In this document: positions 1 through 42,423 of the stretch, one piece after another | How positions within the stretch are numbered: the stretch's first letter is position 1 | How the letters are laid out: each line of letters begins with the position of its first letter | Source of the DNA: Metapseudomonas boanensis | GTDB lineage: Bacteria > Pseudomonadota > Gammaproteobacteria > Pseudomonadales > Pseudomonadaceae | Direction of reading: 5' to 3' | NCBI RefSeq assembly: GCF_018704125.1 | Contig: NZ_JAGTIS010000026.1 | Location: 1 to 42,423 of the forward strand | DNA length: 42,423 nt | Made by a program: the position numbers and the translations under genes | The notes under the pieces: generated by a model | The model's database searches: none | The model's input: the letters and a program-made list of their open reading frames with translations, nothing else | Told to the model about the DNA's origin: nothing

Positions 1-105
1 GTTTCGGGCCTGAAGAACGAGGAAAGTCAGGGTGTCGAGTTCGGCGTCAAGACACTCGCCGCCGACTACACCCCTGCCGCCTTGCGCAACTCCGGGGTTC
101 GTTGA
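1..105 (+). CDS. C-terminal end of an unrecognised protein (partial)
   Basis: An open frame enters from the left edge and stops at a TGA ending at 105, giving the last 34 residues. The tail is hydrophilic and ends in RNSGVR. It is too short to assign a family. It is followed at 144-170 by a strong intrinsic terminator, which supports a genuine gene end here. Confidence 0.6.
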   Translation, partial: VSGLKNEESQGVEFGVKTLAADYTPAALRNSGVR

Positions 106-143
106 AAAACCTCACTAGTTGAAGGCCACAAGCCCGAGACCTG

Positions 144-170
144 GGCCGCCAGCACGACTGGCGGCCTTTT
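144..170 (+). terminator. Intrinsic terminator after the first partial gene
   Basis: A perfect 9-bp stem, GGCCGCCAG at 144-152 with CTGGCGGCC at 158-166, closes a 5-nt loop and is followed by TTTT at 167-170. It lies 38 bp after the stop codon of the partial gene and separates it from the fadL-like gene. Confidence 0.85.
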
Positions 171-331
171 ACGTGCCATTTACCAACTCAGTCGCCTTCA
201 AGTACGGGCAATCAGGGAATTAAGTACAACTTAGGAAAACTCCAGCCGACACTGAAAAGTGCTCGGAAAAGCAAGTCATTGCCTAAAGCTTGGTCAGCGT
301 TAAACAAACCAGTACAAAAAAGATATGAAAG

Positions 332-1651
332 ATGAAAACCAATAGCCGTGCAACTCGATACACTTCCAACTCCCTGATTAAATCTCTGCTGACCAGGCTC
401 ACCTTTGCCACTGCCCTATTCAGCCTTTCAACGGCCGCAAGTGCCAATGGCATTGCACTAAACGAGCAGAGCGCCAGCAGCGCTGGAACCGCTTATGCCG
501 GAAGATCGTCATCTGCATTGGATGCCAGCACCATTTATGGAAACCCTGCCGGCCTGACCAAGCTGAAGCGCAGCCAGATCAGCGGCGGAGCGGCCTTGAT
601 ATCGGTCAGCAACGACATCAGCGATGCAAGCAGCGACGCTTCAGGAACAAATAAAGGAGACTCGGTCCCCATTGGAGTCATGCCCTTCGCCTATATCTCC
701 ACGCCACTTGATGATCGTTTTTCGATTGGTCTTGGCTTCTATGTTCCGAGTGGCCTGATCAATGATTACGAGAGCACGTTCCAGGGCCGTCACCATGGCT
801 CTCATAGCGAAACGAAAGAAATCACCCTGCAACCGACTATTGCCTATCGCGTCAATGACTTCCTATCCATCGGCGGCGGCCTGACTTTTAACTATTTTGA
901 AGCGGACCTCCGGAACAACCTGGCGACCGGCAGCCTGAACAACGGTACGGAAACAGAGGTCGCCATCAAGGGAGACGACACCGCCATCGGCTACAACATC
1001 GGCCTGTTGCTCGACCTGAGTGATTCAACCACCTGGGGCATTACCTACCACTCCAAGCGAAGCTATCAACTCGAGGGGCACACCGAGGTATCCGGCGCTC
1101 CGGCCTTTCTCGCTCTTGATGGAAAGTATGACGCCAAGATCGACCTGGAAATGCCCGAGTCGGTGGATACATCCATCACCCACCGCTTCAATAGCCGCTG
1201 GACTGGATACCTGGGTACCACCTGGACTCGCTGGAGCCGACTTCAGAAGTTCGAAGCCATCAATAGCAATGTTTCCGCCATTGGCCAAAGCGTGGGCCTG
1301 GGTCGGGTTGGCGAGACACTGAACTGGCATGACACCTGGACAACAGCCATTGGCGTGGCCTATCAACTCAACCCGCAGTGGGTACTGAGAGCAGGTTACG
1401 CATACGATCCCGCTCCGGTCGGCAATGCGGACCGCAGTGTGCGAATTCCCGTGGGCAACCGAAAGGCCGTGACATTCGGCGCCGCCTATTCACCAAGCCC
1501 CGACCTGACGGTGGATATTGCCTACGGCTATCTCTGGGACTCCGAGGCTTCGGTACATCAATCGGGAGATCCAGCGCTTCAGCCCGAATACAGCGCAAAG
1601 TTCAACAACAGGGCAAACGGACTGGCCGTGCAGTTTTCGTACAACTTCTAA
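332..1651 (+). CDS. FadL-family outer-membrane transport protein
   Basis: Predicted 439-residue outer-membrane beta-barrel of the OMPP1/FadL/TodX family, which passes long-chain fatty acids or other hydrophobic compounds across the outer membrane. An N-terminal signal peptide of about 38 residues ends near ASA-NGIAL. The family's mature N-terminus is then visible: NGIALNEQSASSAGTAYAGR, followed by the TIYGNPAGL motif that marks the hatch domain. The protein ends in the aromatic residue F (VQFSYNF), as expected for a BAM substrate. The start at 332 has only a weak purine-rich stretch upstream. An ATG at 325 opens a six-codon frame that overlaps this start in another frame and ends at 345. The exact substrate cannot be told from sequence; FadL paralogues in Pseudomonas handle fatty acids, esters or aromatics. 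Confidence 0.88.
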   Translation: MKTNSRATRYTSNSLIKSLLTRLTFATALFSLSTAASANGIALNEQSASSAGTAYAGRSSSALDASTIYGNPAGLTKLKRSQISGGAALISVSNDISDASSDASGTNKGDSVPIGVMPFAYISTPLDDRFSIGLGFYVPSGLINDYESTFQGRHHGSHSETKEITLQPTIAYRVNDFLSIGGGLTFNYFEADLRNNLATGSLNNGTETEVAIKGDDTAIGYNIGLLLDLSDSTTWGITYHSKRSYQLEGHTEVSGAPAFLALDGKYDAKIDLEMPESVDTSITHRFNSRWTGYLGTTWTRWSRLQKFEAINSNVSAIGQSVGLGRVGETLNWHDTWTTAIGVAYQLNPQWVLRAGYAYDPAPVGNADRSVRIPVGNRKAVTFGAAYSPSPDLTVDIAYGYLWDSEASVHQSGDPALQPEYSAKFNNRANGLAVQFSYNF

Positions 1652-1719
1652 AAGGCGGTTCTGTCCGTGATTTCTCACCTGTGCCGGAACCTGTCGCTGT
1701 TAGTGAATAGGGGCTCACT

Positions 1720-3885
1720 ATGACTGTGCTGCAAAGCTCCCACATGCAATTGTCTCCCGGCGAGCGCGCCTGGCTGCCCTGGTTCGGCAGAACCGGCAAG
1801 CTGGCCATGGGCTGGTCCTGCTGGCTCAATCGCAGCGTCTACGCCGAGGTGGAGCAGACCTTCGAGGGCATCGCCGAGACCCGTGTGCGGCTGCTGCAGG
1901 ACTGGGCGGCAAGCCAGTGGCAGCAGTTGGAGGAACTGGCCGCCGGCCTGGGCCACGACCTCCAGCCCGACGCAGGGTTGCTGCAGTCCTGGCTCAAGCG
2001 CATGCCCGACCTCTCCGAGTTGTTCCTAGTGAATGCCGAGGGGCACGTCACCGCCAGCACCTTCGCCCCGCGCCTGAGCGCCCGCGACCTACCGGCGGAG
2101 GCCCTTGCCCGCGGCCTGTGCGCGCCGCTGCTGCACGGCCCCTATCGCGACCCGCAGACCCTGGTGATCGGCCCCAGCAGCTCGCGCTTCCACGATGCGG
2201 TGACGCTGATGTTCTACCAGCCCATCCGTATCGGGCAGCGCACTCTGGGCTGTCTCTGCGGCCGGGTGCCCAACGACGTGCTGGGGGACCTGATCCAGCG
2301 TGAGGCGGGGCATATCTACCGGGAGTCCGGAGACAACTACCTGTTCATGGTGGACTCGCGCCTGGATCCTTCGATCCAGGCCGGCACCGCCCTCTCCCGC
2401 TCACGCTTCGAGGACGCGACCTTCACCCATGGCGAGAACCTCAAGCAGGGCGTGCACACCGCCTTCGGCACGGTACGGGTCCAGCAGCACACCGAGCTGG
2501 AACTGCGTTTCACCGACCCGGCCACCGGCCAGTTGCACCCCGGCGTGCGGGAAACCATCCACAAGGGTTCGAACCTCTTCGTCTGCTACCCCGGCTACTC
2601 CGATTACCGCCATATCCCGGTGATCGGCAAGGGCGTGACCTTCCAGCTCCCCGGCTCGCCGGACCGCTGGGGGATGATGTGCGAGGCTGACCTGGAAGAG
2701 GTCTACCGCCGTCGCTCCATCAGCTTCGCCCTGATGCGCACTTACCTGCTCACCCTGGTCTCCGTCACCGCCGCCGGCTTCCTCCTGCAGCGCCACAGCG
2801 GCCTGCCGGAGAACGCCCTCTATCTGCTGCAGACCCTGTTACTGGGCGCGGGCGCCCTGTGCTTCCGCCACTTCGGCCCGGGGCGCCTGGCCGCCCGCCT
2901 GCAGGAGATGACCACCCTGGTGCGCACCATCGCCGAGGGCGAGGGCAACCTGCGCCAGCGACTGGACAGCTCGCGCATGCGACATGACGAAACCGGCGAC
3001 ATGGGCCGCTGGATCAACAGCTTCATCGACAACCTAGACGGCACCGTCGGCCGGGTGATAGACGCCTCCCACCACATGCACCGGACCAACGACCAGATGC
3101 TCGAGCGCAGCAGCCAGGCCAGCCAGACCAGCGGCCAGGTGGCCGAGGCGGTGCACGCCATGCTGGTGTTGGTGGAAGAGCAGCTGGGGGAAATCAACCA
3201 GGCCTCGATGACCGCCTCGGAAATGAAGCAGGCCATGGACGAGGTGGTGGCCCGCGCCCATCAGCGCTTCGAGTCGGTACGCCTGGGCGCTCGCTCCATC
3301 CGCGACGTGGTGGAGCGCTCTGCCGGCAGCGTGCAGTCCCTGGACAGCCAGATGACCCAGATCGAGGAGATCGTCGGACTGATCGCCGACATCACCAACC
3401 AGACCAACCTGCTGGCCCTGAATGCCGCCATCGAGGCGGCCCGCGCTGGCGACCACGGGCGCGGCTTCGCCGTGGTCGCCGGGGAAGTCCGCAATCTCGC
3501 CCAGCGCACCGCCAGCGCCGCCGAGGACATTCGCAACCGCGTCGAGGGGCTGAAGGGCGCCACCCGCCAAGCGGTGGACTTCATGGAGGACGGCGTGCGC
3601 AATGTCGACAGCGGCCTGCGCCTGACCGAGGAGGCCTCCAGCGAGAACCTGCACCTGCATCGCACGGTGGAGCGCATGTTCGAGATCATCAAGCAGCTCA
3701 ACCAGCGCAGCCTGGAGTACGGCCAGACCATACGCGGCGTGAACCAGGCCTCCAGCGAGATGGGGCAGTCAGTCGACGTCCTGCGCAACAGCGCGGAGCG
3801 AGTGAGGCATACGGCGAACCAACTGCAACAGCTCGTTGCGCAATTCAACGTGAGCCCGCGGACAAGCGAAAACTCAGCTGCATGA
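1720..3885 (+). CDS. Methyl-accepting chemotaxis protein with unusual topology
   Basis: A 721-residue chemoreceptor. The C-terminal half is a clear MCP signalling domain: the hairpin tip lies at about residues 547-602, with [20 protein letters not shown], then [20 protein letters not shown] and VRNLAQR. Before it comes a HAMP-like linker (about 385-445). The N-terminal 330 residues look like a PDC/Cache-type sensor (for example [12 protein letters not shown] near 207). I see no convincing first membrane segment at the N-terminus. The clear hydrophobic stretches are two close together, about 335-357 and 364-383, just after the sensor. Canonical receptors instead have one helix on each side of a periplasmic sensor. 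No ligand can be assigned. The gene lies 68 bp after the fadL-like gene on the same strand, so it may be co-transcribed and could sense a hydrophobic nutrient, but that is inference. Confidence 0.9.
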
Positions 3886-4229
3886 AGCAAACACCCAAGA
3901 AACGCCACCTTGGTCAGGGCCTTGAAGCGGAGATGCCCAACCGGGATGCCCAAGGAGTCCGGCGTAGTTGAGAGGCCTCAGTGCTGCTGACAGGACGTCG
4001 GCGAATGAGACCGGAACTACCGTTCTGGCCTCATATCCGTCATGCGAATGGAGCGCATGCCGCTATAGGTACTACCCGTACTCCATAGCGATCCCATCCC
4101 CCCGCGCTGGACCTGGGCGGCGCTGGTCAAAAGCCGGCGCTGCCCAGTCACTTTCCGACCCCTTCCCTGCCATGGCGCGGAGTGGAAGTCATGGCAATCG
4201 TTGCTCAACTCGAGGGCCACTCGGCGCAT
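3886..4229. other. 344-bp gap with no recognisable gene
   Basis: This lies between the end of the chemoreceptor and the end of rnfD, which converge on it. The short open frames on both strands resemble no family I know. If the rnf genes were part of a normal rnfABCDGE operon, rnfG and rnfE would follow rnfD here on the minus strand, and neither is present. I see no clear intrinsic terminator. Confidence 0.5.
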
Positions 4230-5216
4230 TCACCCTTCACCTCGACTCGGGTCGCTGCGCACGCTCTCAACCCGGTCCGCTATGTACCAGGGGCGCTGTA
4301 TGCGCAGCACCAGCCGGTCGATCTGCGGCACCAGCAGGTTGGCAGCCAGCACGGCGAAGCAGAGACCATCGGCATAAAGCCCAAACTCGCGAATCATTTC
4401 GGTCAGCACGCCAATGGTCACGCCGAAGAGGATGCGGCCAGCACGCGTATCGGGGCTGGTGACCGGATCGGTGGCGATGAAAAAGGCGGTGAACAGGAGG
4501 CCGCCAAGGCTGAGGTTGTACAGGCTTTCCTGTGGGCTATGGCCGGCTGCCATGCACAGCAATGCCGCACTGGCGAGCAACGCCAGGGGAATCTCGATTC
4601 GGATCACCCGCAGTACAGCCAGCATCAAACCGCCGGCAATGTAGCCGTACCCTGACAGATTGGGGGTGATCGGTGTGAGCTGGTTCCGGGATAGCTGTGT
4701 GGCGCCGGCGAACGCATCGAGGTCAAGGGGAGCCGTCAGCTGTAGCTGCTGCAGTAGCACCTCCTTGGCGCCCATCGCGAGGGTCCAGGGGGCATAGTTC
4801 GATGGCGCGGGGTACAGCTGCTGGTAGAAGCAGATAGCGATGATCCCCAAGCCAACCATGGCGGGGTTGAGACGGTTGCGACCCAGGCCTCCACTGCCGT
4901 GTTTGCACAGTGCGAGAGCAGCAAAACTGGCCAGCGCCATCATCCACAGCGGCACCATCAGCGGCAGTGCCCGAGCCAGTATCAGGCCTAGCACCAGCCA
5001 GCTCAGGTCGCTCAAACCCTCGCGTACATTGCGTCCGCGCAGGCGCAGCAGGGCGGATTCGAAGCCCAGGGCCAGCAACACGCACCAGAAGGTCTGCAAC
5101 CAGACCACGACGCCAAATTGCCAGGCGTACAGGGCGGTGCCCGGCAGCAGACACAAGCTGACCAGCAGCATCACCGTGCGGAGTCGGTGCGGGGTCGGAC
5201 GGAGTATCAGGCTCAT
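4230..5216 (-). CDS. rnfD: RnfD-like subunit of an Rnf/Rsx electron-transport complex
   Basis: A 328-residue inner-membrane protein of the NqrB/RnfD family. In a complete Rnf complex it carries covalent FMN and takes part in ion-coupled electron flow between ferredoxin and NAD. Visible signs are the start MSLILRPTPH, several membrane helices, RNRLNPAMVG near 113, the flavinylation-type motif DAFAGAT with Thr at about 173 (the usual motif is S-G-A-T, here A-G-A-T), LSGYGYI near 187 and IATDPVTSP near the C-terminal third. The ATG at 5216 is chosen because it overlaps the rnfC stop by four bases (ATGA), typical translational coupling. It is somewhat shorter than the roughly 350 residues of enterobacterial RsxD. 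No rnfA, B, G or E lies nearby, so function as part of a complete complex is doubtful unless the other subunits are encoded elsewhere. Confidence 0.88.
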   Translation of the reverse strand: MSLILRPTPHRLRTVMLLVSLCLLPGTALYAWQFGVVVWLQTFWCVLLALGFESALLRLRGRNVREGLSDLSWLVLGLILARALPLMVPLWMMALASFAALALCKHGSGGLGRNRLNPAMVGLGIIAICFYQQLYPAPSNYAPWTLAMGAKEVLLQQLQLTAPLDLDAFAGATQLSRNQLTPITPNLSGYGYIAGGLMLAVLRVIRIEIPLALLASAALLCMAAGHSPQESLYNLSLGGLLFTAFFIATDPVTSPDTRAGRILFGVTIGVLTEMIREFGLYADGLCFAVLAANLLVPQIDRLVLRIQRPWYIADRVESVRSDPSRGEG

Positions 5217-6613
5217 GTACGCAGCTCCGTCTTGCTCTGGCGGAAGCGCTCGCGCAGCGGCAGATGGCTCGGACAGGTGCTGCTGCAGCTGCCGCATTCG
5301 ATGCAGGCATCCAGTCGCAATTCCTGCAGGCTGGCCTTGTCATGGCGCTCGGCAGCGGCGTAGAGGTCCAGCGGTCTGAGCGACATCGGGCAGACATCCA
5401 CGCAGCGCGTACAACGGATGCAACTGCCCGCGGGTTGGGCTGCCGGCAGGTAGCGCTCGGCGCCGAATATCAGGCAGCTACTGGTCTTGCTGATGACGGC
5501 GGTTGGGTCCGGTAGCGGCTGTCCCATCATCGGGCCGCCGACCTGGGTCAGCTGGCTTTCGGGGTCAGCGCCAGCAACGGCGCGCAGTGCGCTGACCGGG
5601 TAACCCACCGGCACTTCAACATTCCCGGGGCGCTCGCAGACTCCGGTCAGCGTCAACACGCGAGATATCAGCGGTTCGGAATGGAAGATGGCCCGTCCCA
5701 GGGCGTAGAGCGTCGCGACATTCAGCGCCAGTACGCCGATATCGGCGGGCCGGGTCCCTGGCGCCAGGTTTCGGCCACTCAGGCTCTTGATCATCAGCGG
5801 TTGGCCCCCTGCCGGATAACGCTCCGGTAGCGGACAGATCTCGACCCGGGTGCGCGCCTGGCGAGCGGCGGCACACAAGGCAGCCATCGCCTCCGGTTTG
5901 TTGGTTTCGATCCCGAAACGGGTCAGCGTTATTCCCAGCAGCGCGGCGAGATAATCGGCGGCTTCGATCAGCGCCTCGGCGCGTTCGCGCATGAGACGGT
6001 CATCGCAGGTCAGGAAGGGTTCACATTCGGCACCATTGATCAGCAGCAGGTCGGGGTGCTGGGCGCCGGCCAGCTTTAGGGCCGTCGGGAAACCCGCCCC
6101 ACCAAGGCCAACTATCCCCATCCGCAATGCCCGTTCGACCAGCGCCTCGGGCGTTTGCGGTAGCCCCGGCACCGGGCGTTCGACCCACTCATCCAGACCA
6201 TCTGCATGCAGAATGACGGCCATGACCGGCTCGGCCGAGTCGGCCGCGAAGGCGAGACCAACCTGTTCCACGATGCCGGAGGTGCTGGCATGCACCCAAG
6301 GGGTGTTGTCATCGCCGATACCGATCACCTCACCCTTGCGCACAAGCTGCCCCGGCTGGACGCAAGGCTCGGCGCATCGGCGCCCCCGCTCGAGCGGGAT
6401 TGCCAGCTGCACCTGTCCGACTGCGATCGGGGCAATCGGCGTGGCGTTGGATAACTCCTTGTAGCCTCTGAGCTTGATCCCTCCGTGCCAGCTGCGCTGC
6501 GAGGGTGAGGCGACGGCGAGCAGGCGGCGCCAGAAGGGTTTCTGTTGCGGCTGACGTTGGCCGCGGACGAGGTCTTGCATGCGCTCGACGCTTTGCAACG
6601 ATTGGCTAGACAT
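5213..6613 (-). CDS. rnfC: RnfC-like subunit of an Rnf/Rsx electron-transport complex
   Basis: A 466-residue peripheral subunit related to NuoF/RnfC that accepts electrons from, or delivers them to, NAD(H) at the cytoplasmic face. It has the N-terminal RnfC barrel (HGGIKLRGYKELSNATPI), the GLGGAGFPTALKL nucleotide/FMN-binding region, and near the C-terminus two 4Fe-4S motifs, CIRCTRCVDVCP at about 398-409 and CIECGSCSSTCP at about 437-448, each CxxCxxCxxxC. The start at 6613 is preceded by a strong GGAGGG ribosome site at correct spacing; the open frame extends further upstream but without family similarity. It lacks the long C-terminal alanine/lysine-rich repeat of E. coli RsxC. It is coupled to rnfD, but the other four usual subunits are absent from both flanks. 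Confidence 0.9.
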   Translation of the reverse strand: MSSQSLQSVERMQDLVRGQRQPQQKPFWRRLLAVASPSQRSWHGGIKLRGYKELSNATPIAPIAVGQVQLAIPLERGRRCAEPCVQPGQLVRKGEVIGIGDDNTPWVHASTSGIVEQVGLAFAADSAEPVMAVILHADGLDEWVERPVPGLPQTPEALVERALRMGIVGLGGAGFPTALKLAGAQHPDLLLINGAECEPFLTCDDRLMRERAEALIEAADYLAALLGITLTRFGIETNKPEAMAALCAAARQARTRVEICPLPERYPAGGQPLMIKSLSGRNLAPGTRPADIGVLALNVATLYALGRAIFHSEPLISRVLTLTGVCERPGNVEVPVGYPVSALRAVAGADPESQLTQVGGPMMGQPLPDPTAVISKTSSCLIFGAERYLPAAQPAGSCIRCTRCVDVCPMSLRPLDLYAAAERHDKASLQELRLDACIECGSCSSTCPSHLPLRERFRQSKTELRT

Positions 6614-6926
6614 TTTCTGCCCTCCAATTTTTGGACGTAAAACACCCCTGTGCACCAATGCGCATAAGGGGTTATTGCTTCCGGGGTCTTGAGGGAAAAG
6701 CGAGGCGGGGCACTCGATCACTCACGGGATTCAGAGTGCCGAACGGGTGAGTTGTTCAGTATTTGATCAATAACCTGACGAATGGTAAGTGAATTGTCGA
6801 CCTGCGTGGCGATCAACAGGAGCACGGCGAAGTATTGCCGAGTTGTAAACACGCAGCCTTTGGCCGGCTATGATCGTGGCGTGTGCAGCGGCGTCCAACC
6901 ACATGCTCCAAGTGGGTTTCTAGGCA
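6614..6926. other. Gene-poor stretch upstream of rnfC
   Basis: No recognisable gene. On the minus strand a 44-residue open frame with a GTG start (6718-6852) contains a hydrophobic stretch, but no family or ribosome site supports it. The rnfC promoter should lie here; I could not single out a convincing -35/-10 pair. The stretch ends abruptly in the tRNA fragment at 6927, so it may be the inner edge of an inserted or rearranged segment. Confidence 0.4.
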
Positions 6927-6972
6927 ACTCATAATCCTTTGGTCCACGGTTCGAGTCCGTGTGGGCCCACCA
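6927..6972 (+). pseudogene. 3' half of a tRNA with CAT anticodon (truncated tRNA-Met-like)
   Basis: Bases 6928-6934 form an anticodon loop ctCATaa (anticodon 6930-6932), followed by TCCTT for the 3' side of the anticodon stem. The T arm is CACGG / TTCGAGT / CCGTG (6945-6961), then the acceptor 3' strand TGGGCCC (6962-6968), discriminator A and encoded CCA at 6970-6972. The 5' half (GGGCCCA, D arm) is missing: the bases before 6927 do not pair with the stem. Only a 46-bp 3' segment of a methionine- or isoleucine-2-type tRNA is left, followed by an intact terminator at 6978. This is the form left at the distal end of an integrative element that uses a tRNA 3' end, or by recombination between tRNA copies. 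Confidence 0.8.
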
Positions 6973-6977
6973 AATCG

Positions 6978-7001
6978 AAAGCCGCGCAGTGCGCGGCTTT
7001 T
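6978..7001 (+). terminator. Intrinsic terminator of the truncated tRNA
   Basis: AAAGCCGCGC (6978-6987) pairs perfectly with GCGCGGCTTT (6991-7000) across a 3-nt loop, ending in a short T run. It sits five bases after the tRNA CCA, so the native downstream flank of the tRNA is preserved and the disruption came from the left. Confidence 0.85.
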
Positions 7002-7101
7002 GCGTTTCTGTCTGACGCTAATCGCTTCCTTGCTGATCCCAAGTCAGCACTCGCCTACGCTGATCCTGTATGCCCTTCCTCCACCAAGCAGGGTCCGCAG
7101 C

Positions 7102-8052
7102 ATGGCCACCACCTTCCGCATCGTCACCCTGACCTTGAGCCCAGCACTGGACCTTGCCACCGGCATCCCGCGGCTATGTCCTAATGACAAGCTGCGCTGC
7201 AGCACGCCGGTGTATGCGCCTGGCGGGGGTGGGATCAATGTGGCCAGGGCGATTCACCGGTTGGGGGGCGAGGCGTTTGCGTTGTTTCCGGCCGGTGGAT
7301 CGACGGGGCAGCACTTGGTGGAGCGGCTGAATGCCGAGGGCGTGGCGAATCGGGTGGTGCCGATTGCGGAGTGGACGCGCGAGTGCATCAACGTGACGAA
7401 CCAGTCCGACGGGCAGCAGTACCGTTTCGTCATGCCCGGCGCCCGGCTCGCGCCGGCGGAGCAGGAAGCCTTGCTCGCTGCACTGGCGGCGATCCCAGCC
7501 CCGGATTACCTGGTGATCAGCGGCAGCCTGCCGGAGGGGCTGGCGGCGGACTTTCTGCCGCGCCTCCTGCAGGGAGCCGTGCGAAACGGGGTGCGCTGCG
7601 TGGTCGACAGCACCGGCCCAGCCCTGCGCCAGGCGCTGGATGTGGGCGGCGTGTTCCTGATCAAACCGAACCTGGAGGAACTGAGCGCGCTGGCCGGGGT
7701 GGCTATCGCCGGGCCGGAACAACTGGCACAACTGGCGCGCGGGCTGGTGGAGGCGGGGTGCTGTCAGGGTGTCCTGGTGTCCCTGGGGCCTCAAGGCGCG
7801 CTACTGGTGACCGACTCGCTGATCGAGCGCATTCCGGCGCCGACGGTGCCGCGCCGCAGTACGGTCGGCGCGGGCGACAGCCTGGTCGCGGCGGTCACGC
7901 TGAAGCTGGCGGCGGGAGCCGGGTGGCTGGAGGCGGCGCGTTACGGCGTGGCCGCGGGGACGGCTGCGATCATGACCGAAGGCAGCGAGTTGTGCCGCGT
8001 GGAAGAGACGGAGCGATTGTTTGGGTGGCTGCAGGGCGCCCCCGCTCCTTAA
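7102..8052 (+). CDS. pfkB: PfkB-type 6-phosphofructokinase II
   Basis: A 316-residue ribokinase-family sugar kinase. It matches 6-phosphofructokinase II of E. coli better than FruK or LacC: TLTLSPALDLAT at the N-terminus, KLRC at 30-33, GGGGINVARAI at 41-51 (FruK has a different glycine motif), QQYRFVMPGARL near 106-117, and the C-terminal GAGDS anion hole with catalytic Asp at about 259. The expected reaction is ATP-dependent phosphorylation of fructose 6-phosphate to fructose 1,6-bisphosphate. The ATG at 7102 begins the conserved fold; the open frame extends upstream through the tRNA fragment, which cannot be coding. It has no operon partner and ends convergently with the racemase gene. 1-Phosphofructokinase or tagatose kinase activity is a less likely alternative. 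Confidence 0.85.
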   Translation: MATTFRIVTLTLSPALDLATGIPRLCPNDKLRCSTPVYAPGGGGINVARAIHRLGGEAFALFPAGGSTGQHLVERLNAEGVANRVVPIAEWTRECINVTNQSDGQQYRFVMPGARLAPAEQEALLAALAAIPAPDYLVISGSLPEGLAADFLPRLLQGAVRNGVRCVVDSTGPALRQALDVGGVFLIKPNLEELSALAGVAIAGPEQLAQLARGLVEAGCCQGVLVSLGPQGALLVTDSLIERIPAPTVPRRSTVGAGDSLVAAVTLKLAAGAGWLEAARYGVAAGTAAIMTEGSELCRVEETERLFGWLQGAPAP

Positions 8053-8071
8053 AGAGGAGAAGAAGCGGGGG
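8039..8071. terminator. Hairpin between convergent pfkB and racemase genes
   Basis: CCCCCGCT at 8039-8046 pairs with AGCGGGGG at 8064-8071. The hairpin overlaps both stop codons and has no long T run, so it may be a bidirectional terminator or part of the dispersed CTCACCCC repeat family seen at 17090, 29036 and 32724. Confidence 0.4.
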
Positions 8072-8810
8072 TGAGGGCCGGCCAGGCAAACCCCTGCAAG
8101 AACCCCGCATAGGGCTTGGCCAGCGGATAATCCAAGTCCCCCCGCTTGCTGGTGCTCAGCTTCAGCTCCCCGAGCATTTCCACCATTTTCAACGCCGCGC
8201 TCACGCCGTCGATGACCGGCACGCCCAGCTCCTCGGTCAGCTCGGTGGCCAGGTGGCTCATGCCGGCGCAGCCGAGCACGATGGCGCCGGATTCGTCCCG
8301 TTCCAACGCTCCGGCGCAGGCCGTGCGCATGCTACGCAGCAGGCCCTCGGGGTCGTCATCCAGCGCCAGCACCGGAATTTCCACCGCGTGAATGCCCCGG
8401 CAATGCTGGTGGAAGCCGTAGCGTTCCACCAGGTGACGGGCGATGACCTTGGTGCGGCCGAGGGTGGTGACGATGCTGAAACCGGTGGCGACCCAGGTGG
8501 CCAGGTGCATGGCAGCTTCGGCGATGCCGATCACCGGGTGCCGGGCGATCTCTCGCGCGGCCAGCAGGCCGGGGTCGCCAAAGCAGGCGATCACATGGCC
8601 CTGAACACCATTGCGCTCGCCATCACGGATCGCCTGGAGCAACCCTGGCACGCTCAGCGCTTCGTCGTAGTGGCCTTCGATAGAGGCTGGGCCGGCGCTA
8701 TTGGTCACCGCCAGCAACTGGTTGCCGGGGTGCAGCACCTGCCGCGCCGCATCAGCGAGGCTGGCCGTCATGGCGGCACTGGTGTTCGGGTTGATCAGCT
8801 GGATCTTCAT
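8049..8810 (-). CDS. Asp/Glu/hydantoin racemase family protein
   Basis: A 253-residue cytoplasmic enzyme of the Asp/Glu/hydantoin racemase superfamily. It shows the hallmark N-terminal INPNTS motif and two catalytic-type cysteines, Cys76 in VIACFGDPG and Cys181 in VLGCAGMSH, the positions expected for cofactor-independent hydantoin or allantoin racemases. These use a two-thiol mechanism to invert a stereocentre of a ring ureide. The start at 8810 (MKIQLINPN) fits the family; the longer frame reads into the regulator upstream. It follows the GntR gene by 8 bp, so the two form a minus-strand operon divergent from the ABC importer. The last residues (LTPASSPL) are read from a dispersed intergenic repeat. 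The substrate could also be a non-hydantoin compound, since maleate isomerases share the fold. Confidence 0.82.
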   Translation of the reverse strand: MKIQLINPNTSAAMTASLADAARQVLHPGNQLLAVTNSAGPASIEGHYDEALSVPGLLQAIRDGERNGVQGHVIACFGDPGLLAAREIARHPVIGIAEAAMHLATWVATGFSIVTTLGRTKVIARHLVERYGFHQHCRGIHAVEIPVLALDDDPEGLLRSMRTACAGALERDESGAIVLGCAGMSHLATELTEELGVPVIDGVSAALKMVEMLGELKLSTSKRGDLDYPLAKPYAGFLQGFAWPALTPASSPL

Positions 8811-8818
8811 GGCCGAGG

Positions 8819-9508
8819 TCAGGTCTCGATCAGGTGTTTTAGCGGGTGGTAGTTCGCCTTGAGCTTGCCGGCCACGTCGAGGATGGCGTTTTCGATACCC
8901 GCCAGGTGAATACAGGTCAGTTCGATGGCAGCGTTCTGGTTGCCAGCCTCGATGAACTCGATCAGCCGTAGGTGCTCGTCGTCGCGGCACACGTCATGAC
9001 GGTCGTCGTCCAGCGCAGCGGCGTAGAGCGAGGCGCGGGAAATCAGCTTGCGGAACCAGTCCAGCAGCACCGGGTTATTAAGGGCCTCGGCCAGCTTGAT
9101 ATGGAACTCGCCGAGCAAGTGGATCAGCCGTTGGTGATCGTGCTCGCGCCTGGCCTCTTCTTCCAGCAGAAGGTGATCGCGCAGGTCGCACATGGCCGCG
9201 CTGTCCCGGCGCCGGCAAAGTTCGGTGACGATACCGATCTCGATCAACCGCCGCGTTTCGAACAGCGAGCGGATCTCTTCGTCACTGGGTAGTGATACCC
9301 AGGCACCTTTGTTTGGCTCGGTGGACACCAGCCCATCCGCTTCCAGTTGCTTGAGCGCTGCCCGCACCGAGGTGCGGCTGACGTTGAACAACTCGGCCAG
9401 CGAGGCCTCGCCCAGTTTCATCCCCGGGCGCAACGAGCGATTGCTGATGGCCTGGTAAACCCCTTGGTAAACACGGTCCACCGTGGTTTCCAGCTTCTTG
9501 TCTGCCAT
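8819..9508 (-). CDS. GntR-family regulator with FCD ligand domain
   Basis: A 229-residue transcription factor. Residues 1-70 form the GntR winged helix (LAELFNVSRTSVRAALKQLEADGLV), followed by a helical FCD domain with the acidic/histidine metal-binding pattern of the family (EFHIKLAEAL, HDVCRDDEHLRLIEFIEAGN, CIHLAGIENAIL). FCD regulators usually repress catabolic genes until an acid or intermediate binds. The ATG at 9508 is preceded by GGAG at good spacing. It heads the operon with the racemase and is divergent from the ABC importer. Near-repeat decamers in the divergent promoter (9606-9628) are likely operators. Confidence 0.88.
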   Translation of the reverse strand: MADKKLETTVDRVYQGVYQAISNRSLRPGMKLGEASLAELFNVSRTSVRAALKQLEADGLVSTEPNKGAWVSLPSDEEIRSLFETRRLIEIGIVTELCRRRDSAAMCDLRDHLLLEEEARREHDHQRLIHLLGEFHIKLAEALNNPVLLDWFRKLISRASLYAAALDDDRHDVCRDDEHLRLIEFIEAGNQNAAIELTCIHLAGIENAILDVAGKLKANYHPLKHLIET

Positions 9509-9605
9509 TCGAGACTCCGTAATTCCGTGCGCAAACCGTTTCAAGCGGAAACAAGCCCGCAGAAAAACCCGGTTGCGCTGTCAGCATAATCCGAGTATTT
9601 CTAGA

Positions 9606-9628
9606 TTGCATTCAATTTTTGCATACAA
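9606..9628. promoter_or_regulatory. Putative GntR operator: tandem TTGCATNCAA sites
   Basis: TTGCATTCAA (9606-9615) and TTGCATACAA (9619-9628) are direct repeats 13 bp apart in the divergent GntR/ABC-importer intergenic region. Each is a degenerate palindrome of the TTG-N4-CAA kind used by many FCD-type GntR regulators. They lie 22-44 bp before the importer start codon, where a bound repressor would block transcription. Confidence 0.55.
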
Positions 9629-9649
9629 AAACAAGAGGAATGCACCAAT

Positions 9650-10738
9650 ATGAAGCACACATCGACTATCGAGGTGCAACACGTCAGCAAGCGCTACACG
9701 GACGACCTCGAGGTTAGCCCTGCGCTCGATGACGTCTCGGTGACCATCCAGCACAACGAATTCTTCACCCTCCTCGGCCCCTCGGGCTGCGGCAAGACCA
9801 CGCTGCTAAGGTCCATCGCCGGTTTCGAGCAGGTCACTTCCGGCGATATCCGCATCGGCGGGCAACGGGTCAACGACCTGCCGCCGTTCAAGCGCCGGGT
9901 CAATACCGTGTTCCAGAATTACGCACTCTTCCCGCATATGAGCGTGGCGGAGAATATCGCCTTCGGCCTGGAGATGCAGGGGCTGGATCGCGGGGCCATT
10001 CCAGGGCGGGTCAAGGAAATGCTGGCCCTGGTGCAGATGGAGCACCTGGCCAAGCGTCGCCCCGCCGAACTGTCCGGCGGCCAGCAGCAGCGCGTGGCCC
10101 TGGCCCGAGCGCTGGCGCCCAAGCCCGACGTGCTACTGCTGGACGAGCCACTGTCGGCGCTGGACCTGAAGCTGCGCAAGGAGATGCAGGTCGAGCTCAA
10201 GCGCGTACAGCAGGAGGCTGGCATCACGTTCATCTTCGTCACCCACGATCAGGAAGAAGCGCTGACGCTCTCCGACCGTATCGCAGTGATGTCGTCCGGC
10301 AAGATCCTCCAGGTCGGCAGCCCCAACGAAATCTACGAACGCCCGCAGCACCGGTTCGTCGCGCACTTCATCGGCGACATCAACTTCCTGCCCGGTAACC
10401 TGCGCCAATGCCCGCAGAACGGCAGCCTGTTCCAGCCTGAGGGCCTGCCGGTGGAAATCCCCTGCAACCTCGGCGAACGTGCCAACAGCGGCAAGATGCA
10501 GCTGGCCTTCCGCCCCGAGCGTTCGAAGCTGGTGGAACCGAGCCAGCCACACCACCTGCGCGGCGTGATCGAGGCGGTGCTCTATGTCGGCACCGCCACC
10601 CTCTACCAGTGCCGGCTCCCCAATGACGCGAAGGTGATGCTGCGCGAAAGCAACGAGGGCGGCTCCAGCGCCCGTGCGGTCGGCTCGCAAGTGGCGGTGC
10701 ATCTGCCACCCCACGCCTGCCTGCTGATGGAGGCCTGA
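9650..10738 (+). CDS. Polyamine/opine-type ABC importer, ATP-binding subunit
   Basis: A 362-residue PotA-like ATPase of a PotABCD-type importer. Residues around 45 carry Walker A (GPSGCGKTT), then the Q-loop ([10 protein letters not shown]), signature LSGGQQQR, Walker B LLLDEP, D-loop SALD and the switch histidine in THDQEEA. A C-terminal TOBE-type domain follows from about 235. A GAGGAA ribosome site precedes the ATG at 9650. It is the first gene of an unbroken four-gene transporter run. PotA-family systems import putrescine/spermidine but also opines, taurine-like or other cationic and amide compounds, so the substrate is not fixed. The context of racemase and cyclic amidohydrolases suggests a nitrogen heterocycle or ureide. 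Confidence 0.92.
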
Positions 10739-10739
10739 G

Positions 10740-11654
10740 ATGAGCGTCAGCGCTACTCCCCCGAGCCTCAATCGCCTGCTGCTGCTCTCCCCGGTGCTGC
10801 TCACCCTGATCGGTCTGATCGCCATTCCGCTCGGCATCATGGGCTACATCAGCCTGCTGCCGCGCAACCTCTACGGCGGCGTCGACTGGAGCGCCGACTG
10901 GCAATGGCAGAGCTATGTGCAGCTGTTCTTCCAGGAGGACTTCGACGGCAATCTGGAACTCAACTGGGTCTACGCCCAAGCGCTGCTGCGCTCGGTGCTC
11001 CAGGCCGGCGGTACCACCTTGCTGTGCTTCCTCTTCGGCTTCCCCGTAGCCTTGTGGATGAGCAGCCTCAGCGAGCGTTCGCGCAACCTGATGGTGTTGC
11101 TGATCACCATCCCGTTCTGGACCAACCTGCTGATCCGCAACTACGCCTGGCTGATCATCCTGCGCGAGCACGGCTGGCTGGCGCAGAGTCTCAACGCGCT
11201 GTTCCCGCAGGCCGGAGGCATCACCCTGCTGTACAACGACTTCGCCGTGGTGATCGGCCTGGTCTACAGCTTCCTGCCGTTCATGATCCTGCCGATCTAC
11301 TCCACCCTGGAGAAGCTCGACTGGCGCCTGGTGGAAGCTGCCTACGACCTCGGCGCCAACCGCGTCAAAGCCCTGCGCCGGGTGATCCTGCCGCTGTCCA
11401 TGCCCGGCGTGGTGGCCGGCTCCCTGCTGGTGTTCGTGCCGAGCCTGGGTGCCTTCATCACCCCGGCGATCCTCGGTGGCGGCAAGACACTGATGATCGG
11501 CAACCTGATCCAGCAGCAGTTCGGCACCGCGCGCAACTGGCCGCTGGGCAGCTCGCTGTCGTTCCTCCTGCTCGGCCTGATGCTGCTCGCTCTGGTTTTC
11601 TACGCCCTCTACAGCCGCAAGGTCGCCAAAGCCGTCCGCCAGGGAGCCCGCTGA
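10740..11654 (+). CDS. PotB-like ABC importer permease
   Basis: A 304-residue inner-membrane permease with about six helices. The N-terminal helix LLLLSPVLLTLIGLIAIPLG is followed by a periplasmic segment, and the coupling EAA loop reads EAAYDLGANRVKALRRVILP near residue 200. It starts two bases after the stop of the ATPase and its TGA overlaps the next ATG (TGATG), so the three genes are translationally coupled. It pairs with the next permease to form the transmembrane heterodimer. Confidence 0.92.
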   Translation: MSVSATPPSLNRLLLLSPVLLTLIGLIAIPLGIMGYISLLPRNLYGGVDWSADWQWQSYVQLFFQEDFDGNLELNWVYAQALLRSVLQAGGTTLLCFLFGFPVALWMSSLSERSRNLMVLLITIPFWTNLLIRNYAWLIILREHGWLAQSLNALFPQAGGITLLYNDFAVVIGLVYSFLPFMILPIYSTLEKLDWRLVEAAYDLGANRVKALRRVILPLSMPGVVAGSLLVFVPSLGAFITPAILGGGKTLMIGNLIQQQFGTARNWPLGSSLSFLLLGLMLLALVFYALYSRKVAKAVRQGAR

Positions 11655-12445
11655 TGATCGCCAACCACCTGAAGAAATTGCCGCTGACCCGCGAAACCAG
11701 CCTGCTGGTCCTGGCCTACCTGTACCTGCCGATCCTGGTGCTGATCGCCTACAGCTTCAACGCCAACCGCACCGCCACGGTCTGGACCGAGTTCTCCTTC
11801 GCCTGGTACGGGCGCATCCTGGCCAACCCGTCGATCCAGGCAGCGGCGCTGAACTCGGTAATCGTCGCTGGCATCGCCACCGTGTGCGCCACCGCCATTG
11901 CCCTACTGGCGGCCCTGGCCACCTACCGGCCGTTCTACGGCCAGAAGATGGTGGAAGGCGGCATCAACCTGCCGTTGATCCTGCCGGAGATCGTCACCGC
12001 CGTAGCCACGCTGCTGCTGTTCATGGCGCTCGGCATCAAGCTCGGCTTGCTGACGGTGATCATCGCCCACGTCGGCTTCTGCATCCCCTTTGCCTACCTG
12101 CCGATCCGCGCACGCTTGAACGACCTGGACAAGAGCCTGCTGGAGGCTGCCAACGACCTCTACGCCAACCCCTTCCACACCTTCCGCCGGGTAACCCTGC
12201 CGCTGCTTTTCCCGGCGGTGCTGTCCGGCGCGGTGCTGGCGTTCGTGGTCAGCCTCGACGACTTCATCATGACCTTCTTCGTCGCTGGCCCCGGCTCGAC
12301 GACGCTGCCGGTCTACATCTTCTCGGCCATCAAGGCCGGGGTGACTCCCGAGATCAACGCCATCTCGACCCTGATGCTGGCGATCTCGATCGTGCTGGTG
12401 GTCCTGTCGTACTGGCTCGGCCAGCGTGGCAAACCCACCACCTGA
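11654..12445 (+). CDS. PotC-like ABC importer permease
   Basis: A 263-residue second permease, about six helices, with the EAA loop EAANDLYANPFHTFRRVTLP near residues 160-180 and the PotC-type start LLVLAYLYLPILVLIAYSFN. The ATG at 11654 shares its first base with the stop of the preceding gene. A longer open frame upstream in this reading frame belongs to no family and is discarded. Followed after 50 bp by the binding protein. Confidence 0.92.
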   Translation: MIANHLKKLPLTRETSLLVLAYLYLPILVLIAYSFNANRTATVWTEFSFAWYGRILANPSIQAAALNSVIVAGIATVCATAIALLAALATYRPFYGQKMVEGGINLPLILPEIVTAVATLLLFMALGIKLGLLTVIIAHVGFCIPFAYLPIRARLNDLDKSLLEAANDLYANPFHTFRRVTLPLLFPAVLSGAVLAFVVSLDDFIMTFFVAGPGSTTLPVYIFSAIKAGVTPEINAISTLMLAISIVLVVLSYWLGQRGKPTT

Positions 12446-12495
12446 TCCATCGCTCCACTACTGCCCAACCCTGTTATTCAACCCGGAGAAAAACA

Positions 12496-13548
12496 ATGAA
12501 GTTGAAAGCATTGCGTCATGGGGTAGCCGGTTTTGCCCTGAGTTGTTTCGCCGCGAGCTTCGCCCAGGCGGATGAGCCCAAGGAGCTGTTCTTCTACAAC
12601 TGGACCGACTACTACCCGGTGGAGCTGCTGGCCAAGTTCGAGAAGGAGACCGGCATCAAGGTCACCATGGACGGCTACGACAGCAACGAAACCCTGCTGG
12701 CCAAGCTGCAGGCCGGCGGCGCCGCGTACGACGTGATCGTGCCGTCGCACTCGATCATGCGCACCCTGATCAAGCAGGGCTACCTGCAGGAAATCGACGC
12801 CTCCAGCCTGCCGAACTTCGTGCATGTGAAACCGGCCTTCCGCGACCCCGATTTCGATCCCGGCCGCAAGTATTCGGCGCCCTACCTCTGGGGCACGACC
12901 GGTTTCTCCTATGACAGCGCACGGGTGCCGGGCGGCAAGCTGGATGACTCCTGGAAGGAGTTCTTCGAGCCGCGTCCCGAACTCCAGGGCCAGCTCGCCG
13001 CGCTGGACACTCCCAGCAGTGTGATCAACGCCGCCAGCCACTACCTGGGCGTGGATGAGTGCAGCGAGAATCCACAGGACGCCAAGCGCATCCTCGAGCT
13101 GCTGCAGAAGCAAAAGCCCTTCCTGAAGATGTACAGCTCCGACAACACCGTGGACCGCATGGCCTCGGGCGAGGTGATCATGATGCAGAACTGGAACGGC
13201 TCCACCGCCCGCGCCACCCTGCAGAAGAGCACCATCAAATACGTCTATCCGCGTGAAGGCGTGGCCATGTTCCAGGACAACTTCGCCGTGCCGAAAAGTG
13301 CGCCGCACCCGGGCAACGCGAAGATCTTCATCGACTGGATGATGAAACCGGAAAACGCTGCCGCCGTGTCCAACGCGATTGCCTACGCCAACGGCATCGA
13401 CAGCGACAAGCTTCTCGACGCCAAGTGGAAAGTGATGGACGCCATCAACATGCCCGACGAATACGCCGAACGCCTGCGTCCCGAGAAGGAGTGCAGCAAC
13501 CAGGCGCGCGAACTGCAGGACCGCATCTGGTCCAAGCTCAAGGGCTGA
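12496..13548 (+). CDS. PotD/PotF-like periplasmic substrate-binding protein
   Basis: A 350-residue solute-binding protein. A Sec signal peptide ends near FAQA-DEP (about residue 26). The mature start LFFYNWTDYYPVELLAKFEK is the classic PotD/PotF opening, where the aromatic cluster lines the ligand pocket. GYDSNETLLAKLQAGGAAYD and VPSHSIMRTLIKQGYLQEID follow as in the family. It is the last gene of the transporter block and is separated from the enzyme genes by a REP palindrome at 13562-13620, which can act as a 3' stabiliser to allow more binding protein than permease. Exact ligand unknown; the residues that contact polyamines are only partly recognisable by eye. Confidence 0.9.
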   Translation: MKLKALRHGVAGFALSCFAASFAQADEPKELFFYNWTDYYPVELLAKFEKETGIKVTMDGYDSNETLLAKLQAGGAAYDVIVPSHSIMRTLIKQGYLQEIDASSLPNFVHVKPAFRDPDFDPGRKYSAPYLWGTTGFSYDSARVPGGKLDDSWKEFFEPRPELQGQLAALDTPSSVINAASHYLGVDECSENPQDAKRILELLQKQKPFLKMYSSDNTVDRMASGEVIMMQNWNGSTARATLQKSTIKYVYPREGVAMFQDNFAVPKSAPHPGNAKIFIDWMMKPENAAAVSNAIAYANGIDSDKLLDAKWKVMDAINMPDEYAERLRPEKECSNQARELQDRIWSKLKG

Positions 13549-13561
13549 CGATCCAAGCCCT

Positions 13562-13620
13562 GTAGGAGCGCGCTTGCTCGCGAAGAGCCCGCGCACATTC
13601 GCGAGCTTGCTCGCTCCTAC
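13562..13620. repeat. Paired REP palindrome (REPIN-like)
   Basis: Two oppositely oriented REP units: GTAGGAGCG...CTTGCTCGCGAA and TTCGCGAGCTTGCTCG...CTCCTAC. The outer arms GTAGGAGCG (13562-13570) and CGCTCCTAC (13612-13620) pair. This GTAGGAGCG type is a common extragenic palindrome in pseudomonads, here between the transporter and enzyme parts of the cluster. Confidence 0.85.
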
Positions 13621-13659
13621 GGGAACACATCGTGCCACCACACTACTTCAGAGGTTCCC

Positions 13660-14856
13660 ATGGCTGATAGCTACTGGCTGCGCAACGTCCGCCCCTTGGG
13701 CGGCGCAGCCGAAGACTTCCTGATCCGTGACGGTCTGCTCGTCGAGCGCCGCCCGGCCTCTACTGGACCAGGTGCAGCCGGCGATATCGACGGCGCCGGC
13801 CGGCTCATGACCCCTGCCCTGGTGGAAAGCCACATCCACCTGGACAAGACCCTCTGGGGTCAACCCTGGCGCCCCAATAGCGCCGGCCCGACACTCAAGG
13901 ACTACATCGCCAACGAGCGCCGCGTACTACGCGAGGTCACCGCACCCATCGCCGAGCGCGCCGGCGCCCTGCTCGAAAACTGCATCGCCCGCGGCTCGCT
14001 GACCATGCGTTGCCATGTGGATATCGATCCCGAATTCGGCCTGCGCCATGTCGAAGCCATGCAGGCCTTGCAGGCGCGCTACCACGACCTGATCGACCTG
14101 GAGCTGGTGGTCTTTCCGCAAACCGGGCTGGTCAGCCGCCCTGGTACCGCCGAGCTGATGCGTGAAGCCCTCGGCCTGGGCGTGGAGAACGTCGGCGGTC
14201 TCGACCCCTGTGGCATCGACAACGACCCCATCACCCAGCTCGACATCGTCTTTGGTCTCGCTGCCGAGTTCGACCGCGGGGTCGACATTCACCTGCACGA
14301 CAAAGGCGAACTCGGCCTCTGGCAGATCGCCCGCATCGCCGACTACACCGAACGCTTCGCCCGTCAGGGCAAGGTGATGATCAGCCACGCCTACTGCTTA
14401 GGGATGGCGCCCTGGGGGCAAGTGCGGCCGCTGGCCGAACGCCTGGCCGCCCTCGGAATCTCCCTGATGAGTTCGGCACCGGCCGACTGCGCCGTGCCAC
14501 CCTTCCTCGCCCTGCATGAGGCGGGCGTGAACCTCTGCCTGGGCTCGGACGGCATCCGCGATGCCTGGTCGCCCATGGGCAACGGCGACATGCTCGAACG
14601 TGCAATGCTTCTGGCCTTCCGCTTCGACCTGAACAAGGACGAAGAACTGGTCGCAGCCTTCGAGGCCGCCTCGAGCCACGGCGCCATGGCGCTGGGTCGT
14701 GAAGTTAATTGCCTTGTGCCCGGCCAGCGCGCCGACTTCCTGCTGCTGCCCGCGCAGAGCCTGGGTGAAGCGGTCGTCGCCCGACCGCAACGCCAGGTGT
14801 TCCGTGCCGGCCGGCTGGTCGCCGATTCGGGCCGTCTGCTGGAGAGCCGCCTGTGA
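13660..14856 (+). CDS. Cytosine-deaminase-like amidohydrolase
   Basis: A 398-residue metal-dependent hydrolase of the cytosine deaminase/AtzC group. Strand 1 carries the metal pair H58-x-H60 in VESHIHLDKTLWG; the HxHxDK form is typical of cytosine-deaminase-like enzymes. Further ligands are the His in VDIHLHDKGELG (about 210), the His in MISHAYCLG (about 245) and the Asp in CLGSDGIRDAWSP (about 297). It would deaminate or open an amino-substituted N-heterocycle such as a pyrimidine, creatinine-like or triazine-like ring. The gene overlaps the next hydrolase by 4 bp (GTGA), suggesting they act in the same pathway. CodA-type cytosine deaminase is possible, but the spacing around the catalytic Glu differs, so I name only the family. 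Confidence 0.85.
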   Translation: MADSYWLRNVRPLGGAAEDFLIRDGLLVERRPASTGPGAAGDIDGAGRLMTPALVESHIHLDKTLWGQPWRPNSAGPTLKDYIANERRVLREVTAPIAERAGALLENCIARGSLTMRCHVDIDPEFGLRHVEAMQALQARYHDLIDLELVVFPQTGLVSRPGTAELMREALGLGVENVGGLDPCGIDNDPITQLDIVFGLAAEFDRGVDIHLHDKGELGLWQIARIADYTERFARQGKVMISHAYCLGMAPWGQVRPLAERLAALGISLMSSAPADCAVPPFLALHEAGVNLCLGSDGIRDAWSPMGNGDMLERAMLLAFRFDLNKDEELVAAFEAASSHGAMALGREVNCLVPGQRADFLLLPAQSLGEAVVARPQRQVFRAGRLVADSGRLLESRL

Positions 14857-16355
14857 CCGCGCCGCGCCGCATCGGCCTCAAGGCCAGCTGCGTGGTCGGC
14901 TTCGACGGCAGTCGCCACGTGCTCTGGCGCGATGGCGAGGTGGTCATCGAAGGCGCGCGCATTCTCTTCGTCGGCCGCGGCTTTCCCGGCCCGGTCGACC
15001 AGTGGATCGACTACGGCAACGCCCTGCTCGGCCCAGGTTTCATCGACCTCGACGCCCTAGGCGATCTCGACTCCACCGTGCTCACCCTCGACAACGGCGA
15101 CGAGCGCGACATGGGCCGCATGTGGTCGGCAGAGTACCTGGCCACGGGACCGCGTGAGAGCTATAGCTTCGACGAAGAAGTATTCAAGTACCGCTACGCC
15201 TTCACCCAACTGATCCGCAACGGCATCACCACGGCCATGCCGATCACCTCCATGTACTACCGCGAGTGGGCGGAGACCTTCGACGAGTTCGCCGCCGTGG
15301 CCGACGTGGCGGCCGAACTGGGTCTGCGCACCTACCTCGGCCCTTGCTACATGAGCGGCATGCAATACCTGCGCGCCGACGGCACCCTGGCCGAGCACTG
15401 GGATGAACCCCGCGGCTTGGCCGGATTGGACGCTGCCGAGCGCTTCTTCCGCGAATTCGATGGCAGCCACGGCGGCCTGATCCGTGGCGCCCTGCTGCCC
15501 GATCGCATCCAGACCTGCACTCCGGCGCTGCTGCAACGCACCGCCGCCCTCAGCTGCGAACTGGCCGCCCCGGTGCGCCTGCATTGCTGCCAGGGCCCCG
15601 GTGAAGTGAAGCGGGTCAAACGACTGCGTGGCCTGGCGCCGCTGGCCTGGCTGGAACACCTCGACCTGCTCGGCCCTCGCAGCGTGCTGCCCCATGGCAT
15701 CTACATCGAAGGCGACGACGACCTGGCGCGCCTCGCCGACAGCGGCACCAGCCTGATCCACTGCCCGGTGGTGTTCGCCCGTGACGGCGAGGCCCTGGAC
15801 TCCTTCGGCCGCTACCGTGCCCGTGGCATCAACTTCGCGCTGGGCACCGACACCTGGCCGGCGGACCTGCTGGACAACATGCGCCAGGGTCTGAACATCG
15901 CCCGCATCAAGGCAGGCGGCAACCAGGGCACCAGCGCCCTCGATTTCTACAACGCTGCCACCCTCGGTGGCGCCAAGGCCCTGGGTCGCGACGACCTCGG
16001 CCGCCTGGCGCCGGGTGCGCGTGCCGACATCACCGTGTTCAGCCTCGCTGGCATGCACCTCGGCCCGCTGTTCGACCCGCTGAAGAACCTGATCCTCGCC
16101 GGCCGTGGCGACGACTGCATCGCCAGCTGGATCGACGGCCGCTGCGTGATGCACGACGGCCAGGTGAACGGCGTCGACTACGCGAGTCTCCAGCACCAGG
16201 CCCAGCAGCAGTTCCACGCGCTGATGCGGAGCCACGCCACGCGCGCCTTCGGCCAACCCGACTGGCGCAGTCTGTTCCAACCGGCCATCCCCTTCGCCGA
16301 TGCCTGGAGCGAAGCGCGGCCGCTCTGCACCCTCGCCAGCGCGTCCGGCCAATAA
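14853..16355 (+). CDS. Amidohydrolase-fold protein lacking the HxH metal motif
   Basis: A 500-residue protein with the TIM-barrel plan of TRZ/ATZ-type (chlorohydrolase) amidohydrolases, starting at a GTG overlapping the previous stop. The C-terminal ligands are present: H244 in VRLHCCQG, H281 in VLPHGIYIEG, H303 in LIHCPVVFARDG, and D333 in LGTDTWPADLLDNMRQGLN. At strand 1, where the family has H-x-H after GFID, this protein reads GFIDLDALGDLDS (63-75), so the two histidines are replaced by aspartates D65/D67. It may bind its metal differently, act on another chemistry, or have lost hydrolase activity. It sits between the cytosine-deaminase-like enzyme and a flavoprotein, so it is probably needed for the same pathway. 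Confidence 0.8.
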   Translation: MTAPRRIGLKASCVVGFDGSRHVLWRDGEVVIEGARILFVGRGFPGPVDQWIDYGNALLGPGFIDLDALGDLDSTVLTLDNGDERDMGRMWSAEYLATGPRESYSFDEEVFKYRYAFTQLIRNGITTAMPITSMYYREWAETFDEFAAVADVAAELGLRTYLGPCYMSGMQYLRADGTLAEHWDEPRGLAGLDAAERFFREFDGSHGGLIRGALLPDRIQTCTPALLQRTAALSCELAAPVRLHCCQGPGEVKRVKRLRGLAPLAWLEHLDLLGPRSVLPHGIYIEGDDDLARLADSGTSLIHCPVVFARDGEALDSFGRYRARGINFALGTDTWPADLLDNMRQGLNIARIKAGGNQGTSALDFYNAATLGGAKALGRDDLGRLAPGARADITVFSLAGMHLGPLFDPLKNLILAGRGDDCIASWIDGRCVMHDGQVNGVDYASLQHQAQQQFHALMRSHATRAFGQPDWRSLFQPAIPFADAWSEARPLCTLASASGQ

Positions 16356-16367
16356 AGAGAACACGCC

Positions 16368-17030
16368 ATGCTGAGCTTCGACTTCGCCCAACTGGGCCCC
16401 CGTGAGAAATACAAGATCCTCATCGGCAGCGTGGTGCCCCGGCCTATCGCCCTGGTCACCACGGTGGATGCGCAAGGACGCGCAAATGCCGCGCCCTTCA
16501 GCTTCTTCAACGCCCTCTCCGCCGACCCGCCGATCCTTGCCTTGGGGGTGGAAAACCACGCTGACCTCAGCCCCAAGGACACCACGCGTAACATCCTGCT
16601 GAACCAGGAGTTCACCGTGAACATCGTCAGCGATGCGCTGGTGGAAGCCATGAACGTCTGCGCCGTGCCCTTCGAACCGGGCTTCGACGAACTGATTGCT
16701 GCAGGGCTGACCGCCATCCCCGGCAGCCGCGTCGGTTGCCCGCGGATCAAGGAAGCGCCTGTGGCCCTGGAATGTCGGCGCATGATGGGCCTGTCCATCG
16801 GCCAATCGCGGGAAATCATCCTCGGCGAAGTGCTGATGGCCCACGTGCGCGAAGAGCTGATCGACCCGCAGACGCTGTATATCGACCAGCTCGGGCTGGA
16901 TGCCATCGGCCGCATGGGCGGGCATGGCTATGCACGGACGCGGGATTATTTCGATCTACCGACGCGATCGCTGCAGGCGTGGAAGGAACAGCCGGGAGGT
17001 GGGGAAAGGGTATGGCCTGCGGAGTCGTAG
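16368..17030 (+). CDS. Flavin-reductase-like FMN-binding protein
   Basis: A 220-residue split-barrel flavin reductase-like domain protein. Characteristic parts are IGSVVPRPIALVTTVDAQGRANAAPFSFFN (about residues 20-48) and PKDTTRNILLNQEFTVNIVS, which build the FMN site. Such proteins supply reduced flavin to a monooxygenase or act directly as reductases; no partner monooxygenase is visible here. It begins 12 bp after the second amidohydrolase with a GAGA-type ribosome site, so it is the last gene of the catabolic operon. A hairpin repeat follows at 17090. Confidence 0.87.
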   Translation: MLSFDFAQLGPREKYKILIGSVVPRPIALVTTVDAQGRANAAPFSFFNALSADPPILALGVENHADLSPKDTTRNILLNQEFTVNIVSDALVEAMNVCAVPFEPGFDELIAAGLTAIPGSRVGCPRIKEAPVALECRRMMGLSIGQSREIILGEVLMAHVREELIDPQTLYIDQLGLDAIGRMGGHGYARTRDYFDLPTRSLQAWKEQPGGGERVWPAES

Positions 17031-17089
17031 ATTGGCGCTGAATGCAGCGAAGAACAGCATTGGCGGACACCGAGCTGGCTTGGAGCATC

Positions 17090-17124
17090 CCTCACCCCCA
17101 GCCCCTCTCCCAACGGGAGAGGGG
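17090..17124. repeat. Dispersed CTCACCCC/CCCCTCTCCC hairpin repeat
   Basis: CCTCACCCCCAG leads into CCCCTCTCCC (17102-17111), paired with GGGAGAGGGG (17115-17124). Near copies occur at 29036 and, in the other orientation, 32724. It lies between the converging catabolic operon and LysR gene and could serve as a transcription terminator. The rest of 17031-17214 shows a second, weaker CTCCTCT/AGAGGAG pair and no gene. Confidence 0.75.
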
Positions 17125-17214
17125 CGCTGATCCCTGTGGTAAGGCATCACTCCGAGCTTCCGGCAACATCCTGCTTTGCAGACACGAGTCTCCTCTTCAG
17201 GGAGAGGAGTTGGA

Positions 17215-18081
17215 TTAGTGAGCGTCTGCCGCCACCTCGAAGAACGCCTGCACCACTCTTAGCTCCGCATGGCGCTCCAGGCACGCCAGGAAATGCCGGC
17301 TCACCAGCCCCTCGCCCTGCAAGGGCAGCGCCCGCACACGCGAATCGCGGGGGACCTCGAGCGAATAGATGATGCTCACCCCAAGCCCCGCTGCGACCGC
17401 CTCGATCACCGCCTCGCGGCTGTTCAGCTCCAGTTCGGCACGCAGTTCCAGGCCCAGGTCCAAGCAGGCGCGCTCGAAGGTTCGACGAGTCAGCGAGGCC
17501 GGCTCGCGTTGCAGCAGTACCTCGCTGCGCAGCTCATGCAGCGCCACCTCCTCCCGCGTTCCCACCCACGGGTGATTGGCTGGCAACAACAGGCACAGGC
17601 GCGCCTCTCCCAATGGCTGAAGGAGCAGGCCTGGGCGCTCGGAGATATCGCTGATCACCGCCAGGTCGACCCGCTCGCCGTTCAGCGCGGTCAGCGTCTC
17701 CTGGGTGTTGCCCAGACGCAGGTTGATGCGCACGCCGGGATGGCGCTCGCGCATCCGCGCCAGCAGCGGCATGACCAGGTGCGGGCTGTCGGCGGCAAGC
17801 TCCAGGCGACCGGAAACCAGCGCCTGGCTGCTGTCCAGCAGGTCTTCAGCCTGGTCGGCAAGGGCGAAAAGGGCATGGCTGATGGCCGCCAGCCGCCGAC
17901 CCAGTTCGGTCGGCTCCACCTGCCGGGCGGTGCGCCGCAGCAGACGCACCTGGTAATGCTCTTCCAGTGCCTTTATGTGCCCGGTCACCGCCGGCTGGCT
18001 GATGCATAGCCGCTCGGCCGCACGGGTGAAACTGCCTTCGCGGACCACCGCATCGAAGGCGCGAAGCTGGAAGAGATTCAT
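17215..18081 (-). CDS. LysR-family transcriptional regulator
   Basis: A 288-residue LysR regulator. The N-terminal winged helix reads MNLFQLRAFDAVVREGSFTR then AAERLCISQPAVTGHIKALE, followed by a LysR substrate domain. The ATG at 18081 gives the normal family start; an upstream extension has no similarity. It is divergent from the DMT-family exporter at 18198, which is its likely target. A T-N11-A dyad (18101-18117) lies between the two. The effector cannot be inferred. Confidence 0.9.
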   Translation of the reverse strand: MNLFQLRAFDAVVREGSFTRAAERLCISQPAVTGHIKALEEHYQVRLLRRTARQVEPTELGRRLAAISHALFALADQAEDLLDSSQALVSGRLELAADSPHLVMPLLARMRERHPGVRINLRLGNTQETLTALNGERVDLAVISDISERPGLLLQPLGEARLCLLLPANHPWVGTREEVALHELRSEVLLQREPASLTRRTFERACLDLGLELRAELELNSREAVIEAVAAGLGVSIIYSLEVPRDSRVRALPLQGEGLVSRHFLACLERHAELRVVQAFFEVAADAH

Positions 18082-18100
18082 GGGCAGGCCATCAGTGAGA

Positions 18101-18117
18101 GTTATTCGACGGATAAC
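18101..18117. promoter_or_regulatory. Putative LysR-box between LysR gene and EamA transporter
   Basis: GTTAT (18101-18105) and ATAAC (18113-18117) form an inverted repeat with seven bases between. Inside it lies a T-N11-A element, the minimal LysR binding pattern. It is placed 20 bp from the LysR start and 81 bp from the transporter start. Confidence 0.5.
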
Positions 18118-18197
18118 GATAAACGATTTGAATGATGTCTCGATGAACCCGCACCCTTGGCACCACACTTACAGCCTCTTGCGGCAGGGGATTTCAC

Positions 18198-19046
18198 GTG
18201 TTGTCGGATACCGATCTCGCCACCCTGGTGGTCCTGCTTTCCGCCCTGATGCACGCCTCCTGGAACGCGGTGATCAAGGCTGGCAGCGACCGCCTCTCCT
18301 CCATGGCCCTGGTGGACGGCGTAGCCTTCTGCTTCAGCATTGCCCTGCTGCCGCTGGTAAGTCCGCCGCCACCGGTAGTCTGGGGCCTGATCGGCCTGTC
18401 GGTGGTGGTGAATACCCTGTACCGGCTGCTCCTGATCCGTGCCTACCAGTTCGGCGACTTCGGCCAGGTCTACCCGGTGGTGCGCGGCCTACCGCCGCTG
18501 CTTGTGGCGCTCTGCGCCGGGCTGGTGTTCGGCGAGCACCTGTCCGGAGCCATGCAGCTGGGCATTGTGCTGATCTCACTTGGCATCCTCAGCCTGCTCT
18601 CCACCCGCCTGGAATCCCGAGCCCTGAAAGCTCTGGGCTGCGCCGCGCTGGCCGGCGCCGGGGTGGCGCTCTACACCCTGATCGATGCCCAGGGCGTGCG
18701 TCGTGCCGACAACGTGCTGCAGTTCGTGGTCTACCTGACGCTGATGCAGAGCATGACCATCCCGGTGGTGGCCTGGATGCGCCGTGGCCCGCTGGTGCTA
18801 CGCTTCGCCCAGGCCAACTGGAAAGTCGGGCTGTTCGGCGGCTTCAACTACTGCGTGGCCTACGGCCTGGTGCTTTACGCCATGACCCTGGACAACGTGG
18901 CCAAGGTCGCGGCCCTGCGCGAGAGCAGCGTCATCATCGCCGCCATCATCGCCAGCCTGGTGTTCAAGGAGCCCTTCGGCATCCGCCGCATCCTCGCGGC
19001 CTGCGTGGTCACCGCCGGCATCCTCCTGATCAAGATGGTGGATTAG
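18198..19046 (+). CDS. EamA/DMT-family transporter
   Basis: A 282-residue inner-membrane protein with about ten predicted helices in two EamA halves, typical of drug/metabolite exporters. Opening features are LLSALMHASWNAVIKAGSDR, and the second half contains NYCVAYGLVLYAMTLDNVAKVAALRESSVIIAAIIASLVFKE, close to the usual EamA signature. The start is taken as GTG at 18198 preceded by AGGGGA; TTG at 18201 is an alternative. Substrate unknown; it is divergent from, and probably controlled by, the LysR gene. Confidence 0.85.
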   Translation: MLSDTDLATLVVLLSALMHASWNAVIKAGSDRLSSMALVDGVAFCFSIALLPLVSPPPPVVWGLIGLSVVVNTLYRLLLIRAYQFGDFGQVYPVVRGLPPLLVALCAGLVFGEHLSGAMQLGIVLISLGILSLLSTRLESRALKALGCAALAGAGVALYTLIDAQGVRRADNVLQFVVYLTLMQSMTIPVVAWMRRGPLVLRFAQANWKVGLFGGFNYCVAYGLVLYAMTLDNVAKVAALRESSVIIAAIIASLVFKEPFGIRRILAACVVTAGILLIKMVD

Positions 19047-19067
19047 CGTCGTGCGCAAGCATTAGCC

Positions 19068-19150
19068 CGCAGGATGGGACGAGCGAAGCGATTCCCATCG
19101 ATGGTGGGTGCTTCGATTGATGGGTATCGCAGGCTCAACCCATCCTACGG
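19068..19150. repeat. Dispersed GGATGGG...CCCATCC intergenic repeat
   Basis: An imperfect long inverted repeat starting with GCAGGATGGG and ending with AACCCATCCTACGG, containing the internal unit GATGGGTATCGCAGGCTCAA. A similar element occurs at 29134-29209; a GGGCTTCGC variant occurs at 25816-25901. These are non-coding palindromes found between genes. Confidence 0.7.
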
Positions 19151-19163
19151 GTCGGGCCCGCAC

Positions 19164-19322
19164 CTAGCGCTTGGCGATGATGTACACGGCGTGAACTATG
19201 CCGGGGATGTAGCCGAGCAGAGTCAACAGGATGTTGAGCCAGAAGGCGCCGCCGAAGCCGACCTGGAGGAAGACGCCCAGCGGCGGCAGGAGGATGGCGA
19301 TGAGGATGCGGATCAGGTCCAT
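19164..19322 (-). CDS. Pmp3/YqaE-family small membrane protein
   Basis: A 52-residue hydrophobic protein of the UPF0057/Pmp3 (YqaE) family. Two helices are visible: ILIAILLPPLGVFLQVGFG and FWLNILLTLLGYIPGIVHAVYII. The LPPLGVFLQVG and LGYIPGIVHA motifs are the family signature. An AGGAG ribosome site lies ahead of the ATG at 19322, confirming this short start inside a much longer open frame. Pmp3-type proteins are linked to membrane potential and salt stress in yeast and plants; the bacterial role is poorly known. Confidence 0.92.
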   Translation of the reverse strand: MDLIRILIAILLPPLGVFLQVGFGGAFWLNILLTLLGYIPGIVHAVYIIAKR

Positions 19323-19415
19323 GGAACACTCCTTGTGGGAAAGGTCATCTGCCCAGCTATCGACAGTCCTACAGGCTAGGCGTTCATTACGACAGCCCCC
19401 CATAATCGCTGCCTG

Positions 19416-20903
<1,488 letters not shown>

Positions 20904-20906
20904 TAG

Positions 20907-21005
20907 GTGTGGGTGCGAATTCATTCGCAAAGGGCCCCAGAGCAGCCCCTGAAGGACCAAAAGTGCAGGCCTATGGCCTGCTTTGCGAATGAATTCGCCC
21001 CCACA
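20907..21005. repeat. REP-type inverted repeat (TGCGAATTCATTCGC)
   Basis: TGTGGGTGCGAATTCATTCG near 20907 is mirrored by CGAATGAATTCGCCCCCACA ending near 21005, with a variable middle. The same core recurs at 41667-41694 and, degraded, at 22711-22806. It lies directly after the activator gene and could end its transcript. Confidence 0.8.
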
Positions 21006-21031
21006 TGAAAAACAATGAAGGTTGCTGGATT

Positions 21032-21087
21032 TGTCCAGAAACATGGACATGTGTCCATCCAATTGGACGCAGTCCAGAATTCTGGAC
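21032..21087. promoter_or_regulatory. Enhancer array of GTCCA/TGGAC palindromes
   Basis: Six GTCCA or TGGAC half-sites occur within 56 bp. They form ATGGACA-TG-TGTCCAT (21043-21058), the central TCCAATTGGA, and the perfect 16-bp palindrome GTCCAGAATTCTGGAC (21072-21087), plus a half-site at 21033. The last palindrome is about 100 bp upstream of the -24/-12 promoter, the usual distance for binding of a sigma-54 activator, here most likely the one encoded at 19416-20903. Confidence 0.75.
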
Positions 21088-21188
21088 AGCCCATTTCCCT
21101 AGCACGCCTTGACCGGGATTCGCCAATTTCGTCCACAACCCTCGATCCAGAGCCCTTTCCTCCTCTACGACCAAAGTCGTAATCCGTC

Positions 21189-21204
21189 TTGGCACAGCTT
21201 TCGC
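21189..21204 (+). promoter_or_regulatory. Sigma-54 (-24/-12) promoter for the permease
   Basis: TTGGCAC (21189-21195) is followed after five bases by TCGC (21201-21204). The GG and GC doublets are exactly 12 bp apart, as required for RpoN. The -24 half is perfect and the -12 half has one change from TTGC. It lies about 96 bp before the permease start and downstream of the palindrome array. Confidence 0.75.
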
Positions 21205-21300
21205 TGTTATGCCTGCATAGCCGCCGACCTGCCTGAATTGCGCGGCCGCTGAACAGGCCGCCTCGACGCGGCTGAAAACAACAACAAGAAGGAAGTCCCC

Positions 21301-22686
21301 ATGGGCACCCTAGGTATCCTGATTTCGCTTGCGCTGTTGATGTACCTCGCCTACCGCGGCATCAACGTCCTGATCCTCGCCCCGTTGCTGGCCCTGCTTG
21401 CCGTGCTTTTCGCCGGTGACGTTGCATTGATGCTGCCGACCTACACCCAGGTCTTCATGAAAGCCCTGGGCGGCTACCTGATCCAGTTCTTCCCGCTGTT
21501 CCTGCTCGGTGCCATCTTCGGCAAGTTGATGGACGACTCCGGCTCGGCCCGCGCCATTGCCCAAGGCATCGTCACCAAGCTGGGCCGCGAGCGGGCCATC
21601 CTTGCCATCGTCCTGGCCTGCGGCCTGCTGACCTACGGCGGCGTCTCGCTGTTCGTGGTGGCCTTCGCGGTCTACCCGATCGGTACCGCGCTATTCCGCG
21701 AGGCGGGCATTCCCAAGCGTCTGCTGCCGGGCGCCATTGCCCTAGGCGCCTTCACCTTCACCATGACCGCATTGCCCGGCACCCCGGCGATCCAGAACGC
21801 CATCCCCAGCCCGTTCTTCGGCACCGACGCCTTCGCCGCGCCGATCCTCGGGCTGATCGGCGGCCTGATGATGCTCGGCCTCGGCAGCTGGTGGCTGAGC
21901 GCCCAAGCGCGGCAACTGATGGCTGCCGGCGAGGGCTACGGAAGCCACAAGGACGACACCCTGGAGCTGACCGGGGTGCCGAATACCGGCTTCTGGATCG
22001 CCCTGCTGCCAATTCTGCTGGTGATCGCGTTGAACTTCGTGATGGCCAAGCAAGTGCTGCCCGCCGTCGACACCAGCTACCTGGCCAAGCCCGAGTTCGG
22101 TGGCTTGCAGGACGCCAAGTCGCTGATCGGTATCTGGTCGATCATCGTTGCCCTGGCGGCAGCCGTGCTGTTGCTGGTCGGCCTGCACTGGAAGCGCTGG
22201 GTCGACCTCAAGCAGAGCGTCAACGACGGCACCTTCGGCTCCATGCTGCCGATCCTCAACACCGCCTCCGAAGTGGGTTACGGCTCGGTGATCGCCTCCC
22301 TGGCCGGCTTCGTGGTGATCCGCGACCTGGTGCTGAGCGTGCCGGGCAACCCGCTGGTGTCCGAAGCCGTAGCGGTGAACATCCTCGCCGGCATCACTGG
22401 TTCGGCCTCGGGCGGCATGTCCATCGCCCTCAAGACCCTGGGCGCGCAATACCTGGCGATGGCCAACGCTGCCGGCATCAGCCCCGAACTGCTGCACCGC
22501 GTCGCCGCGATGGCCTCCGGCTGCATGGACACCCTGCCGCACAACGGTGCGGTGATCTCGCTGCTGGCCATTTGCAAGCTGACCCACCGCGACTCGTACA
22601 AATTCATCTTCATGAACACCGTGATCTTCCCGCTGATGGCACTCACCGTGGTGATCACCCTGGGCAGCCTGTTCGGGAGTTTCTGA
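21301..22686 (+). CDS. GntP-family permease
   Basis: A 461-residue inner-membrane transporter of the GntP family, about twelve helices. Family features include GRERAILAIVLACGLLTYGGVSLFVVAFAVYPIG in the first half (as in GntP and hydroxybutyrate permeases), TALPGTPAIQNAIPSPFFGT, and a C-terminal GITGSASGGMSIAL and MASGCMDTLPHNGAVI. GntP proteins take up gluconate or short hydroxy/keto acids by proton symport. Its coupling to a CoA-transferase makes a short-chain carboxylate such as a hydroxybutyrate or acetoacetate-like acid more likely than gluconate. An AAGGAA ribosome site is present. Transcription probably depends on sigma-54. Confidence 0.88.
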   Translation: MGTLGILISLALLMYLAYRGINVLILAPLLALLAVLFAGDVALMLPTYTQVFMKALGGYLIQFFPLFLLGAIFGKLMDDSGSARAIAQGIVTKLGRERAILAIVLACGLLTYGGVSLFVVAFAVYPIGTALFREAGIPKRLLPGAIALGAFTFTMTALPGTPAIQNAIPSPFFGTDAFAAPILGLIGGLMMLGLGSWWLSAQARQLMAAGEGYGSHKDDTLELTGVPNTGFWIALLPILLVIALNFVMAKQVLPAVDTSYLAKPEFGGLQDAKSLIGIWSIIVALAAAVLLLVGLHWKRWVDLKQSVNDGTFGSMLPILNTASEVGYGSVIASLAGFVVIRDLVLSVPGNPLVSEAVAVNILAGITGSASGGMSIALKTLGAQYLAMANAAGISPELLHRVAAMASGCMDTLPHNGAVISLLAICKLTHRDSYKFIFMNTVIFPLMALTVVITLGSLFGSF

Positions 22687-22690
22687 TCAG

Positions 22691-22806
22691 CTTTGTGGCT
22701 TTGTGGCTTTGTGGGGGCACATTCATTCGCTAAGCAGGCCGAAGGGCTGCCCTTGTGATCCTTATGGGGCGGCTGCGCAGCCCCTAGCGATTGGAATCGC
22801 CCCCCC
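22691..22806. repeat. Degenerate REP element with tandem CTTTGTGG
   Basis: Three tandem copies of CTTTGTGG (22691-22714) run into a degenerate REP unit with ATTCATTCGC and a matching GCGATTGGAATCGC end. It separates the permease from the CoA-transferase and may shape relative expression. The rest of the 168-bp gap holds the AGGTAA ribosome region for the next gene. Confidence 0.6.
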
Positions 22807-22854
22807 AGGACAAGCAGAGCCTTCATCCCCAGATCAATCCGCTCGAGGTAAACC

Positions 22855-24423
22855 ATGAGCAAAGTGATGAGCGCCGCCGAGGCGGTGGCGCGGATTCCGG
22901 ATAACGCCAACCTGGCCAGCGGCGGCTTCGTCGGCATCGGTTTCGCCGAGGAGATCGCCATCGCCCTGGAGCAGCGTTTCCAGGCCGAGCAGGCGCCGCA
23001 GGGCCTGACCCTGGTGTATGCCGCAGGCCAGGGCGACGGCAAAGGCCGTGGCCTCAACCATCTGGCCCACGAAGGCCTGGTGCGCCGGGTGATCGGCGGC
23101 CATTGGGGCCTGGTGCCGGGGCTGCAGAAGCTGGCGGTGGAGAACCGCATCGAGGCCTACAACCTGCCACAGGGCGTGATCTCGCAGCTGTTCCGCGACA
23201 TTGCCGCGGGCAAGCCGGGGCAGCTGTCCAAGGTGGGCCTGGGCACCTTCGTCGACCCTGCATTCGGCGGTGGCAAGCTCAATGAGCGGACCACCGACGA
23301 TCTGGTGCGGCGCATGCCCATCGATGGTGAGGACTACCTGTTCTACAAGACCTTCCCGATCAACGTCGGAGTGATCCGCGCTACCAGCGCGGACGAGGAC
23401 GGAAACCTTTCCATGGAGCGCGAGGCACTGACCATCGAGAGCCTGGCCATCGCCATGGCCGCGCGCAATTCGGGCGGTCTGGTCATTGCACAGGTGGAAC
23501 GCGTCGTAGCGCGCGGCTCGCTCAACCCGCGAGAGGTGAAAGTGCCCGGCATCCTGGTCGACTGTGTGGTGGTGGCTCGCGCGGAAAACCACCAGCAGAC
23601 CTTCGCCACCACTTACAACCCGGCCTTCGCCGCCGAGGTGCAGGTGCCCACCGACAGCCTGGCGCCGATGCCGCTGGACCTGCGCAAGCTGATTGCCCGC
23701 CGCGCCGCTCTGGAGCTGCCGCCCGGTGCTGTGGTCAACCTCGGCATCGGCATGCCTGAAGGCGTGGCCGCGGTGGCCGCCGAGGAAGGCGTGATCGACC
23801 TGCTGACGCTGACCGCCGAGCCCGGCGTGATCGGTGGCGTGCCGGCCTCCGGCCTGGACTTCGGCGCAGCGAGCAACCACGCCGCGCTGATCGACCAGCC
23901 CTACCAGTTCGACTTCTACGACGGCGGCGGTCTGGACATCGCTTTCCTGGGCTTGGCCCAGGCCGATGCAGAAGGCAACCTCAACGTCTCCAAGTTCGGC
24001 TCGCGACTGGCCGGTGCCGGTGGCTTCATCAACATCAGCCAGAACGCCAAGGCGGTTGTCTTCGTCGGGACCTTCACTGCGGGCCCGCAGGACATTCGCA
24101 TCGAGGACGGCGCGCTGCGCATCATCGAGGACGGCGCGGTGCACAAGTTCGTGCGCCAGGTGGAACACCGCACCTTTGCCGGCCGGCTCGCCGCCAAGTC
24201 CGGCAAGCCGGTGCTCTACGTCACCGAGCGCTGCGTGTTCCGCCTGACCACCGAAGGGCTGGAGCTGATCGAGATCGCCCCCGGCGTGGACCTCGAGCGG
24301 GACATTCTCGAACGCATGGATTTCGTCCCCATCGTGCGCGAACCGAAGCGGATGGATACGCGGCTGTTCCGGGAAGAACGCATCGGCCTGCGGAACCTGA
24401 TCGGAGGCGAAAGCCTCACCTGA
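22855..24423 (+). CDS. Acyl-CoA:acetate/3-ketoacid CoA-transferase
   Basis: A 522-residue family I CoA-transferase with both alpha and beta halves fused, as in E. coli YdiF and propionate CoA-transferase. The alpha half contains [16 protein letters not shown] and [10 protein letters not shown]; the beta half contains [13 protein letters not shown] and the catalytic glutamate in [10 protein letters not shown] (Glu about 322). It transfers CoA from acetyl- or succinyl-CoA to a short carboxylic or 3-oxo acid. With the preceding permease it forms an uptake-then-activation pair under the sigma-54 promoter. A strong terminator follows at 24437. Confidence 0.92.
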
Positions 24424-24436
24424 GTTGAAGCGTGAA

Positions 24437-24467
24437 ACGCGGGCTCGTTCTGAGCCCGCGTCTTTTT
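24437..24467 (+). terminator. Intrinsic terminator after the CoA-transferase
   Basis: ACGCGGGCTC (24437-24446) pairs perfectly with GAGCCCGCGT (24452-24461), followed by TCTTTTT. It ends the permease/CoA-transferase transcript, so the porin gene downstream is expressed from read-through or its own promoter. Confidence 0.9.
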
Positions 24468-24547
24468 CCCCTGTCACCCCACTTCAGCCAATACAGGCTG
24501 GAGCGGGCACTGCTGTGCACAGAACAACAACAAGAAGAGGAACCATT

Positions 24548-25807
24548 ATGGATCGCAAGCCCGTCACTCTCGCCCTCTGCGGCACCGCTGCCCTGGCCCT
24601 CTGCGGCCCTGCCAGCGCGGAGTTCATCCAGGACTCCAAAGCCAGCCTCGAACTGCGCAACTTCTACTTCAACCGTGATTTCCGCCAGCAAGGCGCCAAG
24701 CAGAGCAAGGCCGAAGAATGGGCCCAGGGCTTTCTACTGCGCTATGAGTCTGGCTTCACCGAGGGCCCGGTTGGCGTGGGCGTCGACGCCCTCGGCCTGC
24801 TCGGTCTGAAGCTCGACTCCAGCCCCGACCGGGTCGGCACCGGACTACTCAAGTCCGACCGCGAGGTTCCCAACCGTGCCCAGGACGAATATGGCGAACT
24901 CGGCCTGACCGCGAAGCTGCGCGCCTCGCAAAGCACACTGAAGGTCGGCACCCTGCTGCCCAAGTTGCCGGTGGCCCTGCACAACGACAGCCGCCTGCTG
25001 CCGCAAACCTTCCGCGGCGCCTGGCTGAATTCGGCGGAGGTGGAAAACCTCAGCCTGGACCTCGGCCGCTTCGACCGCATCAACCAGCGCAACTCCTCCG
25101 ACAACGAAGAGATGACCGTCTTCAGCGGCGGCAACCGCAACATCACCCTGGGCTCGACCAAGACCACCGACCAGTTCGACTTCGCCGGCGCCACCTACAA
25201 GTGGACGCCGAACCTCGGCACCGCCTATCACTATGGCGGGCTCGACGGCCTCTACAAGCAGCATTACCTGACGCTCAATCACCTGCTGCCGATTGCCGAT
25301 GGGCAGGCGTTGAAGTCCGACCTGCGCTGGGCACGCAGCACCGACGATGGCGGCAGCAACGTGGACAACACCGCAATCGGCGCGCTGTTCACCTACAGCT
25401 TTGGCGCCCATGCCTTCGGCCTCGGCTATCAGCGGATGAGCGGCGACACCGGCTTCGCCTACATCAACGGCACCGACGCCTACCTGGTGAACCTGGTGCA
25501 GATCAATGACTTCGGCAACGAAGACGAACGCTCCTGGCAGGCGCGCTATGACTACAACTTCGCCGCCCTGGGGATTCCCGGCCTGACCTTCATGACCCGC
25601 TACCTGTCGGGCGACAACGTCGACCTGCGCGGCGCGGCCGGTGACGGCAAGGAATGGGAACGCAACACCGACATCGCCTACGTGGTACAGAGCGGACCGC
25701 TGAAGAATGTCGGGATCAGGTGGCGCAACGCGAGCACGCGGAGCAACTTCGGCAGCGATATCGATGAGAACCGGCTGATTCTCAGCTACACCCTGGCGCT
25801 GTGGTGA
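24548..25807 (+). CDS. OprD-family outer-membrane porin
   Basis: A 419-residue substrate-specific porin. A signal peptide of about 24 residues (ALCGTAALALCGPASA) precedes EFIQDSKASLELRNFYFNRD, the canonical OprD mature start. Later family blocks include FRGAWLNSAEVENLSLDLGR and the aromatic terminus (LSYTLALW). The ATG at 24548 has an AGAGGAA site upstream; the longer frame runs through the terminator and is rejected. OprD-group porins let in basic amino acids or small carboxylates (OccD/OccK). Its position after the CoA-transferase favours a carboxylate-specific (OccK-like) role, by inference. Confidence 0.93.
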   Translation: MDRKPVTLALCGTAALALCGPASAEFIQDSKASLELRNFYFNRDFRQQGAKQSKAEEWAQGFLLRYESGFTEGPVGVGVDALGLLGLKLDSSPDRVGTGLLKSDREVPNRAQDEYGELGLTAKLRASQSTLKVGTLLPKLPVALHNDSRLLPQTFRGAWLNSAEVENLSLDLGRFDRINQRNSSDNEEMTVFSGGNRNITLGSTKTTDQFDFAGATYKWTPNLGTAYHYGGLDGLYKQHYLTLNHLLPIADGQALKSDLRWARSTDDGGSNVDNTAIGALFTYSFGAHAFGLGYQRMSGDTGFAYINGTDAYLVNLVQINDFGNEDERSWQARYDYNFAALGIPGLTFMTRYLSGDNVDLRGAAGDGKEWERNTDIAYVVQSGPLKNVGIRWRNASTRSNFGSDIDENRLILSYTLALW

Positions 25808-25815
25808 TGGATGCA

Positions 25816-25901
25816 CGTTGGGCTTCGCAAGCTCAGCGCCAACCTACGAAGTGTGTAGGTTGGTGCGGACCGCGCAGGTCTGAGCGCAGCGAAGCCCAAC
25901 G
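25816..25901. repeat. Inverted repeat with 13-bp arms between convergent genes
   Basis: CGTTGGGCTTCGC (25816-25828) pairs perfectly with GCGAAGCCCAACG (25889-25901); an inner CAACCTACG / TAGGTTGG pair makes a nested stem. It fills the gap between the converging oprD-like and agmatinase genes and resembles the elements at 19068 and 29134. Confidence 0.8.
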
Positions 25902-25910
25902 AAGGCGTGA

Positions 25911-26873
25911 TTACCTCATCCCCAATTTATGCCGCGCCGCATACAGGCACACCATTTCCATCGCCAGGGTCGCGCCGGCCAGGGCGGTGACTTCGGCGTT
26001 GTCGTAGGGTGGCGCCACTTCCACGACATCCATCCCCACCAGGTTGATGCCACGCAGCCCGCGGAGGATTTCCAGCGCCTGGTGGCTGGTGAGGCCGCCG
26101 CACACTGGCGTGCCGGTGCCGGGGGCGAAGGCGGGGTCCAGGCAGTCGATGTCGAAGGTCAGATACACCGGGTTGTCGCCCACCCGCGCGCGGACGCGTT
26201 CAGCGATCTGCTCAGGGGTGTGGCGGTGCACTTCGCGCGCATCCAGCACTTGGAAGCCCATCACGTCGTCATTGGTGGTGCGCAGGCCGATCTGCACCGA
26301 GCGCGCCGGGTCCACCAGTCCCTCGCGGGCGGCGTGGTAGAACATGGTGCCGTGGTCGATGCGCTTCACCTCTTCGTCCGGCCAGGTGTCGCTGTGGGCG
26401 TCGAAGTGGATCAGCGACAGCGGGCCGTGCTTCGCCGCGTGGGCCTTGAGCAGCGGGTAGCTGATGAAGTGATCGCCGCCCAGGGTGAGCATGGCCGCGC
26501 CGGACTCGAGAATGCGCGCGGCATGAGCCTGGATGATTTCCGGGGTGGCCTGCGGAGTGCCATGGTCGAAGGCGCAGTCACCGTAATCGATCACCGCGAG
26601 GTGGTCGAAGGGGTCGAACTCCCAGGGGTAATGGCGAGCCCAGGCCATCTGCACCGAGGCAGCGCGGATCGCACGCGGCCCGAAGCGGCTGCCGGGGCGG
26701 TTGGTGGTGGCGGTGTCGAAGGGCACGCCACTCACCACCAGGTCGACGCCGCGCAGGTCGCGGCTGTAGCGGCGGCGCATGAAGCTGGTGATGCCGGCGT
26801 AGGTGGGTTCGGCGGCCGTGCCGTAGAGGCTGTCACGGGTGATGGCCTGATCGTTTTCGAAGGCGTGGTCCAT
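25911..26873 (-). CDS. speB: Agmatinase (ureohydrolase)
   Basis: A 320-residue arginase-superfamily enzyme that hydrolyses agmatine to putrescine and urea. All manganese-binding motifs are present: GGDHF (His about 135), HFDAHSDT (Asp158, His160, Asp162) and FDIDCLDPAFAPGTGTP (Asp241, Asp243). The sequence follows E. coli SpeB along its length (VDLVVSGVPFDTAT, MDVVEVAPPYDNAEVTALA). The start is set at ATG 26873, nine bases after a GGAG; ATG 26888 or GTG 26897 would add five or eight residues. It lies downstream of the PotF-like protein on the same strand, so the two probably form an operon for agmatine use. Guanidinobutyrase activity is a less likely alternative. Confidence 0.88.
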   Translation of the reverse strand: MDHAFENDQAITRDSLYGTAAEPTYAGITSFMRRRYSRDLRGVDLVVSGVPFDTATTNRPGSRFGPRAIRAASVQMAWARHYPWEFDPFDHLAVIDYGDCAFDHGTPQATPEIIQAHAARILESGAAMLTLGGDHFISYPLLKAHAAKHGPLSLIHFDAHSDTWPDEEVKRIDHGTMFYHAAREGLVDPARSVQIGLRTTNDDVMGFQVLDAREVHRHTPEQIAERVRARVGDNPVYLTFDIDCLDPAFAPGTGTPVCGGLTSHQALEILRGLRGINLVGMDVVEVAPPYDNAEVTALAGATLAMEMVCLYAARHKLGMR

Positions 26874-26946
26874 CTCATCGGTCTCCATTGATTCCACTCG
26901 CCCTCTGGGGCGAAGGGTGGGGTGGGGCGAGGTAATTGAAAGCTGC

Positions 26947-28026
26947 TCAATACTGGGTACGGAAACTGGTCCAGATCCGCGTGCGTGCGCGCTGGTCTTT
27001 CAACGACTGGATCTGCTCGCTGAACAGACGGTCGCGCACGACCTTGCTTGGGTAGATGTCCGGGTCGCCGGAAACCTCGGGGTCGAGCAACGGGGTTGCC
27101 GCCTTGTTCGCATTGGCGAAGAACTGGCTGTTGGTCAGTTCGGCAATGGCCTCGGGGCGCAGCATGAAGTCGATGAAGGCATGGGCGGCCTCGGGGTGCG
27201 GGGCATCGGCCGGGATCACCATGGTGTCGAACCAGATCAGCGTGCCTTCACGCGGGATGCGGTAGATCAGCTCGAACGGCATCTTCGCCTCGCGGGCCTG
27301 GTCGGCTGCGATAGCGGCATCGCCGTTGTAGGTCAGCGCCAGGCAGATCTCACCCTTGGCCAGGTCATTGATGTGGCGGCCGGAGCCGACGTAGCGCACG
27401 TTCGGCTGCAACTGGGCGAACAGCGCCTGCACGGCTTTGAGATCGGCCTTGTCAGTGCTGTAGGGATCTTCCCCGAGGTAATGCAGGGCAATGCTGATCA
27501 CCTCCTGCGGCGAGTCGATCACGGCGATGCCACAGTCCCTCAGGCGGCTGGCGTATTCCGGCTTGAACAGCAGGTCGAGGCTGTTCAGCGGCGCATCGGG
27601 GATACGCTTGGTCACAGCGTCCTTGTTGATGCCGAGGCCCACGGTGCCCCAGGTGTAGGGCACGCCGAAGCGGTTTTCCGGGTCGACCGTGGCCAACTTG
27701 GCCAGCAGCTCCTGGTCGAGGTTGGCGAAGTGCTTCAACTGGTCGCGCCGTACCGGCTGCACGGCCTGGGCCTTGATTGCCCGAGCCAGGCCGCTGCTGG
27801 CGGGGAAGACTACGTCGTAGCCGCTGCCGCCGGTGAGCAGCTTGGCATCCAGCGCTTCGGCGCTGTCGAAGATGTCGTATTTCACCTCGATGCCGCTCTC
27901 GTCCTTGAAGCGCTGCAAGGCCTGCGGCGGGACGTAGGCGGACCAGCTGTAGAGGTTCAGGACCTTGTCTTCCGCGTGCACGGGCAGCACGCAGGCGAAC
28001 AGGGCAAGCAACAGGGGAAAACGCAT
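26947..28026 (-). CDS. PotF-like polyamine-binding periplasmic protein
   Basis: A 359-residue solute-binding protein with an 18-residue signal peptide (MRFPLLLALFACVLPVHA) and the mature start KVLNLYSWSAYVPPQALQRF, close to PotF/SpuD of Pseudomonas. Internal family blocks include YDVVFPASSGLARAIKAQA, FGVPYTWGTVGLGIN and HAFIDFMLRPEAIAELTN. No ATPase or permease gene is adjacent, so it must work with a transporter encoded elsewhere or act as a sensor-type binding protein. The downstream agmatinase suggests agmatine or putrescine as ligand. It is divergent from the LysR gene at 28138. Confidence 0.9.
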   Translation of the reverse strand: MRFPLLLALFACVLPVHAEDKVLNLYSWSAYVPPQALQRFKDESGIEVKYDIFDSAEALDAKLLTGGSGYDVVFPASSGLARAIKAQAVQPVRRDQLKHFANLDQELLAKLATVDPENRFGVPYTWGTVGLGINKDAVTKRIPDAPLNSLDLLFKPEYASRLRDCGIAVIDSPQEVISIALHYLGEDPYSTDKADLKAVQALFAQLQPNVRYVGSGRHINDLAKGEICLALTYNGDAAIAADQAREAKMPFELIYRIPREGTLIWFDTMVIPADAPHPEAAHAFIDFMLRPEAIAELTNSQFFANANKAATPLLDPEVSGDPDIYPSKVVRDRLFSEQIQSLKDQRARTRIWTSFRTQY

Positions 28027-28137
28027 GGCGGGGCTCCTGGTATCTGGCAGGTGGAGCCATGCTGCGCCGGCCTTTGCTTTGAATAAATATGAAGTGTTCT
28101 ACTTTGGCATCTACAGCCATCAATGTTTGGTGCCACC

Positions 28138-29061
28138 ATGCTCAGCCAGCTCCATGACCTTGACCTGCAACTGTTACGGATCTTCATCTGTGTGGCGGAG
28201 AGCGGCGGCTTCAGTGCGGCCCAGGGCGAACTGGGCGTCGGTCAGTCCACCATCAGCACACAGATGGCCAAGCTGGAGACGCGCCTGGGTTTTCGCCTGT
28301 GCGAACGTGGCAAGGCGGGCTTCCGCCTGACGCCCAAAGGCGAGCAGGTGCTGGCCGCCACGCGCAAACTGTTCGGGGCCATCGAGATCTTCAAGGGCGA
28401 GGCACAAGGCATGGCCGACCTGCTATTGGGGGAGCTGCGCATCGGCCTGTCGGAATCGCTCGACGATCAGGTGTTGCAACGCCTGGGCGCGGCCATCGGG
28501 CGATTTCGCCAGCGCAACCAGGCGGTGCAGTTCGAGCTGATCAGCGCCATGCCCGCCGAACTGGAACGGCGTCTGCTGCAGGATCAGTTGCACCTGGCCA
28601 TCGGCTACTTCTCCGGCAGCCAGGCGGCGCTGGACTACCTGCCGCTGTTCAGTGAGCAGCAGCAATTGTATTGCGGGGTTGGGCATCCGCTGTTCGGGCG
28701 TGCAACGGTCGAACTGGATGATCTGGCCGCCTGCGACCGCGTGCACCACCCCTACCGCTTCGGCGAAAGCCACGAACCCTTCCAGAGCGCCAGCAGCAGC
28801 GCCCGCACTGAGCAGGTCGAAGGCTGCCTCGCATTCATCCTCTCCGGTGCCCATATCGGCTACCTGCCCGAGCACATCGCTGCGCCCTGGGAGACTGCGG
28901 GACGGCTACAGGCCTTGCTACCGGAGCAGACGGGATTTCGCGTGCAATTCCACCTGACGCGCCATCGCGGCCGGCAGCCGAGCGAGGCGCAGGTGGCGTT
29001 CGTGGAAGATTTGATCGGGGTATTCGGGGAGGCTGCCCTCTCCCCCGCCCCCTCTCCCTGA
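28138..29061 (+). CDS. LysR-family regulator next to the agmatine genes
   Basis: A 307-residue LysR regulator with the winged helix LHDLDLQLLRIFICVAESGG then FSAAQGELGVGQSTISTQMAKLE and a complete effector domain. ATG 28138 fits the family start better; ATG 28123 would add five residues. Divergent from the PotF-like and agmatinase genes across 111 bp, which it probably controls; an AAGT-N5-ACTT dyad lies in that gap near 28092. Its last residues (LSPAPSP) are encoded by a dispersed intergenic repeat that has run into the gene end. Confidence 0.88.
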   Translation: MLSQLHDLDLQLLRIFICVAESGGFSAAQGELGVGQSTISTQMAKLETRLGFRLCERGKAGFRLTPKGEQVLAATRKLFGAIEIFKGEAQGMADLLLGELRIGLSESLDDQVLQRLGAAIGRFRQRNQAVQFELISAMPAELERRLLQDQLHLAIGYFSGSQAALDYLPLFSEQQQLYCGVGHPLFGRATVELDDLAACDRVHHPYRFGESHEPFQSASSSARTEQVEGCLAFILSGAHIGYLPEHIAAPWETAGRLQALLPEQTGFRVQFHLTRHRGRQPSEAQVAFVEDLIGVFGEAALSPAPSP

Positions 29062-29076
29062 AGAGGCGAGGGGGTT
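29036..29076. repeat. CCCCCTCTCCC hairpin repeat overlapping a gene end
   Basis: CTCTCCCCCGCCCCCTCTCC followed by GAAGAGGCGAGGGGG, a member of the family at 17090 and 32724. The LysR stop codon (29059-29061) falls inside it, so the repeat supplies both the protein tail and a possible terminator hairpin. Confidence 0.7.
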
Positions 29077-29133
29077 CTGTCCGTGCCGGCTCCAAACGTT
29101 GGGGCCGGCATCACTCCGTGCGGGCGATGAGCG

Positions 29134-29209
29134 TGGGATGGGTTGAGCAACGCGACACCCATCGCTGACTCGGACTGATGGGTATCGCTGCGCTGAACCC
29201 AACCTACGG
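29134..29209. repeat. Dispersed GGGATGGGTT...AACCCAACC repeat
   Basis: GGGATGGGTTGAGC at the left and GCTGAACCCAACCTACGG at the right form an imperfect inverted repeat with the internal unit GATGGGTATCGCTGCGCTGAA. Related to the elements at 19068 and 25816. It fills the gap between the converging LysR and glutamine-synthetase-like genes. Confidence 0.7.
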
Positions 29210-29228
29210 CCCCGCATTGGTTTGGCGG

Positions 29229-30581
29229 TTACATGTACCAGCGGTACTCCCGCGCGCTGACCTCGTTCATGAAGTCCAGATACTCCTGGCGCTTGTTCTC
29301 GCAGTAGACCATCACGAACTCCGAGCCGAGCCCCTCGTTCACCACGGAATGGCTACGCATGGCCGTCACGGCGGTAAGCATGTCCTTGGGGAACTCGATG
29401 CCGCTGGTACGATCTTCGTTGAGCGAAGCGATGGGCTCGCGTCCGGCATCCAGGCCGTGCTCCATGCCGGTGAGGATGGCGGCCAGCACCAGGTAGGGGT
29501 TGGCGTCGGCGCCGGCCAGGCGGTGCTCGATGCGCAGGTTGCGGCCGTCGGATTCGGGGATGCGGATGCACGCATCACGGTCTTCGAAGCCCCAGCTGGC
29601 GCGGCTGGCGGCGTTGACCATGGCGCCGTAGCGGCGGAAGGCATTGTGGTTGGCGGCGAAGATCGGCATGCAATGCGGCAGCAGATCCAGGCAGCCGGCC
29701 ACGGCGTGGCGTAGCGCACGCTGACTATTGCCGGCCAGCAGGTTGTTGCCTTCGCGGTCATAGAGGCTGACGTGGACGTGCATGCCACTGCCTGGCGCAT
29801 GCAGGTAGGGCTTGCTCATGAAGCTGGCGCGGTGGCCGTGCTTGAGGGCGACGCCACGGGTGCTGCGGCAGAACAGGGCGGCCCAGTCGGCGGCCTTGAG
29901 GCCGTCGTCGCAGTGGCCGAAGTTGATCTCGAACTGACCTGGTCCCAGCTCGGCGGTGATGACGTTGGCCGCCACACCCTGCTCATTGGCCGCCTCGACC
30001 ATTTCATGCAGCACGTTGGAGAAGCGCGACAGGCGCTCGATGTGCATGTTCGGCTGGTCGTCCTCGTCTTCGCAGAGCGGGTCGCGCGGGAAAGCCGGCA
30101 GACCGTCCTTGAGCTTGCGGTCGAACAGGTAGAACTCCAGCTCGAAGGCCACCACCGGGCGGATGCCGCGCTTCTCCAGACGCTGGAGCACGCGCGCCAG
30201 CACCTCGCGCGGTTCGAACTCGATCGGCGCCTCGGTACCGTCGGAGCTGATCAGCATCTGGCCCAGTGGCTCCTTCTCCCAGCGCACCGGCTTGAGGGTG
30301 CCGGGGATCAGGCGGCGCGGGGCATCCGGGTCGCCGTCGTTGAAGCAGTAGTCACCGATCGGGTAGAGCCCGCCCTGGGTGCCCAGCAGCACGCAGTTCT
30401 GCGGCACCTTGAGTGGGCTGCCAGCGGCCACCTTCTCCACCATCTCCACGGGGTAGCGCTTACCGTAGAAATGGCCGGGAATGTCCAGGCAGATCAGGTC
30501 GATGTAGCGCACCTCAGGGTATTGGGCACGGAAGGCACGTACTTCGCTGAGCAGATCGGGGTACTGATTTGTTGATGTCAT
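29229..30581 (-). CDS. puuA: Gamma-glutamylputrescine synthetase (glutamine synthetase family)
   Basis: A 450-residue type III-like glutamine synthetase relative. Motifs along the chain: VVAFELEFYLFDRK (metal-binding Glu), ELGPGQFEINFGHCDD, GSGMHVHVSLYDREG, FAANHNAFRRYGAM and NLRIEHRLAGADANPYLVLA. The pattern fits PuuA/SpuI enzymes, which ligate glutamate to putrescine or another mono- or diamine using ATP. The ATG at 30581 has an AGGA site upstream; the longer frame has no family similarity. It is the last gene of a leftward operon with an XRE-cupin regulator and gamma-glutamylputrescine oxidase, which supports the polyamine assignment. The true amine could be another polyamine, since pseudomonads carry several paralogues. 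Confidence 0.87.
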   Translation of the reverse strand: MTSTNQYPDLLSEVRAFRAQYPEVRYIDLICLDIPGHFYGKRYPVEMVEKVAAGSPLKVPQNCVLLGTQGGLYPIGDYCFNDGDPDAPRRLIPGTLKPVRWEKEPLGQMLISSDGTEAPIEFEPREVLARVLQRLEKRGIRPVVAFELEFYLFDRKLKDGLPAFPRDPLCEDEDDQPNMHIERLSRFSNVLHEMVEAANEQGVAANVITAELGPGQFEINFGHCDDGLKAADWAALFCRSTRGVALKHGHRASFMSKPYLHAPGSGMHVHVSLYDREGNNLLAGNSQRALRHAVAGCLDLLPHCMPIFAANHNAFRRYGAMVNAASRASWGFEDRDACIRIPESDGRNLRIEHRLAGADANPYLVLAAILTGMEHGLDAGREPIASLNEDRTSGIEFPKDMLTAVTAMRSHSVVNEGLGSEFVMVYCENKRQEYLDFMNEVSAREYRWYM

Positions 30582-30606
30582 CACAGCAGTCCTGCGGGCT
30601 CTGTCT

Positions 30607-31164
30607 TCAGGTGAATACCCAAAGCACCCGCGTCGGTTTGTCGGAAAGATTGGCGTAGCGGAACTGGGCGTGGGATGGCAGCTGGAAGCTGTCATTCGGA
30701 TACAGGGTTACCGGATCTTCATCATCGCCGTACCAGACGGTCAGCTCACCTTCGAGGACGAAGCCGCCCTGCTCCGAGCTGTCGTCCAGATGGCCTTCGC
30801 CGCTGGTAGCGCCGGGTTCGAGAAGGCTTTCGAGCATGGAGAAGCCACCGGACATGGTCGGCGAAACCAGCACGTCGGTGATGCCGCCAGCGTAATAGAG
30901 CGTGCGGCGCTCGCCGGGACGGGTCACCCAACGCAGTTCGCGCGGCTTGCTCAGGCTGTAGAAGTAGGTGGTCGGCACGCCGAGGGCCTCGCTGATCGCG
31001 GTGAGGTCAGCCACGGTGGGGCGCGACAGGCCGCGCTCCACCTGGGACAGGAAGCCCACGGAGCGGTCGATCCGCGTGGCCAGGTCACCCAGGGTCACGT
31101 TCTTGTGTTTGCGCAGGTCGCGAATCAGGATCGCGAGGCCTTCGATTTCGTCTTGCTTGTCCAT
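30607..31164 (-). CDS. XRE-cupin transcriptional regulator
   Basis: A 185-residue regulator with an N-terminal Cro/C1 helix-turn-helix (LGDLATRIDRSVGFLSQVERG, about 25-45) and a C-terminal cupin beta-barrel (GEGHLDDSSEQGGFVLEGELTVWYGDD). The same layout and size occur in PuuR, the putrescine-responsive repressor of E. coli. It lies between the gamma-glutamylputrescine oxidase (36 bp upstream) and synthetase (25 bp downstream), so it is most likely the local repressor, acting on the palindromes upstream of the operon at 32501-32529. Confidence 0.88.
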   Translation of the reverse strand: MDKQDEIEGLAILIRDLRKHKNVTLGDLATRIDRSVGFLSQVERGLSRPTVADLTAISEALGVPTTYFYSLSKPRELRWVTRPGERRTLYYAGGITDVLVSPTMSGGFSMLESLLEPGATSGEGHLDDSSEQGGFVLEGELTVWYGDDEDPVTLYPNDSFQLPSHAQFRYANLSDKPTRVLWVFT

Positions 31165-31200
31165 CTGTATTCCTTAGAGCCTGCCTTCGACCGCGCGAAC

Positions 31201-32490
31201 TTAAATCACATCACGCAGGCGGTACCAGGCCTTGCCCGCAGCCTCCAGCGGCGCGGCCAGCAAGGCGCCACCCGGGAAACGCGGATTGCCAATGGCTTCG
31301 TAGAGCCCGAGCAACTCGTCATTGCCGAGGATGGCATCGGCCACCGCGCGGGCGCCGGCCAGGGTCGGCAGCACGCCGTGTCCGGAGAAGCCCTGCAGCC
31401 AATAGCGCTGGCCCTTCCGGCCGATGTCAGGCGTACGCTTCATGCTGACGTCGATATGGCCGCCCCAGCCGAACTCGATCTCCACACCTTGCAGCTGCGG
31501 GAACACCCGCTCCAGGTACGGGCGCGTCGCCGCTGGCACGTCCTTCGGCAGACCACCGAGGTAGGTGCAACCGCCGCCGAACAGCAGGCGATGGTCCGGC
31601 GTCAGGCGGAAGTAATCAGGGACGAATTGGTTGTCGATCACGCAGCTGTTGCGCGGCAACAGCGAGCGCGCCAGCTCCGGGTCCAGCGGGGCGGTGGCCA
31701 CCTGGTAGGAGCCCACCGGCAGCAGGCGGCTGGAGAGCTGGCGATCGAGACGATCGACGTAGGCATTGCAGGCCATCACCAGCACCTCGCCGCGCACTTC
31801 GCCCTTGGCGGTGCGGGCCACGTAGCCCGTCGGTGTCTCGCGATACTCCAACACCTGGCTCTGTTCGTAGATGTGCCCACCACCGGCCTCGATGGCAGCC
31901 GCCAAGCCCTGGGCCAGCTTCAGCGGGTTGAGGTGCGCAGCTTCGGGATCATAGAGCGCAGCCTGGTAGCGCGGGCTGTCGATCCACTCGGGCAGCTCGT
32001 CACGACCGATCAGGCGCATCTGGTCGTAGCCCCATTTGTGGATTGCATCTTCCTGGGCTTCTTCCAGCAGTTTGACCCGACGCTGCTGCACTGCTGTCCA
32101 TAGGCTGCCGACGCGGTAGTCGACATCGAAACCGTGACGCTGCGGCAGTTCGCGCATTTCGCTAGCGGCCCAGCGCATGCTGTCCCACAGGCGGCGGGTT
32201 CGTTCCAGGCCCAGGGCCTTCTCCAGCGGAGGCATGTCGCAGGACCAGCCCAGCAACGCCTGGCCGCCATTGCGCCCAGAGGCCGCCCAGGCCACGCGGC
32301 TGGCTTCCAGCAGGGTCACGCGCTTGCCGGCCTGGATCAGGCGCAGCGCGGTGTGCAGGCCGCTGAAGCCGGCGCCGATGATCAGGACCTCAGTGTCTTC
32401 ACTACCCGACAGGGTTGGGCGCAGCGGAATGCTGCCCGGATAGGTGCGGGCGTAGTAGGTGCCGACATGCTGGGCGGACTGCTTGAACAT
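31201..32490 (-). CDS. puuB: Gamma-glutamylputrescine oxidase (FAD-dependent)
   Basis: A 429-residue DAO-fold flavoprotein. The N-terminal dinucleotide motif is GAGFSGLHTALRLIQAGKRV (about 38-57), followed by AASGRNGGQALLGWS, typical of PuuB/PauB enzymes that oxidise gamma-glutamylputrescine to the aldehyde with release of ammonia and hydrogen peroxide. The C-terminal FAD-contact block GHIDVSMKRTPDIGRKGQRY and the GFSGHGVLPTLAGARAVADA segment are also typical. It is the first gene of the leftward operon, with the promoter and operator just upstream. Several paralogues exist in pseudomonads with differing amine preference, so the substrate is by context. Confidence 0.87.
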   Translation of the reverse strand: MFKQSAQHVGTYYARTYPGSIPLRPTLSGSEDTEVLIIGAGFSGLHTALRLIQAGKRVTLLEASRVAWAASGRNGGQALLGWSCDMPPLEKALGLERTRRLWDSMRWAASEMRELPQRHGFDVDYRVGSLWTAVQQRRVKLLEEAQEDAIHKWGYDQMRLIGRDELPEWIDSPRYQAALYDPEAAHLNPLKLAQGLAAAIEAGGGHIYEQSQVLEYRETPTGYVARTAKGEVRGEVLVMACNAYVDRLDRQLSSRLLPVGSYQVATAPLDPELARSLLPRNSCVIDNQFVPDYFRLTPDHRLLFGGGCTYLGGLPKDVPAATRPYLERVFPQLQGVEIEFGWGGHIDVSMKRTPDIGRKGQRYWLQGFSGHGVLPTLAGARAVADAILGNDELLGLYEAIGNPRFPGGALLAAPLEAAGKAWYRLRDVI

Positions 32491-32500
32491 GAAAGCCTCG

Positions 32501-32557
32501 TGAAATTATTGAAATTAAATTTCATGAAAAAATACACGAGATAATTCATAACGCCAA
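32501..32557 (-). promoter_or_regulatory. Promoter and palindromic operator of the puuB-led operon
   Basis: Reading leftward, TTGGCG (32557-32552), a 17-bp spacer and TATTTT (32534-32529) form a sigma-70-like promoter. Immediately downstream are the overlapping palindromes TTTCATGAAA (32520-32529) and TGAAATTAAATTTCA (32510-32524), with a further TGAAATT half-site at 32501. This places a repressor dyad on the transcription start, suitable for the XRE-cupin regulator encoded in the operon. The rest of the 318-bp gap to 32808 holds only the hairpin repeat at 32724. Confidence 0.6.
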
Positions 32558-32723
32558 GCCTGAGCGTTCGAAATAAGCAACATTTGATCCGTCCTTGCAG
32601 GCGTACCAACGGCTATGACCAACAATTAATGACCGCGGACGCCACAATACCCAGTCAAAGGTGGAGAAAATTTCAGACAGCCGGAACGGATCAGCGCAAC
32701 CAGGGCTGCTTGGCAGGACTGAA

Positions 32724-32761
32724 CTCCCCTCTCCCATTAGGAGAGGGGCTGGGGGTGAGAG
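32724..32761. repeat. CCCCTCTCC hairpin repeat (inverted orientation)
   Basis: CCCCTCTCC (32726-32734) pairs with GGAGAGGGG (32740-32748) and is followed by CTGGGGGTGAGAG, the mirror of the 17090 element. It lies between the LysR gene end and the puu operon promoter. Confidence 0.75.
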
Positions 32762-32808
32762 AAGGCGAGCACAGTGACTGATTCACAGAATGAATTCGTT
32801 CCTGCAAC

Positions 32809-33720
32809 TCAGTCTTTTCGCTCAGCCCAGGTCTCGTGTTTCAAGCAATCCGCCACGTAATCAAGAAAACAGGTAATGCGCGAAGCCAGTGCGGTGTTTC
32901 GGTAGTACACGGCATTGATCGGCTGGCGCACTTCCAGCGTGTCGACAGCCAGCACCTGCACCAGGTGCCCCTCGACGCGGTCGGTCTGGGTCATGAATTC
33001 GGACAGGCAAACCAGTCCAGCACCCGCCAGGGCCAAGTGGCGCAGTGTCTCGCCGCTGGAGGCCTTGATGGCCGGGGTGATCGGCAAGCCATCGCCTTGG
33101 GCATGACGCAAGGGCCAGACGTTAAGGCTTTCCGGCTGGGTGAAGCCCAGCAGAGCGTGCCCTGCCAGATCGTCGACGCGCTCGGGCGTGCCATGCGTCT
33201 GCAGGTAGGCGGGGCTCGCCAGCACGCAGATGCGACTGCTACCGAGGGGCCGCGCATGCAGGGTGGAATCGCGCAACGTGCCGATGCGGATGGCGACGTC
33301 GGTGCGCTGCTCGATCAGGTCGATAATCTGCTCGCTGTTGTGCAACTCCAGTTCGATTTCCGGGTAGCGCGCGCGAAAGCCAGCCACCAGCGGCACCAGC
33401 ACATGCAGGACGAAAGGCGACGCGGCGTTCACTCGCAGGCGCCCCGCCGGCCTCTGCCGACGCAGGGCCATCTGCTCCTCAGCCTCCTCCACCGAGGCGA
33501 GAATGCGCCGCGCCTGGACGAGGAACGCCTCGCCCTCCTCGGTGAGCTCCAGGCGCCGGGTGGTGCGGTGCACCAGAGTGACGTCGAGCTTGTCCTCCAG
33601 CCGGCTGAGAGCGCGGCTGACACCCGAAGCGGTCTGCGCCAGGTGCTCGGCGGCGGCCGTGATGGACCCGGTATCGACCACCGTGGTGAACGCTTGCAAT
33701 TCGTCCAGCGTGGTTCTCAT
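32809..33720 (-). CDS. LysR-family transcriptional regulator
   Basis: A 303-residue LysR regulator with the winged helix LDELQAFTTVVDTGSITAAA then EHLAQTASGVSRALSRLEDK and a substrate domain containing RLRVNAASPFVLHVLVPLV. The GVSRAL recognition helix and the ASSGETLRHLALAGAGLVCL block are typical of the CrgA/DsdC-like group common next to oxidoreductase genes. It is divergent from the Sel1-repeat lipoprotein, which is not an obvious metabolic target, so its regulon is unknown. Confidence 0.9.
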   Translation of the reverse strand: MRTTLDELQAFTTVVDTGSITAAAEHLAQTASGVSRALSRLEDKLDVTLVHRTTRRLELTEEGEAFLVQARRILASVEEAEEQMALRRQRPAGRLRVNAASPFVLHVLVPLVAGFRARYPEIELELHNSEQIIDLIEQRTDVAIRIGTLRDSTLHARPLGSSRICVLASPAYLQTHGTPERVDDLAGHALLGFTQPESLNVWPLRHAQGDGLPITPAIKASSGETLRHLALAGAGLVCLSEFMTQTDRVEGHLVQVLAVDTLEVRQPINAVYYRNTALASRITCFLDYVADCLKHETWAERKD

Positions 33721-33846
33721 TCATGACCTCCAGGCAATGATCAATACCTAGATATCTGCTTTTCCGGCAAGAGTCGAGAGCCAGCGAGTGACGGCTTCGA
33801 CGGATGCAACTACCCTCCTCCCTGATTCGAGAAAAGGACGACGCCC

Positions 33847-34413
33847 ATGATTCTCCGCCCACTCCAGCGCCTCACCTGCCTCGGCGCCGTGGCCCTGCTT
33901 GCTGCCTGCACGATGCAGCAAACCACGCCCCCCGCCAGCAGCCCGGCCCCCACAGCGCCTGCCAGTGCACCAGCCAAACCAGCCGAGACGCCAACACCCG
34001 CCACCGATCTGCAGCGCCTCCATCAGCAGGCCATGCGTGGCGACCTCGAAAGCCAGTTCCAGCTCGGTAACCAATACTTCGTCGGCAAGCCGGAGAAGAA
34101 CCTCCAGCAAGCGGCCTATTGGTGGAAGCAGGCAGCCGACAAGGGCCATGCCCAGGCCGCGGTGAGCCTAGCCTTTCTCTACACCGGCCGCGCTGACCCG
34201 GCCCTGGCTGACCCGCTCGCCATGCTCAAGTACCTGAATCAAGCCGCGGCGGCCGGCAACGCCATGGCGCAGCATGTGCTAGGCAGCATGTATGCCCAGG
34301 GCACGGAGGGTGTGCAGAAAGACCTGTACCAGGCCCGCGCGCTCTACCAAAGCGCTTGCGACAAGCAGTACGCACCGAGCTGCGAGGCGCTGAAGAAGCT
34401 GCCGGCGAACTAG
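33847..34413 (+). CDS. Sel1-repeat lipoprotein
   Basis: A 188-residue secreted protein with a lipobox LLAAC (Cys21) after a hydrophobic signal, a Pro/Ala-rich linker (about 24-55) and at least three Sel1-like helical repeats (GDLESQFQLGNQYFVGKPEK, then AAYWWKQAADKGHAQAAVSLAFLY and AAGNAMAQHVLGSMYAQG). Such proteins act as envelope scaffolds. The lipid anchor suggests attachment to the outer membrane. A strong hairpin terminator follows. No specific partner can be named. Confidence 0.88.
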   Translation: MILRPLQRLTCLGAVALLAACTMQQTTPPASSPAPTAPASAPAKPAETPTPATDLQRLHQQAMRGDLESQFQLGNQYFVGKPEKNLQQAAYWWKQAADKGHAQAAVSLAFLYTGRADPALADPLAMLKYLNQAAAAGNAMAQHVLGSMYAQGTEGVQKDLYQARALYQSACDKQYAPSCEALKKLPAN

Positions 34414-34428
34414 CCGACGGTAGAAAGC

Positions 34429-34458
34429 AAGACGCCCGGCATTGGCCGGGCGTCTTTG
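34429..34458. terminator. Bidirectional terminator between lipoprotein and TonB receptor
   Basis: AAGACGCCCGGC (34429-34440) pairs perfectly with GCCGGGCGTCTT (34445-34456) around a 4-nt loop. T-rich on the plus side and A-containing on the other, it can end both converging genes. Confidence 0.88.
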
Positions 34459-34470
34459 TTGGAGCAGGTC

Positions 34471-36597
34471 TCAGAACCTGTAGTTGGCGCTCAGCTCCAG
34501 GGTCCGGGGCGCCCCCGGAGTGATCAGGTCCACGGACCCGTGGGCCGAGGCGTAGTAGTCGCGATCGAAGACGTTGTGCAGGCGCAGCGCCATGTCCCAC
34601 TTCGGCTCGTTGTAGAGCAGCGCGGCGTCCACGGTGGTGTAGCTGGGCATCACCACCACGTTGTCCAGTGCGGTGTAGCGATCATCCACGTAGTTGGCGC
34701 CCATGCCGACGCGCCATTGCGGGGTCAGCGAACGCACCAGCCAGAGGTTGGCGCTGTTGCGCGGGGTGAGCGTAGGCGTCTGGCCTTCGTTGGGCACGCC
34801 GTTGGTCTTGCTGTTGGACTTGGTGATCTCCGCGTCAAGGTAGGCGTAGCCGCCGTAGACCTGCCACTTGTCGCTGAGCTGGCCGCTGAAGGTAGCCTCG
34901 AAGCCATCGGTGCGTTGCTCACCGGCGAGCACCAGCAAGGCTGGGTTGGTCGGGTCGGCGGTCTTGATGTTGGTGCGCTCGAGGCGGAAGACCGCTGCGG
35001 TCACCGACAGGCGACTGTCGAGGAAGTCCCACTTGGCGCCCAGCTCGTAGTTGGTGGTTTCTTCCGGCTCGAGATTCTCGTTGGCCACGCTGACGGCGAA
35101 GACCTCACCGGAGGGCTGGTAGCCGCGGCTGACCGAGACGTAATAGGACTGCATCTGATCCGGCTGGAACACCAGGCCGGCGCGCGGGCTCCAGGTTTTG
35201 TCGGTGCGGTCGAGGTCGACGTTCTGCACGCGATCGTCATCGTATTCCTGGCCGAAGATGTCGTAGCGCACACCCAGCAGTGCCTTCCACTGCGAGGACA
35301 GCTCGATCATGTCCTGCACATAGAAGCCAGCGGTGTCCTGGAAGTTGGTGCCCTTGGAGGACAGCGTGCTGGCATGCTCCGGCACGACGACCAGGGCGTC
35401 GCGATAAACCGGCACCTGCGCCACGTTGTTCTGATTGAACACGCGCTGGTATTTATCTTGATGTCCAAGCTCGATGCCGTAGAGGAGGCTGTGCTGCATG
35501 CCGGCGAGTTGGGCCTGCTGCTTCAACTCGGTCTGGTTGAACACACCGTACTCATCACGCGCGACGTTACCGCGGTTCAACTTGACCAGCAGTTCGCCGT
35601 TAGGGGCCGTGACGAAACGGGTCGCACTGCTGTCGGCCAGGGTGTTGTTGCGGTCCAGATCGTAACGGTAGTAACGGCTGGTGTTGCTCAGGGTGAAGTC
35701 GTCGTTGATCCGGTAATCGATGCCGGCGGTGAAGGAGAACACCTCGCTGCGGGCGTAATCCTGGTCTGGGTCGCCGGAGCCGAAGCGCTTGTCGCGATCG
35801 ACATCGACCGGGCGATCGCCGCGGGCGGGGATGCCGAAATCGATCAGGCGCTTGTCGTAGAGGTAAGTGGCCCCCAGGTTGAGCTCCAGGTCATCGGACA
35901 GCCTGAAGTAAGCCGAAGGCGCGATGGCCTTTCGATCGATGTAGCCGTCATCACGAAAAGTGTCGCTGTCCTCCAGTGCACCGGTGACACGGAAAGCCTT
36001 GTTGCCCTGCTGCTGGTCGGCCCAGCCGGCGTCGAACTGGGTGCGACGCTTGCCTTCGCTGTCGAAGCTGGCGCCCAGTTCTTGCTTGGGGTCGAAGGTG
36101 GGCTTTTTGCTCACACTGTTGATCAAACCGCCGGACGAGCCACGGCCGTAAAGCACGGCGGCCGGGCCCTTGATCACCTCGACCCGCTCGACGTTGGAGA
36201 GATCGCGGAAATACAGCGCGTCGTCTCGAATGCCGTCGACGAACATATCGCCGATGGCGCTGAAGCCGCGGATGGTGACCTGGTCGCGCTGGCCGTCGCC
36301 GTTGGACAGGCCAACGCCGGGAACATTCTTCAGGACATCCTCCATCGACTGGGCACCCTGATCCTTGATCACGCTCTCAGGGACCACGTTCACTGTCTGC
36401 GGGATGTCGCGCAGCGGCGCGTCGATCTTCAGCGCGCTCTTGCTCTCGGTGGCCTGGTAGCTTTGCTGTTCGTAGGCGCTGGTCACAGACGTTGCCGGTA
36501 TGGCCAGGGCCTCGTTCGTTTCCGCTTGAACGGCCGGAATCACCAGTACACCCAGCATCGACAGCGCGGCTGGGTTAATGCGCAAAAATGCCACCAT
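34471..36597 (-). CDS. TonB-dependent siderophore receptor
   Basis: A 708-residue outer-membrane receptor. A signal peptide (to about residue 25, IPAVQA-ETN) is followed by the plug domain with RDIPQTVNVVPESVIKDQGA, VLKNVPGVGLSNG, VTIRGFSAIGDMFVDGIRDD and RVEVIKGPAAVLYGRGSSGG, then a beta-barrel ending in ELSANYRF with a terminal Phe. The plug sequence is of the hydroxamate/catecholate siderophore type. No N-terminal signalling extension is seen, so it lacks the FecA/FpvA transenvelope control. An AAGGAG lies close to the ATG at 36597. A Fur-box-like sequence is 24-42 bp upstream, so iron repression is likely. The specific siderophore is not evident. Confidence 0.92.
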   Translation of the reverse strand: MVAFLRINPAALSMLGVLVIPAVQAETNEALAIPATSVTSAYEQQSYQATESKSALKIDAPLRDIPQTVNVVPESVIKDQGAQSMEDVLKNVPGVGLSNGDGQRDQVTIRGFSAIGDMFVDGIRDDALYFRDLSNVERVEVIKGPAAVLYGRGSSGGLINSVSKKPTFDPKQELGASFDSEGKRRTQFDAGWADQQQGNKAFRVTGALEDSDTFRDDGYIDRKAIAPSAYFRLSDDLELNLGATYLYDKRLIDFGIPARGDRPVDVDRDKRFGSGDPDQDYARSEVFSFTAGIDYRINDDFTLSNTSRYYRYDLDRNNTLADSSATRFVTAPNGELLVKLNRGNVARDEYGVFNQTELKQQAQLAGMQHSLLYGIELGHQDKYQRVFNQNNVAQVPVYRDALVVVPEHASTLSSKGTNFQDTAGFYVQDMIELSSQWKALLGVRYDIFGQEYDDDRVQNVDLDRTDKTWSPRAGLVFQPDQMQSYYVSVSRGYQPSGEVFAVSVANENLEPEETTNYELGAKWDFLDSRLSVTAAVFRLERTNIKTADPTNPALLVLAGEQRTDGFEATFSGQLSDKWQVYGGYAYLDAEITKSNSKTNGVPNEGQTPTLTPRNSANLWLVRSLTPQWRVGMGANYVDDRYTALDNVVVMPSYTTVDAALLYNEPKWDMALRLHNVFDRDYYASAHGSVDLITPGAPRTLELSANYRF

Positions 36598-36620
36598 GAG
36601 CTCCTTGTTAAAATACTGGC

Positions 36621-36639
36621 GCTAATGGTAACAATTCTA
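36621..36639 (-). promoter_or_regulatory. Putative Fur box
   Basis: GCTAATGGTAACAATTCTA matches the 19-bp Fur consensus at 13 positions by my alignment. It lies in an AT-rich tract just upstream of the siderophore receptor start, as expected for an iron-repressed gene. Confidence 0.55.
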
Positions 36640-36734
36640 ATTTGTAAATAAATAGCAAAGCTCAATGAGTTGTAAGAATATTCCGAGAGAGCACCGAGAT
36701 AAGACCGTCAACCTCCACGCCCGACCGCTCCGGG

Positions 36735-36908
36735 CGCAAGGTTCATGCGCCAACACGTCAAGTACTGCATTGCCGGCTCGCCCACCCGTGCAGTGAAGCG
36801 CGCGGCAAAGGCAGACGGGGACATAGCCGCCGCCTCCGCCAGTGAAGCCAGGCTCCAATCGCGCGCCGGGTCGCGGTGGATCAGGCCGATAGCGCGGCCG
36901 ATCTGGCG
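36735..36908 (-). pseudogene. Fragment of an AraC-family regulator
   Basis: On the minus strand, IGRAIGLIHRDPARDWSLAS then LAEAAAMSPSAFAARFTARV and GEPAMQYLTCWRMNLA is the first helix-turn-helix of an AraC activator of the cupin-6 type. The N-terminal ligand domain is absent upstream (other sequence starts at about 36910). The frame leaves the family after WRMNLA, where the second DNA-binding helix should follow. This is a gene relic truncated at both ends. Confidence 0.75.
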
Positions 36909-36919
36909 AGGTATGGGGA

Positions 36920-37228
36920 TACGTGAACTGCTCGGCCAGCGTGACCCGAGCTTTGCCGAGGCGACCCGAATCCTTGGTGCGCGCCTGGGGCGGCCACAGC
37001 TCGGGTACGTGCAATCGCCCTTCGCAGATATGGCTGGGCTGCTACAGGAAGCGGGCATTCTCCGAATGCCTGGCAGGGCTCTATGTAGAGCTGGCCCAGG
37101 CGATCAAAGATGGTCAGGTGAGGTCCCGGGAAGGACGGCGACCATCCAATACCACCGCGACCTCCTTCGAGGCTTTCGTCGATAAAGTGATAAACGGCAC
37201 GTCGTGCTCGCTGGCCCGCACCGAGTAG
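36920..37228 (+). pseudogene. Frameshifted C-terminal fragment of an NmrA/SDR oxidoreductase
   Basis: On the plus strand, ELLGQRDPSFAEATRILGAR then LGRPQLGYVQSPFADMAG (36925-37065) reads as the middle of an NAD(P)-binding NmrA-like protein. The continuation FSECLAGLYVELAQAIKDGQ and RRPSNTTATSFEAFVDKVI (37061-37192) lies one frame over, so a single-base insertion or two-base loss near 37061-37068 broke the gene. The N-terminal Rossmann part is missing; the fragment abuts the AraC relic at about 36910, consistent with one deletion that removed both N-termini of a divergent regulator/oxidoreductase pair. Confidence 0.7.
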
Positions 37229-37254
37229 CTTGGATTGTGCGCAGCGATACCCAT

Positions 37255-37512
37255 TCAGCTATTGGCGCAAGCACTGGACTGCTTGAGATAGGTGACGGAT
37301 TTCTGCTCGCCTTTGGAATCGACGTAGGTCATCTTCGCCTGCACGGTCTCGCAGCTGAGCGGGTTGGGCTCATCGATGGAAATCACTCGGGCGACGTCCA
37401 GCGGCATGCCGTACTCGTAGCCGACAGCTTGGGTCGCTTCGGCAGCGATCACCCCGCTACTGGCAAAGGCGGCTAAAAAAAGGCTCGCGCCGGTGAGAAT
37501 CGAGCATTTCAT
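37255..37512 (-). CDS. DUF2790-family secreted protein
   Basis: An 85-residue exported protein. The signal peptide ends near VIAA-EAT (about residue 24). The mature part VGYEYGMPLDVARVISIDEP and CETVQAKMTYVDSKGEQKSV carries the DUF2790 pattern common in pseudomonads, with two Cys that may form a disulfide. AAGGAG lies upstream of the ATG. Members are often stress- or copper-related by expression, but the function is unknown. Confidence 0.88.
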   Translation of the reverse strand: MKCSILTGASLFLAAFASSGVIAAEATQAVGYEYGMPLDVARVISIDEPNPLSCETVQAKMTYVDSKGEQKSVTYLKQSSACANS

Positions 37513-37715
37513 GAGAGTCTCCTTAGGAAGTCATTTCAGGTTCCCGGAATCGGCTTACAGCACCTTGGGACCGATGGTGAAATGAGACTCCAGAAGAAGC
37601 AGCGGAAAAAGCCGCCTTTACTGAAAGGGCCTTTCCGTGGCGCGCAACAATCCCGCCCCTATGCCATCGGGCTCGCACGCTCGAGTTGATTCAGCGATTG
37701 CTGATCGCCGACTTC

Positions 37716-38186
37716 TCAAGGCGTCACCTGATAGCCCCGCTGTTGCAGGCAACTGGTGTAGGCCGAAGAGGACGTGCTGCTCGCCTGCTCGACAGTGCGG
37801 CGGTCCTGCCGACGCTCCTGACGTTGGCGCGAGCCCCCCACCACCGCCCCGGCTACAGCAGCGTCCTTGGCGCGCTCCTGCCGGTATTCCTGCTTCACGT
37901 CGTCATCCACCCGGTCATACACCTCCTCGTGGCGGTTGCCTCGCACCTGGGCAACCGCCGCGCCGGCCACGGCGCCTGTTGCAGCGCCACGGACTCGTCC
38001 GCCGCTTTGCGTGGAGCTGCTGGTTGTGCTTGTTGAACTGCCGGCTTGGCTCTGGCACGCGGCGATGTCCTGCTGGACCTGTTCGGGGCTCTGCCCTTGC
38101 AAGGGCACCACGGTTTCGGCGTTTGCAGGAAGACTGGTCAACGCGCCGAGCAGCAGGCTGCAGTAGAGGTATGACGACGATTTCAT
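37716..38186 (-). CDS. Glycine-zipper periplasmic protein
   Basis: A 156-residue exported protein with a signal peptide (LLLGALTSLPANA-ETV), two widely spaced Cys (CQSQ and TSCLQQRGY) and two glycine-zipper stretches, RGAATGAVAGAAVAQVRGNR and AAVAGAVVGGSRQRQERR, that could insert in membranes. The central DRVDDDVKQEYRQERAKDAA is polar. The start at 38186 matches the signal peptide; a longer frame lacks one. Function unknown. Confidence 0.8.
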   Translation of the reverse strand: MKSSSYLYCSLLLGALTSLPANAETVVPLQGQSPEQVQQDIAACQSQAGSSTSTTSSSTQSGGRVRGAATGAVAGAAVAQVRGNRHEEVYDRVDDDVKQEYRQERAKDAAVAGAVVGGSRQRQERRQDRRTVEQASSTSSSAYTSCLQQRGYQVTP

Positions 38187-38395
38187 AGCGGGACGACTCC
38201 CGTGCGGAGATGCTGTTTCGGCCGGTACCTCTGCGCCTTCATCCAGCCATTCAGCAATAAGTCTGGTCACTCACAGCCCCGGCGACGGCCCAGCCGACCA
38301 GTGGGCTGCGGCAGCAAAGTTTCATTCCCTTCGCGCCCTTCAGGTAGCCTTGCGCACCCGCTAACCTCATTGCACATGCCACCGCCGAGCCACTT

Positions 38396-38869
38396 ATGTC
38401 TGACCTGAACCCCGCCGTCCTCGACGAAATCGACCGCCAGCTGATCGGAGCGCTGCAAATCAACGCCCGCGAAAGCGTGGCGATGCTTGCACGGCGTCTG
38501 GGCATTGCGCGGACCACGGTGACCTCGCGCCTGGCGCGGCTGGAGAAGGCCAATGTGATCAGCGGCTACGGCGTGCGCCTGGGCCAGCGCGTGGCGGATG
38601 GCGGATTGCAGGCCTATGTCGGCATCACCGTGAAGCCGCGCAGTGGCAGGGAAGTGCTGCGTCGCCTCACCGGCATGGCCGAGGTGCAATTGCTCTGTGC
38701 GGTGAGCGGCGAATTCGATTACGTGGCCTGGTTGCGCGCCGATTCACCGGAGCGGCTGGACCAGTTGCTGGACATGATCGGCAGCGTCGACGGGGTGGAG
38801 AAGACCACCACCTCGATCATCCTGAGCTGCAAGCTGGATCGGGGCCAGCCGCTGGCGCCACCTGCCTGA
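38396..38869 (+). CDS. Lrp/AsnC-family regulator of the lysine genes
   Basis: A 157-residue Lrp/AsnC regulator. The N-terminal helix-turn-helix reads AMLARRLGIARTTVTSRLAR, and the RAM effector domain follows (QAYVGITVKPRSGREVLRRL, VQLLCAVSGEFDYVAWLRAD). Such regulators respond to amino acids. It lies on the same strand 284 bp ahead of davB-davA and probably senses lysine or a product to control them. The promoter region of 38187-38395 holds no other gene. Confidence 0.88.
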   Translation: MSDLNPAVLDEIDRQLIGALQINARESVAMLARRLGIARTTVTSRLARLEKANVISGYGVRLGQRVADGGLQAYVGITVKPRSGREVLRRLTGMAEVQLLCAVSGEFDYVAWLRADSPERLDQLLDMIGSVDGVEKTTTSIILSCKLDRGQPLAPPA

Positions 38870-39153
38870 CCCCATAAGAGCGAACTCTGCTCGCCAAGCC
38901 CCCCCGCATCCGTTCGGGAGCAAGCTCTCGCCTAGAAGATGTGGCACTGAGAGCCGGCATTTACTTTCGTACACGCCCTGGAACAGTCCGCCGCTGAAGC
39001 ATCTTGTCATTCTGTACAAATAATTCGTCACTTAGCACAACAAGACTTCCAAATGACGACACTTTGCGTCTTAACGACGAACTTCACGCTCCCTAGAATG
39101 GCTCCACCGCTGCCCGAGCTGGCAGCCCTCTCTCACCGCCATCAAGGTCCATC
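38870..39153. other. Lrp-davB intergenic region with degenerate REP
   Basis: The first part (about 38876-38932) is a degenerate REP unit with GAGCGAACTCTGCTCGCC and GGGAGCAAGCTCTCGCC. The AT-richer part 39000-39110 should hold the davB promoter and Lrp sites; I see AACGACG/ATGACGACA repeats but no certain site. No gene. Confidence 0.45.
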
Positions 39154-40836
39154 ATGAATAACAACAATCGCCACCCCGCCGACGGCAAGAAACCCATCAC
39201 CATTTTCGGCCCGGACTTCCCCTTCGCCTTCGATGACTGGATCCAGCACCCGGCCGGTCTGGGCAGCATTCCGGCCGAACATCACGGCGAAGAAGTGGCG
39301 ATCGTCGGTGCGGGCATCGCCGGTCTGGTAGCGGCTTACGAGCTGATGAAGATGGGTCTCAAGCCCGTGGTGTATGAGGCCTCGAAGATGGGCGGCCGCC
39401 TGCGCTCGCAAACCTTCGAGGGCACTGACGGGATCACCGCCGAGCTCGGCGGGATGCGTTTCCCGGCCTCCTCCACGGCCTTCTATCACTACGTCGACAT
39501 GCTCGGCCTGGAAACCAAGCCCTTCCCCAACCCGCTGACTCCGGCCTCGGGCAGCACGGTGATCGACATCGAGGGCAAGACCTACTACGCCGAGAAGCTC
39601 TCCGACCTGCCGGCACTGTTCCAGGAAGTGGCCGACGCCTGGGCCGATGCCCTGGAAGACGGAGCCCGTTTCGGCGACATCCAGCAGGCGATCCGCGACC
39701 GCGACGTGAAGCGCCTGAAGGATCTGTGGAACACCCTGGTTCCACTGTGGGACGACCGCACTTTCTACGACTTCGTCGCCAGCTCCAAGGCATTTGCCAA
39801 GCTGTCCTTCCACCACCGCGAAGTGTTCGGCCAGGTGGGCTTCGGCACCGGCGGCTGGGACTCGGACTTTCCCAACTCGATGCTGGAAATCTTCCGCGTG
39901 GTGATGACCGCGTGCGACGACAACCAGCACCTGATCGTCGGCGGCGTGCAGCAGGTGCCGCTGGGCATCTGGCGCCACGCACCTGACCGCTGCGTGCACT
40001 GGCCGGCCGGCACCAGCCTGGCATCCTTGCACAACGGTGCCGCGCGCCCGGGCGTGAAGCGCATCGCCCGCGCCGCCGATGGCCGCATGGCGGTGACCGA
40101 CAACTGGGGCGACACCCGCCACTACGCAGCAGTACTGACCACCTGCCAGAGCTGGCTGCTGACCACCCAGATCGAATGCGAGGAGTCGCTGTTCTCGCAA
40201 AAAATGTGGATGGCCCTGGACCGTACCCGCTACATGCAGTCGTCGAAGACCTTCGTGATGGTCGACCGCCCGTTCTGGAAGGACAAAGATCCGAAGACCG
40301 GCCGCGACACCCTGAGCATGACGCTGACCGATCGCCTCACCCGCGGCACCTACCTGTTCGACAACGGCGACGACAAGCCGGGCGTGATCTGCCTGTCCTA
40401 CTCGTGGATGAGCGATGCGCTGAAGATGCTGCCGCATCCGGTGGAGAAGCGCGTGAAGCTGGCCCTCGATGCGCTGAAGAAGATCTACCCGGACGTGGAC
40501 ATTGCCAGCCACATCATCGGCGACCCGATCACCGTGTCCTGGGAGGCCGACCCGCACTTCCTCGGCGCCTTCAAAGGTGCGCTGCCGGGCCACTACCGCT
40601 ACAACCAGCGCATGTACGCGCACTTCATGCAGGACGACATGCCGGCTGAGCAGCGCGGCATTTTCATCGCCGGTGACGATGTGTCCTGGACGCCGGCCTG
40701 GGTCGAAGGCGCGGTGCAGACCTCGCTCAACGCGGTCTGGGGCATCATGAAGCACTTCGGCGGCAGCAGCTCTGTCGAGAACCCTGGCCCCGGCGATCTG
40801 TTCGCCGAGCTCGGCCCGATTGCGCTGCCGGACTGA
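39154..40836 (+). CDS. davB: L-lysine 2-monooxygenase
   Basis: A 560-residue FAD-dependent amine-oxidase-fold enzyme that decarboxylates and oxygenates L-lysine to 5-aminopentanamide. The start NNNNRHPADGKKPITIFGPD then FPFAFDDWIQHPAGLGSIPA closely follows P. putida DavB, with the FAD-binding GAGIAGLVAAYELMKMGLKP and EASKMGGRLRSQTFEG. Later blocks DSDFPNSMLEIFRVVMTACD and FIAGDDVSWTPAWVEGAVQT are also conserved. It forms a two-gene operon with davA (14 bp gap). The downstream steps davT/davD (aminovalerate to glutarate) are not in this window. Confidence 0.94.
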   Translation: MNNNNRHPADGKKPITIFGPDFPFAFDDWIQHPAGLGSIPAEHHGEEVAIVGAGIAGLVAAYELMKMGLKPVVYEASKMGGRLRSQTFEGTDGITAELGGMRFPASSTAFYHYVDMLGLETKPFPNPLTPASGSTVIDIEGKTYYAEKLSDLPALFQEVADAWADALEDGARFGDIQQAIRDRDVKRLKDLWNTLVPLWDDRTFYDFVASSKAFAKLSFHHREVFGQVGFGTGGWDSDFPNSMLEIFRVVMTACDDNQHLIVGGVQQVPLGIWRHAPDRCVHWPAGTSLASLHNGAARPGVKRIARAADGRMAVTDNWGDTRHYAAVLTTCQSWLLTTQIECEESLFSQKMWMALDRTRYMQSSKTFVMVDRPFWKDKDPKTGRDTLSMTLTDRLTRGTYLFDNGDDKPGVICLSYSWMSDALKMLPHPVEKRVKLALDALKKIYPDVDIASHIIGDPITVSWEADPHFLGAFKGALPGHYRYNQRMYAHFMQDDMPAEQRGIFIAGDDVSWTPAWVEGAVQTSLNAVWGIMKHFGGSSSVENPGPGDLFAELGPIALPD

Positions 40837-40850
40837 TCCAGGAGAACCCC

Positions 40851-41645
40851 ATGCGCATCGCCCTCTACCAATGCCCGCCCCTGCCGCTGGAGCCCGCCGC
40901 TAACCTCGAGCGGCTGCAACGCCGCGCTGCGGAAGCGGCAGCCCAGGGGGCAGCGCTGCTGGTCTGCCCGGAGATGTTCCTCAGCGGCTACAACATCGGC
41001 CTGGACGCGGTAAGCGCCCTGGCCGAACACCGCGACGGCCCTTGGGCCGCGCGGGTGGCCGAGATCGCCCGCGAGCATGGAATCGCCATTCTCTACGGTT
41101 ATCCCGAGCACAGCGCCGAGGGGGCGATCTTCAACTCGGTGCAACTGATCGACAAGCGCGGAGACAGCCTCGGCAACTATCGCAAGACGCATCTGTTCGG
41201 TGATCTGGACAACAGCATGTTCAGCGCTGGCGGCAATGACTTCCCGCTGGTCGAACTGAACGGCTGGAAACTGGGGATGTTGATCTGCTATGACGTGGAG
41301 TTTCCGGAGAATGCTCGACGGCTGGCGCTGGCCGGCGCCGACCTGGTACTGGTGCCGACGGCGAACATGGTGCCCTACGACTTCGTCGCCGAAGTGCTGG
41401 TCCGCGCCCGCGCCTTCGAAAACCAGTGCTACCTGGCGTACGCCAACTACTGTGGCAGCGAAGGCGAGATCCACTACTGCGGTCTCTCCAGCGTCGCCGC
41501 ACCGGACGGCGGCCTGTCGGCCAGCGCCGGGCGCGACGAGACGCTGATCTTCGCCGACCTGGATCGCCAGAAGCTGGAAGCCTCACGGGCTAGCATCACC
41601 TACCTGAAGGATCGGCATCCGGAGCTGTATCACCCGCTGATATAA
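40851..41645 (+). CDS. davA: 5-aminopentanamidase
   Basis: A 264-residue nitrilase-superfamily amidase that converts 5-aminopentanamide to 5-aminovalerate and ammonia. The catalytic triad is visible: Glu in CPEMFLSGYN, Lys in NYRKTHLFGDLD and Cys in GMLICYDVEFPENAR. An AGGAGAA ribosome site lies upstream of the ATG. It is directly downstream of davB, which settles the assignment over other nitrilase-type amidases. A REP-type hairpin follows. Confidence 0.93.
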   Translation: MRIALYQCPPLPLEPAANLERLQRRAAEAAAQGAALLVCPEMFLSGYNIGLDAVSALAEHRDGPWAARVAEIAREHGIAILYGYPEHSAEGAIFNSVQLIDKRGDSLGNYRKTHLFGDLDNSMFSAGGNDFPLVELNGWKLGMLICYDVEFPENARRLALAGADLVLVPTANMVPYDFVAEVLVRARAFENQCYLAYANYCGSEGEIHYCGLSSVAAPDGGLSASAGRDETLIFADLDRQKLEASRASITYLKDRHPELYHPLI

Positions 41646-41666
41646 CCCGCCAGACACCATGCTCTT

Positions 41667-41694
41667 TGTAGGTGCGAATTCATTCGCACCTACA
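41667..41694. repeat. REP hairpin after davA
   Basis: TGTAGGTGCGAAT (41667-41679) and ATTCGCACCTACA (41682-41694) are perfect 13-bp arms with a 2-bp centre. It shares the TGCGAATTCATTCGC core with the element at 20907. Confidence 0.88.
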
Positions 41695-42253
41695 GGTTTG
41701 GTCACTTCCTCAAGTCAACGCCGCATGCGACCCGGTCAGGTAATCCAACAGTCTGAACAGGGTCGGTTCCAGCGCGCGGCAACTGCACGCCAACCAGGGC
41801 CTGCTGTGGAAGCCAATGAGCCAGTCGCGTGTGCCATTGAAAGTGGGATTGGTACTTCGCGATGCGCAGCGCCGACAGGCGATCCTGGAACTGTTGCGCT
41901 CGAAGCTGGAAGGGGTTTTTGACGCCGAAAGAGCCACTGCTGTGACGGAGGGCCGAGCGCGTTTGCGAAGCGCAGTAAAAGAAAAACCCCGCCGAAGCGA
42001 GGTTTTGCAGACTAAGTCCCGACATCCCTGATCGCACCGCCATCCTGGCGGAAATCCGGCGTATCCCTGTTTTGCACTGCGCTTCCTGCGCGACGTCCTA
42101 GTGATGTGAAGATTAGCCCTGCCTGCAAAACCCCGGTAGCAGCATTAGCCACCAGAAAATGTAAGCTTTGGCTTACATGATTGGGGAATTAACAACGCAA
42201 TATTTAGCACCTAAGCCTTCAGCGAGTTCAGATCAATACCCAACATGACAAAG
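41695..42253. other. About 560 bp without a supported gene
   Basis: Several open frames of 70-110 codons cross this region on both strands. None has a family, signal or ribosome site, and the longest plus frame (41816-42031) runs through a hairpin AAAACCCCGC / GCGAGGTTTT (about 41984-42007). Also visible are a CGCCATCCTGGCG hairpin near 42038 and the 20-bp palindrome at 42159. The 3' part (after 42110) is AT-richer than its surroundings. Confidence 0.5.
42159..42178. promoter_or_regulatory. Perfect palindrome ATGTAAGC-N4-GCTTACAT
   Basis: ATGTAAGC (42159-42166) and GCTTACAT (42171-42178) are exact inverted 8-bp arms around TTTG. The form suits a dimeric repressor such as a TetR-type protein, but no gene starts nearby on either strand within the window. 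It may instead be a stem in a transcript. Confidence 0.35.
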
Positions 42254-42281
42254 AAAAGCCCCGCGGTTAGCGGGGCCTTTT
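42254..42281. terminator. Terminator of the acyl-CoA dehydrogenase gene
   Basis: GCCCCGC (42258-42264) pairs with GCGGGGC (42270-42276); AAAA (42254-42257) and TTTT (42278-42281) flank it, so it can work in both directions. It lies 17 bp beyond the stop of the leftward gene at 42298. Confidence 0.85.
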
Positions 42282-42297
42282 GAGACTGAAACGAGAC

Positions 42298-42423
42298 TTA
42301 GAACTGCGCAGTGTCCAGCAGGTACAACGATTCGCTACCGGCCTTCACCGAGGCGGTCAGCGAGTGGATGCGCGGCAGCAGGCGCGCGAAGTAGAAGCGC
42401 GCGGTGCCGAGCTTGCTGGCGTA
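42298..42423 (-). CDS. Acyl-CoA dehydrogenase, C-terminal end (partial)
   Basis: The last 41 residues of a leftward gene that continues beyond the right edge. The tail KLGTARFYFARLLPRIHSLT then ASVKAGSESLYLLDTAQF is the C-terminus of the long (about 600-residue) acyl-CoA dehydrogenases of pseudomonads with an extra C-terminal domain, enzymes of fatty-acid beta-oxidation. The stop codon at 42298-42300 is followed by a clear terminator. Confidence 0.8.
   Translation of the reverse strand, partial: YASKLGTARFYFARLLPRIHSLTASVKAGSESLYLLDTAQF

Follow-up and report, generated by a model that had tools for sequence, protein, structure and literature searches.

What does a nine-gene cluster that joins a racemase, a GntR/FCD regulator, a four-gene PotABCD-type importer, two amidohydrolase-fold proteins (AH1 and AH2) and a flavoprotein (FR) do in Metapseudomonas boanensis, and on which compound does it act? 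The cluster spans positions 8049-17030 of the window, the whole stretch of 42,423 nucleotides analysed here, and family profile searches bore out the gene positions and families that a first-pass annotation had assigned to all nine genes (Table 1). Its likely role is to bring a small nitrogen-containing ring compound into the cell and degrade it. Our preferred reading is an inducible import and breakdown module for a ring with an N-C(=N)-N or ureide group, the likeliest candidates being a 5-substituted hydantoin or its 2-imino (cyclic guanidine) analogue; we place its probability at about 0.47, slightly short of even odds.

Table 1. Features of the cluster, with positions in the window and the evidence for each
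Feature	Position	Strand	Evidence
Racemase, Asp/Glu/hydantoin, allantoin-racemase type (predicted)	8049..8810	-	PF01177 190.9 bits
GntR/FCD regulator	8819..9508	-	PF00392 and PF07729 above cut-off; divergent from importer
Operator-like repeat TTGCATTCAA-N3-TTGCATACAA	9606..9628	.	Pattern scan of genome
PotA-like ABC importer ATPase	9650..10738	+	TIGR01187 373.7 bits, cut-off 355.6
PotB-like ABC importer permease	10740..11654	+	PF00528; PotB model 223.8 bits, below cut-off 348
PotC-like ABC importer permease	11654..12445	+	PF00528; PotC model 250.3 bits, below cut-off 326
Periplasmic binding protein, PotD/PotF/SpuD-like	12496..13548	+	PF13416; PotD model 187.7 bits, cut-off 582
REP-like inverted repeat, importer/enzyme gene gap	13561..13621	.	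Two inverted copies, 0 and 3 mismatches
AH1, AtzC/cytosine-deaminase-like amidohydrolase, complete metal site (predicted)	13660..14856	+	NF004636 (PRK05985) 515.1 bits, cut-off 408
AH2, amidohydrolase fold, altered active site (predicted)	14853..16355	+	PRK06151 714.5 bits, cut-off 416
FR, flavin-reductase-like split-barrel protein	16368..17030	+	PF01613 90.2 bits

The junctions between the genes only partly match the ATGA/TGATG-style overlaps described earlier. TGATG is indeed common to PotB and PotC, whereas the AH1/AH2 overlap is GTGA, AH2 starting with GTG, and PotA and PotB stand one base apart. The binding-protein gene and AH1 are separated by 111 bases that hold a strong hairpin (-49.7 kcal/mol; none of 200 shuffles as low, z -5.99), so the gene run is not tightly coupled throughout. 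The REP-like repeat in this gap was absent from the terminator-like sites of the terminator scan, which returned three sites against 5.4 by chance; a sigma-70 promoter scan gave none against a mean of 1.0, and neither rose above chance.

Comparison with other genomes answers whether these genes belong together: the nine form a real, conserved module, and the adjacency of AH1 and AH2 is beyond chance. Homologues lying apart would have spoken against a shared function, and linkage was found to be conserved. Two even draws yielded 13 genomes with AH2, in which AH1 is adjacent in 10 (missing in G1070, G1170 and G1012), a GntR gene lies nearby in 11 (missing in G1070 and G1012), FR is present in eight (missing in G008, G559, G1070, G1170 and G1012) and the racemase in eight (missing in G008, G024, G038, G559 and G1012); G1170 stops at the edge of its contig, and in G1012 the AH2 frame is interrupted. 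The racemase is also absent beside the cluster in 7 of 21 Pseudomonadaceae loci with room to see it, a count that excludes L057, which offers 278 bases past gntR; the Pseudomonadaceae loci L052 and L054 lack FR. In S. mexicanum, AH1, FR, the racemase and GntR stay grouped although AH2 is missing. Linkage is kept across classes, while the importer is exchanged.

AH1 resembles AtzC, PRK05985 and pterin-deaminase-type amidohydrolases. It passes the curated PRK05985/NF004636 cut-off, and its nearest structures include 6NBO (310.9 bits) and AtzC (2QT3, 175.7 bits). The HxH motif, the strand-5 and strand-6 histidines and the strand-8 aspartate are all present, and the set H58, H60, H211, H243 and D297, aligned with AtzC, recurs in 154 of 154 rows; judged by this alignment, AH1 keeps a full AtzC-type, that is deaminase-type, metal site. 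What sets it apart from those enzymes is its phylogeny: 31 of the 32 AH2-adjacent copies keep to one 46-row part of the AH1 tree, with seven label changes against a mean of 27.7 in 200 shuffles. The copy outside this part (L118) lies about 160 bases from its AH2; L091, with a gap just above 200 bases and a shortened AH1 frame, was treated as adjacent in the tree count and not in the locus count. Relatives of AH1 that lack AH2 are frequent, at 100 loci, though most of these were drawn by a single AH1 query, which biases the count.

These affinities raise the first rival, in which the substrate is a pterin or folate-derived ring: AH1 would be a pterin deaminase of the same kind as Arad3529 from Agrobacterium radiobacter K84, and the remaining genes would open the deaminated pterin. 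The Arad3529 study reportedly proposed an undescribed pterin pathway, and an AH1-AH2-FR-GntR-Dpp cluster occurs in two genomes of R. rhizogenes, which we take to be the species of strain K84. However, those two genomes hold five and six AH1 relatives, among which Arad3529 is not singled out, and the window racemase is a better fit to hydantoin or allantoin than to a pterin. The Variovorax F1 pterin deaminase is 399 residues long and 37% identical to Arad3529 (PMC9513972); AH1 has 398 residues. A downstream RidA-type gene was taken as a mark of that enzyme, and a RidA signature had no match in 55 sequences. Eight AH1 homologues of 32-36% identity, whose family we take to be Burkholderiaceae, were fetched, and seven loci of ~4.2 kb were read on the plus strand only; by eye, none of five such loci showed RidA, L265 and L267, with the gene on the other strand, being outside that scope. 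On this evidence, a pterin substrate is unlikely.

The racemase points more directly to ureides. Its closest structure is 3QVJ (302.7 bits), the Klebsiella allantoin racemase KpAllR (HpxA), with which it shares 150 of 239 residues (63%). Cys79 and Cys184 of KpAllR are reported to be catalytic (PMC12661438). Alignment to 3QVJ places both cysteines in the window protein, in line with the two-cysteine assignment made earlier, and its sequence marks it as a racemase of allantoin type. Both cysteines are present in 10 of 12 aligned cluster racemases; the family member in L186 lacks the first, and one of the two in L275 lacks the second, although both belong to the neighbours taken here as signs of ureide metabolism, which weighs against the preferred reading. 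The setting differs from that of KpAllR, as no allantoin-pathway gene adjoins the racemase in the window.

The second rival makes the cluster an offshoot of ordinary purine catabolism, with a plain allantoin racemase and amidohydrolases acting on purine derivatives. It would agree with the closeness to KpAllR, with genes named as nucleoside deaminase, xanthine dehydrogenase or NCS1 near some relatives, and with the AH2 fold, which is near adenosine-type, isocytosine and guanine deaminases. We nevertheless consider such an offshoot quite unlikely: the genome has a clear PuuE allantoinase on contig C34 and another, 0.7 bits short of the cut-off, on C56, neither of them at the cluster, which carries a regulator gene of its own and a conserved two-box repeat.

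The cyclic-ureide reading is instead strengthened by the allantoin-type racemase together with hydantoinase, carbamoylase-like, creatininase-family or allantoinase genes near some AH2 relatives. In one genome, locus L275 combines AH2 with two racemase-family genes and a dihydropyrimidinase/D-hydantoinase above its cut-off. It also has a creatininase-family protein, a nitrilase-family protein closest to N-carbamoylputrescine amidase but scoring below the cut-off, and a PuuE-like protein that narrowly misses its cut-off, although the additional genes could be parts of other operons. The S. meliloti locus L094 has AllB above its cut-off, and NCS1-type permeases adjoin a racemase-family gene in Leisingera and P. 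vranovensis, their nearest named transporter being allantoin permease, below every cut-off. The cluster shares with hydantoin utilisation (hyu) clusters a hydantoin/allantoin-type racemase and amidohydrolase-fold enzymes, and L275 mixes AH2 with hydantoinase and carbamoylase-like genes. It differs from them in adding an AtzC-like deaminase, AH2 and a flavoprotein, and in that no hydantoinase or N-carbamoylase model matched among its nine genes, as the first-pass annotation had observed.

AH2 is where that annotation needs correcting. The protein has the canonical TRZ/ATZ amidohydrolase fold and belongs to the PRK06151 'chlorohydrolase family', a model without a specific function. The strand-1 HxH metal motif is replaced by D67-A-L69 (D67 in 143 of 143 rows, L69 in 141 of 143), in a register set by sequence alignment and the strand assignment of the model. 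In canonical TRZ/ATZ amidohydrolases the Glu of HxxE is the catalytic residue; in AH2 the motif reads H244xxQ247, the register coming from the 4DYK alignment, with Gln in 143 of 143 rows. By these alignments AH2 appears to be without the usual active-site residues, and it should not be labelled an ordinary amidohydrolase. A conventional metal deaminase or hydrolase is what AH2 would have to be if the cluster degraded triazine-like compounds by an ammelide-type route. That proposal is distinctly improbable, since HxH and the catalytic Glu are missing in all 143 rows examined and the cyanuric acid, biuret and allophanate hydrolase models were unmatched by the nine window genes. No AH2-linked enzyme with a known substrate was found, and the names PRK06151 and PRK05985 were not mentioned in the literature searched (an open library, with most subscription journals outside it).

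Among the importer subunit models, the ATPase alone passes, at the polyamine-ATPase subfamily cut-off; the PotB, PotC, PotD and PotF cut-offs are not reached. The binding protein is nearest to SpuD/SpuE and PotD/PotF (nearest structure 3TTL, 'polyamine transport protein', 195.8 bits) and has Ser at the position aligned with PotD Glu171/PotF Glu185. Across 49 AH2 loci the importer is PotD-like in 23 and DppB-like in 26, the dipeptide type replacing it while the enzymes are retained. A polyamine importer beside unrelated hydrolases is therefore highly improbable despite the ATPase score and the binding-protein relatives, and a polyamine-only importer was rejected as the main reading on account of the subunit scores and the exchange of importer type.

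The nearest structure to FR is 4Z85, 2-nitrobenzoate nitroreductase (136.4 bits). As a PF01613 protein it recalls the Rut pyrimidine pathway, and some sources call its relatives RutF; it differs in that none of the nine cluster genes matched a RutA-type monooxygenase or any further Rut family, as had been noted. No partner monooxygenase was seen among the nine cluster genes and the LysR gene scanned.

Under the cyclic guanidine/ureide reading, GntR would repress the module until an intermediate appears, and the ABC importer would take the compound into the cell. AH1 could then hydrolyse an exocyclic C-N bond, so that ammonia or an amine is freed and the ring is left with C=O, and the racemase would equilibrate the acidic ring carbon, making both enantiomers usable. 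The ring may then pass to AH2, which would use D67, H244, H281 and D333 in an unconventional mechanism, with FR perhaps supplying a reduction step; we infer both the order and the substrate. A bolder version, which we regard as somewhat unlikely, is an undescribed cyclic guanidine/ureide pathway in which AH2 is a TRZ/ATZ branch without HxH or catalytic Glu, performing a different reaction on the AH1 product: ring isomerisation, a lyase step, or hydrolysis with a carboxylate-ligated metal. The open library, with most subscription journals outside it, yielded no described pathway matching the gene set, in agreement with the earlier failure to name one. The import-and-degradation idea itself stands on the conserved linkage, its ureide direction reinforced, with AH2 as an ordinary amidohydrolase removed from it; the epithet 'self-contained' is unproven, because no FR partner was seen in the cluster and the racemase is absent from a third of the Pseudomonadaceae loci with room to see it.

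If the reading is true, Pseudomonas, rhizobia and roseobacters share an unrecognised use of nitrogen heterocycles, the PRK06151 family and AH2-linked PRK05985 proteins gain a function, and automated names for them such as chlorohydrolase or cytosine deaminase are wrong. AH2 is also well suited to testing cleanly how far an amidohydrolase fold can move away from its metal chemistry.

Inducibility would fit the two-box repeat between the regulator and importer genes. Allowing up to three mismatches, its pattern has a single site in the genome, matched there with none, whereas the control, the pattern read backwards, gave one match per strand. The second box is present in 22 of 22 Pseudomonadaceae loci and the first in 21 of 22. 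A similar two-box site adjoins a P. vranovensis GntR that shares about 70% identity with the window protein; in L186, single operator boxes are expected by chance. The GntR gene of the window has a possible alternative TTG start at 9544.

The nine genes that the first-pass annotation had grouped as an import-and-degradation cluster were recovered in the place, order, and families described there, and they constitute a conserved catabolic module whose families are known and whose enzymes include a non-canonical one; no description of it was found in the literature searched. Of the overlap style claimed for them, TGATG is present at PotB/PotC and ATGA is not, since the junction between AH1 (an AtzC/PRK05985-type amidohydrolase) and AH2 (an amidohydrolase fold with an altered active site) reads GTGA; a gap of 1 base, read from the sequence, separates PotA and PotB. 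The gap between the binding-protein gene and AH1 carries a REP-like inverted repeat and a predicted RNA hairpin (-49.7 kcal/mol, z -5.99), and this repeat may tune importer versus enzyme levels.

Features located in the window and in relative loci (L numbers)
Feature	Location	Context
Nine-gene module	window 8049-17030	
Two-box repeat TTGCATTCAA-N3-TTGCATACAA	window 9606-9628	gntR-importer gap
REP-like inverted repeat	window 13561-13621	between binding-protein gene and AH1
Downstream genes	window 21301-30695	
Agmatinase	window 25914-26897	over cut-off
Glutamine-synthetase-family gene	window 29232-30695	
Second AH1-type gene, then Lys/Arg/Orn-type binding protein	L038:10201-12196	binding protein over cut-off
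Two phosphoribosyltransferase-like ORFs and ECF-type transporter	L228:489-4766	R. rhizogenes NBRC 13257; adjoin AH1-AH2 cluster (ORF reading alone)
Gene named questin oxidase family, AH1 relative, gene named 8-oxoguanine deaminase, another amidohydrolase	L122:7851-11676	R. leguminosarum plasmid; questin oxidase gene upstream of AH1 relative, the others after it
PotD-like binding protein and agmatine deiminase (over cut-off)	L186:11195-13398	P. vranovensis; adjoin GntR/AH1-type genes

Linkage of the enzyme genes was assessed by searching for AH2 in two even draws of coded genomes, whose group names (phylum Pseudomonadota, class Alphaproteobacteria, family Burkholderiaceae) we infer. AH2 occurred at E<=1e-80 in 9/398 genomes of the phylum, directly adjoined by AH1, by coordinates, in 9/9, and in 5/385 genomes of the class of G276 (queried with that genome's own AH2), one of the five already counted. 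Across these 13 genomes, including one AH2 locus at a contig edge (G1170) and one interrupted AH2 frame (G1012), AH1 adjoins AH2 in 10, and the fetched stretch holds a GntR gene in 11. The flavin-reductase-like gene (FR) and the racemase are each present in 8, the racemase matches of G1201 and G1070 being 29% and 33% identical. A family draw yielded AH2 in 32/198 genomes. Among 49 AH2 loci in total, which are related, partly chosen, and include 22 from Pseudomonadaceae, AH1 is present in 46 (same strand and <=200 bases away in 45), GntR in 45, FR in 37, and racemase in 29; 100 AH1 loci without AH2, mostly retrieved by one AH1 query, contain FR in 2, racemase in 10, and GntR in 26. The racemase lies near the cluster in 14/22 Pseudomonadaceae loci and is absent from 7 with enough flank to show it, L057 being uninformative. 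In five Pseudomonadaceae loci (L038, L039, L041, L042, and L043), FR is followed by a further, ~56% identical gene of AH1 type.

The AH1 tree, built by a quick method without bootstrap, comprises 103 rows after 51/154, mostly near copies, were removed by hand. AH2 adjacency (32/103 rows) required 7 changes against a shuffled mean of 27.7 and minimum of 21 (200 shuffles, kinship ignored). One 46-row set (SH-aLRT 93, not starred) contains 31/32 AH2-adjacent rows; the sole one among the remaining 57 is a second L118 copy. AH1 exceeds the PRK05985 cut-off, and its nearest PDB entries are 6NBO and AtzC. Residues H58, H60, H211, H243, and D297, the AtzC/cytosine-deaminase ligand set, occur in 154/154 rows, a set that makes AH1 a likely ring C-N hydrolase.

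A cyclic ureide or imine is, with a probability of about one in two, the substrate class of the module. The closest solved structure to the window racemase is 3QVJ (302.7 bits; 150/239 aligned residues identical, both cysteines retained), the allantoin racemase of Klebsiella pneumoniae, in which Cys79 and Cys184 are reported to be catalytic (PMC12661438). Both cysteines are present in 10/12 aligned cluster racemases; that of L186 has no first cysteine, and one of two at L275 (G1070) no second. The genome (5.71 Mb, 65 contigs, the window being C19) is assigned here to the Pseudomonadaceae on the source names of its close homologues. Searched as a whole, it gave three racemase-family genes over cut-off, the window's scoring highest and the second resembling aspartate racemase.

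Neighboring genes point to ureides at several loci. At L275, AH2 adjoins two racemase-family genes, accompanied by a dihydropyrimidinase/D-hydantoinase that passes its cut-off, a creatininase-family protein, a PuuE-like protein just under cut-off, and a CN_hydrolase nearest N-carbamoylputrescine amidase, under cut-off; in S. meliloti (L094), AH2 is adjoined by AllB, over the TIGR03178 cut-off. Leisingera and P. vranovensis carry NCS1-type permeases near a racemase-family gene (top match the general NCS1 model, allantoin permease second, all under cut-off). S. mexicanum combines AH1, FR, racemase, and GntR without AH2. Further neighbors, named nucleoside deaminase or xanthine dehydrogenase, point more to purines or pterins. 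AH1 could yet be a pterin deaminase: the Variovorax F1 enzyme is 37% identical to Arad3529 and about as long as AH1 (PMC9513972), and the cluster is present in two R. rhizogenes genomes.

The importer is PotABCD-type in all 22 Pseudomonadaceae loci; across the 49, a PotD-like component occurs in 23 and a DppB-like one in 26. Dpp/Opp-type importers accompany the same enzymes in Leisingera, Marinovum, Sulfitobacter, Gemmobacter, Nitratireductor, Rhizobium, Phyllobacterium, and other named plasmids, as well as in G559 and G799, genomes of the window's class. Because the importer changes while the enzymes stay, the swap argues for a constant substrate across loci. The binding protein is nearest SpuD/SpuE, followed by PotD and PotF, and falls far under the PotD/PotF cut-offs. 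It has Ser where PotD and PotF have the ligand Glu (Glu171 and Glu185, respectively) and retains the Asp of PotD257/PotF278; polyamine specificity is doubtful.

The second box of the two-box repeat is found in 22/22 Pseudomonadaceae loci and the first in 21/22, with 0 matches expected in the window (100 shuffles). No further site was detected in the whole genome at <=3 mismatches; the backwards pattern, used as control, also gave 1 match per strand, and the weight therefore rests solely on exact match and conservation. The arrangement is most simply read as control by a local repressor. In L186, whose GntR is ~70% identical to the window's, ATGCATACAA-N3-TTGCATACAA separates gntR from the NCS1-racemase pair; this is suggestive only, because single boxes are expected there by chance.

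Downstream in the window, a GntP-family permease (31.2 bits, cut-off 22.5), an OprD porin, a LysR gene, the agmatinase, and the glutamine-synthetase-family gene perhaps form a guanidino-compound cluster.
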